A DNA stretch of 64,000 nt from Onthophagus taurus. Taxonomy: Eukaryota > Arthropoda > Insecta > Coleoptera > Scarabaeidae. The notes beneath the pieces are model-generated. The model was not told the DNA's origin, made no database searches, and saw nothing but the letters and a program-made list of their open reading frames with translations. Positions within the stretch are counted from its first letter, which is position 1, and each line of letters opens with the position of its first letter. Position numbers and translations under genes: made by a program. Positions 1 through 64,000 of the stretch are shown in pieces. The stretch is taken from NCBI RefSeq assembly GCF_036711975.1, contig NC_091971.1, positions 3,169,501-3,233,500 on the forward strand, in the 5' to 3' direction.

Positions 1-3000
1 CAGTTATCTCGGTCTTCTTCCGTCGCTTCTTTCTCGTATCTATGGTTTCTGTTTACTTCGCCGTCATGTGTATACAGGCGTCTAAACAAAAAGTGACGTT
101 CTGGAACCCTTGGCGTCATTTATTTTGCTCTGGCTACTTCTTGTGGACGATCGTATGGATCTTTTTTGTCACGACACATTAATAAATTAACAAATGTGTT
201 TTTGCGTATTTACTTATAAATATGATAAATTAGGATGATTTTTAAATTTAAATCTTTACCCTAATAATTATTTATTATTATCATTTGATTATTAGCGATT
301 ACTTGGCGATTGGAGTTTTCAATTTCCATTAACCGGTCTGCGTTTGAATGGATATATTAAATTTGAATTTCTCAATCATCGTCTATTTGCAAACGTAATC
401 CGTGAGGGCATCCAGCACAAAAGATAGGTTGGAGGGTTGCCGTGCTTTCAGTCGAGGGTTAATTGAATTTCAATCGAAAGGTGACCCTGGGTCAGCTCAC
501 GCATGCCCAATTCGCCAGAATCGCAATGGATTTTCTATGTTATAGTAAGATCTTTTTTATTTTGATAATTAACACCGTCGTTAAAAGTGTTATCACGTCG
601 GATTAAATTTTTAACGTAACACTGGTTATTAGGTATCATTAACAGGTTTATACGAGGCGTGACCACACGCATTTTCCTGAAGACAATTTAATAAAGTGGT
701 CAGTCGAGACACTTGAGTCAAAGTTGCGTCCGTGCGCCAAGGATTAGCGTAGCACACCCAAGGATACCGTCATAGACCGACGCTTTTTGATAAATGACCC
801 AGCGGCCATACGAGGATTACCAGCGTGTCATGACAATTTAATAAACACTGCCCTTCTTCAACGGTAACTATAAAAACTGGTTTTTTTCCCTGGTCAGCTT
901 AACCAGTATATTTTTCATCATTTAGCACAACGAAGATATCAAAAAATATAAATTAATACAATTCTTTTTAAATATGGGTTGTAACCGCAAAAATTATTAC
1001 AAGCGGTCATCTTTGTACGTGTTCAGAAAACGGACGGTTTAACGGGTTGCTACCAGGTGTGGTTCCGCAATTAATATTCAACGAGCGTTTGTAGTTACTT
1101 ATTAATATATTCGTTGGAGGAAAATTGAAAATTTTCAACTGAGATGATTCACGATCGTCTCGTTTTCCTAATTAAAATTGAATCAGCTTCAACAAACCTT
1201 TTTTTTCGTAACATTTACATTTCATTACCCTATTGTGAGATATACTATTTCATTTGGAAAATATCAAATTCTAACATTTACTTTTAATATGTGCTAAACG
1301 AAAAAAGATTTCCATCAATATGCTAAATTCGGTTCGACCGGTCTCTGTCGGGACCGTTTGTGAGGTCTTAATTTATGTAATGTCCACTTTTCCACCGCAT
1401 TAAGTCGGCAGAGAGAACCAAAAAAAAAACAAACTGGCCAATCCTTAAGTTCGTATTAGATATCCTGATAGCCGGCTGGTCACGGAACAAAACTGCACAA
1501 CGGCAGCATAACGTACTTTCCGGTCGTTGGACAATAGGAAACTTTAAAATTTATTCGCTATTCTGTTACAATCCTTTTGACAACGGTAGCGTCGCGTACC
1601 TGGACTGCGCCCAAGTCCAATCGGAAATGTCCTACGTTTGATTTAGGTCATGTTAATGACGTCGAGAAAAAACAGATTACGTTTCAAGACCAGTACTTTC
1701 GAGGTCGGGAGCTGTTACAATTGCTAAAGTGTATGAATTAAAATTAGAGGAAGGTGAACTGGATTGTGATGTAGGTAAACTAGTCTTGTTAAATTCTAAC
1801 TGAATTTTTTAACTACTTAAAATGTACGACACAAGAGGTATAATTGAATACAATTCAATCTACATTTAAGTTTAAAGTCGTATTTTTGCGAATAATAAAT
1901 GAATTTCAAGATAATTTCCCCGTTGTATCTTGCAGCTTGTACCTTCCCGGGCGAAGCACACTAGCGCACACGTGTCCCAAAGCTTAATTAATTTACGACC
2001 AGACTCAGATTTGCATGCAAGACTCTTAACCTACTCGGACAACACAGAAATTAAATTCCGTAACGTTGCCGTTCCGCCTCCAGGAGGTGGAGAAGCCCAG
2101 TAAGGCCTGGAACCCGCTGTATTACATTGCTGTAGTTTCGTGCATGCCTCCCTCTGCAACAAGCCCTGGGAAACTGGGAAGGAGGTACTGGCCATTTGCT
2201 TAACAAATACAACCTCCTTCCCCCGCTGTCGGACACCGCATCTTGACCCTTGGTTCGGGGGTGGTCAACCACCCCTTGCGGTCCCTCGGGGGCCACGGAG
2301 ATCTCCAGCGACGTGAAATAACAGGTGCACTGGTGCGGCACTGCACTTGCAGCAGTTAATTTATGCGTCGGGCACGGACACTTCATTAACCCCAAAGCGT
2401 GGTCGCTGTGCTCCCCGATCCGCCACCAGGGGCTATTGCTTCCTGCTGCCGCAGGCCTCCTCCTTCTGTTGCATGCAAATCAGTTCTACTACGGGGTAGT
2501 TCTGTTGCACACACTTTCGAAACGGTAATCAATGCAAGACTGTCCTTTACAACTAAGTTAAGCCGCGGTTACTATTAAGTTAGGAAGCGACACGAAGCTT
2601 CTTAATGGACATAAGGAACCTACCAAAACGATTTAATTTTAAACGTATAAATTAGCAAACTATAATTTACATACATTTTTAAAAAATATATTTTCAATTA
2701 TATGGGATTGTGCAGGCACTACATCGATGGGCGTGACGACCAGGACAATTCCGACTAACGAACTTGTACGATTTCGTGCGAGATTTACCATCGCTGGTGA
2801 TTTTGGCGTTGTGTGTCTATCTCACGGAGCACGTTGAGGGGGGACGTTATAAAATTATGGACAATCACTCCCTAATGGAAACTAAAGGGAGGCGTGTAAG
2901 TGAATAAGTACGGCCAGTGGAAATTGTTACCGTTAAAATGGCCTATATTCGCATTGCAAATTTGATTACTAGCTAATATAAGTTTTCATTTAATATAAAA

Positions 3001-3100
3001 GAACACTAAGATAGCACAAAACTTGGATTGATAGGTTTTTATTACAACAAGAAGTAACTTCTCCCAAGAATCTACTCTGGTGTTAACATTCCAGAGTTGA
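1..3100. other. Gene-free stretch with CpG-rich patches
   Basis: I see no convincing coding region here. GC- and CpG-rich patches, for example about 400-530, 700-830 and 2060-2500, alternate with AT-rich DNA. The short open frames overlap on both strands and match no family I know. No tRNA, terminal inverted repeat or tandem array was recognised. Unique regulatory DNA is possible but not shown. Confidence 0.5.
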
Positions 3101-3109
3101 TAGTCTAGA

Positions 3110-3160
3110 GTTAAGTGGAACTAATACTAAACCTAGAACTAGAAACATTTGGGTTTATAC
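3110..3160. repeat. Fragment of the palindromic CTAG-rich repeat
   Basis: A single half-arm of the repeat family described at 8780, with the characteristic run of CTAGAACTAGAAACATT followed by a GGGTTTA-like boundary. It is diverged and has no partner arm. Confidence 0.55.
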
Positions 3161-3931
3161 ACATGTCATGTTATACACACTTATGATAGTTTAATACACA
3201 TGTTTGTGTGCAGTATTTTACTTACAATTAGTATCATTTATCTTGAAAACGAGTGGTCGTAGACCATTTTATAAGCAGAACATTTTTTATGTATTTTTTT
3301 CCGTAGATTCTAATTTTGAGGTTAAAATAGTGAAAAGATCAAAGCAAAAAAAAATATGGGAAATAAATTGCGCCCCCTATCCCTTATTTCCGCAACTGCA
3401 CATTCCTTCTAATTTTTTATTCGATTATCGTATTCGCCCCGGAAAAATAGCTGGATATGCAAAATTTCGTGTTTCTAACCCTACTAGTTTTTGAAATAAT
3501 GAGAAATAACCTCATATTGAATGTCTTCTTCAAAGCGCTCTACCTCCCTTAGGAAGCATTTTAGGACACACTTTATATGAACTTTTCTTCATGATTTTTT
3601 ATGTAGAATCACACCTTTAAATATATGAACGCAATTTCCGGGCACCCTGTATTATGCATTTGAAAGGATTTAACGCTAAAGTATTCATGTAACTATGTAT
3701 TTTGAACATGATGAAAAAAAAATGTAAAAAAAATATATTGACGTTGTCTTTATGGCAAAAAATGTTATAAAAGACAAAAAACTTACACATTAATTGCTGA
3801 TTTATAAGGCCGTATTTATATTATGGGATGTATTAAGGGATATAAATGTATTTAAACAGGTTATGAGTCATACATGAAGGTTTCGGATCATTTGCACATT
3901 TTTGAAAAATACAGGTCCGTAATGACAAATT

Positions 3932-4050
3932 TGTCTAATGTTAGTTCTAGTGACAATGGTAGGTAGCGCTAGTTAGCATAAGAAATTATTTTTATTGAAC
4001 TAAAACTAGAACCAACACTAGACCTAGAACTAGAAAGATTCAGGTTAAGA
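3932..4050. repeat. Fragment of the palindromic CTAG-rich repeat with a linker
   Basis: It contains an arm end (TTAGTTCTAG), a linker ending TTTTTATTGAACTAAAACTAG, and a second arm through CTAGACCTAGAACTAGAAA. The linker matches those between hairpins in the large arrays, so this is a decayed piece of the same family. It lies about 75 bp left of the Tc1/mariner-like element. Confidence 0.65.
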
Positions 4051-4123
4051 TTCAAAAAATTTATTACTATAAATCAAAAAAGGTATAGAAAAACTTGTAT
4101 GAAATATACGATATTTATCAATA

Positions 4124-5932
4124 TATAATCTGTTTTTTATTTAAATCAATTGTCAAAGTGTCGTCAAGTTGGTATTGAAAGTAAAAGCGCATGTCGTGAC
4201 TTTTACTTTAATTGTGTGCCACCACTGTCTATCAAATTTGTTAAGATTGATTAAAAACAATTTTCATATAATTTTTTTGCTGCTAAATCTACCATAAAAA
4301 TGTTAAGAAAGGGTGGAACGGGATGTCAACTGTCTAAACGCGAAAAAAACTCTATAATAAGGTATTGTGAAGAAGTACAGACGGAGACACCAAATAGGAA
4401 TTTAAAATATATATGTGATAAAGCTTCACGTATTTTTGATGTATGTGTATTGCACTTGAGTTTTAAAATTAAATTTATATTCAACATAATTGTATTAGGT
4501 TCACAGCACGACGGTTTTTAAAATTATTCAAACCTACAAAAAATATCAAACTGTAAAAAAACCAAAAACACAAGGGCGTTGTAAAATGAACTACCAAACG
4601 GATAATAATTTATATTTTATTAAAGAAGAGTTAGGAAGACAAATACAAAAACAGTATTTTAATCTTAATGATTTACTTAATTTTGCAAGAAATGAATGTG
4701 ATTTTACTAATGGTAGATCAAAATTACATAAAATTATAAAATCTATGGGATATAGATACAAAAAGATTAGCAATAGAACATATAGTTTCAAAAAGAATTA
4801 CATTTTTAAAGACATACTTGCAATACCTAGAATCCGGAGAGTATACTTTTGTTTTTCTTGACGAAACTTGGACTTACGAAAATGGCACCCAAGTTTATCA
4901 ATGGGTAAATGAAAATGAAAGATTCGGTATTCCGCAAAGAGCAGAAGGCGAAGGAAAAAGATTTACAATCTTGCACGCAGGCACTTCGTCAGGGTTTTTG
5001 CCAAATTGCGATCTCTTGCTCAGTGACAACACGGAGCACAGAGATTATCATAAAAATATGACGTCAATTATTTTTATGGAATGGGTGAAAAATCAATTAC
5101 TTCCAGCATTAAATAATTTGGGTGCGAAGTGTGCGGTAGAATGGATAATGCTCCATATCACTCAAAACAAATCGAGAAAGCTCCAAGTTTCTGCACAAAA
5201 AAAAATGATATGAAAAAATGGTTAAGTGAACATAATATACAGTTTGAACCAACCTTAAATAAAAAATCGTTATTACAAGCCTCAAATTGAAAAATCCTTT
5301 GAAATTGACAAATTAATAAGAGACCATGGCCATACTGTTCTTCGCCTTCCTCCATACAATTGCCAATATAATCCCATTGAACTATGTTGGGCGTTCTTAA
5401 AAAACTTATTACAATAAACATGTTCAGTCCAGCTCGGAGAAAAAGATCTGTCGTGTCAAGGAGACTTGGCAAAAAGCTCTTGGTCATTACACTCCGGAGA
5501 TGTGGGCAAATAGTGTTCGCCACTGTGAAGAACTAATTAAAAAAGATTGGACAACAATAATGGGAAATTCATTAACAACTGATTTACCTCCTGTCATCAT
5601 CCAACTAGCGGAAGACTCAGATTCTTCCAGTAATTCTGATTTTTAAACAATATTCAAATTTTAATTATAGCACTTAATTATGTTATCTTAATATATTGCT
5701 CACTAGTTTTAATTTCAAAACGTAGATATTAGCCAAGTGACGAGAGATTAGTGGCTTCGTCTTTAAAGTGACAATCAGTGACAATTTCGTTTAGAATATA
5801 CACAACCTTACTTATTATTTAGTGGAAAATATTATAAAGCGTGGTCATAGAACATGGTATCTAGGGTGGTACAGACCGTTTTTTTATAAAAATTTGGCAA
5901 TGACAATTGATTTAAATAAAAAACAGATTATA
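4124..5932 (+). mobile_element. Tc1/mariner-like (IS630 superfamily) DNA transposon, degenerate
   Basis: The element is bounded by a perfect 32-bp inverted repeat at 4124-4155 and 5901-5932. The left end begins TATAATCTGTTTTTTATTTA and the right end is its exact reverse complement. The ends carry TA, as expected for the TA-targeting Tc1/mariner superfamily, although the exact boundary could extend a few bases outward. Between the repeats lies a single transposase-like pseudogene on the + strand, starting about 145 bp inside the left repeat and stopping about 255 bp before the right one. The perfect repeats contrast with a frameshifted gene, so the copy could still be mobilised in trans if a source exists. 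Confidence 0.85.
4300..5646 (+). pseudogene. Transposase pseudogene, IS630/Tc1-mariner (DDE_3 type)
   Basis: This would encode the DNA-cleaving and joining transposase of the surrounding element. The first 47 codons (4300-4440) run into GTATGT at 4441; removing 4441-4498 (58 nt, GT...AG) joins them in frame to the next open stretch from 4499, so a mini-intron is likely. Catalytic-core motifs then appear in different frames: FLDETW (first acidic residue) near 4853-4870, an LHAG-SGFLPNCDLL stretch, MDNAPYHS (second Asp) at 5141-5164, and LPPYNCQYNPIE (third acidic residue) near 5346-5381. The frame changes near 4805, 5135 and 5405, and a stop lies at 5288-5290. The serine/aspartate-rich tail ends at TAA 5644-5646. 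It cannot make a full transposase. Confidence 0.85.
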
Positions 5933-8779
5933 CATCAATATACATTTCCAAAAATTTAGGTTGGTACGATTTTAGGGATATATGTTGTGGTTTTTAAATG
6001 TCATAATGACGTTTAAACGTTAAGATGACATTTGTATGTCAAAATTATTAAAAAAATCAAAAAAGGTTATAAATAGAGCAAGAAAAATAAAATATCGATA
6101 AGAAAGTTGGATGGAAAATGGAAAACTATAGCATTTATCAGAATGAAATAATGAACACCATTATTGCAAAATGATCTGCACAAAATGTAAAAATATTATC
6201 TTTTAAACGTCAACTTGACAATTAAACGTCAACATCGGTAAAGAAAGTAGAAATTCAAAAATTCAAAAATTTGTTTGAATTAGTTTTTAAACTAACTACT
6301 AAATTATGTAGTTTGTAAATGTTATTAGATTTCAAAACTTAATCGATTTCATTTTATGTTTTTAACAATTATTGTTTAATATTTAATGAAATATTGAAAA
6401 ATTTTAGAAAAAATTTCATATAACGAACTTTTGGCTATAACAAACATTCCCTTCCCCATATTAGTCCGTTACATCGAGGTTTTACTGTATACATATAGTA
6501 GATTTGGGAGAAGAAATTCTGATATTTTTAAGAAAAGATTTTTTGGGTGACTTATCCATCTCAATTTGCACCCGTAATCCTACACAACCATCCAATCGAA
6601 CGTTACAATTTTTCCGGATTAACCTTCTATACCCCCGGATCTCACACACACCAGCATCAGAATTCACCGCATCGAATTCAGGTGAACAGCTCTACCCACG
6701 GGCATTATAGTGCGCGATTTGGCGCAACATCTACGTAACCCCCTAAATAAATATACCCATCAATACGGGCTTAGGGCGTCGCTAATCTAAATAAATCGTT
6801 CATATTCAGATGGCGAAATGGGATCACCGATAACGCCTATATATTCTACCGCTATTTTAGCACCCTTTTCGGCTGGAGGATTTCGGAAGGGGGACGTCCG
6901 TCGCCGTGTGATCTTAACCCTTCTTCATCGTATTGTTAAGGAAATGTACGTTATCGGGACCCGGCTCGGTGTCTGAGTTTTAGGTCGGGTTCTAACGAAC
7001 TTATGCACTTAATAATATCCTATATACGTTAGCTAGGAATGTATATTCTTGGTACTTACTACCTGACTGACCCGTTTATCGACGATAACTATCGAGTGAA
7101 ATGTTATATTTTATTAATGGACTAAATTTAAATTTGTAATTTTTATGTAATAGTGATATGCATGGGAACAATATTTTTACATAAATCATGAAGTATTTTA
7201 TGTTTGTTTTGCCAAAAAAGATGAAGTGTTCAGTTATAACCGTTTTCTCCATCCATTTAAATCCTTCTTTCCCACATTCATCCCAGTATAAATACCTTTC
7301 CTAAGAGAACAAAGATTAGTGGTGTTTTTATCCCCCATCCCATGGGGACCCGGAACTAAGTAGATCGCCACATCATAAGTGACCGTTGACCCTCTCGACC
7401 GCTGATACCCGGTTGATCTAGTCTAGATGATGTGTTCTAAGAGCCTATTGTAAAGATTCATAAGGAAAGGAATCCCTCATGAAATGGGACTTCTCACCCC
7501 TTTTCCAAAGATGCTCGCAATTAGTCTTGGCTGGGTGATCTCATGTACTGTTGGGATCCTTGCTCAATTCTGCCCCCGGCTCTGTATTTCAACGTGTAGA
7601 AAGGACTGGGCACAAAAAATGAATATTCGTTGGCTCGAATGTCGGTATACACTTTTGTTAAGGATAATTAAGTCGAAGGATTAATCTCTCTTTCTCGTTG
7701 TGTCCCTTAGATTAAGGAAGAGAAAACCGTTAGGTGTACGAGAACTGAATGCCGGTGTCTTGCGGGTCGTAATAAGAAAAAAAGCCGTTTCTGCTTCCGT
7801 CTGTTTTCCCAGTTGTTTGTTCGAGGGAGTGATGTGTAATATAAACTTCAATTAATTGGTTAGGGGAAGACGAACACACTGAAAGAGCTGCTTTCGAATT
7901 AATGGAAACACTAAATTATTGCTGATTCTTCTTCTGTTTTAGTAAAAAAAATCCTTTCAAATAAATTGATTTCGTTATACCAATTGATTGTCGTCTTGTC
8001 CTTACAGGTAGCCACGTCATTTAATGTGGAGCCGATTAAAATCATCCCCTAACGAACACGAACATTAACATCCAGGTTGATGGGTCATTCGGTGCCACAA
8101 AGACACGGACGCCACTGAACCAGAACATTTACGCCCGGCAGTTTTTATCGCGGATTTTATGTGTGCGTACAGGGCCGTATAACCTAATAAATAAAAATTT
8201 CAATTACGCCGAGCACGTTTCACCCGAAGGGCTTAAGGGCGGCCAGTGAACAGGTCAGTGGGCGGCAGAAGATGCCCCCCAAAACGGTGGGCTGTTCGAA
8301 CGCCGGCGGCGGCACGCTGCGATGCGTGCTCCAAAAAATAAACACGGGCGTAACACGCGGTATACGACGTCATAAAAAAACTATTTTATGACGGTCAGCC
8401 GAGCATTAATCAGAGGTCACAGTCCACCTTTGCCGCCTCTTCCATATATCGACGACTGTCTTTAAGCGCCCCCGTTGGATTTATGGGGTAGTAAACTGGT
8501 TCAGGTATATTGCCAGTATAGGGGAAGTTAGATATTATGTAATTATTAATTATTTAATATAAATAAAACATATTACCTAATAAATAAGGAAAAATATTTT
8601 CACTGAAATAATCTCAAACAGCTCCCGCAAATAATTAACGAGATCTTTCTTGGTGTCTCATGGTTCATGCTTAGTTTCATTCCAATTAGCTTTAAGAAGC
8701 TATCTAATTTGGATTAGATTTAATCAATTCAAGCAATTTGGATTAATTGTTACTAATACCATATGATACCATATTGAAA
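5933..8779. other. Gene-free stretch with CpG-rich islands
   Basis: No gene is recognised. The stretch is AT-rich to about 6430, then CpG-rich patches occur near 6560-7000, 7340-7560 and 8030-8480, including a GCCGGCGGCGGCACG run near 8302. Overlapping short frames on both strands near 6500-6740 look like chance frames in such DNA. A pogo/Tigger-like terminus lies at about 6440-6487 and is listed separately. Confidence 0.5.
6440..6487 (-). mobile_element. Solitary pogo/Tigger-like terminus
   Basis: The sequence ends ACATCGAGGTTTTACTG followed by TA. Read on the minus strand it begins CAGTAAAACCTCGATGTAAC, which resembles pogo/Tigger terminal repeats. Related ends occur at 11865-11889 and 20827-20850. 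I found no matching opposite end nearby. Confidence 0.4.
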
Positions 8780-9470
8780 CAGCCTCTTAAACACGGCTAA
8801 ACACGAATGATTCTAATTTTAGGTCTAATGCTAATGCTACTTTTAGTTCAATAAAAATATACAACAATCTAATACTGAATAAAAATTAAAACTAGAACTA
8901 ACACTAGACCTAGAACTAGAAAGATTCAGGTTTAGCCGTGCGTCTTCAGACTAGTGTTAGTTCTAGTTTTATACTAGCACTATCACTAGAACTAACACAA
9001 AACCTGGAACTAGAATCATTGGGATTTATGCCGACTTGAGAGACGTGCTGCTAAATCAGAATGTTTTTAGTTTTCGGTCTAGTGTTAGTACTAGTTTTGC
9101 ACTAGAACTAACACAAGAGCTAGAACTAGAATCATTCGAGTTTAGCCGTCTTGAGAGACGTGCGGCTAAACCCGAATGATTCTAGTTCTAGGTCTAGTGT
9201 TAGCTCTAGTTTTACGCTGGCACTGTTACTAGAACTAACGCAATACCAAGAACTAGAATCATTCAGGTTTAGCTGTCTTAATAGACGTACAGCTAAACTC
9301 GAATGTTTTTAGTTGTAGGTATAGTGTTAGTTCTAGTTTTACACTAGCGCTGTTTCTCGGACTAACACTAGAGCTAGAACAAGAATCAGTTGGGTTTAGC
9401 CGTCTTGAGAGACGTGCGGCTAAACCCAAATGATTCTAGTTCTAGGTCTAGTGCTAGTTAGCATAAGAGA
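8780..9470. repeat. Palindromic CTAG-rich tandem array (array 1)
   Basis: About five to six hairpin units in tandem. Each arm is a run of 6-7-bp CTAG-containing sub-repeats (ACTAGAACTAACACTAGACC), then CTAGAA, an ATTCGGGTTTAGCC-like step and a short core. Cores lie near 8936, 9042, 9148, 9265 and 9392. The last four share one orientation, GTCTTGAGAGACGTGC or a close variant. The second arm is the reverse complement of the first, so each unit could fold into a stem of roughly 40-50 bp. A LINE 3' end interrupts the array at 9471, and repeat sequence resumes at about 10823. There is no coding potential and I know no named family. Confidence 0.85.
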
Positions 9471-10820
9471 TAATAATAATAATAATAATAATAATGTTTA
9501 TTAACCCATAGCACCATTATAAACCCCAATAACAAAATACTTAAAAACTAAAATAAAACCAAAATGAAATGCCATGAGTTAAAAAGGACCACGTCAGCAT
9601 TCCCAGTGGGTCAGCTGTTTTTCATTGGTCCTTTTTCTACATTTTGTATAAATAAACTTAAACTTCATGACGGCAAACGGAAATAGAAAGACTAGTTGTT
9701 ACCAAAAACTTAAAATTAATACCAATTATACATAATAGTAAGACTAGCTTTCTAGTAAATAAGAAGAGCTAAGACAAGGAAAGGAGAAGAAACACGAAAA
9801 AACAATAAAAGAAAGAAAAAGAGAAAAAACAACAACAAAAAAAAAAAAATTGATTCATATGTCATCACAATTCCGCTCATTCAATAACTCAGACCTATAT
9901 ATCACCCTGAAAACCCGCTCAGATTCCTGCAAGACCGAAAGTGGACAGTTATTCAACAAATTAGGCACACAATACGTGAAAGATCTTTTAAAAATTTCCA
10001 GTCGATGCTGGGGTATTGTTAACGTATGTCTGTGCCTAATATTAATATTATGAACGTCTGTTCGAAATTGAATTTTGTTGTATAAATATGGTGGACATTT
10101 GGTAGTCAGAACCTTATGGTAGAGGCAAGCAGAGTGAAGGGCCCTACGACGTGACATATTCAACCAGCCCACCCATTTTAAGGTGTATGAGATACTCGCA
10201 TATTTCCTAATGCCATAAATAAAACGTAAGCACGCATTCTGAACTCTTTAAATTCTTACCTTGTGAATATTATCAATACAAGGGCCATATAATACATCAC
10301 CGTAATTAAAGATCGAGAGAACCAGGGCGTCACACAAGCGTATCCGCAGTTGCTGTTCCAATAAATGCCTACTATTATAGAGCAATTTTAACGCTGCATA
10401 TGCACGACGCAGTAGACTACCAATGTACGAGTCAAATCTAAGTTTACTGTCAATAATGATACCCAAATTCCTTGCACTTTCAGCAACCTGCAAAACATCA
10501 GAGTCAATCTTGAAGCTCAACCCATCCCTGACTTCGTCCAAAACACCCCGGCTCCCAAAGACCATCACCGATGACTTAGATGGATTTATCCTTAAGCTGT
10601 GCTCATTAGCAGTATTGACCAAGGCCTTCAAGTCACCATTAATATTACTTTCAGCCACAGCTAGATTTGATGTTGGAAAAGTGTAGTATAATTGAATATC
10701 ATCAGCATACATGTGCGCAGTACAGTGCTTTACAGCCAAACACAGTTGGGAAGTATAAATTGAAAACAGAATTGGGCCAAGAATAGAACCCTGCGGTTCT
10801 ATTCTTATATAGATCACTAT
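9471..10820 (-). mobile_element. 5'-truncated non-LTR retrotransposon (Jockey/CR1-like LINE)
   Basis: Read on the minus strand, this is the 3' end of a LINE: a reverse-transcriptase C-terminal half, a 3' UTR of about 370 bp, and a (TTA)n tail of 24 bp at 9471-9494. The 5' end is lost near 10815-10820, inside the RT domain, as expected for incomplete target-primed reverse transcription. It sits inside the palindromic array: arm sequence lies to the left (CTAGTGCTAGTTAGCATAAG) and a linker with TATTTTTATTG to the right. I could not define a clear target-site duplication. The clade is inferred from the YADD context and C-terminal style. Confidence 0.85.
9855..10814 (-). pseudogene. Reverse transcriptase C-terminal fragment of the LINE
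   Basis: Minus-strand frame with PQGSILGPILF (RT motif), then MYADDIQLYY containing the catalytic YADD box, then INPSKSS and LGIIID, all typical of LINE-encoded reverse transcriptase. The following region (LRRAYAALKLLYNSRHLL, then WLNMSRRRALHSACLYHKVL) is the usual C-terminal extension. One in-frame TAA near 10248, where the family would carry a sense codon, splits an otherwise open frame of about 320 codons that ends at 9855. A C-to-T change of CAA is the simplest explanation. The endonuclease and N-terminal RT regions are missing, so it is not functional. Confidence 0.85.
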
Positions 10821-10822
10821 GT

Positions 10823-11074
10823 TGCATATTTTTATTGCACTAAAACTAGAACTAACACTACACCTACAACTAGAAAGTATCTAGAATGTTTCTAGTTCTA
10901 GGTCTAATGTTAGTTCTAGTTTTAGCACTATTACTAGAAGTAACAAAAGACCTAGAACTACAATCATTCCGGTTTAGCCGTCTTGAGAGACGTGCGGCTA
11001 AATTCGAATGTTTCTAGTTTTCGGTCTTCTGTTAGTACTGCTTTACATGTTATTTAGCATTAGATTGTGGTATA
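10823..11074. repeat. Palindromic CTAG-rich array, continuation of array 1
   Basis: A linker (TTTTTATTGCACTAAAACTAG), a collapsed hairpin at about 10850-10920, and a complete unit with its core near 10977 (GTCTTGAGAGACGTGC) and flanking GTTTAGCC/GGCTAAA steps. The distal linker (TTAGCATTAGATTGTGG) is interrupted at a TA by the Tigger-like element at 11075. Confidence 0.8.
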
Positions 11075-11766
11075 CAGTGAAATTCCTCTAACTCGAACTT
11101 CTATATTTCGAATTATCCTCTAAGTCAAATAATTTTCGTAAGCTCAAGCCTTTGACTAGGTTTCAAATGTGTTTTTATCTCTCTAAGTCGAATTTCACTA
11201 ACTCGAATTTCTCTGTAACTCGAACTGAACAACTATGGAATTTCTTCAACTTTTACTTCTATAAGTCAAATTTACGAAAGAATAAAATATTCGAATCTGT
11301 TCTGTAAGTAATTTTAACTACAGAATGAAACTACATAGACTCAGGCTCAGAAACTACAGACTCTTGAACGAGAACAAACCTAATTCTTATTGTTTCAGAA
11401 TCAGATGAGGATGATGATAATCTTGAAAAGGAAATACTTATCGCTGTGCCTACATTTGATGAAGCTTATTCTTCTCTTAGAAAGCTCCGACATTTTTGTA
11501 TTATCAAGAGAGAATGTTCCAGATAATATTCATAATTCTTTACATTTAATAGAATATTTTTTCGACAAAGAGCTTTGTCCACTTTAAGCCAAAAGAAAAT
11601 TACGGATTACTTTAAAAAACTTGATTAATTTTCTACTTACAATACTATTAAGCTTTCTGTTTTAAATCTGAACTGAAATTCTACTAATTTTTCTCTGACT
11701 CCAATTCTCCATAATTCGAAGTTTTCTTCCGCTCCCTTAGTGATTCGAGTTAGAGGAATTTCACTA
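11075..11766 (+). mobile_element. Internally deleted pogo/Tigger-like transposon
   Basis: The left end reads CAGTGAAATTCCTCTAACTC and the right end (about 11744-11766) is its reverse complement except for the last base (A for G). TA flanks both ends at 11073-11074 and 11767-11768. The length is 692 bp. The interior keeps only a remnant of the C-terminal transposase region, including a frame ending QKKITDYFKKLD-stop near 11588-11626, typical of Tigger/jerky-type C-termini. The catalytic core is missing. Removing the element together with one TA rejoins a linker of the palindromic repeat, which shows the array was there first. Confidence 0.8.
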
Positions 11767-11830
11767 TATTTTTATTGAACGAAAAGTAGAACTAACACTA
11801 GACCTGGAACCAGAAACATTCCAATTTAGA
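11767..11830. repeat. Palindromic CTAG-rich repeat, right part of the interrupted linker
   Basis: TTTTTATTGAACGAAAAGTAG followed by an arm (AACTAACACTAGACC, then GAACCAGAAACATT). This is the continuation of the linker split by the Tigger-like insertion. Confidence 0.7.
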
Positions 11831-11864
11831 ACTACCAGCCTTGATTTATACATCGTATAATCAT

Positions 11865-11889
11865 CGTCTGTTATATCGAGGTTTTACTG
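11865..11889 (-). mobile_element. Solitary pogo/Tigger-like terminus
   Basis: It ends TTATATCGAGGTTTTACTG followed by TA, the same terminus type as at 6440-6487. No opposite end was found nearby. Confidence 0.4.
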
Positions 11890-11891
11890 TA

Positions 11892-14800
11892 CTACAAAAT
11901 ATCAGATGAATTTTGTTGAATCAAGTGCATAAATGAGAATAAATAAATAAATTAACACACCCATTTTTTTTCGTTTTTCGTTGTTTATTGTGACAGTTGC
12001 GTACGACCGTCCGCGATCCTCCATCTTTCCATTATTAAACAGGCCAACTTTCAAAACGTCACTGCTTTATGGCCTTATCAATAATTAAAGATTCGAAAAA
12101 GGCCGGCGCCTGACGTTGAGGACGTCGGGGTGAGGTTTTGTCATTTGCGTCAGGGAGTTTCAAAAAAAAAAAGCCCCAGCCGCAGATAGCTGGCCTACCC
12201 ACACCCCTTTCAATTCCTTCTTTGACCTTTCAATGAACGGTCCACGGGCGGTTTTTATTGCCGTCTTCCTTATTCATCTTTTGTTAATCCGAGAGGCGGG
12301 CGCCTCCATTCCCTCTCTCTTTGATTTCTCGTCCATGTAAGGCTTATTAAAGGGATGACTTTCCGCTCCGTGGCTGACCTCTCACCCCGGTCCCTCAGGA
12401 GAACAAATTGGACATCCAAACTGACCACCGGTCAACGTGAACTTTGACATCTTGTGTCGCCCCAAGTTTTTCATACCGTCACATTTAGGGTGCTATAATC
12501 ACATTTGCTAACACGTTCACAAAGAATATTTATTATTCAGATCTTACACAAAAGATTTTTTGTATCATTTATTTATTACTTATTGCCTAAAGGGTATTAC
12601 AGTATTAACTAAGTATGGCTCTTAAAAGAAATCTTTCCCGATGACAAATAGCTTGTACGCATGGACGATTTCGCCGATCTTATCTCCTGACCAATTTGTA
12701 CGGTTAATTCGGTCGATTAAGCGGTCTCGCTTGGCAAAAAAAGGTCGCTCGGTGCGCACGAGGGGTGATATTGATAAGTACCGCTCGAAATCGGTCCTTA
12801 CTTAGGCGTTACGATGGTCAAGGGCCTTGTGGACGACTGTTATTACCATAATTGCTGGGGGGTGCATAAAATTAATCAATTACAATGTAGATACAGTGTT
12901 AGTGCCCTCTTGGCGATTTCTTCACTCTTCGATAAAGAACAGTCCACGGTTTAATTTGCTCTGGTAATGGGTTTTGTATCGAAACCAATTGCTCATGTGA
13001 TCCCGTAAACGATAGTAAAGTTATTTTTAGAATGTGTATAAGGAAAATCGTGGTCTTTAAGATTTTTTAAATCGATATCTAAGGATTTCTTTTTTGATTT
13101 ATAAATCTTAATCTTTCTCATTGCATATTTCAAAATCCATCAAGTTACTTTTGAGGTGCTATAAAATCCCTTACTCTCCTCTCGAGATTCTGTTATTATC
13201 AAGGCGTTAACGCGTGAAGGTGAACATCGCCCACCTTAGCCGTTCGTCGGCAATTTATGAGTCATTAAATGTTTAATTAAGAAGCAGAAACTGCCCCGCA
13301 ACGTTTAACAGTAATTTTAGGCCTACACCAGAATCTCACATTTTAACCCGTTCATTTCGTTCTGTTATAAATAAATTTCGTTCAAGTGTTTGGTTAGCTA
13401 CCAAAGTTTCTCAACTAGTATTGTAATTTTGTTCGCACGTAGCGTAGCTTGACGGGGGTTGCAAAGATAAGGGGGAAATTACCCGTTGCTGGACCGCGGC
13501 CGTCTTTAATCAATAGAGTAACGGGGAAGTCGTGTGAGTGCGCGTGTACGCCTCCACGGTAGCGTCACCGTATGAGGGGGTTTTCCCCTGAGCCTCCTCA
13601 CCTTCCGCCCCCCTGGGGACCTAGGACCTCCAACTGGAGACGTTAACTTCATTTGCATGCCTCGGGCACCCGCCCCACGCCCCTTTCGTCCACCGAGGCG
13701 GAATATTGGATAACCTAATGTCGGAATGTACTGGATGCTAAGGTCCGCTCCAGGTTTCGTAGCGTCGAAGAAAAACCACTACTGCCCATGTTGCACATGG
13801 CTGAGTTTTCGAACAAGAAACGCCGTCCAGTTCTAACTGCTGCAAGTTCTCTAGCACTTGGATATCATCATTTTATAGGGGACTGAATTAACTTTATCAA
13901 CAAAATCTTGTAGCTACATAAATATAAATAATTACGTTTAATTTAAGTATGTAATTGATCTAGAAGATTCTATTTACTTTTGAGTTTAGAACTAAGTCGT
14001 GCAAACAAAAAGCACCTCGCCCCTTCATCGTACTAATTAAATTAAACGACGGACCATAATTCATTTCAGTTCTGGCGGAGGCGCCGGTCAGTCCGAGGGG
14101 CGACTTTCATGGGGGCCACGAACCCCGTAAGACGTGACAATGCAGTGCCGGCAACATAAATTAAACTTTAGCACTTGCCACAGTGGCCGGCAGGGTGGAC
14201 AGAGGAGATAAGGCCCGGCCATATATCAGCGCTCAGATAGGGGATGCAAATTCTGACTATTCTTCAGCAGGGCGGGGGAGCGCGCTCTTGGCGGGGGCGG
14301 TAGCCAAGATAGCTCCCGGATAATGGATAGCTCAGATTTGCATCACTCTAACGAGCTTAGCTGTGGCCAGCGCACGCCCTTTACCGGACCAAGCTCAAAT
14401 ACTCACTTTTGGTCTCCCTAAAACGGTGTTCACGTACATACTCAAATCGTATTACATTCATTTATAAAAATTATTATAAGATATTTATTTATTTAATGAA
14501 ACAAATCTAAGTTTACTTATATTTGGACTTTCAACGTCGGCGTGATCGAGCCTACTGATATCTCACTAGGGAAAGGGAAGAGAAGTTCTAGGGGGAGATT
14601 TTAAACGTGACCATATCGGGCGAGGCTGTGCCGTAGAAAACAGAGGGATGCATAATTTAGCAGGTTGATAAACGTAATTTAGAAGGGTCTCGCTTCCTGG
14701 TCGGCCCTCTAACTGCATCGCCGGGCGATTCCCGTGGATCTAATTAACGTATTTAAATCAAATGTTAGCTACTGTGTCTAATGGATGAATTAATTATAAG

Positions 14801-15090
14801 GAAAACGGACTTAAGAGATAAACTACGAATTAAGCCCGGCTTAATACCGTGTTTGTTTATCTAACGTTTTCATTTTCTCCAATCGCATTCTTTTATCTTA
14901 ACTGTTAATTGAAGAAAAGAAAAGCGTCCCAAAATGTATCAATATCGAAATAATTCTTTTTCTCTTCGCTTTAACCACAAAATCAACATAAACCGTTCCA
15001 AATATTACCATTTTTAACTCCAACTCCACACCCCAAAACCATAAACTTAGCGGCCCCTCGCGTTGAAGGGCGAGGGGTGGCTGAAACGGC
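11892..15090. other. Gene-free stretch with CpG-rich islands
   Basis: I found no ORF, tandem repeat or terminal inverted repeat that I can support. CpG-rich islands occur near 12100-12470, 13430-13780 and 14060-14400, separated by AT-rich DNA. AT-rich homeodomain-like motifs (TAATTAAATTAAA near 14033) are frequent but too common to call as sites. Cis-regulatory DNA is possible. Confidence 0.45.
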
Positions 15091-17230
15091 CTTGTGTACT
15101 AGAATGGGAGTAGCAAGAGAGGCTCGGAAGGCCGGCCGACCGTTAATTTAAAGTAATTAGTCAGTCGACGTAAGGGGGTTGCGCAACGAAGGCAGCAACG
15201 AGTCCACCTCCGTGGAATTTGTATGTATAAGTAATAAATTGTCGCTTGAGAGAGAGAATGTCCGAGCTTGGGGTGGAGACCGGAATCAGCCGCCCCCTTT
15301 ACGGGGGGCAGATTGCTTGGGGTGGTTTGAGGGGACTTGTACAACACGTGCGCTGCTCCGTGGACGTCTCCGCACACGCGGCCAGGACTAGATTAAGCAT
15401 GTCAGGACCGTACATGCTGGTCTACACTTTATAGCTTACAGAGATTTTATTTTTTGATGTTGATAAGGGTTTTTTAATTTAGGTGTTTTGAAAGGAACGA
15501 TTTTTTAAACCAAATCAAAAATTTAATAACTTCTTATTTATTTAACATATTGTAATTTAAGATGTGATATTTTTTATTTGTGTTGTTACGTTGTGATTCT
15601 CAATATGATTTAAACAAATTTTTTTTACTAATTATATTTTTTTCTATGATTATATAATTTTGTTGAAAAGCATTTATATTTTTAGATTTATTATAAAATT
15701 CTTCCCCTCACTATAACGCAGCGCGGTACGAAAAGCCACCCCTCGGTCAAGGTTCTCTCTTTCTCCGCGCAATTTCCCGGAGTCCAGTCCTGCGGACCTT
15801 AGCACCACGACTGGGGGTTTAACCGGGGGTGGGTGGTAGAAGGGTGACGGAGAAGGGAGAGCGGGGAACAGCGTTTCGGGAGACGGCCGGGGGCGAATGT
15901 AAAGTAGGCTTTGGTGGACCTGGGTCCAGTGCCGCTGCCCTGAGGTATTGATCTGGGGGGCTGCGAGTGTGTGTGTGTGTGCTGACACGCACCACCCCTT
16001 CTCGGCCTAAGGTCCCCTTAAAGGGGGGTGAAGGGGGCGGTCTTACCCCGCAGTACACGGGATCAGGTGCCCTGCCTGTAGGGGTTCCTATAGGAGACCT
16101 CGCACAAGACGTCCTGGACAGCCGAAGATGTTGGCACGGTGCTATCCGGTTACCGGGACTCATTATCCTTGCAGCTTTGGGCCTTCCTTGTCCCCGTCGT
16201 TGATGGGGAAATGGAAGCGCCGTAGGGGTGAATTGGATATTCTTAGGAAGGCCTCGAAAGCTGGTGGGGGAATGCCTAGTTACTAAGTGGAGAAAGTGAT
16301 AATTAACATGAGAGTACTTTATATTTCTTATTTTATTCTTATTTTTAATTTAATACTTTCTTTTTGTAGTTCATTTTTTACAAAGTTTAACTTGTTCGTA
16401 ATCAGTATAGTTATTAGTTCTTGTCAACCTTTGCCATTAAAACGACAAATAGGTTCTGTCGGTAACGACCTTGTCAATCCACTACGACTGAGGAGCGCAT
16501 TACAAGTTACAGGACGGCCTTCCTTCAATCGCCTTCAAACTTCTCCCCTGTTGTCCCCGGGCGGCGTAAGGCCCTTAACGTCCAAAGGCTCGAGTCGCGC
16601 GCAAAACGAATCGTCTCACGACGTGATTAATTCGTCGTGTCAATATTGTAAATGCGTAAGATATATAACCTTTGCACTAAGAGTCTAGCGGCACCTTGGG
16701 GTCTACCGCAACCGCCGACCCTTCACTACCAGCTAAAACTACTGCCACCCACGAACGGAAGGCTGTTTACGAGGATTCCTGTTTAGTATGTGAAATGTGC
16801 AAGAAGCCTCGGGTGAACATTTGCCAACGTTGATCGCCCGTGCGTCCCCGTGGCCCCCTTTTCTAGCCGCCCCCGGCCTCGGTCGGACGATGACGACAAG
16901 GGGTTGATAATGGATATATTGTATCATCCGACGGGACGAGATGGACACTTGGACCGTAAATGCGTCGAATTATTAATGTGGTGCCACGGACATATCCTCA
17001 GGGGCGAAAACGAAGCTTCGAGACGAGCTTCTTGTGCGTATTGTCGGGACGGGAGTACGCCCCCTGTGGAGAACATCTCTCCCGCGGGCGATTTGTATGG
17101 AAATTTTTCGCGTTTTTTCCCCTTTTTGGACGGGCCGCCTCTTTCGAGATCATTACGTGTATTTCACGCGCGTTTTATGAGCGGAGCGTTTCATGTGCTG
17201 AATTTCTAAAGGTTTTCACCCAAATGTGAT
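15090..17230. other. CpG-rich stretch without a recognised gene
   Basis: The GC- and CpG-richest part of the window. Short frames overlap on both strands at 15099-15434, 15674-16203, 16287-16688 and 16739-17229, but none shows a recognisable domain and they conflict with one another. A short (GT)n run lies at about 15967-15981. I looked for rRNA or tRNA and found no match that I can support. Confidence 0.45.
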
Positions 17231-17374
17231 CAAAAAGTCAATAACGGATAAAACCACGGATCAACCTTTAACATAAAAAAAACCCAAAAATATATCTATC
17301 AATTTAATTCTACTTCCTAAAAGTTTTAACTTGTATTTTCTTATTCCAAATTTAAAACTTTATAAAAATAAAAG

Positions 17375-17435
17375 TTTGTTGATATTTAAAAACGGAAACA
17401 TCAAACCTACAACCAGAAACATTCAGTCATGTTAC
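17375..17435. repeat. Highly diverged fragment of the palindromic repeat
   Basis: It keeps the order AAACATCAAACCTACAACC, AGAAACATTC of the family's arm, but with many substitutions. Confidence 0.35.
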
Positions 17436-17751
17436 AGTCTTGATTTGTAGGGAAATATATTTTTGTATTATATTACATTGTAAGTGAAATTCGCTGTATT
17501 ATGAGAATTTATGAGTTAATCGATTTTATATTTTTATAATGATAGAAGCATAGTTCTTTTTTTTTATAATAGTTGTCAAGATAAATTTTTTAGGGTTTCT
17601 GTTGGTATTACCTAGGAACCTTACAAAATTTACGTTGTTTTCCTGATTTTTAGTAACTAAATAGTTGAGGTTAAAATACCAATACATTTTTAGATAAATA
17701 CGATCTTAACGAAGTACATATTTATTGTACTAGCCTTTTTCAATTAAGTTT

Positions 17752-18315
17752 TCAACGTGATTTATACAAGTTGTTGAATAATTCTAGTACAACTAGTACA
17801 ATTACATTATGCTGACAATGATAAAGAGCAAGTTGCAACACTTCAATATTATTCCACAGAACAAGATCATCGACGACATATCTTTTTGTATTTTGCTGCG
17901 AAACTGGCACGATCTTTTCCCAAAGATGAGCTTTTCTTTCGTGTTCATTAACATTTACATTATGTTCGATTAAAAATTGCAATAAAACACTTTTTCCTTT
18001 TAAAACACTAGGTACATATTTGCCAGATAAATTTTGCACTGCTGAAATTAGATTTTTGTTAACCCATTTGTAAAACATTTGGAAATTCGAAATTTGTGGT
18101 AATCTTTGTCAGTATTCTTGCTATGTATTAAAAAGTAACAAGCAATTTTCTAAAAAGCCACCTCTGTAACCTGCATGTAGTAGAGTAACCATGTCTCCTT
18201 CATTTTTTATTTGAATGTTAATCGAACGTTTATCATCGTCTTTTCTACGTAATTCAGAACCATTCTTATTCCTTCTTTTGACTTTTTGAATAAGGAAAGT
18301 TGAAATAAACGTCAA
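17752..18315 (-). pseudogene. Transposase fragment, IS630/Tc1-mariner (DDE_3 type)
   Basis: A second, older copy of the transposase type seen at 4300-5646. On the minus strand a single frame runs through VTLLHAGYRGGFLENCLLLF, then two in-frame stops, then FYKWVNKNLISAV, a stretch equivalent to the other copy's MEWVKNQLLPAL. It continues to YVVDDLVL and QLALYHCQHN, matching the LPPYNCQYNP region before the third acidic residue. The first and second catalytic motifs are missing or unrecognisable. No terminal repeats were found, so the element boundaries are unknown. It is not functional. Confidence 0.65.
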
Positions 18316-18449
18316 TGTGACATATTAATTTCAAAACATGATAAAAAAAAATTCCCTGTTAATTTTGCCAACTTTACAGTAATTTGACAGGTATTATAGA
18401 AAAAAAACGAACTGTATATATACCTTATTTTAGTGTATATTTAATATAA

Positions 18450-18522
18450 GTTTCCGTAGTGTAGTGGTTATCACGTGTGCTTCACACGCACAAGGTCGCC
18501 GGTTCGAACCCGGCCGGAAACA
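18450..18522 (+). tRNA. tRNA-Val (anticodon CAC)
   Basis: A 73-nt cloverleaf. The acceptor stem GTTTCCG pairs with CGGAAAC, the D arm is GTGT...TCAC, and the anticodon stem TGTGC/GCACA encloses loop TTCACAC, giving anticodon CAC. The T arm GCCGG/CCGGC encloses TTCGAAC, and the discriminator is A. There is no intron. The internal A-box (GTAGTGTAGTGG) and B-box (GGTTCGAACCC) promoter sequences are intact, and a T-rich run follows immediately, as expected for RNA polymerase III termination. It decodes GUG valine codons. The gene looks fully functional. Confidence 0.95.
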
Positions 18523-20820
18523 TTTTTATTTTTTTTTTAATTTATTTCTTTTTAAACTTTTTACCGATACATAATATATATAAAAAAGTATTCTAAAGTT
18601 TATCAAGATAAATAAAACCGAAAAAAATCAGGAACGCACGATTCAGGTCAGGTATAAGGCCAAATCAACGTCGCAAATTTTGGACGTTTAGGACTAACGA
18701 AGCCGCCTTTTTCCTTCCATTTTACCGGTGTTTCGTGCAACTGTCAACGGACGACTGTGCGTAGCCCATCATCAAGCACACACGGACGGCCATCACCTCC
18801 TTCTGCCCATCTACGCATGGAAAACGACACTGACTGGAATATTTTATCAAATCAACATTCCCCGAAGACTTTATACCATCACCGTTTTATTTTCCGGTTT
18901 GAATTCCCCAACAAAATAAATCCAAGCGAAAAAAAGAAATATTTTACTATTTATTCCAAAAAATAAATAATATAAGATCATTAATTATCATAACTTGCAG
19001 AATGTTGAACATCTCCAGACATCGTTGTTCGCGGAGTTTCAATAACCTCAGAACTAACGCTACTATCCAAAAAAATTGGAATTTTCCAAACTACCGCAAC
19101 ATTTTTTACCGTTAAAAACATTGGTTTACCAAGAAGACTTTTTGATCTTTGCCATTTTATATTATTTGATGATACTTCTGCACAATTTTGCATAATTCTA
19201 TTTTTTACTTGACAATTTTAAAAAACATTCTATCAAAAAGTCAAAATATTTTTGTCAATGTATATCATCAAAGAATCTATTTAATGCATTAAATACAATA
19301 CATGTTTATGTCATTGGCCTCGTTTCACGCAGTAATATAGACGGAAGAGACCAACCGCAACGAAAAACCCAATGCGTAAGGTCAGGGATAAGAATCCGTG
19401 TTATTCTGTGGAGGCCATTAGGAGGAACGAATGGAGGAGAGAGCTGGATCTTAATGCCGTACGGCTCGCGGGATCGGTCCCGGGAATAACGCAAGAGAAG
19501 GGAAAAGGGGGCTCACTTCGGCGTGTGCCTCCTTTCGTTCATTCGAAGAATCCGCTTACATATTCCGCGGAGGTTGCTTTAAGTGCTGCGTAAAGTGGTC
19601 GTAAGGTGGTTACTGATTAGGTCTTGGGACTCATTCTGAATCAACAACAAAGATCCCAAGTTAAAATATTCTAACATTAATATTTAAGTAGCCAAAGCCG
19701 TATTTCCATTAATTATTTAAAAAAGTTAAAGACAAAATGAGACATATTCTATCTTTTTTGTCGTGGTTTCGAAGGAACGAAGGTCTACCTTCATTATATC
19801 GGTAAGGGATTCCACGATCGTCGCCGATTTATGAATACAGCAGGCGTCTCAGGGACCCCTGACCCAAATATTTGCGCTTGTATCCTTTCCCTAGTTTTTC
19901 TTTTTATTTTTATTTCGTCAGGACGTAAACGCTTCGAGACGTGATCGTTCTTTGAATGGATTTTGTCGCCTTCATTCATTCTTACTTACACGTACAATTT
20001 GAATCTAACTTTTTGTTAGTAATCTATAATTTCTGATAATTCCAAAATAATCGCAATTATCTACTCAAAATCCATTTATTTCTTAAAATCACCGGGGTAA
20101 AACTTGAAAACCATCAATTAGTGAAGAGATTTAGTTCCAATTCTCCCTGTTATTATCTATGGGTGTCTAGGTACAGAAGATGGAGAGAGAAAAATCGAAG
20201 AGAATACCAGGAGAGAGGAGGCCTTAGGGCTGTTTTCTTCACTACATCCCCATACCAAAAAAAAAGAAGGAAGGTATTGGTGGGGTGTGGGGTGATCATA
20301 ACGGGTTCTGCCACCACAAAAGAAACGTATGGACCCATTCGCCCGTAAACTGATGTTATCTATCTCCTAGACGGAAAGGTTCTCTTAAAAACGCGATTTT
20401 CGTCGGAAGAAAAAGAAGAAAGACAACCAAAAAGTAGAGAACTATGAATTCTCGACTCATTACAAGGCTAGTTCACATTGCGGAGCCAATTCATCTGTTC
20501 CCCATCTTTGTTCGTTTTATTTTCGTTTCTATTCTTTCTCATCCTAACCTGTTATAAACGTTCCATCTTTCTCTGTCCTATGAAACTGGCCTAACACGTC
20601 TTGTCTTCTCATCGATAAAGAATTTAAGATGTTTCTTAGGCGTGACGTTCTTCATCTCCCCTTGCGTCTTGTCTCTAACCCTCGGCCTCCTCATTAATAA
20701 TGCATTTAATTTAGGCCTGAAATGTCTGCGTCGCTACGGATAAATAATTTCGTGTATCGCCCCGTTTAAATGCCGCCCTTTATCTATGGGTGTGTAAATT
20801 ATTTTTCTTTAAAAATTAAT
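18523..20820. other. Gene-free stretch
   Basis: I see no supported gene. Short frames near 18728-18966, 18981-19193 (minus), 19306-19593 and 20121-20348 have no recognisable domain. Sequence around 19320-19600 is moderately CpG-rich. No repeat structure was recognised. Confidence 0.45.
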
Positions 20821-20826
20821 GATATA

Positions 20827-20850
20827 CAATAAAACCTCGATATAACAGAT
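20827..20850 (+). mobile_element. Solitary pogo/Tigger-like terminus
   Basis: TA followed by CAATAAAACCTCGATATAAC, differing by one base in the first ten from the terminus at 11865-11889. It lies just left of palindromic array 2, and no opposite end was identified. Confidence 0.35.
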
Positions 20851-21070
20851 TAATGCAATATAAATATATAACAATGTAGCGTTGAATAACAACTATAACT
20901 AGAGCTAACAATAGCACTAGAACAAATACTAGACCTAGAACTAGAAACATTCGCGTTTAGCCGTGCGTCTCTTAAGACGGCTAAACCCAAATGATTCTAG
21001 TTTTAGGTCTAGTATTAGTTCTACTTTTAGTTCAATAGAAATATACAACAATAGCATTAAAACTAACACT

Positions 21071-21296
21071 CTTCTGTTCTTATTCTGTTCTTTATTCTGT
21101 GCTCTTTATTCTCAAATTTACTTGGCTTTATTTTGTTGAGGTTCCAATGGAAGAACAGGAGCTTCGGCTTCCTGAATTGGCGCCTTGTGGTTTGTACCAA
21201 AAAAGAATTATTCATGTTTAATTTTCTTTTTTTTCTGCAATTTGTATTTTGTTTTTGGTACAATAAAGTGTATTATTATTATTATTATTATTATTA
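21071..21296 (+). mobile_element. Short LINE 3' end with (TTA)n tail
   Basis: A 226-bp insertion inside the palindromic array, flanked by a 7-bp target-site duplication TAACACT at 21064-21070 and 21297-21303. It ends in an AATAAAG-like signal followed by an (ATT)n run. The rest is 3' UTR-like DNA with no recognisable coding sequence, although fortuitous frames cross it. Severe 5' truncation of a non-LTR retrotransposon is the best explanation. I cannot tell whether it is the same family as the LINE at 9471. Confidence 0.7.
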
Positions 21297-21398
21297 TAAC
21301 ACTAGACCTAAAACTAGAAACATTCGGGTTTAGCTGTACGTCCCTTAAGACGGCTAAACTCAAATGATTCTAGTTCTAGATATAGTGTTAGTTGTAAT

Positions 21399-21664
21399 CT
21401 TTGATTATATATAATATGGATTGAGCTAACTGAATATATCTACTAACAAAAATGTTGCTCAAGGTGAATAGACGCAGATGGAAAGCGATAATGTGAAAGT
21501 GTAACAAAGATAGATATATTATATGTCAGTACGCTTCTATATCTATCTCACTTCTATCAGTACACCCATTATATGGCAGTACGCTTCTATGTCTATCTCG
21601 GTTCGATCACCTTGCTCAAGCTATCTCTCCAAATAAATCCAATCCATATTATATATAATCAAAG
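21399..21664. mobile_element. Small non-autonomous DNA element (MITE), hAT-like
   Basis: A 266-bp insertion bounded by a perfect inverted repeat of about 25 bp beginning CTTTGATTATATATAATATG, with an 8-bp target-site duplication GTTGTAAT at 21391-21398 and 21665-21672. The duplication fits the hAT preference (T at position 2, A at position 7). No coding region. The interior has repeated TATCTATCTC-like blocks and an inner inverted pair around TTGCTCAAG. It lies within the palindromic array, whose arms flank it on both sides. Confidence 0.8.
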
Positions 21665-22165
21665 GTTGTAATGCTAGTGCTAGTTCTTTTTTAGCTGTTA
21701 GTCAGCGTTAGATTGTTGTACATCTATTTTTTATTGAAGTAAAACTAGAACTAACATTAGACCTAAACCCGAATTTTTCTAGTTCTAGGTCTAGTGTTAG
21801 TTCTAGTTTTAATTGTCATTCAGTGTTAGATTGTTGTCTATTTTTATTGAGCTAAAAGTTGAACTAACACTAGACCTAGAACTAGAAACATTCGGGTTTA
21901 GCCACACGTCTCTCAAGACGGCTAAATCCGAATGATTCTAGTTTTAGGTCTTGTGTTAGTTCTAGTGATAGCGCAAGTGTAAAACTAGAACTAACACTAT
22001 ACCTAGAACTAGAATCATTCGGGTTTAGCCGTCTTGAGATACGTGCGGCTAAACCCAAATGATTCTAATTCTAGGTATAGTGTTAGTTCTAGTTTTACAC
22101 TTGCACTGCCACTAGAACTAACATTCGACCTAGACCTACAATTAGAAACATTTGAGAACTGTTTT

Positions 22166-23617
22166 GAGAAACGTACATTCGTAGTAAGTTTTTCTTTTTT
22201 ATTTTTAAATAGTTTCTTATTATGTTATTATGAGTTGACCTTATGTTACATAATTAAAATTCTAATCGTTGGTTGTGGTCGAGTTTTTATTATACTTCGG
22301 CAGCCAAAACATATTGTTTTACAAGGACGTCTACAGTATGCGTTCTTAAAAATAAAATTTTTTTCGTTACATTAAAAAAAAAATGTTACAAAAAGTAGGT
22401 ATATTTTTGCGTGTATATTTTAAGAATTCCCAGAACGGTATTACGACAATTATTTTTGTATCCCTTTTTCAAGAAAGTTTCCTTCCGCCCTTTCATAGTA
22501 AATATGGTTTCAAAGCAGGCACGTTTGCGTTGGTCTACGAAGAAGCCGAAAGCTACGTCGGCGAAACATCAAAGTATTCAAGGACGTCTGGAAATATTTA
22601 TTACAGCCAATAGTTTTTATAACGGCAATAAACCGCATTTCTGGGGCAGACGGCGCGTTCGGACAAAGCTAAACGAGATGATTATAGTGCTAGGTTATGG
22701 ATGAACCGCGGTCAGACTTAAGATCAAAGTTCGCGAGGACAAGTTTCGCCACTTCTCTAACAAAGGAAACATTTAATTGACTATTTATGCAAACAATATG
22801 CGTTCTCAAAACCGGCGGAATTCGCGTTTTATTTCACCGAACTCGCCCGTTCGATTCCATTAATTCCAATTTATTACTTTCTGTAAGTTTTAGCGATACA
22901 TATTTATGGAAATAGCGAGATTAATGACCCTGTTTTTAATTTTTAACATTATCGAGTTTCCAGGAAAAAGTTTTTTTAAAAATAAAAAGTCATTTAAAAA
23001 GTGCAATTTGTACCTGAGTTATTTAGTCATTTTATTTTGAGATGAACAGGTAGAAAAAACTTCGAATAAGTTTCAAAGTTATTGGATGAGGCAGTTTGGA
23101 GATTACGAAATCTTTCACACAATAAATAAACCTTATTTACATAATTTTTATATTAAGGATAAATTAATTGATTTTATTACTAAATTTTATTACCTCAAAT
23201 CATGATTTATTAATCTTTTGCAACTTTTCTATCCCTAAGCAAAATTTTTTTTTGAAATTGTATCTGATATAGATAGCTGGTCCAGATATTAAATATGCTA
23301 CATGAAGTGATCGTTGTAAGCTATCGAGAGTTGTTGCATTGCTAAGGATTTGGGGTTTTGATTGGAGAACTTTACAAATTCTTCCAAAGCTTTGAACATT
23401 TTTAGAAACACCAGAAAATGTTTAGAAACTCCTGGACATCTTTCGAAATCTTTTACTTAAAAGTTCTCTGAATTTTCTTTTAGCTTGAAATTTCTGGACA
23501 TTGTTGCCCAACCCAACCCAACCCAACTTTATAAATTCTTGCATATTATAATAGATGGTTGCTATGACCATATTCTTTCTGTTATCAAATACATATTACA
23601 AATTTTGACTTACTATA
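22166..23617. other. Gene-free AT-rich stretch
   Basis: I see no supported gene. Overlapping frames at 22383-22704 lack recognisable domains. Poly-T and poly-A runs are common. A short telomere-like tract at 23507-23527 is listed separately. Confidence 0.45.
23507..23527 (-). repeat. Interstitial (TTGGG)n tract
   Basis: Four copies of CCCAA plus one base, equal to TTGGG on the minus strand. A similar tract in opposite orientation lies at 27091-27125. TTGGG has been reported as a variant of the insect telomere repeat in some lineages; these short tracts may instead be simple microsatellites. Confidence 0.6.
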
Positions 23618-23718
23618 CAGGGTGATTTATTAGCGCACCATCAAACTTTGATAAACTTTGATGATAGCTAATCCAATTACCAAAAAAAAAATGTTAATGA
23701 AGATATGTCATATTTCAA

Positions 23719-24597
23719 TTATTTACCTAGTAAATTGATGTTAAATATTCCACCCCAAACATTGATGCTGAAACGTTGTTGAAATTTCCTTGGTCTAATC
23801 GCATGCGGATTTTGTAATGTATCAAAATTATGTTATACCATCTCGTGTAAAATATGATTCATCTGTCCAGAGAACATTTGAAATGAAGTCATTATTTTGG
23901 GCATATTGCTGTAATAACCATTCACAAAATGCTAACCGTTGCTGATTATCTCCTGACTGTAGAGCTTGAACCAAGGTCTATAGAACATAAGGTTACCCAA
24001 TACCGATTCTCCTCCTCTGAGAGGCAAGGTGGGTCAGTGACGTAGCTGGTTCTATGAACAACACAACACGATGCGAGGTTTAAATATTTTATATAGACTG
24101 TACCACAGTATAGGCATGTATAGGCTATCTTTTACTCTGGCTGTATCGAACCAGTGACGTCAATCTGCGGGGTAATAATCGATACTACAGAGGCATAGGG
24201 AATTAGGTAACCTTATGTTCTACAGACCTTGAGCTTGAACATTCTGTTTACTATACGGATGAAGGACTTCGCGGTTCAATACGCGCCATGGAAAATTTTG
24301 ACTTACATGTATGTTATGTGCTAATCTTCGAGTGCTGATGGAAGGATTATCAATGACAGCATTAATTAGAGCTTCTTCGTCCTCTACATTAACTACATGC
24401 GATCGAATAGCTTTTGCTGGGGCAGGATTATCTGTTTCTCGAAGTCTTCTGAAAGAATCGCTAAAAACTGAATAATATGGCAAATGACGCTGTGGAAATC
24501 TTCCTTGATATTCTTGTATTGATTAGCGAGCATTTCTATTGCAAAAACCATACACGAAAATTATATCAACATACTCTTCAGTGCTATAAGCATACAT
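23719..24597 (-). pseudogene. Transposase N-terminal part, DD41D-type mariner family
   Basis: On the minus strand, the ATG at 24597 opens a frame with STEEYVDIIFVYGFCNRNAR, typical of the DUF4817-type N-terminus of this family. A stop follows, then the frame reads RFPQRHLPYYSVF and a helix-turn-helix segment (SISTRRLAHNIHVS). It is broken at 24240/23972 by a small inserted element; across the insertion the frame continues NVQALQ. Then come LWTDES (first catalytic Asp), IRPRKFQQRFSINVWGGIFN, and a stop at 23719-23721 where the rest of the catalytic domain should follow. At least one nonsense codon, one frame disruption near FTREGM and the 3' deletion make it inactive. Confidence 0.85.
23972..24231. 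mobile_element. Nested 260-bp MITE with 9-bp target-site duplication
   Basis: The left end reads CAAGGTCTATAGAACATAAG and the right end, reverse complemented, CAAGGTCTGTAGAACATAAG. They match at 28 of 30 positions. The flanks carry the direct repeat AGCTTGAAC at 23963-23971 and 24232-24240. Removing the element and one repeat restores an open frame in the surrounding transposase. No coding capacity. A 9-bp duplication is most typical of Mutator-like elements, while the CAAGG start also resembles hAT, so the superfamily is left open. Confidence 0.85.
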
Positions 24598-24812
24598 TTT
24601 GAGTTTCTTCTTGTATGTAATAATTAAACCATAAAGCAAACCGCCAAATTACAATGACAACTTTGTTTTTGTTGAATGTTTGATTTTACTGGCTATTAAT
24701 AAATTCGCTGCAGAAAACTTTAAAGTGTTATAATTTCGTAAATAATTGAAATATTATTAGGATTAGCTATCATATGTTAAAGTTTGATGGTGAGGTAATA
24801 AATCACCCTGTA

Positions 24813-27800
24813 TATAAAACAATTTTGAACATCTTTCAGTACTTATTGACTTACAAAATTTCCATGTTCTTTGACTTTTAAGTATTGCAATAAGTAATTT
24901 TAAGTTTAAGTATTGATCACTGTCCAAAATTCATTCCTATGTTTAAAAGTTGCATTGTCAACTAATGCATTAAAAAAGTCTTCAAAAACTCAAAAGGTAG
25001 CGGTAAAACAAGGTAGCTAAAATATTGATGATTATTAAATTCTAGCATCAATTTGTTTGGCCCAATGAATACGTGATAGTTCTGATGTGTTTATTGCTAT
25101 CTTTAAAAATCCTGAGATATCTTTGGAGTAATTTTTGGAAATTCTGTAGAATTTCTGGAAACTGTCCCATTAAAGTTGAATCCCTTTTTTATATAGCTTT
25201 TTTTTAATTGTTACATTAGTTTTAAGTATTTGAAATAGACTAAAAAGAATTAGCAAAATAGCCAAAAAAGAGAATGTAATTATAGTTTTATTGATATAAA
25301 ATATTGTCTAAATTTTGTTAGTTTTAAAACTTTTGATTCTTGTTTGAAAGTTTGGTTTGGAGCTGGTCCGCGCAGAATTTAAAATAGACAATGTTTGGCC
25401 TGGTGACCTTGGACGACGCAGCATCCGAACTTGAGATCGCCCCAGGATGCAATTAATGCATGCAGACGTGGTCGGGCGGGCGGCGCGGTGCGACCGAGAG
25501 CTGTGGCCAAAAGAAAAAACACCGAAATAGGTTCATCAGGGTTTATTTGATCGCCGAAAACGCGAGGGATCTCACCTTGAACGTGCGCCTGGATTAATGG
25601 ACTCTATAAACTGCATTTTTGCCTTCTTCCCTCTGCCCTCTACCACCAGTTCCACCTCTCCCCTCGCCGTCGCCGTACCATGCTGCTGTTCTTGTCGCGA
25701 CGGCTCGACCCAGAAGAACAAAGAATCGCGAACGTTACCGCGACCACTTGCGTACTACACTATACATATACAACCCAGAGTGTCCACTTATTTTCTTTTA
25801 TAAAATCCTCGTACATTCTTAAATGTCTTTATATGTGTTTATCTAAAAGGTTTAATTATAATAGGAATATAATGTTAGGTTTAAAAATGTTTTTCTGATT
25901 GTGGTTTTGATGTTTCTGCAGAAAATGACAATTATCATTCTCGACTCCTTAACGACCTCCCGAATGGGTTAATTCATACTTACGAAACAACATCGCATTT
26001 CTCATTGTCAAAAGCTATATGGCGTCTGCTACGATTAGCGCTTAAATGAGAAAATAACTTTACGTTTTGTTCGCGAAAAACAAAGGAAACATAATGAAGT
26101 AATGATGCAGACCGACGACGGACGTCGGGTTTCTTGATTGTGAGACGAAGAGAAACAATCTATCGTCGACAAAGAGAAACAATCCACTCCGGGCCAGAAA
26201 CTAATTTCAATCAAAAAATAGGATGACGCAAGCCGGAGGAGTGTAACATGCAACGATTTTCTCGTTGTCGTGAATTCTTTTTTTTTGCTCGTTCGCGTCG
26301 TTCTTTTTTGCCTTTTTCGATATTCTCGTTTTTTTCGGTCGTTTTTTTTTCTGTTCTTCTCGCGGAGGAGTGGAATCGAGTGTTGTGCAAGGGCAAAAGT
26401 ACGTTTACCTCGCGGCGAGTGTTTTGCACACGTAATTAACAACAATAAACGCCGACATTTAATCATTTCGTCTTACGTCTTGTCGTTTGAGCTGTTGCTT
26501 GTCGTGTTAAAATAACTTTTCTCTTACTCTTTGTCCAAGTTCAATGTCGGCTGCGTTCACTTTTGCACTCTCTGCACTACGTACATATGTACGTAACGTT
26601 CATTATTTATTTGCGATTCTCGTAGACGCTTTTGTGATGCTATTTTTGCATTCTTTCGGTGCATTCACCCGGATTTCAAATAATGACTAATGAATGTCGG
26701 CGAAGGTAAACGCCTTTTTTGTCTGTCGAGATTTTATGTAGACATTAAACTTTATAACGATATAACTTTATTGTTGATGGTTTAAATAAAAGCGTCAAAA
26801 TTAATGGTGCAGAAAGAATTTTTTTTAATAATAAAAGTAAAGAGGCATAATAAAACAAAACAAGAATTTAATTTAATTAACTATATTTTAATGTAATGGA
26901 AACCATTAAATAATAAAGTTTATTTTTCCAGAAGATGGAAAAGAAAGACAAGGTGCATTATTTTGCCAAAGATGATCAGCAATATTGCAGAAAAACGATA
27001 TTAGAACTTTACAATTTTTATCCTAGATCTAAAACTACTCTATATTTATATGCTCCTGATTGAGAAAAATAGATCAGAGCCTTTGTTGGATTGGGTTGGG
27101 TTGGGTTGGGTTACGTTGGGTTGGGATGAAATTTGTTGCAGAATTGGGGGGCAAAAATAAACGGATATAAGGAGGAGAAAAAACCGTATTAGTTATTCAA
27201 GATAAATAAGATGGCAAAATGTTTTAAAATGATTATATTTGCTTTGAATGATTTGATAATTAGAATTTTTAGAATCATTTGATAGTCGTAGAGATAGATA
27301 CAAATTTGGAAACAATATTCAGTTGCTACGTCATACCAAGATAAGATACTTTTTCTTAAAAAAATATTAACAGAATATTTGATTTAGATTCTAAATACTC
27401 AATATAAATCCCATTTCTTCATAAATTTCCAAATAACTTGTTCATAGATAAAAATGAAACTTTAATAAAATTATTGTGATGAAGACTTACAGAGTTTACC
27501 CAATTAGAGTTGAGTGAATTCGGGCTAAAAATAAAAAGTGAATACTCATCACTTAGGAAAAAACCGTTGGCATTCCTAATTCCATTTACGACTACCTACC
27601 TCTGTAAAACTTTATTTTCTGCAATGATAATAATGAAGAGTAAACTTCGAAATAAATCGATCCTGGACCCAAATTTTCGTCTAAAATTAGTTACGCTTGT
27701 CCACCACACTGATCCATCATACTTATTTATTTACTGACTTATGATGTTTTATTGTATTTGTAATATTACTGTTTAAATTTGAGAATTTGTATTTATTTGT

Positions 27801-28195
27801 TCTTAAATCAAAACTGAAATAGGAATTTTCATTGTTCAGAGTGATGTGGACTATTTTGCATAAATGTTGACAATATATTGATGCATAAACTGTGGGGTAA
27901 TTCTACACACGTCATTAAACCAAATACAATACTCAACGTGTTTGTTGTAATTGGCATGAGTGTGTTAATTTATAGGGATGAACCTTATTCCTGTCATTGC
28001 AACAGTGTTTCATGACATGTTTCCGTTACAAATATCGGGTTCAAACTAACGTTTACCTCTCCGATACTCTTTGTTATTTAAATGGATAAAGTGTCCTTAA
28101 AAAATAATGAACAAAAGTCTGGAATCGACTAATTTTCTCGTAAACGAGTAAGCTAGATTTATATAAAATTTATGAAATGTCTGTATTGGGATAAA
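24813..28195. other. Gene-free stretch
   Basis: I see no supported gene. A CpG-rich patch lies near 25380-25740. Overlapping frames at 26035-26515 are arginine/serine-rich on one strand and phenylalanine-rich on the other, as low-complexity DNA produces. The rest is AT-rich. Confidence 0.45.
27091..27125 (+). repeat. Interstitial (TTGGG)n tract
   Basis: Four TTGGG units, one TTACG variant and two more TTGGG units. It is the inverse orientation of the tract at 23507-23527. Confidence 0.65.
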
Positions 28196-28199
28196 TTAA

Positions 28200-29482
28200 C
28201 CCATTTAGTCCCACGCTGCTTTATATTTAAAAAAATCGGTTTTTTATAATTTTCCTTGAGATAAGATGGAATGAAAAGTATAAAAATGTACACAGGCGTT
28301 TGAAAAAAAAATTGTGTTATGACTCATAACACAATATCTCACATAATCTCATAACTTATGAGATATGAGTTGGTGCAAAAATGCACCACTGGTAAGATAA
28401 ACGAACAACAACACAAAAATATGTTGATTATCATTTATTAACTAAGTAATAAATTAGTCACACATAAATAATAATAGTGATACAACATAATACTAACAAA
28501 TACCAACTTTAGTATGAAGTGTAATATAAAAAATATTCATACTAAAATTGGTGCAAAAACTCACCAAATCATCGAATAAATGCGTCTAAACTTGTTTCTG
28601 ATAATACGAAATCATCATACATCCTAATGGTGTGTCTTTGCACCATCAATGTTTCAAGTCGTATTTTAAGAATTCATATTTTTATTTCGCCATTCAAGAA
28701 TTTTAAGAATTTTGTGTCCACAAAAAAAAAGAAATAGTTTTATTTCCATTGTATATTTTGAACAGAAACATTCAATAGAAAAGAATTGATGCAAATATGG
28801 TTTAAATAGCAAAAATTATGAAATATTTTGATATATATAGCCTAACAAACTTATAGTTATCGTACAAACAGCCAGCACCTTCAAATCTGGAAATATATGG
28901 CTGTAATAGTGTATTAAAAAACTAGTTTCGTAAGACACGCTTGAAATGCACGAATTCAAGTTGAAAAACGAGTGGTGCAGCCACGAGTTTTTTAATGAAT
29001 GAGTGCTTTAAATCTTACGAAACGTGTTTTTTATGCTATTTTTCTTAACAAATTAAATAAATTTTGACCATGTAGGGAAATAGGTATGTAACAGTTGGTA
29101 ACACCATGACACTTGAAAGTAGAAATTTGAATTGACAATTAGAAAGTGTCAAAACACAAAATATATTCACCTGAAAGAAATGTTTCATGTACACCTCCCA
29201 AAATAAGAGAAATGCTCAATGTCCTCATCATTATGGACCTTGTATTCGATGCTTAGAATGTGTTTAAATATCCATAGACAAAAATTGTCACATTGACAAC
29301 TAGAAAAATTAATGAGCCAATGTCACCAACTTGAACTGGTTCCATAAAATGTTACTAAAATCTCATTACAGCATCGGATGCTGTAAGGAGTCTCATTACA
29401 GCACCCGTTTGAGTACTGTAATAGCTTTCATTACCGTAGCGATTACAAAAAATAATTTAACACACCAGTGGGACTAAATGGG
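28200..29482. mobile_element. piggyBac-like non-autonomous element
   Basis: A 1283-bp element with 15-bp perfect terminal inverted repeats (CCCATTTAGTCCCAC at the left, its reverse complement at the right), flanked by TTAA at 28196-28199 and 29483-29486. TTAA target sites and CCC/GGG termini are hallmarks of the piggyBac superfamily. The interior has no transposase frame. It contains several GGTGCAAAAA/TGCACC motifs (near 28371, 28551 and 28634) and a later part with GTTTCGTAAG/CTTACGAAAC and ACTGTAAT/ATTACAG inverted motifs, which may be a second small element nested inside. Confidence 0.8.
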
Positions 29483-29486
29483 TTAA

Positions 29487-30400
29487 TTAACATTTATGCC
29501 AAAATGAGTTTGGTAATGTTCCAGTTTTCGATTTACCAAGTTTATTTATTTTTTATTGCATTGTCAGCATGGTATGATTTATTGCTCTCGTTTACCTTAT
29601 ATGGTACTCTGTATTTGGATGTTGTAACTCTATATCTTGTGGAACAAACTATTTCTTAAGGTTAGGAAAGTAGTCTTTATGATTTGAATTTACTGTATTT
29701 CTAAGAATATTGTATTTTTTCTTCGAAAGGCCTTTAAAATCTGGAATCTAGAAATCCCAAAATAGGCATATTCCAAACAGTGTACAACTTTGGTTGTTCA
29801 TGGAGAAATAAATTTCGCCTCACAATCTTCTTTTTGGCACCGATCCTTTATTTTAACCAAGAATATTAAAAATATTTCGTGGAGTTTACATTTCAGTTGA
29901 GTAATCGATGAATCACGATTTTTGGAGAATCATGGAGGAATGTAATAGAACTAATTTTTTGAAGGGTCCAATAATGAAATAGTATACAGGGTTATACATT
30001 TGGGTTTATTTAATAGTTTTAGAATGTAATTGTATGCTAATATTTGTTATCAAATTTATTTGAAGTGGTAAAGTAACAAAAATCTAGGAGTTCCCAGAAT
30101 TGTTGGTCGTCGCCACCTTAGCAAAGAAATTCTTATCTTCACCTCCCTTTTAACATCAAGCACGATAACGATCTTCCTCAACTTTCATTCCATATTAAAA
30201 AGAAAATAAGAAAACGAACAGCCGAAAAACAACTTTCCGGAGGTTTATGTTGTTTTAACCGGATTTTGGTCGGCATTAAAAACGTGCCCGGTATCGAAAT
30301 AAGTTCCGCTCTAATTTAAAACATTCGTCGAGTGAACGGTAGGGGGGTAAATTCCCAAATTTCACGCATCTATTCCGCACATCTCTCCGTCTCTCTCTGG
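29487..30400. other. Gene-free AT-rich stretch upstream of the zinc-finger gene
   Basis: No supported gene. A TATACAGGGTTATACATTTGGG sequence near 29991 resembles a mariner-type terminus, but no partner end was found. Confidence 0.4.
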
Positions 30401-30921
30401 GGCTCTTTCGCGTGTAGCGTTCATTCCTTCGCACGCATACAGACGCACGAGAAAACACGATAATCCAAGGGAACGGGGCCTTGTTCAAAAATGCAGCATC
30501 TAGCACCTCCGCTCACGTCTCCCCTCCTCTTAACAGAAGACGATCGGCCACTCGCTATTGGTCGGCACTCGGACAGGCGGACTCTCCGTCTCAAAACACG
30601 CACCTAACTGTGGACTCCCGAAATTCTGAGGAGGACCAGAGCCAGTCGATTCTTAGCCTCCAAGTGTTGTGTTGCTTGCTGTACTTGCACGACTTGCGTT
30701 TTTTTTAGAAAGATATTCTAGTGATTGCAAAAATTAACCGGCACAATTCCCTATAAAATCTGGTCGCTTCGAAACGACGAAAATTCTAAAAAGTGAATGA
30801 TCGTTATTATTTGTTTTTCAATGTACGAAAACAAATCGGGAATAATGGGCTAAACGCGGAGAACACGCGAGGACTTTTTTATTTTCTTTTGAGTTGGACC
30901 GAGTGACACTTTTATTTTGTG
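30401..30921 (+). promoter_or_regulatory. Probable promoter and 5' UTR of the zinc-finger gene
   Basis: A CpG-rich region directly upstream of the ATG at 30922, ending in AT-rich leader with several upstream ATGs (near 30798, 30821 and 30845). An in-frame TGA at 30904-30906 closes the frame before the start. I could not place the transcription start or a TATA box, so the extent is approximate. Confidence 0.4.
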
Positions 30922-33636
30922 ATGGCCAGTAACAACGTGCAACACTATCAACAACCAGGACAACAACAACAAGCCAGCTCGACACCGTACCAATGCAAAG
31001 AATGCGGACTTTACTTGAACTCTGCGGAATCCCTCGAAGTCCACCTTCAGTACCATAAGGAAAATCTACTCAACAAGTGGGCCAATCAAGCTGCCGCGCC
31101 ACCCGTTGAGGAAACAAACAACAACACGAAAATCAAACGTGAGTTTTTACCAAATAATCCAGATAGTTCCGATTCTACTATGAAGAATACTTCCGAATAC
31201 GGAAATGGATCCCCGGTCGAAAATAATCCCAATTTCGGTCAACCACCAACACCACAAAGTTACCACAGCGCCGGTTCGTCGCCTTACCAAAACCCCGAGA
31301 ATTCTTCATTTTCTCCCGGCTTTCAAAATTACCAAATCAAGCAAGAACAAATTTCCCCCCAACATTACCCATCATCAACAGTACCACCTCCGCAACAACA
31401 GCAACAACCACATTTTTATTCTGATTCTTTCTTTAATTTAGATTCCCAATCAAATATGCCATATAATCAAGAGTATTCTAATAAAATGACATCGCAAAAC
31501 TCATTTCGTTACCACCCCTATCAATACGATCGATCAAACTCTCAATCTTCGCAAGTCTCGTCATCGAGTCCCGTTTATCTCGCACAACCCACACCATCAC
31601 CAAGTCCGAAACAATGCGATAAATGCGGATACGTTTGCGAGTCGGCCGCACAACTTTCCGAACATATAAACGTTACCCATCCGCCAACGCCGGCTAATCA
31701 CCACGGAAATTACCAAAACTATAATATGTTTGCCGGGTGCGATATCATCAAAACCGAGGGAGAACAACAAAGCGAAATTTTAGATCTTGATTCCCATAAA
31801 GTTCACCAAGTTTTCACGGAAGAAGAAAAGAGGCAAAACGCTGAAATGATTAGTCAAAACCCGCATTCCGTATCTGCCATGTTAAATCAATGGTCACCCG
31901 AACATCAAAATTCGCAACCAAAAATGTTCGGGCAAGACGCTAGAATGTATATGCCCCCAGAAAAGGGGATATTCCCCAACGGTATGATCGATCAAAAATT
32001 ATTTCAATCAAGTCAATCACAAAGCGATTTTATTCCAAACGGCTTAACCGCCGATAGTGGGATGAACCCCGGATACAGAGCTTTTGATATACCGCCTCAA
32101 GCGCCGAATCCCGGGATAATACCTGGAAATCAACCCGGTCCTCCGCAATCAACACCAACGCCCACAAAAAGCGCTACGTGGAAATCGAATGAAGCAAGAA
32201 GGCCAAAAACGTATAATTGCACAGCTTGCAATAAATGGTTTACGAGTTCAGGGCATTTAAAACGACATTATAACACGACGTTACATAAAAACGCCGTTAA
32301 ATCAAGTGGCCAACCCGATCCTGCGACTTTGCCAATTAGCACCCATCACCATCCGGCTAGAGGGGATCAAAATAATCGGGGAGATGATCAATCGTCGAAT
32401 AGTCCAAGGGAAGAATCACGAACAGAACAGGAACAAGTACAAAATTTTGATCGCACACCGATGATGCAGCAATCACCCGCTGGTCCTTACGATCGCCCTC
32501 CAGGGCCAAACGTGCATCATCCGATTGGTTTGCATCACCCAACCGGCCTACCAAATTTGTCGGGGAGTCCCCCAAACGGGGAGGCAGGCCCCTCAGTTAT
32601 CGATTCGAGGGGCCTGCTATCACTCAACACTATGGGCAATACCAGCAACCCACTAACCAGCACCAGCAACAGTGGTTTCCTGCCCCCTATGGTGATGCCA
32701 ATGGAAGCCACCCAATACCAGATGTACCCAAACGGGGATGCCCCCCACGTTTCGCCAGTTATTATCACCAACAACCACAATACTACTGGTGAAGATCACG
32801 TCCAAGAATACCACGCCCATTTAACTGATATCAGTACTTCTACTGTGGAAGAGGGCCAACCTTTGCCCAGTTTCTCGCAAATTCAAGGGCACAGATACGG
32901 CCACATGGGCAATTATCAAGCGGACGTGGGGGGCACGGGGTCGGTAACGGCCCCTTACTCGTACTACAGCAACTCATTTAACCACACGAAAAGGTACAAC
33001 CAACAAAATAACTCTTCAAAACTTTCAGTACTTACACCGGCAGATCCGACATCGATAGAAGGCGATATGTATCCACTAGCGCCTATTAATAATAATAATT
33101 TAATAGTAGCAACCGATGGACAATTAAGGCCTGAAGTTAAATACGAAATGTCAAATTTTCCACCTGAATCTGCTCGTACCAGTGGAGAAATGGAAGAGAA
33201 CAACCCACAGATAACATCCACGTCGAACATCGTCAAACCACAGCCGTTACACAAATGCTTTGATTGCGATAAGGTTTTTAATAAATCTTGTTATTTAACA
33301 CAACATAACAAAACTTTTCACAGCGGCGACAAACCGTTCAAATGTGCCAGATGCGGGAAAAGATTTTCCTGCGAACAACAGCACATGGAGCATCAGAGCA
33401 AACACGCGGGAGACAAACCTCATAAGTGCGACCAATGTCCAAAACAGTTCAATCACAAAACCGACCTGCGAAGACACATGTGCCTTCACACCGGTCAAAA
33501 ACCCTTCGTGTGCGAGCTATGCGGAAAGGGATTTATCAGGAAAGATCATATGGTGAAGCACGGCGAAACTCATCTTAAGAAACCACATTCCAAATCAGGT
33601 TCCGCAACCAGTGCTATTTCCGTTGCGGACCAATAA
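30922..33636 (+). CDS. C2H2 zinc-finger protein, seven fingers, intronless (904 aa)
   Basis: A probable nuclear DNA-binding transcription regulator. The start is the first ATG after an in-frame stop at 30904; a GTG just before it is not used. Fingers: 23-45 (C25, C28, H41, H45), 232-253 (C232, C235, H248, H253), 433-455 (C433, C436, H449, H455), then four in tandem at 779-884 joined by GDKPFK, GDKPHK and GQKPFV linkers, variants of the usual TGEKP linker. Between fingers the protein is rich in Gln, Asn, Ser and Pro and likely disordered. Consensus-like sumoylation motifs (IKRE, IKQE, IKTE, VKYE) recur. Short conserved blocks shared with the paralogue at 43543 include LDLDS-KVHQV and QPLPSFSQIQ. 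I do not recognise an established gene name. Expression and targets are unknown. Confidence 0.93.
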   Translation: MASNNVQHYQQPGQQQQASSTPYQCKECGLYLNSAESLEVHLQYHKENLLNKWANQAAAPPVEETNNNTKIKREFLPNNPDSSDSTMKNTSEYGNGSPVENNPNFGQPPTPQSYHSAGSSPYQNPENSSFSPGFQNYQIKQEQISPQHYPSSTVPPPQQQQQPHFYSDSFFNLDSQSNMPYNQEYSNKMTSQNSFRYHPYQYDRSNSQSSQVSSSSPVYLAQPTPSPSPKQCDKCGYVCESAAQLSEHINVTHPPTPANHHGNYQNYNMFAGCDIIKTEGEQQSEILDLDSHKVHQVFTEEEKRQNAEMISQNPHSVSAMLNQWSPEHQNSQPKMFGQDARMYMPPEKGIFPNGMIDQKLFQSSQSQSDFIPNGLTADSGMNPGYRAFDIPPQAPNPGIIPGNQPGPPQSTPTPTKSATWKSNEARRPKTYNCTACNKWFTSSGHLKRHYNTTLHKNAVKSSGQPDPATLPISTHHHPARGDQNNRGDDQSSNSPREESRTEQEQVQNFDRTPMMQQSPAGPYDRPPGPNVHHPIGLHHPTGLPNLSGSPPNGEAGPSVIDSRGLLSLNTMGNTSNPLTSTSNSGFLPPMVMPMEATQYQMYPNGDAPHVSPVIITNNHNTTGEDHVQEYHAHLTDISTSTVEEGQPLPSFSQIQGHRYGHMGNYQADVGGTGSVTAPYSYYSNSFNHTKRYNQQNNSSKLSVLTPADPTSIEGDMYPLAPINNNNLIVATDGQLRPEVKYEMSNFPPESARTSGEMEENNPQITSTSNIVKPQPLHKCFDCDKVFNKSCYLTQHNKTFHSGDKPFKCARCGKRFSCEQQHMEHQSKHAGDKPHKCDQCPKQFNHKTDLRRHMCLHTGQKPFVCELCGKGFIRKDHMVKHGETHLKKPHSKSGSATSAISVADQ

Positions 33637-35935
33637 CTAAAAGAAATATGAAAGTTTTTTATTATGAAGTTTGTCTTTGTGTGCATGTCGATTTGAATAA
33701 CCATAAAATAAGTAAATATTATTCAAAGCGGCATCCTGGCGTCGTTTACTCAGATGTTCTGTTATTTTTGTTGTATATAGTTACTTTTTTTAAGTATTTT
33801 TTTATTGTAATCGACAAGTTAATTGCTCAAAGATTATTAATTTATACATAAATATGTAGATCAGAACAGTTGGGTTAATTTTCTATGACGCAGTTTATTC
33901 AACACATTTTTTTGTTACTATATTGCCACTGTGATTGTTCATATTATATAATTATAATTAATTATTATGTAATTATTAAATGTTAATTATTAAAAATGAA
34001 TTATTAAAAATTAGTTATTAATTATTAAACATTCCGTGTGATTTCGATCATATTATTGTATTACAATTTTATTCCAGTATAAACGAGGTCATTGAAAATT
34101 AACCATTCTGTAATAATGTATATTTTTAAAAAAAAAGAGCAATATACGAAAACAATAGGAAATAAGTGGTAGTGACGAGGAAATACTTAAGCAAGAGAAT
34201 AAAAAATATTACTACTAATATGAACAAAACAGAAATACCTCAGTCTTCTCAGTTATTTTAGATTTATAAATACTATAATATTAATATTTATATCAGATTA
34301 TATTAATAATTAATACTATATCAATTTTGTGTACAAATGAAGTTAGAAAGAGAACTGACGTTGTATATTGAATCAGATTCAGATGAGAAAAAAAATAACA
34401 TATAAAATAAAAAAAGATTTTAGCTAGTGAATGTAAAAGTGGTTATGCGTTTGCGTACCATAAATCAATTTTAATAATGTATTAACGCAATAAATAACCT
34501 GTACAACGCAGACAATTTTTGATATTTAATTGATGGACGAGGACGTTTGAATGATTCATTTTCTAGACAAGTATATTTTTCCGATACCGTAACTACCTCA
34601 GTTTTTCAATATGAATCTCAAAACTAAATAATACAGTGCCAATCAGTGAACACACAATAAAATTAGTGTCTATCTTCGTGCCAAAACCGTCCCCCGATCA
34701 AATCGAAATCGAAAATCAACGAAACGCACTCAAATTTACTTTCGTTTCGTTGATTTTCCAAATAACCGTTTGAATCTAGGGGGCACTGTTGTGTATTTAA
34801 ATTCAATTTCGTTTTATTATTAGTGCAATTATTATCTAGAACGGTTTTTATTCGACGCTGTGATCGTTTATTACTATTTCTTTCTGTATTCGAAAAAACA
34901 GGATGATATAAGACGAGTGCTCGATAATTGTATTGTTGTTGTTCCTAAGTTCAGTCGAAAGAGTGCGAATTCGAGTGAACATTTGTAAGTTACACACGAC
35001 CCCTGTTAGCGTTGTTGTCAGATGCATTCCAGGTTCTAGATAATTGTGTATCATTTGTTAAGACTGAATATTTATTCCGTCATTTTTTTAATCTGTACAT
35101 ATGATTTCTCTAATTTGCATTTTCGGATAATGTGTTTATATCAAATTAATATGTTAAATAAATTAAATATTGATTATAATTGAGTTACATTTTTATTTAT
35201 TTCTTTTTATTGTCTCCTTATGAAATTAATTAAAAAGGGTAAGTATGGTGAAATGCGTTAAATAAGGTAAGTTAATAAATCAATAAAGAATCAGTTCAAC
35301 TATCCCGTAATCGTAATTTTCGATAGGAACTTCCAAGAAGAAAAAAACTTAATTGATTTTAGGTTTGCATTGTTCCCAGGGGTCTAAAGCACCTCCGCGT
35401 GCCACCTGTTTCAGCTCATTACGGCATTTCCGGTGATAAATCAACCCACCTTTTGATTTTGTGGAACCAGTTACAGCAACCCTCGTAACGCTTTCACTGC
35501 AATTTTTCAATATTTCAAATTACAAATAAATTTTTTTTATTTATTTTTTGTTATGTTCAAATATTTTGAAACGGTTTATTGACTACGAACACAATTTTAT
35601 TGCTATGAGAGGTAAGAAACAATTCCTAGAAATATCTCTTTTAACCTTCAAAAGGTGTCGGTTGTTTTAATGTTATTGAATGAAAGTGGTGTTTACGACC
35701 CTTCAGAGTAACGAACCCCAGTAAATGGTCTATTTCCGCCCCGTTACTCAGGTGTAAATAACATTCATAACTTTAGTTATTCTTCTATTTGGTTTTAAAG
35801 GCTTCAACCTTTTCGACAAAACTTTCTTTTTAATTGCTTTTATTTTTTTCATCCAATCATAACAAATAATTTAACAAAATCTCATCAAATAACCAGTTCA
35901 AAATTTAAATTAAATAATTATTAATCTTTAAATGT
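33637..35935. other. AT-rich stretch with 3' UTR and intergenic DNA
   Basis: Very AT-rich DNA after the zinc-finger stop codon, including ATTATTA-type low-complexity sequence near 33940-34030. The 3' UTR end was not placed. An imperfect hairpin at 34676-34785 is listed separately. No other gene is supported. Confidence 0.45.
34676..34785. repeat. Imperfect long hairpin
   Basis: A perfect 16-bp inner stem, GAAAATCAACGAAACG at 34711-34726 against its complement at 34743-34758, with a 16-nt loop. Outward pairing continues imperfectly through CCCCCGAT/ATCTAGGGGG to GTGCC/GGCAC, so each arm spans about 48 nt. It could be a pre-miRNA-like hairpin or a tiny inverted-repeat element. No target duplication was identified. 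Confidence 0.6.
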
Positions 35936-35939
35936 GAGA

Positions 35940-38850
35940 TTATGGGAAAGTACAAATAGAAATTAAAAAATCATATCTGACGAACGAATTGAGATATGAC
36001 GATGTAATAAAATGCATGTTAAAGCTTATTTATTAGAGATTTAGTGTGCCATAAATAATTTCTTATTTTCCATAAACCTCGTTGTTATGATTGCTTAAAC
36101 TCAACTTTACATATTTTTTAAAAATAGAAATTTAAAAAATCATATCTCAAGAACAAATTGAGATATCATGATGAAAAAATAAACATTTTAAAGCATATTT
36201 ATTACAGATTTAGTGTACCATAAATAATTTCTTATTTTCCATAAACCTCGTTGCTATGATTTTTTAAATCAAATTCTGCACATTTTTCTATTATACACTG
36301 TCAAAAGAGAATTTTAAAAATCATATCTCAAAACCGAATTGAGATATAATGATGGAATAAAAAGCATATTAAACTATACAAAAAGTTCACTTTTTTATAG
36401 TAAAAAACCGCTTTTAGAAATATCTTTACGTTTCTCAAATATCAATTTTTAAAACCATTCGTTTTATATTTTATAAAGTGTTAATCTAAAAAATCATAAA
36501 AAATCGATTTCTTAAGATATCGTTTTGCAATTCTCAGAAAATATAGAAAAATGTCTCAGCTTTTTGATGAAAGAAACCGCTTCTTAAAATATCTTCAAGA
36601 TTTTGAGATATGAATTATTAATCACTCATGTATTTGATTTTTCATAATTAATCTTATTTCCTTTAAAAAAATTGATTTCTTAAGATATAGATTTACGACT
36701 CTCAGAGATTATACAAAAAAGTGTCGGCTTTTTGATGAAAGAAACCGCTTCTCGAAATATCTTTAACATTTTGAGATATTAATTTTTAAAAACCTTTAAT
36801 TTTTTACTTCTAAAAGAAATCTTAAATTCTCTAATCTAAAAAATCATAAAAAATCGATTTCTTAAGATATCGTTTTGCAATTCTCAGAAAATATATAAAA
36901 ATGTCTCAGCTTTTTGATGAAAGAAACCGCTTTTCAAAATATCTTCAAGATTTTGAGATATCAATTAATAAAATCATTAATGTATTTGATTTTTCATAAT
37001 TAATCTTATTTCCTTTAAAAAAATTGATTTCTTAAGATATAGATTTACGACTCTCAGAGATTATACAAAAAAGTGTCGGCTTTCTGATGAAAGAAACCGC
37101 TTCTCAAAATATCTTTAAGATTTTGAGAAATTAATTTTTCAAAACCTTTCATTTTTTACTTCTAAAAGAAATCTTAAATTCTCTAATCTAAAAAATCATA
37201 AAAAATCGGTTTCTTAAGATATCGTTTTGCAATTCTCAGAAAATATACAAAAATGTCTCAGCTTTTTGATGAAAGAAACCGCTTCTTAAAATATCTTCAA
37301 GATTTTGAGATATCACTTATTAAAATCATTAATGTATTTGATTTTTCATAATTAATCTTATTTTCTTTAAAAAAAAATGATTTCTTAAGATATAGATTTA
37401 CGACTCTCAGAGATTATACAAAAAAGTGTCGGCTTTCTGATGAAAGAAACCGCTTCTCAAAATATCTTTAAGATTTTGAGAAATTAATTTTTCAAAACCT
37501 TTCATTTTTTACTTCTAAAAGAAATCTTAAATTCTCTAATCTAAAAAATCATAAAAAATCGATTTCTTAAGATATCGTTTTGCAATTCTCAGAAAATATA
37601 CAAAAATGTCTCAGCTTTTTGATGAGAGAAACCGCTTCTTAAAATATCTTCAAGATTTTGAGATATCACTTATTAAAATCATTAATGTATTTGATTTTTC
37701 ATAATTAATCTTATTTTCTTTAAAAAAATTGATTTCTTAAGATATAGATTTACGCCTCAGAGATTATACAAAAAAGTGTCGGCTTTCTGATGAAAGAAAC
37801 CGCTTCTCAAAATATCTTTAAGATTTTGAGAAATTAATTTTTAAAAACCTTTCATTTTTTACTTCTAAACGAAATCTTAAATTCTCTAATCTAAAAAATC
37901 ATAAAAAATCGATTTCTTAAGATATCGTTTTGCAATTCTCAGAAAATATAGAAAAATGTCTCAGCTTTTTGATGAAAGAAACCGCTTCTTAAAATATCTT
38001 CAAGATTTTGAGATATGAATTATTAATCACTCATGTATTTGATTTTTCATAATTAATCTTATTTCCTTTAAAAAAATTGATTTCTTAAGATATAGATTTA
38101 CGACTCTCAGAGATTATACAAAAAAGTGTCGGCTTTTTGATGAAAGAAACCGCTTCTCGAAATATCTTTAACATTTTGAGATATTAATTTTTAAAAACCT
38201 TTAATTTTTTACTTCTAAAAGAAATCTTAAATTCTCTAATCTAAAAAATCATAAAAAATCGATTTCTTAAGATATCGTTTTGCAATTCTCAGAAAATATA
38301 GAAAAATGTCTCAGCTTTTTGATGAAAGAACCCGCTTCTTAAAATATCTTCAAGATTTTGAGATATGAATTATTAATCACTCATGTATTTGATTTTTCAT
38401 AATTAATCTTATTTCCTTTAAAAAAATTGATTTTTTAAGATATAGATTTACGACTCTCAGAGATTATACAAAAAAGTGTCGGCTTTCTGATGAAAGAAAC
38501 CGCTTCTCAAAATATCTTTAAGATTTTGAGAAATTAATTTTTCAAAACCTTTCATTTTTTACTTCTAAAAGAAATCTTAAATTCTCTAATCTAAAAAATC
38601 ATAAAAAATCGATTTCTTAAGATATCATTTTGCAATTCTCAGAAAGTATATAAAAATATCTCAGCTTTTTGACGAAAGAAACCGCTTCTTAAAATATCTT
38701 CAAGATTTTGAGATATCAATTAATAAATTCATTAATATATTTGACTTTTTATAATTAATCTTCGATCCTTTAAAAAATTGTAAAAAATGGATTTCTTAAG
38801 ATATAGATTTAAAACTCTCATATATTATACAAAAATGTCTCAGCTTTTTC
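35940..38850. repeat. Satellite: ~350-bp dimeric tandem repeat
   Basis: Seven dimer copies begin at AAATCGATTT (or AAATCGGTTT) at about 36501, 36851, 37203, 37557, 37907, 38257 and 38607, spaced 350-354 bp. Each dimer has two diverged halves of roughly 175 bp that both start GATTTCTTAAGATAT and contain GATGAAAGAAACCGCTTCT. Three older, more diverged single units (motif TCATATCT near 35971, 36140 and 36321) precede the array. AT-rich and non-coding. Copies are closely similar, which indicates recent homogenisation. The array fills much of the space between the two zinc-finger paralogues. Confidence 0.9.
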
Positions 38851-41800
38851 ACCAAAGAAACCGCGCAAAAAATTCTTTTCGGAGATATCTTCTTTTGGCA
38901 ACTCGAGGGATTATAAATTTCCACTCCAATCTAAAATTTAATCAAGGTAATGAATGCGAAATCATAAAAAAAGACCCAGGTACACAAGTTGCTAAAACCA
39001 CTTGTCCCCCTTAATAAAACACATCATAACCACATGTATGTAATGTATCATGTTTCAGAAGGGTTTACTGATGACCATTGGATGACCGTCGTCATTGGGG
39101 TAGGTTGTAAATGGTCAGTGTTAGGGTAGGTCATAGGGTCAGGTGCGGAAGGTCCGGAGGTCGACCAAAAGAGTTGTTCGGTCGTGTGGTGCACCTGCAG
39201 AAAGGCACTTCGCCATCCGGGGAATGGCATGGAGAAAAGAAAAAAGCTTCGGTCGATCGTTGCATCTCGCCAAAAACAACCATCCGCATTCACCCATCGA
39301 AGGTGCTTCGTTGCACCCTTTGAGAATCACAGCGACTCTTTCCCACGAGATTTTTCAACTGTGTAGATGCGCATCGAGGGCGACAATGGGAGCAATAGAA
39401 CGCAAAGTTCCTATTGCAAGTCACGAACCGAAGCAGATGTTTCTTGTTTACACTGTAAATTTGGTGAAGAAATGAAAATGGGTTTTGAAAATTTTAAGTG
39501 ATAAATTTTGATTAAATATAGATTGATTAATAATCCAACCTGATCCACTTGATCTAATCGGAAGGGGTCGCACAATTAATTTTCGAACCAGGTACTACTT
39601 CCTGTTGCATCTGCCCGATGCATCCGGATTAGACGTCATCTGTTTATCCTTCCTAGGCTAACCCTTAAACCGCTCCAAACCTGGAGCAATGTTTTATGCA
39701 AATCACGTTCCCATTCACATGCAAAGCTCGCCGGCATTCAATCTCTCAATAACTGGCCTATACAAGTCTCCGAGCTTCAATAACTTCTCATCAAGTCGAC
39801 TTCTTTAGTTATACACCAAAGACGGTATACATATTTCAAGACGTATACCACAAAAAATTATTGGATTTTAGTTTTCAATTTTCATTAATAATAAAAATGA
39901 AAAAACAATCAATTTTATTTGAAATGAAGAACATCCGATTTCAATTGAGAACACGTCGAGTTGAAAGTTCTTAGATCAGTTTTAAAGATCTATTGTCATC
40001 GCCTTTAGGAAGCTTTAGGACTCCCAGGTGTCTCACAGCCGGGTACCTTTTATTTGTTAGCTTGGGGAGGTAAAAGAATGAAATCTGTTTGTGCAAGTGG
40101 CGTTTGATGGGTGAAAAGATAAAAAAAAAGATTTTGAAAACTTTACAAATAAAAACTAAAATAAATCACAATTTACACTTAAATTAATATTCTATTCGAG
40201 TATGATGGACCAACACACACAGAGCTTCGTCGTTGACGGAGATTTAATAAAAATCCAATTGTTCGATCACTTTCGGTTGGACGATTTTTAATATCAGCCC
40301 GGTGCTCCAGACGAGCTGAGTTCAACGTTGATGTGTTTGCAAGCGATCCAACCTCTTCGACGCCGCTTAAGTGTGCGTGCAACCCCGTCCCGTTCATATA
40401 CAGGGTGTTGTACGTGTGTGTAGGTTTAGGTCGGTGTGTGTGGGAACGGATTCTTCTTCTCGTTAGTGCGAGTGCGTTGTGCACATCTCTTTTTTCACGT
40501 TTGGTATCGTCTCTTCGTAAGAAAGAAAGAATAGAAGGAGAGATGAGGCTTTTTGAAATTGATTTTGCGCGAGTGCAAGAAGGATGGAGGCTTCGACTAT
40601 ATGGGATTGTGGCATGAAACCACCTGGTGAGGCTATGCTGTCTTCGCATAATGGTTAGGTAATCCTGAGCAGTACCCCGCTGCCACCCTCATTATTCCGA
40701 AGGCTGCGGAGAATGGGCGATGTTAAGCACAATTATGAAAAGATTTTCTAATTATACTTTATTTTTATTGATACTGAGATTTTCTTAAATCTTTATTCAC
40801 ATCTTTTCCAGTAAACTTAAACAATATCATATTACCCAAGGTCGTGCACACTTCGTTACAGAAACGGAAAAATCCAAACTGAAAAAACTCGTCGCATTAA
40901 CAGAGAAATCGAATGACCGTAAATATTATGTTAACCCACATTAATCCAAACGTTCGCCCGTTTTTTTTTCTTTCGTTCTCTTTTTCGACTCAGTTTCCTC
41001 ACAGCATCGGATCGCGGTCTGTTTGCGTTTCTCACAGAGCGCGCCCCACGAAAAGCTCTTTTTTCGCTCAGAAAACGGATCCATCGCGGAATGCCTTTTT
41101 TTGGTTAGAAACCCCTTAAAAGCGTATAGAATGCGCGCTATATACCCGATTCCGCAGCGTCAACGAACCCCTTATTAGAAAAGACGAAATTTTTATTGTC
41201 GTCGCAAGTGAACCGGAGAGAACTAGCAACCCCTTAAGGAAATAAAGGTTAAAGGAAAGGTGTCGAACGCGGAAGAGGAGATAGCTGCGGCGAGATTCCG
41301 GTAAATGGGGTGCAGGAAGACACAAGGGTTGATCGTGGGAAAAGGCAAGGGGTTGCAGCATCCCTCGCATTGCCCAAAACAGCTGCACGACGTGTCGTAG
41401 CCGATCAACTTGTTCTTGTTCGTTCACCGTCCGATGCTCTGCCCGGTTAATTAAAAGACAAGGATGCCAGAAGAGGAGGTAGCATTGATTTCTCAGATAA
41501 TGGCCAGTTCGGATTGTCCAACGGAATTGGCTATTAAAATAAGGGGGAAGGATGTTACGACGCAAGGTATTTAATGCATACCAGATTAAGGCTGCACAGA
41601 TTGAAAATTTATCTACAGGGATGAAAAAGTACTACCTTATCTTTTTTTTTTTCAATTACCATATGGTTCAGGAACTTATAATCAAATCATTATAATAATG
41701 TACTTTCAAAATTAGGTTTTTATGTAATCAATTTAATAAAAAAATTATTATGTTTAACTTAATCAAAAATAAAATTGTCAACTTTAAAAACATTAAAATT

Positions 41801-42035
41801 TCAAATTTAAATTTGTATTCTTGAGGTCGATAGTCAACTTTCATAAATTTTTATTTTATTATTTTCCAGATAAAATATTTTCAAAAGTTTAAAGATAACT
41901 GCTTGAACGAACGGATAGTGATAATGATCAATGTCTAGAATGCCAAATGAGCTAGTACAATACTAAACGAGTATACAAGGTAAATAACTAACAATTTCAT
42001 TTTAGTTCTTGAACCCTTTGATTGTGACACAGAGT
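38851..42035. other. Gene-free stretch with CpG-rich islands
   Basis: I see no supported gene. CpG-rich islands occur near 39100-39400, 40300-40640 and 40960-41560. Overlapping frames there (for example 39143-39475 and 40179-40649) conflict on the two strands and show no recognisable domain. The rest is AT-rich. Confidence 0.45.
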
Positions 42036-42037
42036 TG

Positions 42038-43145
42038 GTTGTTATGCAGCGTTAGATTGTTGTATATTTTTCATGGAACTAAAACTAGAACTAACACTAG
42101 ATTTAGAACTAGAAACATTGGGGTTAGCTGTACGTCTCTTAAGACGGCTGAACCCCAATGTTTCTAGTTCAAAATCTAGTGCTAGTTGTAGTGCTAAAAC
42201 AAAAACTAGAACTAACACTAGACCTAGAACTAGAGTCATTCGGGTTTAGCCGCACGTCTCTCAAGACGGCTAACACCGAATGATTCTTGTTCTAGGTCTA
42301 GTGTTAGTTCTAGTAACAGTGCCAGCGTAAAACTAGAGCTAACACTAGAACTAGAACTAGAATCGTTCGGGTTTAGCCGTCTTGAGAGATGTGCGGCTAA
42401 ACCCGAATGATTCTAGTTCTAGGTCTAGTGTTAGTTCTAGTAACAGTGCCAGCGTAAAACTAGAGCTAACACTAGAACTAGAACTAGAATCGTTCGGGTT
42501 TAGCCGCACGTCTCTCAAGACGGCTAACCCCGAATGATTCTTGTTCTAGGTCTAGTGTTAGTTCTAGTAACAGTGCCAGCGTAAAACTAGAACTAACACT
42601 AGACCTAGAACTAGAGTCATTCGGGTTTAGCCGCACGTCTCTCAAGACGGCTAACCCCGAATGATTCTTGTTCTAAGTCTAGTGTTAGTTCTAGTAACAG
42701 TGCCAGCCTAAAACTAGAGCTAACACTAGAACTAGAACTAGAATCGTTCGGGTTTAGCCGCACGTCTCTCAAGACGGCTAAACCCGAATGATTCTAGTTC
42801 TAGTTCTTATGCTAGTTCTAATGATAGTGCTAGTGTAAAACTAGAACTAGAAACATTTGGGTTTAGCTGTACGTCTCTTAAGACGGCTAAACCCGAATGA
42901 TTCTAGTTTTAGGTATAGTGTTAATTCTAATGTTAGTGCTAGTTCTTGTTTTAGCTGTTATTCGGCGTTAAATTGTTGTACTTCTATTTTTCATGGAAAT
43001 AAAACTAGAACTAACACTAGACCTAGAACCAGAAAGTTTCGGCTTTAGCCGTCTTCTAGTTCTAGGTATAGTGTTAGTTCTAGTTTTAATTGTTATTCAA
43101 TGCTAATTTATTGTATATTTTTATCGAATTAAAACTGGAATTAGT
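42038..43145. repeat. Palindromic CTAG-rich tandem array (array 3), 127-bp period
   Basis: The largest and best-preserved array of the family. Hairpin cores lie near 42127, 42246, 42374, 42502, 42628, 42755 and 42866, plus a collapsed unit near 43033. The linker TAGTAACAGTGCCAGC recurs at 42311, 42438, 42565 and 42692, exactly 127 bp apart. Each unit is a CTAG-rich arm, GGGTTTAGCC, core, GGCTAAACCC, reverse-complement arm. The core reads GCACGTCTCTCAAGACGGC in most units but is inverted at 42374. Longer linkers (GTTAGATTGTTGTA and variants) mark both edges. No coding potential. Confidence 0.9.
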
Positions 43146-43542
43146 AGTTAAATTTATTGGTTAATCTCTTGAAAATTCGTATTTTAATATTTATAAATAT
43201 GTAATAATAGTAATAAGAGGAAAATAAAACACAAAATAGAGATAATAATTCTGTAATATTATGAAAAATTTATTGGATTATAACATAAATGATGCTACAT
43301 AATATAAAAATATATGTATAAATATAAGTCGAATAAATATACAAGTTTAACATATATTTCATATATATACAACACAAAAAAAAATTATGGAATGTTACTT
43401 TGTAAAGAAGAGGTACAAAGATTGCAAATATTTTAATTTACAAACACAACACATGTTCTAGATCAATAATTGCACATCAAACCACGAATTACTACTTATA
43501 AACAATTATTACGACTAAAAAAATTAAATCAAAAAGAATTTT
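43146..43542. other. AT-rich DNA downstream of the minus-strand zinc-finger gene
   Basis: Contains the likely 3' UTR of the gene at 43543-45690. Several AATAAA-like signals are possible on the minus strand and none could be chosen. No other feature was seen. Confidence 0.4.
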
Positions 43543-45690
43543 TTATTGATTTTTAACGTAATTTTTCGGTTTAAGATGTTTTTGTATTTTCAAATGCGTA
43601 TCACCATGTTTAATCATATGATCTTTTCTGATAAACCCCTTTCCGCACAACCCGCAACTAAACGGTTTTTTCCCGGTGTGAAGACACATATGTCTCCTAA
43701 GATCAGTTTTGTGGTTGAATTGTTTCGGACATTGTTCGCATTTGTGTGGTTTTTCCCCCCCGTGTTTGGCTTTATGTTCCAGATGTTGTTGTTCGCAAGA
43801 AAATCTTTTTCCACAACGTACGCATTTATACGGTTTATCTCCGCAATGAAATGTTTTATTGTGTTGCGTTAAATAACAAGATTTATTAAAAACCTTATCA
43901 CAATCAAAACATTTATGCAACGGTTGCGGTTTTACAATATTCGACGTTGAAGAAATTTGTGGATTACTATTTTCAACGTCGGGTATATCGTTCGAAGTTT
44001 CCGGCGAAGAACAATAAACGTTATATTTTAATTCTGAATCGATGGGGGTGTTGTTAACAATTAAGTTGTTGTTGTTGCTTGAGGATGAGATTGGAACGAT
44101 ATCGCCGTCGGTTGATGTTGAATCCGGGGGGGCTATCATTGTGTATCTTCTCGTTTCTTCGATTTCCTCTGGCTTAATTGGTTGATAACACGGAGGTTGT
44201 TGTTGATTATAACTTGATAAATCGTATGATTGATAATTTTGATCTTGACTCATATCGCCGTAATAAGGAACTTGATTATATCGTTGAATTTGAGAGAAAC
44301 TTGGGAGTGGTTGGGAATTATCAGTTTCTTCGGTAATAGTAGTGAGGTCGTTGACTACTAGTACCATTGAATTGTTGGGGATATTCTCGTCTGGGTGCAT
44401 TGGGTAATAAGGGGAATTCATGGGGGGTAACATATGGTGCTGGAAACCATTGTTGATGGTATTGTTGATGGTGTTGAAGGTATTGTGGGTGGGTTGGATA
44501 TGCATTTGATTGGTGATTGAAAGCAGACCCCTCGATTCCATAACTGAGGGGTCTGCCTGTACGTTTGGGGGATCGTCATAATTTTGTTGATTCATCGTTT
44601 GAAGTGGTACTAAACTAGGGAGTTCGTATTGTTCACTTGGTGGTGATTCGATTCTTTCAACATCCTCCTCCGGGCTATGTAAAGGTATTTGGGTATCCGC
44701 ACGATTTTGGGTTGCTTTTGGATGATGATGAACGCTGATGGGAAGATTGGCTGGATCTGGTAAACCGCTTGTTTTAACAGCATTTTTATGCAAAGTCGTG
44801 TTATAATGTCGTTTTAAATGACCAGAACTAGTAAACCATTTTTTACAAGATGTGCAATTATAATTTTTTGGTTTTCTAGAATCATTTGATTTCCAATTAT
44901 TTTTAGCTGATGATGGAGGTTGATTAACAACGGGAGTTGCGGTCGATGTTGTTGTTTCGATGCTAAATCCTTGTGATGGGAAATTTTGGGGCGTTTCTTC
45001 GGGGTAATTTCGATAATTAGGAGAAAAAATTCTTTGATTATTTATCGGATTACCGTCGGGTTCCCATCTTTGCTCGTTTGGACTAAACATGGGCGGATTT
45101 TGATTTTCGTTCGGTTGATTCCATTGATTCATCAATTGGTTGGGTTGAAGTTGTTGTGGTTGTTGACGAATATTTTCTTCTTCGGGCAAAACTTGATGCA
45201 CTTTATACGAATCTAAATCTAATATTTCAGTTTCTGTTTTTATTATCTCTCCTCCAGACAACATATTGTAATTATGATAGTTTGTTACGTTACCCAAAGG
45301 TGTTGTTGATTGCTGACAATTGTTTACGTGTTCCGTTATTTGATCCATTGAGTTACAAATAAATCCGCATTTTTCGCATTGTTTTGAGTTAGGCGAATTG
45401 GGTAAATACGCCCCATTATTTTGGGGTTGTTCCGAATTTGGGCGTTCGTACGGATGATAACGATACGAATTAATTTTACTCACATTTTCTTGATTGTACG
45501 GGTTAAAATTGTTTTCGCTTTGATACCGCTCCGTATAAAATTGTTGTGAGTATTCTTCGGGTGGTTGCGGTTCAGTTTTAACCCGGTTTAGTTGATAATC
45601 CATTGTGTTTTGTTGGTTTAGATACGTGGAGGAATCTGAATAACCCGACTGGTTGGTAATCGCTTCATTTTCGTAATCAGTGTTCTTCAT
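43543..45690 (-). CDS. C2H2 zinc-finger protein, six fingers, intronless paralogue (715 aa)
   Basis: A probable nuclear DNA-binding regulator and paralogue of the gene at 30922. Fingers: 105-125 (C105, C108, H121, C125: the last ligand is Cys rather than His), 279-301 (C279, C282, H295, H301), and a four-finger array at 594-699 with linkers GDKPYK, GEKPHK and GKKPFS. The array is nearly identical in its CFDCDKVFNKSCYLTQH and KQFNHKTDLRRHMCLH segments to the other gene. The start ATG at 45690 is firm: an in-frame TAA lies only 9 nt upstream. Its first residues (MKNT) align with residue 87 of the paralogue, so the N-terminal finger is absent. Long Gln/Asn-rich linkers carry motifs such as VKTEPQ and IKTE. 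Codons are more AT-rich than in the other copy. Confidence 0.93.
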   Translation of the reverse strand: MKNTDYENEAITNQSGYSDSSTYLNQQNTMDYQLNRVKTEPQPPEEYSQQFYTERYQSENNFNPYNQENVSKINSYRYHPYERPNSEQPQNNGAYLPNSPNSKQCEKCGFICNSMDQITEHVNNCQQSTTPLGNVTNYHNYNMLSGGEIIKTETEILDLDSYKVHQVLPEEENIRQQPQQLQPNQLMNQWNQPNENQNPPMFSPNEQRWEPDGNPINNQRIFSPNYRNYPEETPQNFPSQGFSIETTTSTATPVVNQPPSSAKNNWKSNDSRKPKNYNCTSCKKWFTSSGHLKRHYNTTLHKNAVKTSGLPDPANLPISVHHHPKATQNRADTQIPLHSPEEDVERIESPPSEQYELPSLVPLQTMNQQNYDDPPNVQADPSVMESRGLLSITNQMHIQPTHNTFNTINNTINNGFQHHMLPPMNSPYYPMHPDENIPNNSMVLVVNDLTTITEETDNSQPLPSFSQIQRYNQVPYYGDMSQDQNYQSYDLSSYNQQQPPCYQPIKPEEIEETRRYTMIAPPDSTSTDGDIVPISSSSNNNNLIVNNTPIDSELKYNVYCSSPETSNDIPDVENSNPQISSTSNIVKPQPLHKCFDCDKVFNKSCYLTQHNKTFHCGDKPYKCVRCGKRFSCEQQHLEHKAKHGGEKPHKCEQCPKQFNHKTDLRRHMCLHTGKKPFSCGLCGKGFIRKDHMIKHGDTHLKIQKHLKPKNYVKNQ

Positions 45691-46690
45691 TATACATTAT
45701 AAAACACACACGACGTAAAGTAACACGCGATTATCACAAAATAAAATTAAATTCTTCGTGTATCATCCCCGAGGTTATCTAAACTAAACAACGTTTCCGA
45801 AAACACGGACCGAAATCAGGACCGGTTTTTTCGCCTGGCGAACTAGACCCTGCACTTGGCGGTTAAAATGAAACTGACCTGGAGTTCGAAAAATTCAGCA
45901 ATCCCTTATGTTGGGGGTGCAAAGTTGGCCTGTACAAGTGCGGACCAATAGCAAATAGCCAAAGGTCTTTTATTAGGGTATTTCTAGGAACGCAAGAAAG
46001 GAAAAGTTGCTAAGTACCTAGCAGGGGTGTCTTTAGAAACCACCCACCTAAAAGGGGATTTTTAAAATCTGTACGACAGATGAAAAACAAAAAATAAATA
46101 AAAAAATTCGTTCGCTTTTTTTTCTAGATAAAAAATAAAATGTTTCTAGATATTAAAAATCAAATTTGAAATATTTCGTGAATTTCGGAGTATGATTTCG
46201 TGGTAATGGGAAAAAAGAAGCTATTTGGGCCATTTTAACGGCAACCTGTTGCTGGTGACGGGTATCACAAAAAATGTATAAATGAGGTGGAGTTTTTGCG
46301 AGAACAAGCGTTGAATTTTGGGGAGGGTTAGCGATAACAGACGGGGATGTAAGCTTAATAAACACCCTTACTGCAACTTTACACATATGTAAAAAGTTAA
46401 AATTCAAATATCACATTAAAACTTTATTTACTCACTTTTATTAAAGAATAATCTAACTTAAATTTTGATAAATTTAAATTGAGTTTATTTATTAAACCAG
46501 CCCAACTTTATTTCTTAAAGATAAAGAGCGATTTATATCTTAATGTTTAAACTAGAAAAACCACCAAATGATTATTGAAGAAAAAACTATAATCCCAGTC
46601 AATCACTTTGGGTTCAGAGAGAATCACTTAACTATTGATCAGATTAACAAGATCACAGATATAATTGAAAACTCGATTAAAGAAAGTTTG
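45691..46690. other. Upstream region of the minus-strand zinc-finger gene
   Basis: Probable promoter and 5' UTR in the first few hundred bases (moderate CpG content at 45700-46020), then AT-rich DNA. No sequence resembling the paralogue's missing N-terminal finger was found on either strand here. A short minus-strand frame at 46153-46407 has no recognisable domain. Confidence 0.4.
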
Positions 46691-46693
46691 TGT

Positions 46694-46756
46694 TCTAGAC
46701 TGGACGTCGCGCCTTTATTTCGTTATGTTAAATAAAGGCGCGACGTCCAGTCTAGA
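46694..46756. repeat. Perfect 27-bp hairpin with 9-nt loop
   Basis: The left arm at 46694-46720 begins TCTAGACTGGACGTCGCGCC, and the right arm at 46730-46756 is its exact reverse complement. The loop is CGTTATGTT. The stem is much more GC-rich than its surroundings. Weaker pairing continues a few bases outward. No coding role is seen. Confidence 0.9.
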
Positions 46757-47372
46757 TTACACTTAGTTTTCAAATGACTCAGTTGATTTCTTTTTATTCC
46801 AATGTGTCAATTTTTATGTACTATTCCAATAATTTCTAGAACAATACTTTGTTTGCGTCATTTTATGTGATAGGTTTATACAGGATGAGTCAGAAAGAAT
46901 GGAAAATCCGAATACTGGAGCTACTAGACAACAAAATATGACGATTTAACCTAACATCTTTTATACAAATGTCAGAATTTTGAAGCTTTTTGTCTATTAA
47001 CATAAAATATGTTTGTTATACAGGGTGATTCATTAGCTCTATGACAAACTTTGGCAGATGAAAGGTGATGCGATTCTAAGGAAAAAATGTTATATGAATA
47101 TGGGTCACTATTTTACACAGTTTAATAGGCAAATGAAAATGTAACATAAAAAATAAGTTTAAAAATTACAAAATTGTTCGAAATGTCCGCCTTCAGCTTG
47201 AATGCACGCTTCACATCAACGAAGTAAAGATTTGCAACAATCGCAACAATAATTATGAAACACAAATACAGAGTTGGCTGTGATAACAAAACTGAGTTCT
47301 TTATGTCAAACATTTCAATTTACTCTATTCTGTGTGTTTCAAAGTTTATAATTGTCAGAGTTTTGATCGAAA

Positions 47373-48592
47373 ATGAAAATGCATGTGTTTACGATTGAAG
47401 AATATGCAGATATTATTTTTGTATACGGGCTTTGTAACGGCAAGCAGCAAGAGAATACCTTCGTAGGTTTCCAAATAGACATCAACCTGCCCATACAGTG
47501 TTTAGTGCATCATTTCGCAGACTGAGAGAAATAGGTAACCCCGCTCCATCAAAATGTTCAAGCATTACATCCTGGAAATACTGAGCAACGCTTAGCATTT
47601 TGCCACTGGATTATTCAGCAACATGCTCAAAATAATAACTTCATTTCTCAAGTTCTGTGGTCTGATGAAGCGTGTTTCACTAGGGACGGCGTAAATAATT
47701 ATCATAACGAACATGTGTGGTCCTTGCAAAATCCACATGCAATTAGACCAGGAAGATTTCAGCAACGGTTTAGTGTAAACGTTTGGGGTGGCATTTTTAA
47801 CAATTCTTTGCTACCTGTATGGGTGATAAACAGAGCCGCGACGTTGTCGGGCAACTCATTGGCGGCTCGTCGCCTTACGGTACGGTACGAGACACGGGCC
47901 ACATGGACCACATCACGCCACATATAGTATACCACGCCACTGGTTGAGTTTTAGTCGGACAATCGACCAAACACGTATTGAATGCTGCACCGCAGAGAAC
48001 TCTCCCAAATTTTACATGGGCCAGCATTCAACCAGTATCGTTACGTTGCGGCACATCGATGTGCTCGATAGAAACATGTTACTACTACGCTATAACCCGT
48101 TCGCTGCCCTGTATGGTGACATCAACAGCCCTAAACGTCGTGGCTCTGGTGATAAATGAACGCTTAAATGCAAATATGTACAGAAATTTCTTGGGACATA
48201 TCCTTTTCGATTTTATCGACGACGTACCACTTAACATCGTTCAAAATATGTGGTATCAGCACGATGGTGCACCACCACATCGAGGAAGAGAAGTCATCGC
48301 TTGGTTACATGAACATTTTCCAAACAAATGGATTGGCAATGGAGGTCCAGTAGTCTGGCCACCACGATCCCCAGATCTAAATCCGCTGGATTATTATTTC
48401 TGGGGACACATGAAGCAGCTTGTGTACCATGTAGAAATTACTACCCGTCAGCAACTACTGGACAGAATTCAAGATGCAGCTAATAGCATACGGAATGATA
48501 CAAATATCATACGTCGTGTGATAGAATCTTTACTTCGTCGATGTGAGGCGTGCATTCAAGCTGAAGGCGGACATTTCGAACAATTTTTGTAA
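47373..48592 (+). pseudogene. Transposase pseudogene, DD41D-type mariner family
   Basis: The ATG at 47373 opens MHVFTIEEYADIIFVYGLCN, the family's N-terminus, then shifts frame. A deletion removes the helix-turn-helix segment that the copy at 23719-24597 retains. The catalytic part follows: LWSDEACFTRDG (first Asp), IRPGRFQQRFSVNVWGG, then a 318-bp insertion at 47831, then YQHDGAPPH (second Asp) and PRSPDLNPLDYYFWG (third acid, here Asp). By my count 41 residues separate the second and third acids, matching the DD41D (rosa-like) Tc1/mariner group. The C-terminal 145 or so codons up to TAA 48590-48592 are intact. Without the insertion the frame reads across V-I-N without a break. Confidence 0.87.
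47831..48148. mobile_element. Nested 318-bp hAT-like MITE
   Basis: The ends read CAGAGCCGCGACGTT and, reverse complemented from the right, CAGAGCCACGACGTT. The 8-bp target-site duplication is GTGATAAA at 47823-47830 and 48149-48156, fitting the hAT preference (T at 2, A at 7). Taking out the element and one duplication restores the transposase frame around VWVINERL. Interior non-coding. The frames that cross it (for example from 47978) are artefacts of the insertion. Confidence 0.87.
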
Positions 48593-49715
48593 TTTTTAAA
48601 CTTATTTTTTATGTTACATTTTCATTTGCCTATTAAACTGTGTAAAATTTTCAAAGGCTTGTAACTCTTTAACCAAAATGAATCGGACCCATATTCATAT
48701 AACATTTTTTCCTTAGAATCGCATCACCTTTCATCTGCCAAAGTTTGTCATAGAGCTAATGAATCACCCTGTATGTTTTCGAGCATGAGAAATACGAATT
48801 TGAAATTTGTATTGTGATTACTCGTAGAGGGCGCTAGATATACACTGCACGTTTGAGATATCAAATCATGACTATTTTGTCAGTTGAGGTATGGCGAATT
48901 AGAACCAGAAATCTGAAGGAGCTTTCAATTCTACACAAAAAAGGTAGTCTTGCTTACATTGTCTAAGTCTACTGGTTTCCAAGTTATCTGCTTTTAATTG
49001 TTTCAAAGTGATTACATTTAAAATCAAAAACTATAGCAATTAGTAACGATAATAATCGATAACAATAACAATTAATTGATAACAAAAGAATATTACGACC
49101 ATATTCAAAAATCCAGTGGATTTAAACCTGGAAAATTAGAAAACTCATTATGTCGTTGGCATTTTCAAATTGGTAATAACTGTATTGTTGGTAAAAATGA
49201 TTATTACACACGGAAATTAGATCAATGTTGACAATTGTCGAAACATGAGCGGAAAAATAAGCCAACCTTGCTTATGTTAAAAAATAAAAATTTTAGAAGA
49301 AAAAATACATTTAAACATTTAAAAGTAAATAATTCGAAAACCGATAGACTTAGACAATTTAAATAAAAGTACCTTTTTTATGTAAAATTGAATGCTCTTT
49401 GTGATTTGTAACTCTTATTGGTCGTAGCTCGACAGCCAAAAAACTTATGATTTGATTTATCAAACGAGCAGTGTGTATCTACCGCCCTCTACGAGCAATA
49501 ACAAAACAAGTTTCAAATTCGTATTTCTCATGCTCGAAAACATAAAACTACCAAATTTTATGTTAATATTACAAAAAACTTCAAAATTATCAAGAAATTT
49601 CGAAATAAGAATTTAACTTTTAACACCCTGTGCCTCAAAAACCACTGACATTTGTATAAGAGATGTTAGGTTAGTACTCCAGTATTCGGATTTCCCATTC
49701 TTTCTGACTCACCCA

Positions 49716-52336
49716 TACCTCATCTAGTTTAAACATCAACAGTATTGTAATTGTTAATGTTTATAATGGAATATGGTCCGAAATAAAGTTTTCTTCTTAT
49801 TATTGCATAATAGAGTCCATGATCTAATAACTATAAAAAAATGTATTGATAATATTAAAACAAAAATTCTTTATTCTTTAAATTTTTACAAAATGTCTCC
49901 ATTAGTTCCAGTTAATAAAAATAAAACATGCATAATTTGAACAATGCATAAACTTTAAATTTACCCCCAGAGAAATCTTTAAAAATCACACGTAAAAATC
50001 ACCCTGTAAGCGTAGCAAAAGGAATTCTAAGAACAACCCCAACGAATCTATTGTTGCCGTTCGTACATAAAAGCCCAGCTTTTACGAATAGTAAAATACA
50101 GAGAGATACTTGAACAGTACGCGTACTTTACTTTTACTCATTGCTTTACCTGGAAATTGCTTTATTACTTATCATAATTTTTAAACCTTTATTACGTTTA
50201 CAACAAAATCCTTACCTGGATTTTATTTTTTTTATATTTTATTAGTTTAGTATTCATAAACCACAACATTTTTTACAACTAATTACTCCTTCTAAGTATA
50301 ACGTTTCATTTTCTTGGTATCAATAGAACTCTTTTACGGGGTTATATTATTCCCGGAGGAAATGAAATTTAATCCATAACAAGTGTATCCCGAATAGGCC
50401 AAGTGAAAAAGTGCCAAGTGAATATGTTTCCGGTGCGGCGTTCAAGGATAACACCGCCCTTTCCTGTCGCACATCAGGTCCTACGAATTAAGACCCGTTT
50501 TTGTTACCCGCTCGGCTCGACTTCGCAGTGTATTTATGTTATCTCTTCGTGGTACGCAAAAAATCAGAGTGATTTTAATTATTTTTGAAATCATATCGCT
50601 TTTTAATCTTTCTATTTCAAAGTTGTGAATGGCCCCTATTGTTGAAGGATTGAAAATAAAAGATGTTGACTACCACCCACCTGTGTCAGGTGTACAACAT
50701 CGGATGAATCGAATTTCGAATGCTTCAAAGTGAAAAGGATAGCAGCTGTTGTGGAGAGGTTTTCAAAAATAAAATTTCAACTTACAACTTAAATATTATT
50801 AAACAAAAATCTATTTTAATTTTTACTTTTTGATGGAGTGTGGATTTTTTGAGTTCACCTGATTAGTGACAAGTCGTTATCTAACAACGGGGGGTTGGTA
50901 ACACAGTTTGGAGCGGTTCAAATCACCTCGGGCAGTAAAGTTGGTCAGTTTTATCTTGAACGTCGTTGTTTTTGTAGTCGATTTCCGCGATAAGCTTTGT
51001 TTAAATGGTCGAATGGCCGCGCACAGCTTGACGTCGCAAAGCTGCATTTTGAGGAAACTATTGTTGCCTGTCAAATTTGAAAATCTATTGCGGAATATGC
51101 AGTTTCTCTTGTGAAATTTCTTTTGTTCTTCCGAACCGACTAAGACAGCTTTAGAAATTTTTAAAGATTGATTTAGCTTTTTTTTAAAGTTTAAAATTTT
51201 TTTGCTTTTCACTTTTTGTGTTGAGGTAAAAATTTTTTTTTTTTTTGAATATTTGTAAAAGTTAAATGTTTGCTTTGTAAACATCTTTCCGGAAATCCGC
51301 AAAACCCTTTAACCATAAACATATCGAACAATGTTAGTAAAGTCACGTTTTTGGGAGTAAATATACACACTCTGCAAAGTCTGCAAGGGACAACTTTGAC
51401 ATGAACAGGCGGTTGTCAGCTAAAAAAATATTTGGAGAATTTAATGCTTTTGAAATCAATTTAAAACAATTTATCTTTTAAATTGATCTATTAGATATCG
51501 TCTTAATGGTTTTGCTAATGTACCTTCGTGTTTGAAATTCCTAAACATGTGTATATACTCTAGTTTTGGGGGAAATGGCAGGACATTAAAGTTAAAAGTC
51601 ATCGGAGTGCGTTGACAACGTCGCAGGGTCCATCAGTTTCTGTCTCGGGCGTCCACCAGCGGCAAAGAAAATAAACGATCTTCCGTTGACGAGCCGAACA
51701 CAACAAATAAATTTAAGGTTGCGAGCGAAATGCCGAAGTCGTTACGGCAGAAATAATATAAATGATGATGAATCTTCACAATGGTGCTCCCAAATCGTTT
51801 CTTGGAAATTGCTGGCGAATGCCTGAAAAGTGAATAGCTTTAAAATTTTGAGCACATTACTGATTTTGTACTCTTTCAACCCTCTTTCTTTATACTTTGC
51901 TTATATTCCATTTACTGATATTAATATAAAAACTTGATCTTTTTTAAAGTTGAAGTTAGATTTGGAGTTATTTAAAGAGTTATTTTGATATGTCGGCTAT
52001 GAATTAATCACCCTGATACTTGATAGCATTTTGATATGCGACCTACTTAGGTTCAAGTTATTATTTATTACAATAACTTTGTTGAGCATTCTTCCATATT
52101 TTCAGAAAAGTGCCAATTCTCAGCCAATCATTAAAGATATTAAAATTCACTGCAACGCAGGCTCTAAGTATTTCGATGGTGACACGATCTTTGATGAGAC
52201 ATTCATCTGAGCATCTTTATTGGAGCAAAATGGACTTTAATCATTAAGAATAGATTTTGAATAGGTTTCCAGAAAATGGTTGCTGAATTTGGTTTTCTTG
52301 ACCAATCTGAAATCTAATCAACTCCTCGCCAACATT
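49716..52336. other. Gene-free stretch
   Basis: No supported gene. AT-rich, with mildly CpG-rich patches near 50380-50530, 50890-51070 and 51600-51740. The minus-strand frame at 50877-51302 is lysine-rich low complexity without a recognisable domain. Confidence 0.45.
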
Positions 52337-52344
52337 GTTTAGAC

Positions 52345-55056
52345 CAGCCAATGTCCAACTGGCGGCCCACGGGCCGCCTACGGCCCGATTGCGATTTTTG
52401 TGCGGCCCGATAACAAAAAAAGGAAATCGCACAAATTAATATTTAAATTTTAATAATCGATAATACAAATAATTTTTATTACTTGGTCGAATGACGTTTT
52501 ATAAAACTCCTATATCTTAATATATAAAAATGGAATCTTGTATGTATGTAGGTACCTATATACCGATTTTACTCAGTTATTCCTTGGCCGAATTTCACCA
52601 AATTTGGTAAACACATAGCTTAATATATTGGGAAGAACCTTTCATCTTAATTTTTTTGACACCGCCGCCGAGGTGTCGGCAATGACGATGTTAAAAAAAT
52701 AATTTGCAAAATAGCGAATCCCGATGTATGGCGTTTACGAATACAGTAAATACCCCGACCTATGTAAACCCGACTTACGTAGATTCGGAGATACGTAACT
52801 GCGAATTTGTCCGTTTTGTCGGGTATTCCCCTGTTTCGCTCAAAAGTGGATTGAATCATAAAATTTTCTAGTCCCTTCAGTTTATGCGAGTTCTTCGTAG
52901 AGAGTTGATTAATCACAGAGTTGATAAACTTATTGTTTTAAAAAGGTTGTGAAAATAAAAGTAAGTAATATTTTATTTTAATTTGCAGTCCTACAAAAAT
53001 TTATTCGTTTCTTTAATTATACCAGAATAAATAAAATTGTCCATAATATTGACGTGCGATGTCGGGTAGGAAGAAAAGAAAACTAGAAGATGAAAACAGA
53101 CAATTTAAAAATAATTGGGAAGATGACTACTTTTTCTTGCAAGTAAAAAATAATGCTGTGTGCTTAGTTTGTCGTGAAACGATTACTGCTAAAACTTATA
53201 ACATACGAAGACATTATGAAAAACATACGGAACTTTCTGTACTTTCTGGTGGTGAACGCAAGGCCAAATTACACTTACTTAAAGCTAACTTAAAGTCTCA
53301 ACAAAATGTGTTTCAAAAACAAAATCAACAATCAAACGACATTGTCAGTACAAGTTTAAAAATTTCTCAAATTATTGCTAAAAAAATGAAACCTTTCTCG
53401 GATGGAGAATACATCAAAGAATGTTTAATTGCTGCAGCTGAAGATATTAGCCCGGAAAAAGTTCATATTTATAAACAAATAAGTCTGTCTCATCAAACTG
53501 TTGCACGTAGAGTTGATGATATTTCCAATGAAATTTCCCTAAACCTCAATGAACATACCAAACAATTTGTGTACTACTCATTAGCTTTGGATGAAACAAC
53601 CGATATCAAGGATACATCACAACTTGCTATATTTATTCGCGGAGTTGATAATAAGCTGAAAGTAACAGAAGAACTCCTTGATCTTGTGAGTCTGAAGGAT
53701 ACAACAACGGGCAAAGATATTAAAGATGCTGTTCTAAAATGCGCGGAAGATCGACAATTAGATTTAAAAAAACTTATTGGTATTACAACCGATGGAGCAC
53801 CATCAATGATAGGAAAAATCATAGGAGCAGTTACTTTAATTTGCAAACATATTGAAAGCTTGGGACAAAATACATCATTTTTGGATTTATTTATTTGTCA
53901 TTGTTTTTTACATATAGAAAATCTATGTGCTCAGTCATTAAATATGTCTCACGTGATGTCAGTTGTCATTAATATTATTAACAAAATAAAAAATAATTCA
54001 TTAAAACACCGCCAGTTTCAAGAATACCTTCGCGAACTGGAGTCCGAGTACTGTGACCTAATATATTACGCCAAAATACGATGGTTGAGTCGTGGAAAAT
54101 GTTTATTAAGATTTTGGAACCTCAGGGAAGAAATTAGAATTTTCATGAATGAGAACGGCGAAGACGTTCCACAATTATACGATGAAAAATGGTTGTTGGA
54201 TTTGTGTTTCTTAATAGATATCACAACTAAATTAAATGAACTAAATCAGAATCTTCAAGGAGAAAATAAATTAATTACGAATTGCTATCAAGACATAAAG
54301 ACATTCATTGCTAAATTAAAATATTTTCAAAATCAACTGAAATCGAATAATGCCACACATTTCCCTCACTTAAATGATTTCGAAATGGAAAATAAACCCA
54401 TTTCCGAATATTCGCATAATATTAAAGATTTGCTTGAGGAATTTGAAAAAAGATTTGCCTACCTAGAAAAATTTGAACAAATGTTCAATATTTTTAATTG
54501 TCCATTTAATATTGATGTGAATTCAGCTCCAGGTTATTTACAACTGGAACTTATCGATCTGCAGTCCAACTCAGAAATGAAATTAAGGTTTGAGGACATC
54601 AATATAGTCGACTTTTATGGAAAATATATCCAGGAAGATAAATTTCCTAATTTGAAAAAATTAGCTATGTGTATTGTGGCAGCAAACGGCACAACATATC
54701 TCTGAGAGTCATTTTTTTCTAGATTAAAATTAGTCAAAACCAAAGACCGTAACAGGCTCACCGACGCAAATTTGACGAATCAGTTACGTTGTGCCACAAC
54801 AAAATTAGAAGTTGATATTAAAAAAATTTCAAATAAAATAAATAAACAAGTTTCACATTAAATATCTGTTGTAATTTACTGAAATACCTATATATTATTG
54901 TGTATATCTGTGTACATGCTAGTTTGTGTATACGTATCTCATTTGAGCGCGAGTGTGCGCTAGAATTGAAATTTTCTTGTTCAGGTGGGTGGCGGCCCAG
55001 TGCCTTGTACATTCCTAAATTTTGGCCCGAAGAGTAATTTGGGTTGGACATGGCTG
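52345..55056 (+). mobile_element. hAT-superfamily DNA transposon, nearly complete
   Basis: A 2712-bp element. The left end starts CAGCCAATGTCCAACTGGCG; the right end, reverse complemented, starts CAGCCATGTCCAACCC. Subterminal GGCCCG-rich motifs occur on both sides. The 8-bp target-site duplication GTTTAGAC at 52337-52344 and 55057-55064 fits the hAT preference (T at 2, A at 7). It encodes one transposase on the + strand. The 5' leader (about 52510-53050) contains sequence that looks like other inserted termini. Confidence 0.92.
53059..54861 (+). pseudogene. hAT transposase (GTF2IRD2/ZBED-like), one premature stop
   Basis: It would encode the transposase of the surrounding hAT element. 548 codons are open from ATG 53059 to TGA 54703-54705; the same frame then continues 51 more codons to TAA 54859-54861, with a recognisable C-terminal hAT dimerisation region (FFSRLKLVKTKDRNRLTDANL). 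The TGA replaces one codon, probably a Cys in the YLC-type motif. Domains: BED-type zinc finger at about 20-56 (C35, C38, H52, H56), catalytic Asp in SLALDETTD (D178), second Asp in TTDGAPSM (D245), then a conserved CHCFLHIENLC segment (280-290). The protein resembles the insect proteins annotated as general transcription factor II-I repeat domain-containing 2-like, which derive from hAT transposons. No frameshifts, so the copy is young. It may give a truncated product. Confidence 0.9.
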
Positions 55057-55064
55057 GTTTAGAC

Positions 55065-56148
55065 CATACATGCCTCAATAAAAGAGTTTTTGTTCTTAAA
55101 CATTTATAAGAGAGTGTTTGAGTATTTGGTGACAACTTAGAATTAAAAATCTAGTATGATGTTAATGACCACAACCTCAAAATTGTTGCAGTTAATTTTT
55201 TTTTCAATTTATTTCAAGATACTTAACACAAATAATTAATTTCAAAATAAATAAATTATTAATTACCTCACATTCAACCGGAACCTATGCATTTTTCAAC
55301 GTCACAACCCATCTAAATTTTATTTTTTTCCCTTTTAATTGGATCGAGGAATTATTTCCTTTTTCATCTTTGCCCTTAATTAGATTCCTTTACGTAGCGG
55401 ATCCCTGTAGAGGGCTCACCAGGTAAACTGCCTACGTTTTTATGGCAAAACTAACGGTAGATTAACCCTCAAGGTACTCAATTTTTTTTTAGTCACCTTT
55501 TTTCTTTCGCTATTAATTATTTCATCGTTATTTATTCCATGATATATGCACAAAGGTTTAAAGCAATTAATGAACATATATCTTGTTACAAAAGTTCTTT
55601 AAAGATTAAAGAATTGAGGTCGTTACAACATGGGAGATTTTTTTTAAATCTCTTCTTACGGACTTCCATCACGTGCGCTTTTCGTTAAAGAGTTGAGTGG
55701 CTTTCGAACAATGTAATTGACAACCCTTAAACGAAGAGTAGACCACAAGACAGATGTCAAACGTTCGAACATTATGAAAAGAATTTTAATGGTTAAAATT
55801 TTAAAGAAAAAATTATTAAAATTTTTCTACATTTTAATCGTTATCGCACTAATTAATACTTTTCACTTTTACTTAAAAAAATTCATACTACGTAGTTCGC
55901 ATAACATAAATTGTGTGAAAGAGTGAGTGGGAAAGTTCACCACTTCATGGCGTTCAAACATGAAAATACTTGATAATAAAGATGGTTTAGTATAATAATA
56001 TATTCATTTGGTCGACTGTAAAGGGATACAGTTATATTAAAATAATTCTAACAATTTATGTTAACTTCTACGTTTATAAAATTTTCCATATTATATAAGA
56101 AAACGTTGAAGCACTCCGACGATTATTCTCAAATTGAACTCTTTAAAA
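55065..56148. other. Gene-free AT-rich stretch
   Basis: I see no supported gene. It ends directly upstream of the lipocalin gene, so the last few hundred bases should include its promoter, but no TATA box or initiator could be chosen. Confidence 0.4.
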
Positions 56149-56879
56149 ATGATTGCAATAGTCATTATCTTTCTATTCACCTACCCTCATACATTACATT
56201 CATATTCAAGTGGAAGCTATAATAATGAATGTATTTATGTTCCTTTAATTAAAAATTTTGATATTGAAAGGGTAAGTTTTTTAAATTTTATTTAATTAAT
56301 TAATTAAATTAAATTTTATTGATAGGCAATGGGAACGTGGTTCATTCAAGAAGTGGGAGATGAGGATGAAAGCAACAAAGAATGTTTGCTTTATGACTAT
56401 ACTATTAAGAGAAATAAACGGTCACCATCGGTCATTGTTGCAAATTATTATCATCAACAAATAAGAGACTCAAAAGCTCATAACATCAAATTGATTCAAG
56501 TCGGAAATACTTCAGAGTATACGATTAATTGGAATGGAAGTAAGTATTTAAAAATTAACTTTTATGTAAATTAACTATGAATATCAAAATTAGAAATAAG
56601 ATCTGGTTGGACCGTTGGAACTGATTATGATTCATGGTGTGTTGCTTATCTTTGTTTTCCTGATGACCCAAATAAAGGTAATAACGCATTAGTAATAAAA
56701 ATATAAAACATAATCAAAGTAAATTTTTAGGTATTTTGTATATTGGAACACGAAAAATGAAACCAAGTAAAAAGAGTATGGAAAGTGCTCATCTTCTAAT
56801 CAAACATCTTGGATTTAATACGAACAAAAATTATTTAAAACCAGTCCATCACTCTAATTGTAACTTTACAAGAAATTAA
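56149..56879 (+). CDS. Secreted lipocalin (apolipoprotein D-like), four exons, 189 aa
   Basis: Lipocalins bind small hydrophobic ligands in a beta-barrel and are usually secreted. Exons: 56149-56271, 56326-56539, 56594-56677 and 56731-56879, with introns of 54, 54 and 53 nt, all GT-AG and all keeping frame. Residues 1-18 form a hydrophobic signal peptide. The diagnostic motifs are in order: GTW (44-46, the GxW of strand A), TDYDSW (122-127, the TDY motif) and the Arg of IGTRK (148). Cysteines 28, 61, 128, 133 and 184; four of these could form the two disulfides typical of apolipoprotein D-like lipocalins, and C128 is an extra. Length is normal for the family. The ligand (pigment, lipid or other) cannot be read from sequence. 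The gene is intact. Confidence 0.9.
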
Positions 56880-57549
56880 TTTCACATATAATTTGTTATA
56901 TAATATATTTTTTAAAACGTCGTTAAATTTTCTTATTTCAACCCTAACAAAAAAAGCAACAATAGGTTATTTGAGTCAAAATCGACAATTTAATCATACA
57001 TTATTCCAAACGCATTGTGATAAAAATCGTGCAAAATGTGTTATTATAAAAACTTGTGTGGTCGCTAGGGTGCAACTAAAAATTACAGGTCTTTATTTAA
57101 CACGGGTCACGTCAAAGTGCGTTAAGCCTACTACGAAGGGGGTACGAATAAAGGGTATTTTTAATTCCGTCGACGCCCTCTGGTAAGCGCGGTTTTGTTA
57201 CTTTGTTATGTGGGATCGAAAGCGCCCTTTCGACCGGAATATTGGAAATTTCTCTTTGGCAGGTGTGACCTATAAGTTTTACAATCTCAGGTCGTACAAT
57301 GAAGAACGAACACCATACATTGGCGACATTCCCACGCAACTTGTAACAAATCACCATTTGTAACAAACCAACTTCTTTCTATGGGGTTTTTATAAAAATA
57401 AATAAGACTATTTCCTTTCTGTTTAGAAACATATACCATTGAATGTATCATTTATCAATATTATATTTAAACTTTTTTTTTATGTAAATATTATCCCCAT
57501 TTTGGAAAGAGACATCAATAATCACTTACTTCTACTACTTTCTACCACT
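56880..57549. other. Intergenic DNA downstream of the lipocalin gene
   Basis: Likely lipocalin 3' UTR followed by mixed-composition DNA. Frames at 56893-57186 and 57112-57366 (minus) overlap and lack recognisable domains. The satellite array begins at about 57550. Confidence 0.4.
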
Positions 57550-60500
57550 TTTCTCAAGTGATCAATTTCTGAATACGGTGTGATATCAAAGTACTGTCTC
57601 GGCCGCAAGCGACCTTGGCTTTATTACCTTTAATATTGTTGAGAAGTGGCTACCTTCTCTATGCGATATGTTATCAATGTAGGACCTCGGCCCCAAGCGA
57701 CCTCGGCTTTATTACTCTTAATAACATTAAAAAGTGATTAATTTCTGTATGCGATATGATATCAAAGTACTGCCTCGGCCGCAAGCGACCTTGGCTTTAT
57801 TACTTTTGATATCGTTGAGAAGTGGCTAACTTCTTTATGCGATATGGTATCATAGTAGTGCCTCGGCCGCAAGCGACCTCGGCTTTATTACTAATATCAT
57901 TAAAAACTGATTAATTTCTGTATGCGATATGATATCAAAGTACTGCCTCGGCCGCAAGCGACCTTGGCTTTATTACTTTTGATATCGTTGAGAAGTGGCT
58001 AACTTCTTTATGCGATATGGTATCATAGTAGTGCCTCGGCCGCAAGCGACCTCGGCTTTATTACTAATATCATTAAAAACTGATTAATTTCTGTATGCGA
58101 TATGATATCAAAGTACTGCCTCGGCCGCAAGCGACCTTGGCTTTATTACTTTTGATATCGTTGAGAAGTGGCTAACTTCTTTATGCGATATGGTATCATA
58201 GTAGTGCCTCGGCCGCAAGCGACCTCGGCTTTATTACTAATATCATTAAAAACTGATTAATTTCTGTATGCGATATGATATCAAAGTACTGCCTCGGCCG
58301 CAAGCGACCTTGGCTTTATTACTTTTGATATCGTTGAGAAGTGGCTAACTTCTTTATGCGATATGGTATCATAGTAGTGCCTCGGCCGCAAGCGACCTCG
58401 GCTTTATTACTAATATCATTAAAAACTGATTAATTTGTGTATGCGATATGATATCAAAGTACTGCCTCGGCCGCAAGCCACCTCGGCTTTATTACTTTTG
58501 ATATCGTTGAGAAGTGGCTAATTTCTCTATTCGATATGGTATCAATGTAGGGCCTCGGCTTTATTACTGATATCATTAAAAACTGATTAATTTGTGTATG
58601 CGATATGATATCAAAGTAGTGCCTCGGCTGCAAGCGACCTCGGCTTTATTACTCTTAATAAAATTAAAAAGTGATTAATTTCTGTATGCGATATGATATC
58701 AAAGTACTGCCTCGGCCGTAAGTGACCTTGGCTTTATTACTAAGTGGCTAATTTCTCTATTCGATATGGTATCAATGTAGGGCCTGTAGGGACACCTAAG
58801 GTGAGTGTTAAAATGCAAAAAAAAAATAAAAAGATTTTAAACCCTTCGGTCGATCTTGACAAGACATTTATATAAAAAGTCGATCTTTGTCAAAAACTAG
58901 TGAACACCACTGCGATATGGTATCAATGTAAGGCCTGTAGGGCCTGTAGGGACACCTAAGGTGAGTTTTAAAATGTAAAAAAAGATTCTAAACCCTTCGG
59001 TCGATCTTGACAAGACATTTATATAAAAAGTTGATCTTTGTCAAAAACTAGTGGACACCACTGCGATATGGTATCAATGTAAGGCCTCGGCCGCAAGCGA
59101 CCTCGGTTTTATTACTAATATCATTAAAAACTGATTAATTTGTGTATGCAATATGATATCAAAGTACTGTCTCGGCCGCAAGCGACCTTGGCTTTATTAC
59201 CTTTAATATTGTTGAGAAGTGACTAGCTGCTCTATGCGGTATGTTATCAATGTAGGACCTCGGCTGCAAGCGACCTCGGCTTTATTACTCTTAATAACAT
59301 TAAAAAGTGATTAATTTCTGTATGCGATATGATATCAAAGTACTGCCTCGGCCGCAAGCGACCTTGGCTTTGTTACTTTTGATATCGTTGAGAAACGGCT
59401 AACTTCTTTATGCGATATGGTATCAAAGTAGTGCCTCGGCCGCAAGCGACCTCGGCTTTATTACTAATATCATTAAAAACTGATTAATTTGTGTATGCGA
59501 TATAATATCAAAGTAGTGCCTCGGCCGCAAGCGACCTCGGCTTTATTACTGTTAATAACATTAAAAAGTGATTAATTTCTGTAAGCGATATGATATCAAA
59601 GTAGTGCCTCGGCCGCAAGCGACCTCGGCTTTATTATTCTTAATAACATTAAAAAGTAATTAATTTCTGTATGCGATATGATATCAAAGTACTGCCTCGG
59701 CCGCAAGCGACCTTGGCTTTATTACTTTTGATATCGTTGAGAAGCGGCTAACTTCTTTATGCGATATGGTATCAAAGTAGTGCCTCGGCCGCAAGCGACC
59801 TTGGCTTTATTACTCTTAATAACATTAAAAAATGATTAATTTCTATATGCGATATGACATCAAAGTACTGCCTCGGCCGCAAGCGACCTCGGCTTTATTA
59901 CTCTTAATAACATTAAAAAATGATTAATTTCTATATGCGATATGATATCAAAGTACTGTCTCGGCCGCAAGCGACCTTGGTTTTATTACCTTTAATATTG
60001 TTGAGAAGTGGCTAGCTTCTCTATGCGATATGTTATCAATGTAGGACCTCGGCTGCAAGCGACCTCGGCTTTATTACTCTTAATAACATTAAAAAGTGAT
60101 TAATTTCTGTATGCGATATGATATCAAAGTACTGCCTCGGCCGCAAGCGACCTTGGCTTTCTTACTTTTGATATCGTTGAGAAGCGGCTAACTTCTTTAT
60201 GCGATATGGTATCAAAGTAGTGCCTCGGCCGCAAGCGACCTCGGCTTTATTACTCTTAATAACATTAAAAAGTGATTAATTTCTGTAAGCGATATGATAT
60301 CAAAGTAATGCCTCGGCCGCAAGCGACCTCGGCTTTATTATTCTTAATAACATTAAAAAGTAATTAATTTCTGTATGCGATATGATATCAAAGTAGTGCC
60401 TCGGCCGCAAGCGACCTCGGCTTTATTACTCTTAATAACATTAAAAAATGATTAATTTCTGTATGCGATATGATATCAAAGTACTGCCTCGGCCGCAAGC

Positions 60501-60860
60501 GACCTCGGCTTTATTACTAATAACATTAAAAATTGATTAATTTGTGTATGCGATATAATATCAAAGTAGTGCCTCGGCCGCAAGCGACCTCGGCTTTATT
60601 ACTCTTAATAACATTAAAAAGTGATTAATTTCTGTAAGCGACATGATATCAAAGTAGTGCCTCGGCCGCAAGCGACCTCGGCTTTATAACTTTTGATATC
60701 GTTGAGAAGGTGCTAATTTCTCTATTCGATATGGTATCAATGTAGGGCCTCTGCTTGATTACTCTTAATATCATTAAAAAGTGATTAATTTCTGCATGGG
60801 ATATGACATCAAAGTACTGTCTCGGCCGCAAATGACCTTGGCTTTATTACTTTTGGTGTC
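57550..60860. repeat. Satellite: ~173-bp dimeric tandem repeat with CTCGGCCGCAAGCGACCTCGG core
   Basis: About 36-38 monomers of roughly 85-88 bp. In the best part (57772-58420) they alternate 88 and 85 bp, giving a 173-bp higher-order dimer. Each monomer carries GCCTCGGCCGCAAGCGACC, then TTGGC or TCGGC, TTTATTAC, an AT-rich spacer and GCGATATGATATCAAAGTA or GCGATATGGTATCA. The GC-rich core stands out from the AT-rich spacer. Two copies of an unrelated ~125-bp insert (58784-58910 and 58939-59061) interrupt the array. Short frames through it are by-products; the repeat is not coding. Confidence 0.92.
58784..59061. repeat. Duplicated insert within the satellite
   Basis: Two tandem copies, about 155 bp apart, of a segment beginning GTAGGGACACCTAAGGTGAG, with AAACCCTTCGGTCGATCTTG and ending AACTAGTGRACACCACTGCG. 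Both are followed by satellite sequence (CGATATGGTATCAATGTA). The insert has no similarity to the satellite monomer, so it entered once and was then amplified with it. Confidence 0.8.
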
Positions 60861-61489
60861 GTGTTCCTCACATCTTTAGGAGCTTTGTAGAGTATGCTTA
60901 AAAAAATTAATTACATAAAAAGATGTTAGTTGTATTATGTTGTATATATGTTAACTTGAGCTTCTTGTTAATGCTTAAGTGAGGTATCTAATTAACTAAT
61001 GATGGTATTTTATTACATCTAATATAACTTGTTGTTTTAAATTAATTTAATTAAGGTGTTGTTAAGTAAAAATACAATATGTAATCAAGAAAGAAAAAAG
61101 AAATGGTGAACGAAACATAAATAAATTCTTTAGAGATCATCATCTACTATCTAAAAGTCTCGTTTGTTCGAGAATAACTCGACTGCGTAAATACACCCAA
61201 TAGCGATAGAGCGAGGATAGGTCCTGTAATTATCGGTGCCTACATTTGCCGTTATCTCAAAACTTCTTAGCCTACCGATGACACATTTTTCTTCTTCTTT
61301 CCGACATCGATTCCCGCCCTAACTCATCCACTTTCCCTCTTCTTCTTCTTCGCTCGCCTTCTTTGGCGTTAAAGCATCTCGGGCTGTGATTCCGTGGGCC
61401 CGCCAACCAACCGGGCCAACATTTTCTAAAAGACTAGTACAGTTTGTAAATCTCTAATTCCGAAAGCTGGTTTTGTGCAGTTGCTGTTG

Positions 61490-61575
61490 TTGTTCGCCTC
61501 CTCGACGGGGTGGGCGGGGGCGCGAGGAGACCACGTTCCCCTCGCACCCCCGTGACGTCACGGCGCCACGTGAAA
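61490..61575. promoter_or_regulatory. GC-rich promoter-like patch with CRE and E-box
   Basis: A palindromic CRE-type site TGACGTCA at 61553-61560 is followed 6 bp later by a CACGTG E-box at 61567-61572. A GGGCGGGGGCG box lies at about 61512-61522. The three lie in a short CpG-rich island within AT-rich DNA. Such a grouping is typical of promoters, but no downstream gene could be supported on either strand. Confidence 0.35.
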
Positions 61576-63639
61576 AGAAGACCCAAGACCTGTTGCTTTC
61601 GTCTTCTCTCTCTCTTTCTTTAGATTTTTTTTATTTTGGTCATCTCTCTTTCTCTTTCTCGTTCTTCCCGAAAAATTACGCACACGAAAATAACAACCCG
61701 GGCTGTTGGACGAAATTAATAGGCACCACATCTTTCTTTTTTTGTTTTTTCTTTGGATGGTTAACTTTATTTTTACAAATTTTTTCTCATATGTATCAAT
61801 TTCTTCTTTTAAATACCCTAATAATAAATGATTATATTTGTTGTATCTAAATCTTTTTTATTTTATTTTTGGGGTGTTAAATAAATCGTAAATTGAAAAC
61901 ACTATCCTCATCGAATAAATAACCCCATAAAGATGAGTTTTGCGGAGAGCGAAAATAAAATTTCAAACATAAAAGTTTTTATAACAACCAGTCGAGTGAC
62001 GTGCCGTGTAAAATTCCAAAATTCCCTATCTCCTTTTAGACAATTTTGGACATCTCCTTCTCTTTGTCTGCCTCTTTTGGGCCGATTTCATAGCTTGCAA
62101 CCCCGAATAACATCTTGCATCCAAGGTCGCCTATTGAGGGTTGGAAATACTAGCCGTTTAGAAAAAATTCGGTGCCCATTATCTTCCTCGAGGATCTTTA
62201 CTTGATTTTACTAAAACTAAATTTAAACTAAAAACAAAAAAAGGGAAAAAAATCGTGGTAAATTATGATTATGAGAAACATTTGTCTTAATAATCTTAAT
62301 CTCAATAAGATTATTATAAATAAAAGGCGGCGCCATTCCAAATATCTTTTTAAATGTACGGTTTGAAACCTTAAATCATTTCGAAAGATTATATACGTAT
62401 TAACAAGTTATTATAGTCGTTTTTGGAAGTTGGTTTAGCAAAATCGTATCTTGACACGAAACGAAACGATCTAAATCTTTAAAAGTTTTATTAAAATTTC
62501 TTCGAGATTATAAGATGAAAGTCGTTGACGGTCAATCAAAGAAGATTAACGCACGTTGAATACGCCGAAGATAAAGTTAGGTGAAATTCTTCTTTTTCAT
62601 GTATTGCTATTGTTCCGTTCTACTGCTGACTTGGATTTCAAGGGGACGTTCTCTTTTGTCCGCACCGAAACTCGATACATCCCCATTATTTCCCATCAAT
62701 AACGTCAAAGAGGGACATATATTATTTCTTGTTGGTACAAAGGAATGCAGATAAACGCAGTGATAGGCTTCGAAACACACGGGACTTCTCTCAGTTGATG
62801 ATGCGTAGAGAAGAAGAAGGGAACTGAATTAAGAGGGAACTTAACGATTTTTTGTTCAAAGGAAAATTAAAATTACGTAAAGAGGAATGAATGAGCTAGT
62901 AACAATGTAGTAGTTTAAGTTAAATAAACGTGAGAAGATTTTTTTCTATTTAATACAAATCAAAAAAATTTTTATAATCTAAATCAAATACTTCAAAATA
63001 TGTGTATTATTCTTGAAGATAGGATTTACGATAATTTATCATAATTACGCTTGCATAACTTTTTAAGTTCGTTAAGCTGCAAACATAACAACCTCTTTGG
63101 CATCGTGATTTTTAGGCAGAAATTGCTGGAAAAAAAAATTTTGATTAGATTGTCGTCCTGCTCCTGTTGTTCAGATCTGTTGGAAATGGCGTGAAGTGTC
63201 AATAGTTAATCTTGTTCTAGTGGTCATCAATTTTTTATAATCATTGAAGTTTCTCCTCCAAGACTATAAGATGGCTGGAGTCCGATATGCGTTGATGTTC
63301 GCAATGCAGGTGAGGATTACATCAAGTTGATGCATTTAGACAAATTCCATCAACTCCTCTTTGCGATTCTTTAATCAGTTAGTGTTGCAAAACGCAGATT
63401 CTTCATTCTGAGCTTCAGCGTAACCGAATAGCACCATTACTAAAACTTCCATGACCTTTTTGGCTTATTTATACAGGATGATTCTCAACCTATACGCATA
63501 AACTTGGGGATTTACTCCTCATGACGAATAATGATTAATGGGCGAAAAAATTTGTAGTAAAAGATTTTCTGTTTCTTAGATATCCGTGATATTTACTAGA
63601 TGTCGTACTAGATGTCCTATATTATCTAGATGTCGCCGA

Positions 63640-63740
63640 TTACCGTATTTTCTCGAATGTAATCCGCACCTTTTTTACAAATTTTATGTGCTCTAAAATC
63701 AAATGCGAATTACAATCGGGTGCGGATTAGATTCGCAGTC
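63640..63740. mobile_element. Possible DNA-transposon terminus
   Basis: TACCGTATTTTCTCGAATGTAATCCGCACC-type sequence followed by an inner near-inverted copy (GGGTGCGGATTAGATTCGC near 63718). This resembles termini of TA-targeting DNA transposons. The opposite end is not in the window, so the element is unproven. Confidence 0.3.
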
Positions 63741-64000
63741 GTATAGTTGCAATTCGGAAAATAGTAAAATAAAATCACATAACAATAACACTTTATTAGG
63801 GGTTTTAGAACGATATTTACATTTTTATGTATCATTTTCTTCCCATATTACGTCATCTTCGGATCAATACGGATCAATTCGGATTATCAAAACTTCTTAA
63901 ATGATGTTATAATATTGTTTTCAGGGATCGTTTTCCATGTCGCCTACACTCACTGAACAAGTTCAGAAGCTCCTTTAATTGCTCCCGGTTTTGTTAATTC

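Follow-up and report, generated by a model that had tools for sequence, protein, structure and literature searches.

The focal array is located at positions 42038..43145 of the window, which is the whole 64,000-nucleotide stretch of Onthophagus taurus DNA analyzed here. A C2H2 zinc-finger open frame is located next to it on the minus strand (43543-45696), with its stop codon ~400 bp from the array edge. A second C2H2 zinc-finger open frame is located on the plus strand (30907-33636); the finger arrays of the two frames are very similar by eye, and the frames are probably paralogues in opposite orientations. Repeat searches and core positions resolved the focal array into 7 hairpin units and a coreless remnant, and five of the ~7 palindromic units are in strict 127-bp register. 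Specifically, Tandem Repeats Finder (TRF) gave a period of 127 with 6.1 copies at 42080-42849, and a direct-repeat search gave five copies of 202 nt with spacings of 127, 127, 127 and 127 bp. The cores started at 42117, 42239, 42366, 42493, 42620, 42747 and 42856, so that the core-to-core steps were 122, 127 (four times) and 109 bp. The TRF result, the direct repeats and the core steps confirmed the tandem array with a 127-bp period that had been proposed in the initial annotation. The linker TAGTAACAGTGCCAGC, which had been described there as recurring at 127-bp steps four times, starts at 42311, 42438, 42565 and 42692; the spacing is exactly 127 bp as described, but the four copies make three steps.

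The loop at the hairpin center is asymmetric, and its orientation (A or B) could thus be read for each unit. The core of unit 1 was located at 42117..42158 by the core and loop scan. Inverted-repeat searches and loop scans, with folding in addition for units 2 and 3, placed unit 2 at 42205..42314, unit 3 at 42332..42441, unit 4 at 42459..42568, unit 5 at 42586..42695, unit 6 at 42708..42827 and unit 7 at 42836..42943, the last being 109 bp after unit 6. The 48-nt arms of units 2, 3 and 5 are separated by 14 nt and are 92%, 94% and 92% complementary, respectively, and the 53-nt arms of unit 6 are 85% complementary. Units 1, 2 and 4 to 7 have loop orientation A. In unit 3, the loop is reversed (B), and the orientation of the flanking spacers is unchanged. 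A hairpin remnant without the central core was found at 43000..43088 by reading and repeat search. The repeat search also located copies of a long-spacer module at 42039..42071 (plus strand), 42955-42987 and 43090-43122; this module also adjoins transposon ends at several other loci.

Folding was applied to two units, with 200 shuffles each. Unit 3 (110 nt) folded as DNA gave -49.6 kcal/mol, whereas its shuffles averaged -10.05 (z -16.5), and 0 of the 200 shuffles equaled it. Unit 2 folded as RNA gave -76 kcal/mol (z -15), and again 0 of 200 shuffles were as good. The hairpins of the focal array are therefore good, but not perfect: they had been called perfect-looking, and the two folded units beat all shuffles, while arms with 85-94% complementarity fall short of perfection. 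No terminal inverted repeat was recognizable at either edge of the focal array with up to 6 substitutions, the nearest one in the window being ~21 kb off. Because no ends are visible, we read the array as a truncated or solo copy of a palindromic satellite that is dispersed in the genome.

Distribution of the Palindromic Family

As had been stated initially, the family is dispersed within the window, where nine blocks of related sequence add up to 3,164 of the 64,000 bp. The block scan found two small family fragments (3098-3167 and 3933-4049, within 3098..4049) and, together with TRF or reading, further arrays. The second array, at 8784..9459, also has a 127-bp period (TRF, 2.8 copies at 9101-9459); the third is located at 10813..11829, the fourth at 20850..21065 and the fifth at 21281..22176. 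The end scan detected terminal inverted repeats on the minus strand at 6465..6487 and 11867..11889, each with 1 mismatch to CAGTAAAACCTCGATATAACGGA and followed by TA. A terminal inverted repeat on the plus strand at 20827..20849, with 2 mismatches and TA before it, adjoins the fourth array, which lies directly inside it. The third array is interrupted by a nested transposon (~11075-11768) with CAGTGAAATTCCTCTAACTCGAA-type ends, located at a TA within the long spacer. The fifth is interrupted by a nested MITE (~21400-21665) that has TCTTTGATTATATATAATATGG-type ends and a TTGTAA duplication and lies within an array unit; related sequence is present in another locus (L030).

Repeats of other kinds are also present in the window. 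A satellite-like array of another sort at 57559-60751 has a period of 88/176 bp, ~36 copies of the shorter period and a GC-rich CCTCGGCCGCAAGCGACCTCGG segment, and an AT-rich tandem array at 36482-38864 has periods of 182 and 350 bp, with 95% matches at the longer period. In addition, an open 550-aa frame on the plus strand (53053-54705) combines a zinc finger of the Spin-doc type with a DUF4371 match that is below threshold; we take this frame to be hAT-transposase-like.

We then turn to the genome (290.8 Mb, 33 contigs). It gave 134 matches to 7tm_6, an insect-restricted family of odorant receptors, versus none in 14 control genomes, as befits an insect. When up to 3 mismatches were allowed, the 36-nt core matched 5,809 places in forward and 5,826 in reverse orientation (11,635 in total), and the reversed control matched 0. 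The true number of cores is higher, because part of the recognized units fall outside the mismatch limit: 11 of 15 units in the window, 176 of 205 in the array-centered loci and 34 of 50 in the end-centered loci were within it. The window is a rich stretch for cores of this family, with a density of ~172 per Mb versus ~40 per Mb in the genome. Exact core patterns gave 0 matches in IMG/VR viral contigs and 0 matches in GTDB genome contigs. As a separate observation on the genome, there is practically no TTAGG telomere repeat: (TTAGG)6 matched a single interior place, where two matches overlap, and its reversed control gave 10.

The array-centered loci (n = 20) were picked from the best matches, out of ~29 clusters counted by eye. 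Spacings other than 127 bp are common in the loci: among neighboring units with a spacing of 95-150 bp (n = 184), 87 were spaced at 127 bp, 40 at 121, 17 at 131 and 14 at 115. A consensus built on 256 units (226 distinct) is ~110 nt long and consists of two 47-nt arms, ACTAGAACTAACAC(A/T)AGACCTAGAACTAGAATCATTCGGGTTTAGCC, around a 16-nt asymmetric loop, GTCTTGAGAGACGTGC. Units diverge from it by 9.9% on average; note that inclusion in the unit set required a core with up to 3 substitutions per side, so that core conservation is inflated. The spacers between units are either short or long; the long spacer, TCAATAAAAATATACAACAATCTAACGCTGAATAACAA, had 667 + 726 = 1,393 genome matches with up to 3 mismatches (control 0). 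The palindromic satellite is real and abundant, and we take it to be old.

Arrays inside Transposon Ends

Some arrays are bordered by TACAGTAAAACCTCGATATAACGGA or a near copy of it. The terminal repeat CAGTAAAACCTCGATATAACGGA, preceded by TA, had 690 + 701 = 1,391 genome matches with up to 2 mismatches, and its control had 0. An end-centered sample of 20 loci with the exact 23-nt end was drawn from 100 listed places of the 1,391. In 16 of these 20 loci an array of at least 30 bp was present within 250 bp inside the end, and in 0 of 20 was one present within 250 bp outside it. One outer flank is common to 9 of the 20 exact-end loci, and these nine ends therefore probably represent one event that was then amplified by a second carrier repeat. 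Among the loci with distinct flanks, an array was found in 8 of 11. The exact-end loci without an array are L032, L042, L045 and L048, of which L042 is among the nine with the common flank.

Five elements have inverted end pairs, each end being 0-4 mismatches from the query end. The pairs in L033 (3,395 bp), L037 (4,275 bp), L039 (3,307 bp) and L035 (780 bp) carry TA at both sides, and that in L040 (4,503 bp) carries TA at one side and CA at the other. Note that the TA at the searched end formed part of the query and is hence uninformative; the test is the partner end, which was not used in the search and carries TA in four of the five elements and CA in the fifth. L033, of which 2,700 bp is array, also pairs with a poorer end 140 bp further (6 mismatches, no TA), and the nearer end was used. 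L033 and L037 have arrays toward each of their ends; long inverted repeats are indistinguishable from arrays there because the units themselves are palindromic. At several loci, CAGT-ended, TA-flanked DNA elements are thus filled by the satellite in their subterminal and internal portions.

The palindromic satellite is also present in a second, different repeat. This repeat encloses an array-bearing end in L029, L034, L043, L047 and others, and 9 of the 20 exact ends are inside it; in L047 it has an end like CAGTGAATTTCACTTAAGATGCAA. When the arrays were taken as the starting point, an end was found within 250 bp in 4 of the 20 array-centered loci (L009, L015, L018 and L027) and the second-carrier motif in 6 (L010, L013, L015, L020, L021 and L025). 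Either of them was present in 9 of 20 loci, or in 11 of 20 when L016 and L023, whose flanks matched by BLAST, were added. The remaining 9 loci have neither an end nor the second carrier, and the focal array is of the same sort. L017 and L022 have a third flank in common (78-79%). Solo arrays may be decayed elements, as proposed for MITE-derived satellites (PMC12628747), or may have spread otherwise.

Affinity of the Carrier Elements

The TA and the CAGT ends place the carriers in the Tc1/mariner class, and they are probably non-autonomous transposons of the pogo/Tigger type, a label that denotes resemblance only, because none of the examined DDE_1 loci showed these ends around a transposase. 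DDE_1 (pogo/Tigger) transposases gave at least 150 matches in the genome (150 of 150 scored, of 1,691 candidates). Two DDE_1 elements have TA-flanked ends starting with CAGTAGAGCCCCGATTATCC and CAGTAGGGCCCCGACATTCA, the second pair having 4 mismatches in 20, and these ends are identical to the array-carrier end at 13 and 12 of 20 positions, respectively. The DDE_1 elements in L051, L052 and L055 have ends of different sequence. Array-carrier ends were found on both sides of a DDE_1 transposase in 0 of the 11 loci examined (six loci and five 3'-side stretches). In L053, a 5-mismatch version of the end is located ~2.4 kb downstream of the DDE_1 stretch, and exact ends are present further off in L052 and L053. 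A search with the terminal 98 bp (window positions 6390-6487) gave at least 40 scored places of 463 first-look candidates, and, by eye, no scored place had a listed DDE_1 match in the few kb around it.

Arm Divergence and Loop Orientation

For the comparison of arms, 257 units with the 42-nt core were collected and 18 with an arm divergence above 0.4 were dropped, leaving 239. The two arms differ by 12.7% on average over these 239 units; the 42-nt arms are perfect in 2 units and have up to 2 mismatches in 33. In 154 pairs of neighboring units, the mean divergence was 9.4% and 9.8% for same-side arms, compared with 11.9% between left and right arm within a unit; arms between loci diverged by 15%. 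The intra-unit divergence was larger than the left-left divergence in 96 of the 154 pairs, smaller in 37 and equal in 21. The lower divergence of same-side arms indicates that the arrays are homogenized lengthwise and that the palindrome is for the most part inherited. The same values (11.9% within units versus 9.4% and 9.8% for same-side neighbors) led us to reject correction between the arms as the principal force keeping the palindromes good.

Arm pairing was 86.3%, versus 85.2% (sd 0.13) when the right-hand letters were re-dealt in shuffles that ignore relatedness, and double changes numbered 171, versus 104 (sd 8.6) in shuffles that likewise ignore relatedness. Much of the double-change excess apparently comes from position 17, where G-C and T-A versions coexist. 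The two excesses point to some arm-to-arm homogenization or exchange, subfamily structure or weak constraint, and the excess in pairing, ~one percentage point, is too small for claiming selection on the hairpin. The initial argument that long palindromes are unstable, and that a preserved array of them is thus unusual, is weakened by these data, because the arms are imperfect (12.7% diverged, 2/239 perfect), the pairing excess is this small and the copies number in the thousands.

The loop orientation could be classified in 23 loci that have at least one unit between agreeing spacers: both orientations were present in 6, only the commoner one in 11 and only the other in 6. The loci with both orientations are L013, L021, L022, L024, L028 and the window, and a single unit is flipped in L013, L022, L028 and the window. 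In L024, the loop is flipped while the outer arms retain their side-specific letters, and the flipped-loop units have a left-arm variant in common. Many independent loop flips in L024 were therefore rejected, since the common variant fits one or two flips followed by amplification. By hand tally, 35 of 172 classified neighbors show a flip between adjacent units; these are not counted as events because the flipped units of L024 share the variant. Inversion of the hairpin center would be the natural reading of the two loop orientations.

Discussion

We consider it likely that the array is a copy of an old palindromic satellite, that the carriers of this satellite are non-autonomous transposons of the Tc1/mariner class (probably pogo/Tigger-type), and that it has been copied onto at least one other carrier. 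Under this explanation, a pogo/Tigger-type transposase of the Tc1/mariner class would have moved the carrier elements in trans. The arrays would have been lengthened and shortened through unequal exchange or replication slippage, as suggested by the finding that same-side arms of neighbors resemble each other more closely than a unit's left and right arms do. Since both loop orientations occur between spacers of constant orientation, the loop may occasionally have been inverted when the hairpin recombined or was processed. Solo arrays, the focal one among them, would result where the transposon ends were lost. No host function of the palindromic satellite is implied. A further idea, possible but less probable than not, is that the palindromic unit is a portable module that several transposon carriers, unrelated to each other, have acquired, and that the arrays record germ-line processing of hairpins or cruciforms; the loop would have been inverted more than once while the outer arms and spacers kept their orientation, in line with the 6 of 23 loci that have both loop orientations.

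Among other explanations, the palindromic unit could spread by itself as a satellite, e.g., through extrachromosomal circles or hairpin template switching, with transposons as only frequent neighbors or hosts. This would account for the 9 of 20 array-centered loci with neither an end nor the second carrier near the array, for the presence of the array in the second carrier repeat, for the third common flank of L017 and L022, and for the array edges, which are variable by eye. However, arrays are found inside versus outside the ends in 16 versus 0 of 20 loci, and in 8 of 11 loci with distinct flanks, and arrays occur within paired elements that have TA at each side, so that we judge spread of this kind to be unlikely. 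Palindromes and tandem repeats are difficult for assembly, but the copies come from many contigs and differ in their flanks, other transposons are cleanly inserted in the arrays (11075-11768 and ~21400-21665) and the units differ in sequence; we give an assembly artefact practically no credence.

Tandem hairpins are a known form of loci for endogenous small interfering RNAs (endo-siRNAs) in Drosophila (hp-CG4068), and a hairpin-RNA locus producing such RNAs would agree with the strong RNA hairpin of the one unit folded (-76 kcal/mol, z -15) and with the small excess over shuffles in arm pairing and double changes. This origin is nevertheless highly improbable in view of at least 11,635 dispersed cores, an arm-pairing excess of ~one percentage point, and Rfam matches (33 listed) that were all under gathering scores. 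The same Rfam result led us to reject a microRNA family. Helitrons and Helentrons are not known to have terminal inverted repeats or a target duplication, whereas inverted ends and TA on both sides are present here. Most of L033 consists of repeats between inverted ends, which resembles a foldback (Mutator-like) element, and satellites inside both foldback and Helitron elements are described (PMC12628747, PMC4079207). On the other hand, the duplication is TA, versus 8-10 bp in the foldback element Tetris (PMC4079207), and a foldback or Helitron-derived element is very doubtful. The initial suggestion of a foldback transposon or a cruciform-forming satellite came close, in that the family is a palindromic satellite and many of its arrays are inside inverted-repeat transposons; nothing was found in relation to the replication-linked structure that was also suggested.

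A satellite carried by Tc1/mariner-class transposons, which we favor, has relatives in the literature. Satellites born within MITEs are described in Xenopus, namely Xstir and miDNA4, of which miDNA4 belongs to Tc1/mariner (PMC12628747, PMC9659126). miDNA4 of Xenopus tropicalis is, like the carriers here, a non-autonomous Tc1/mariner element with an internal satellite that is single or arrayed and variable in copy number, and its arrays may later lose their ends (PMC12628747, PMC9659126). Its monomer is not described there as a full-length palindrome, whereas here the whole 110-nt monomer is palindromic and its loop occurs both ways; the presence in a second carrier also goes beyond miDNA4 as described. 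Within the limits of the present evidence, the element here works as miDNA4 does. Xstir similarly exists as a MITE, a tandem array and a composite of both, but the mechanism proposed for it joins two nearby elements, whereas the monomer here is internal and has its own spacers (PMC12628747).

Tetris, a foldback element of Drosophila virilis, is also non-autonomous, its internal tandem repeats (TIR-220) seed satellite arrays, and its autonomous partner was not found; it differs in its 8-10-bp duplications and in repeats located in long terminal inverted repeats, compared with the TA and palindromic monomers here (PMC4079207). Galileo, of the P superfamily in Drosophila, shares inverted ends, internal repeats and rearranged copies, but is described as having a P-element transposase and inverted repeats that are long and repetitive internally, unlike the short CAGT-type ends at TA here (PMC3573991). 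In bivalves, a palindrome was noted close to the repeat junction of a MITE (PMC5139131).

In the open-licence literature, judged on titles and abstract openings, nothing resembling the palindromic family was found. The initial remark that no named family has this structure thus holds for the exact sequence, within the open-licence literature searched, sequence strings included, but not for the general kind, as the satellite-carrying MITE is already known; the wholly palindromic monomer, the two-way loop and the second carrier are what is distinctive. Satellites are known to originate inside miniature transposons, but a fully palindromic monomer ought to be prone to deletion and inversion. A dispersed satellite can explain a striking array that seems unique in one window, and thousands of dispersed copies with an asymmetric loop would allow hairpin inversions and array-length changes to be counted in a natural genome.
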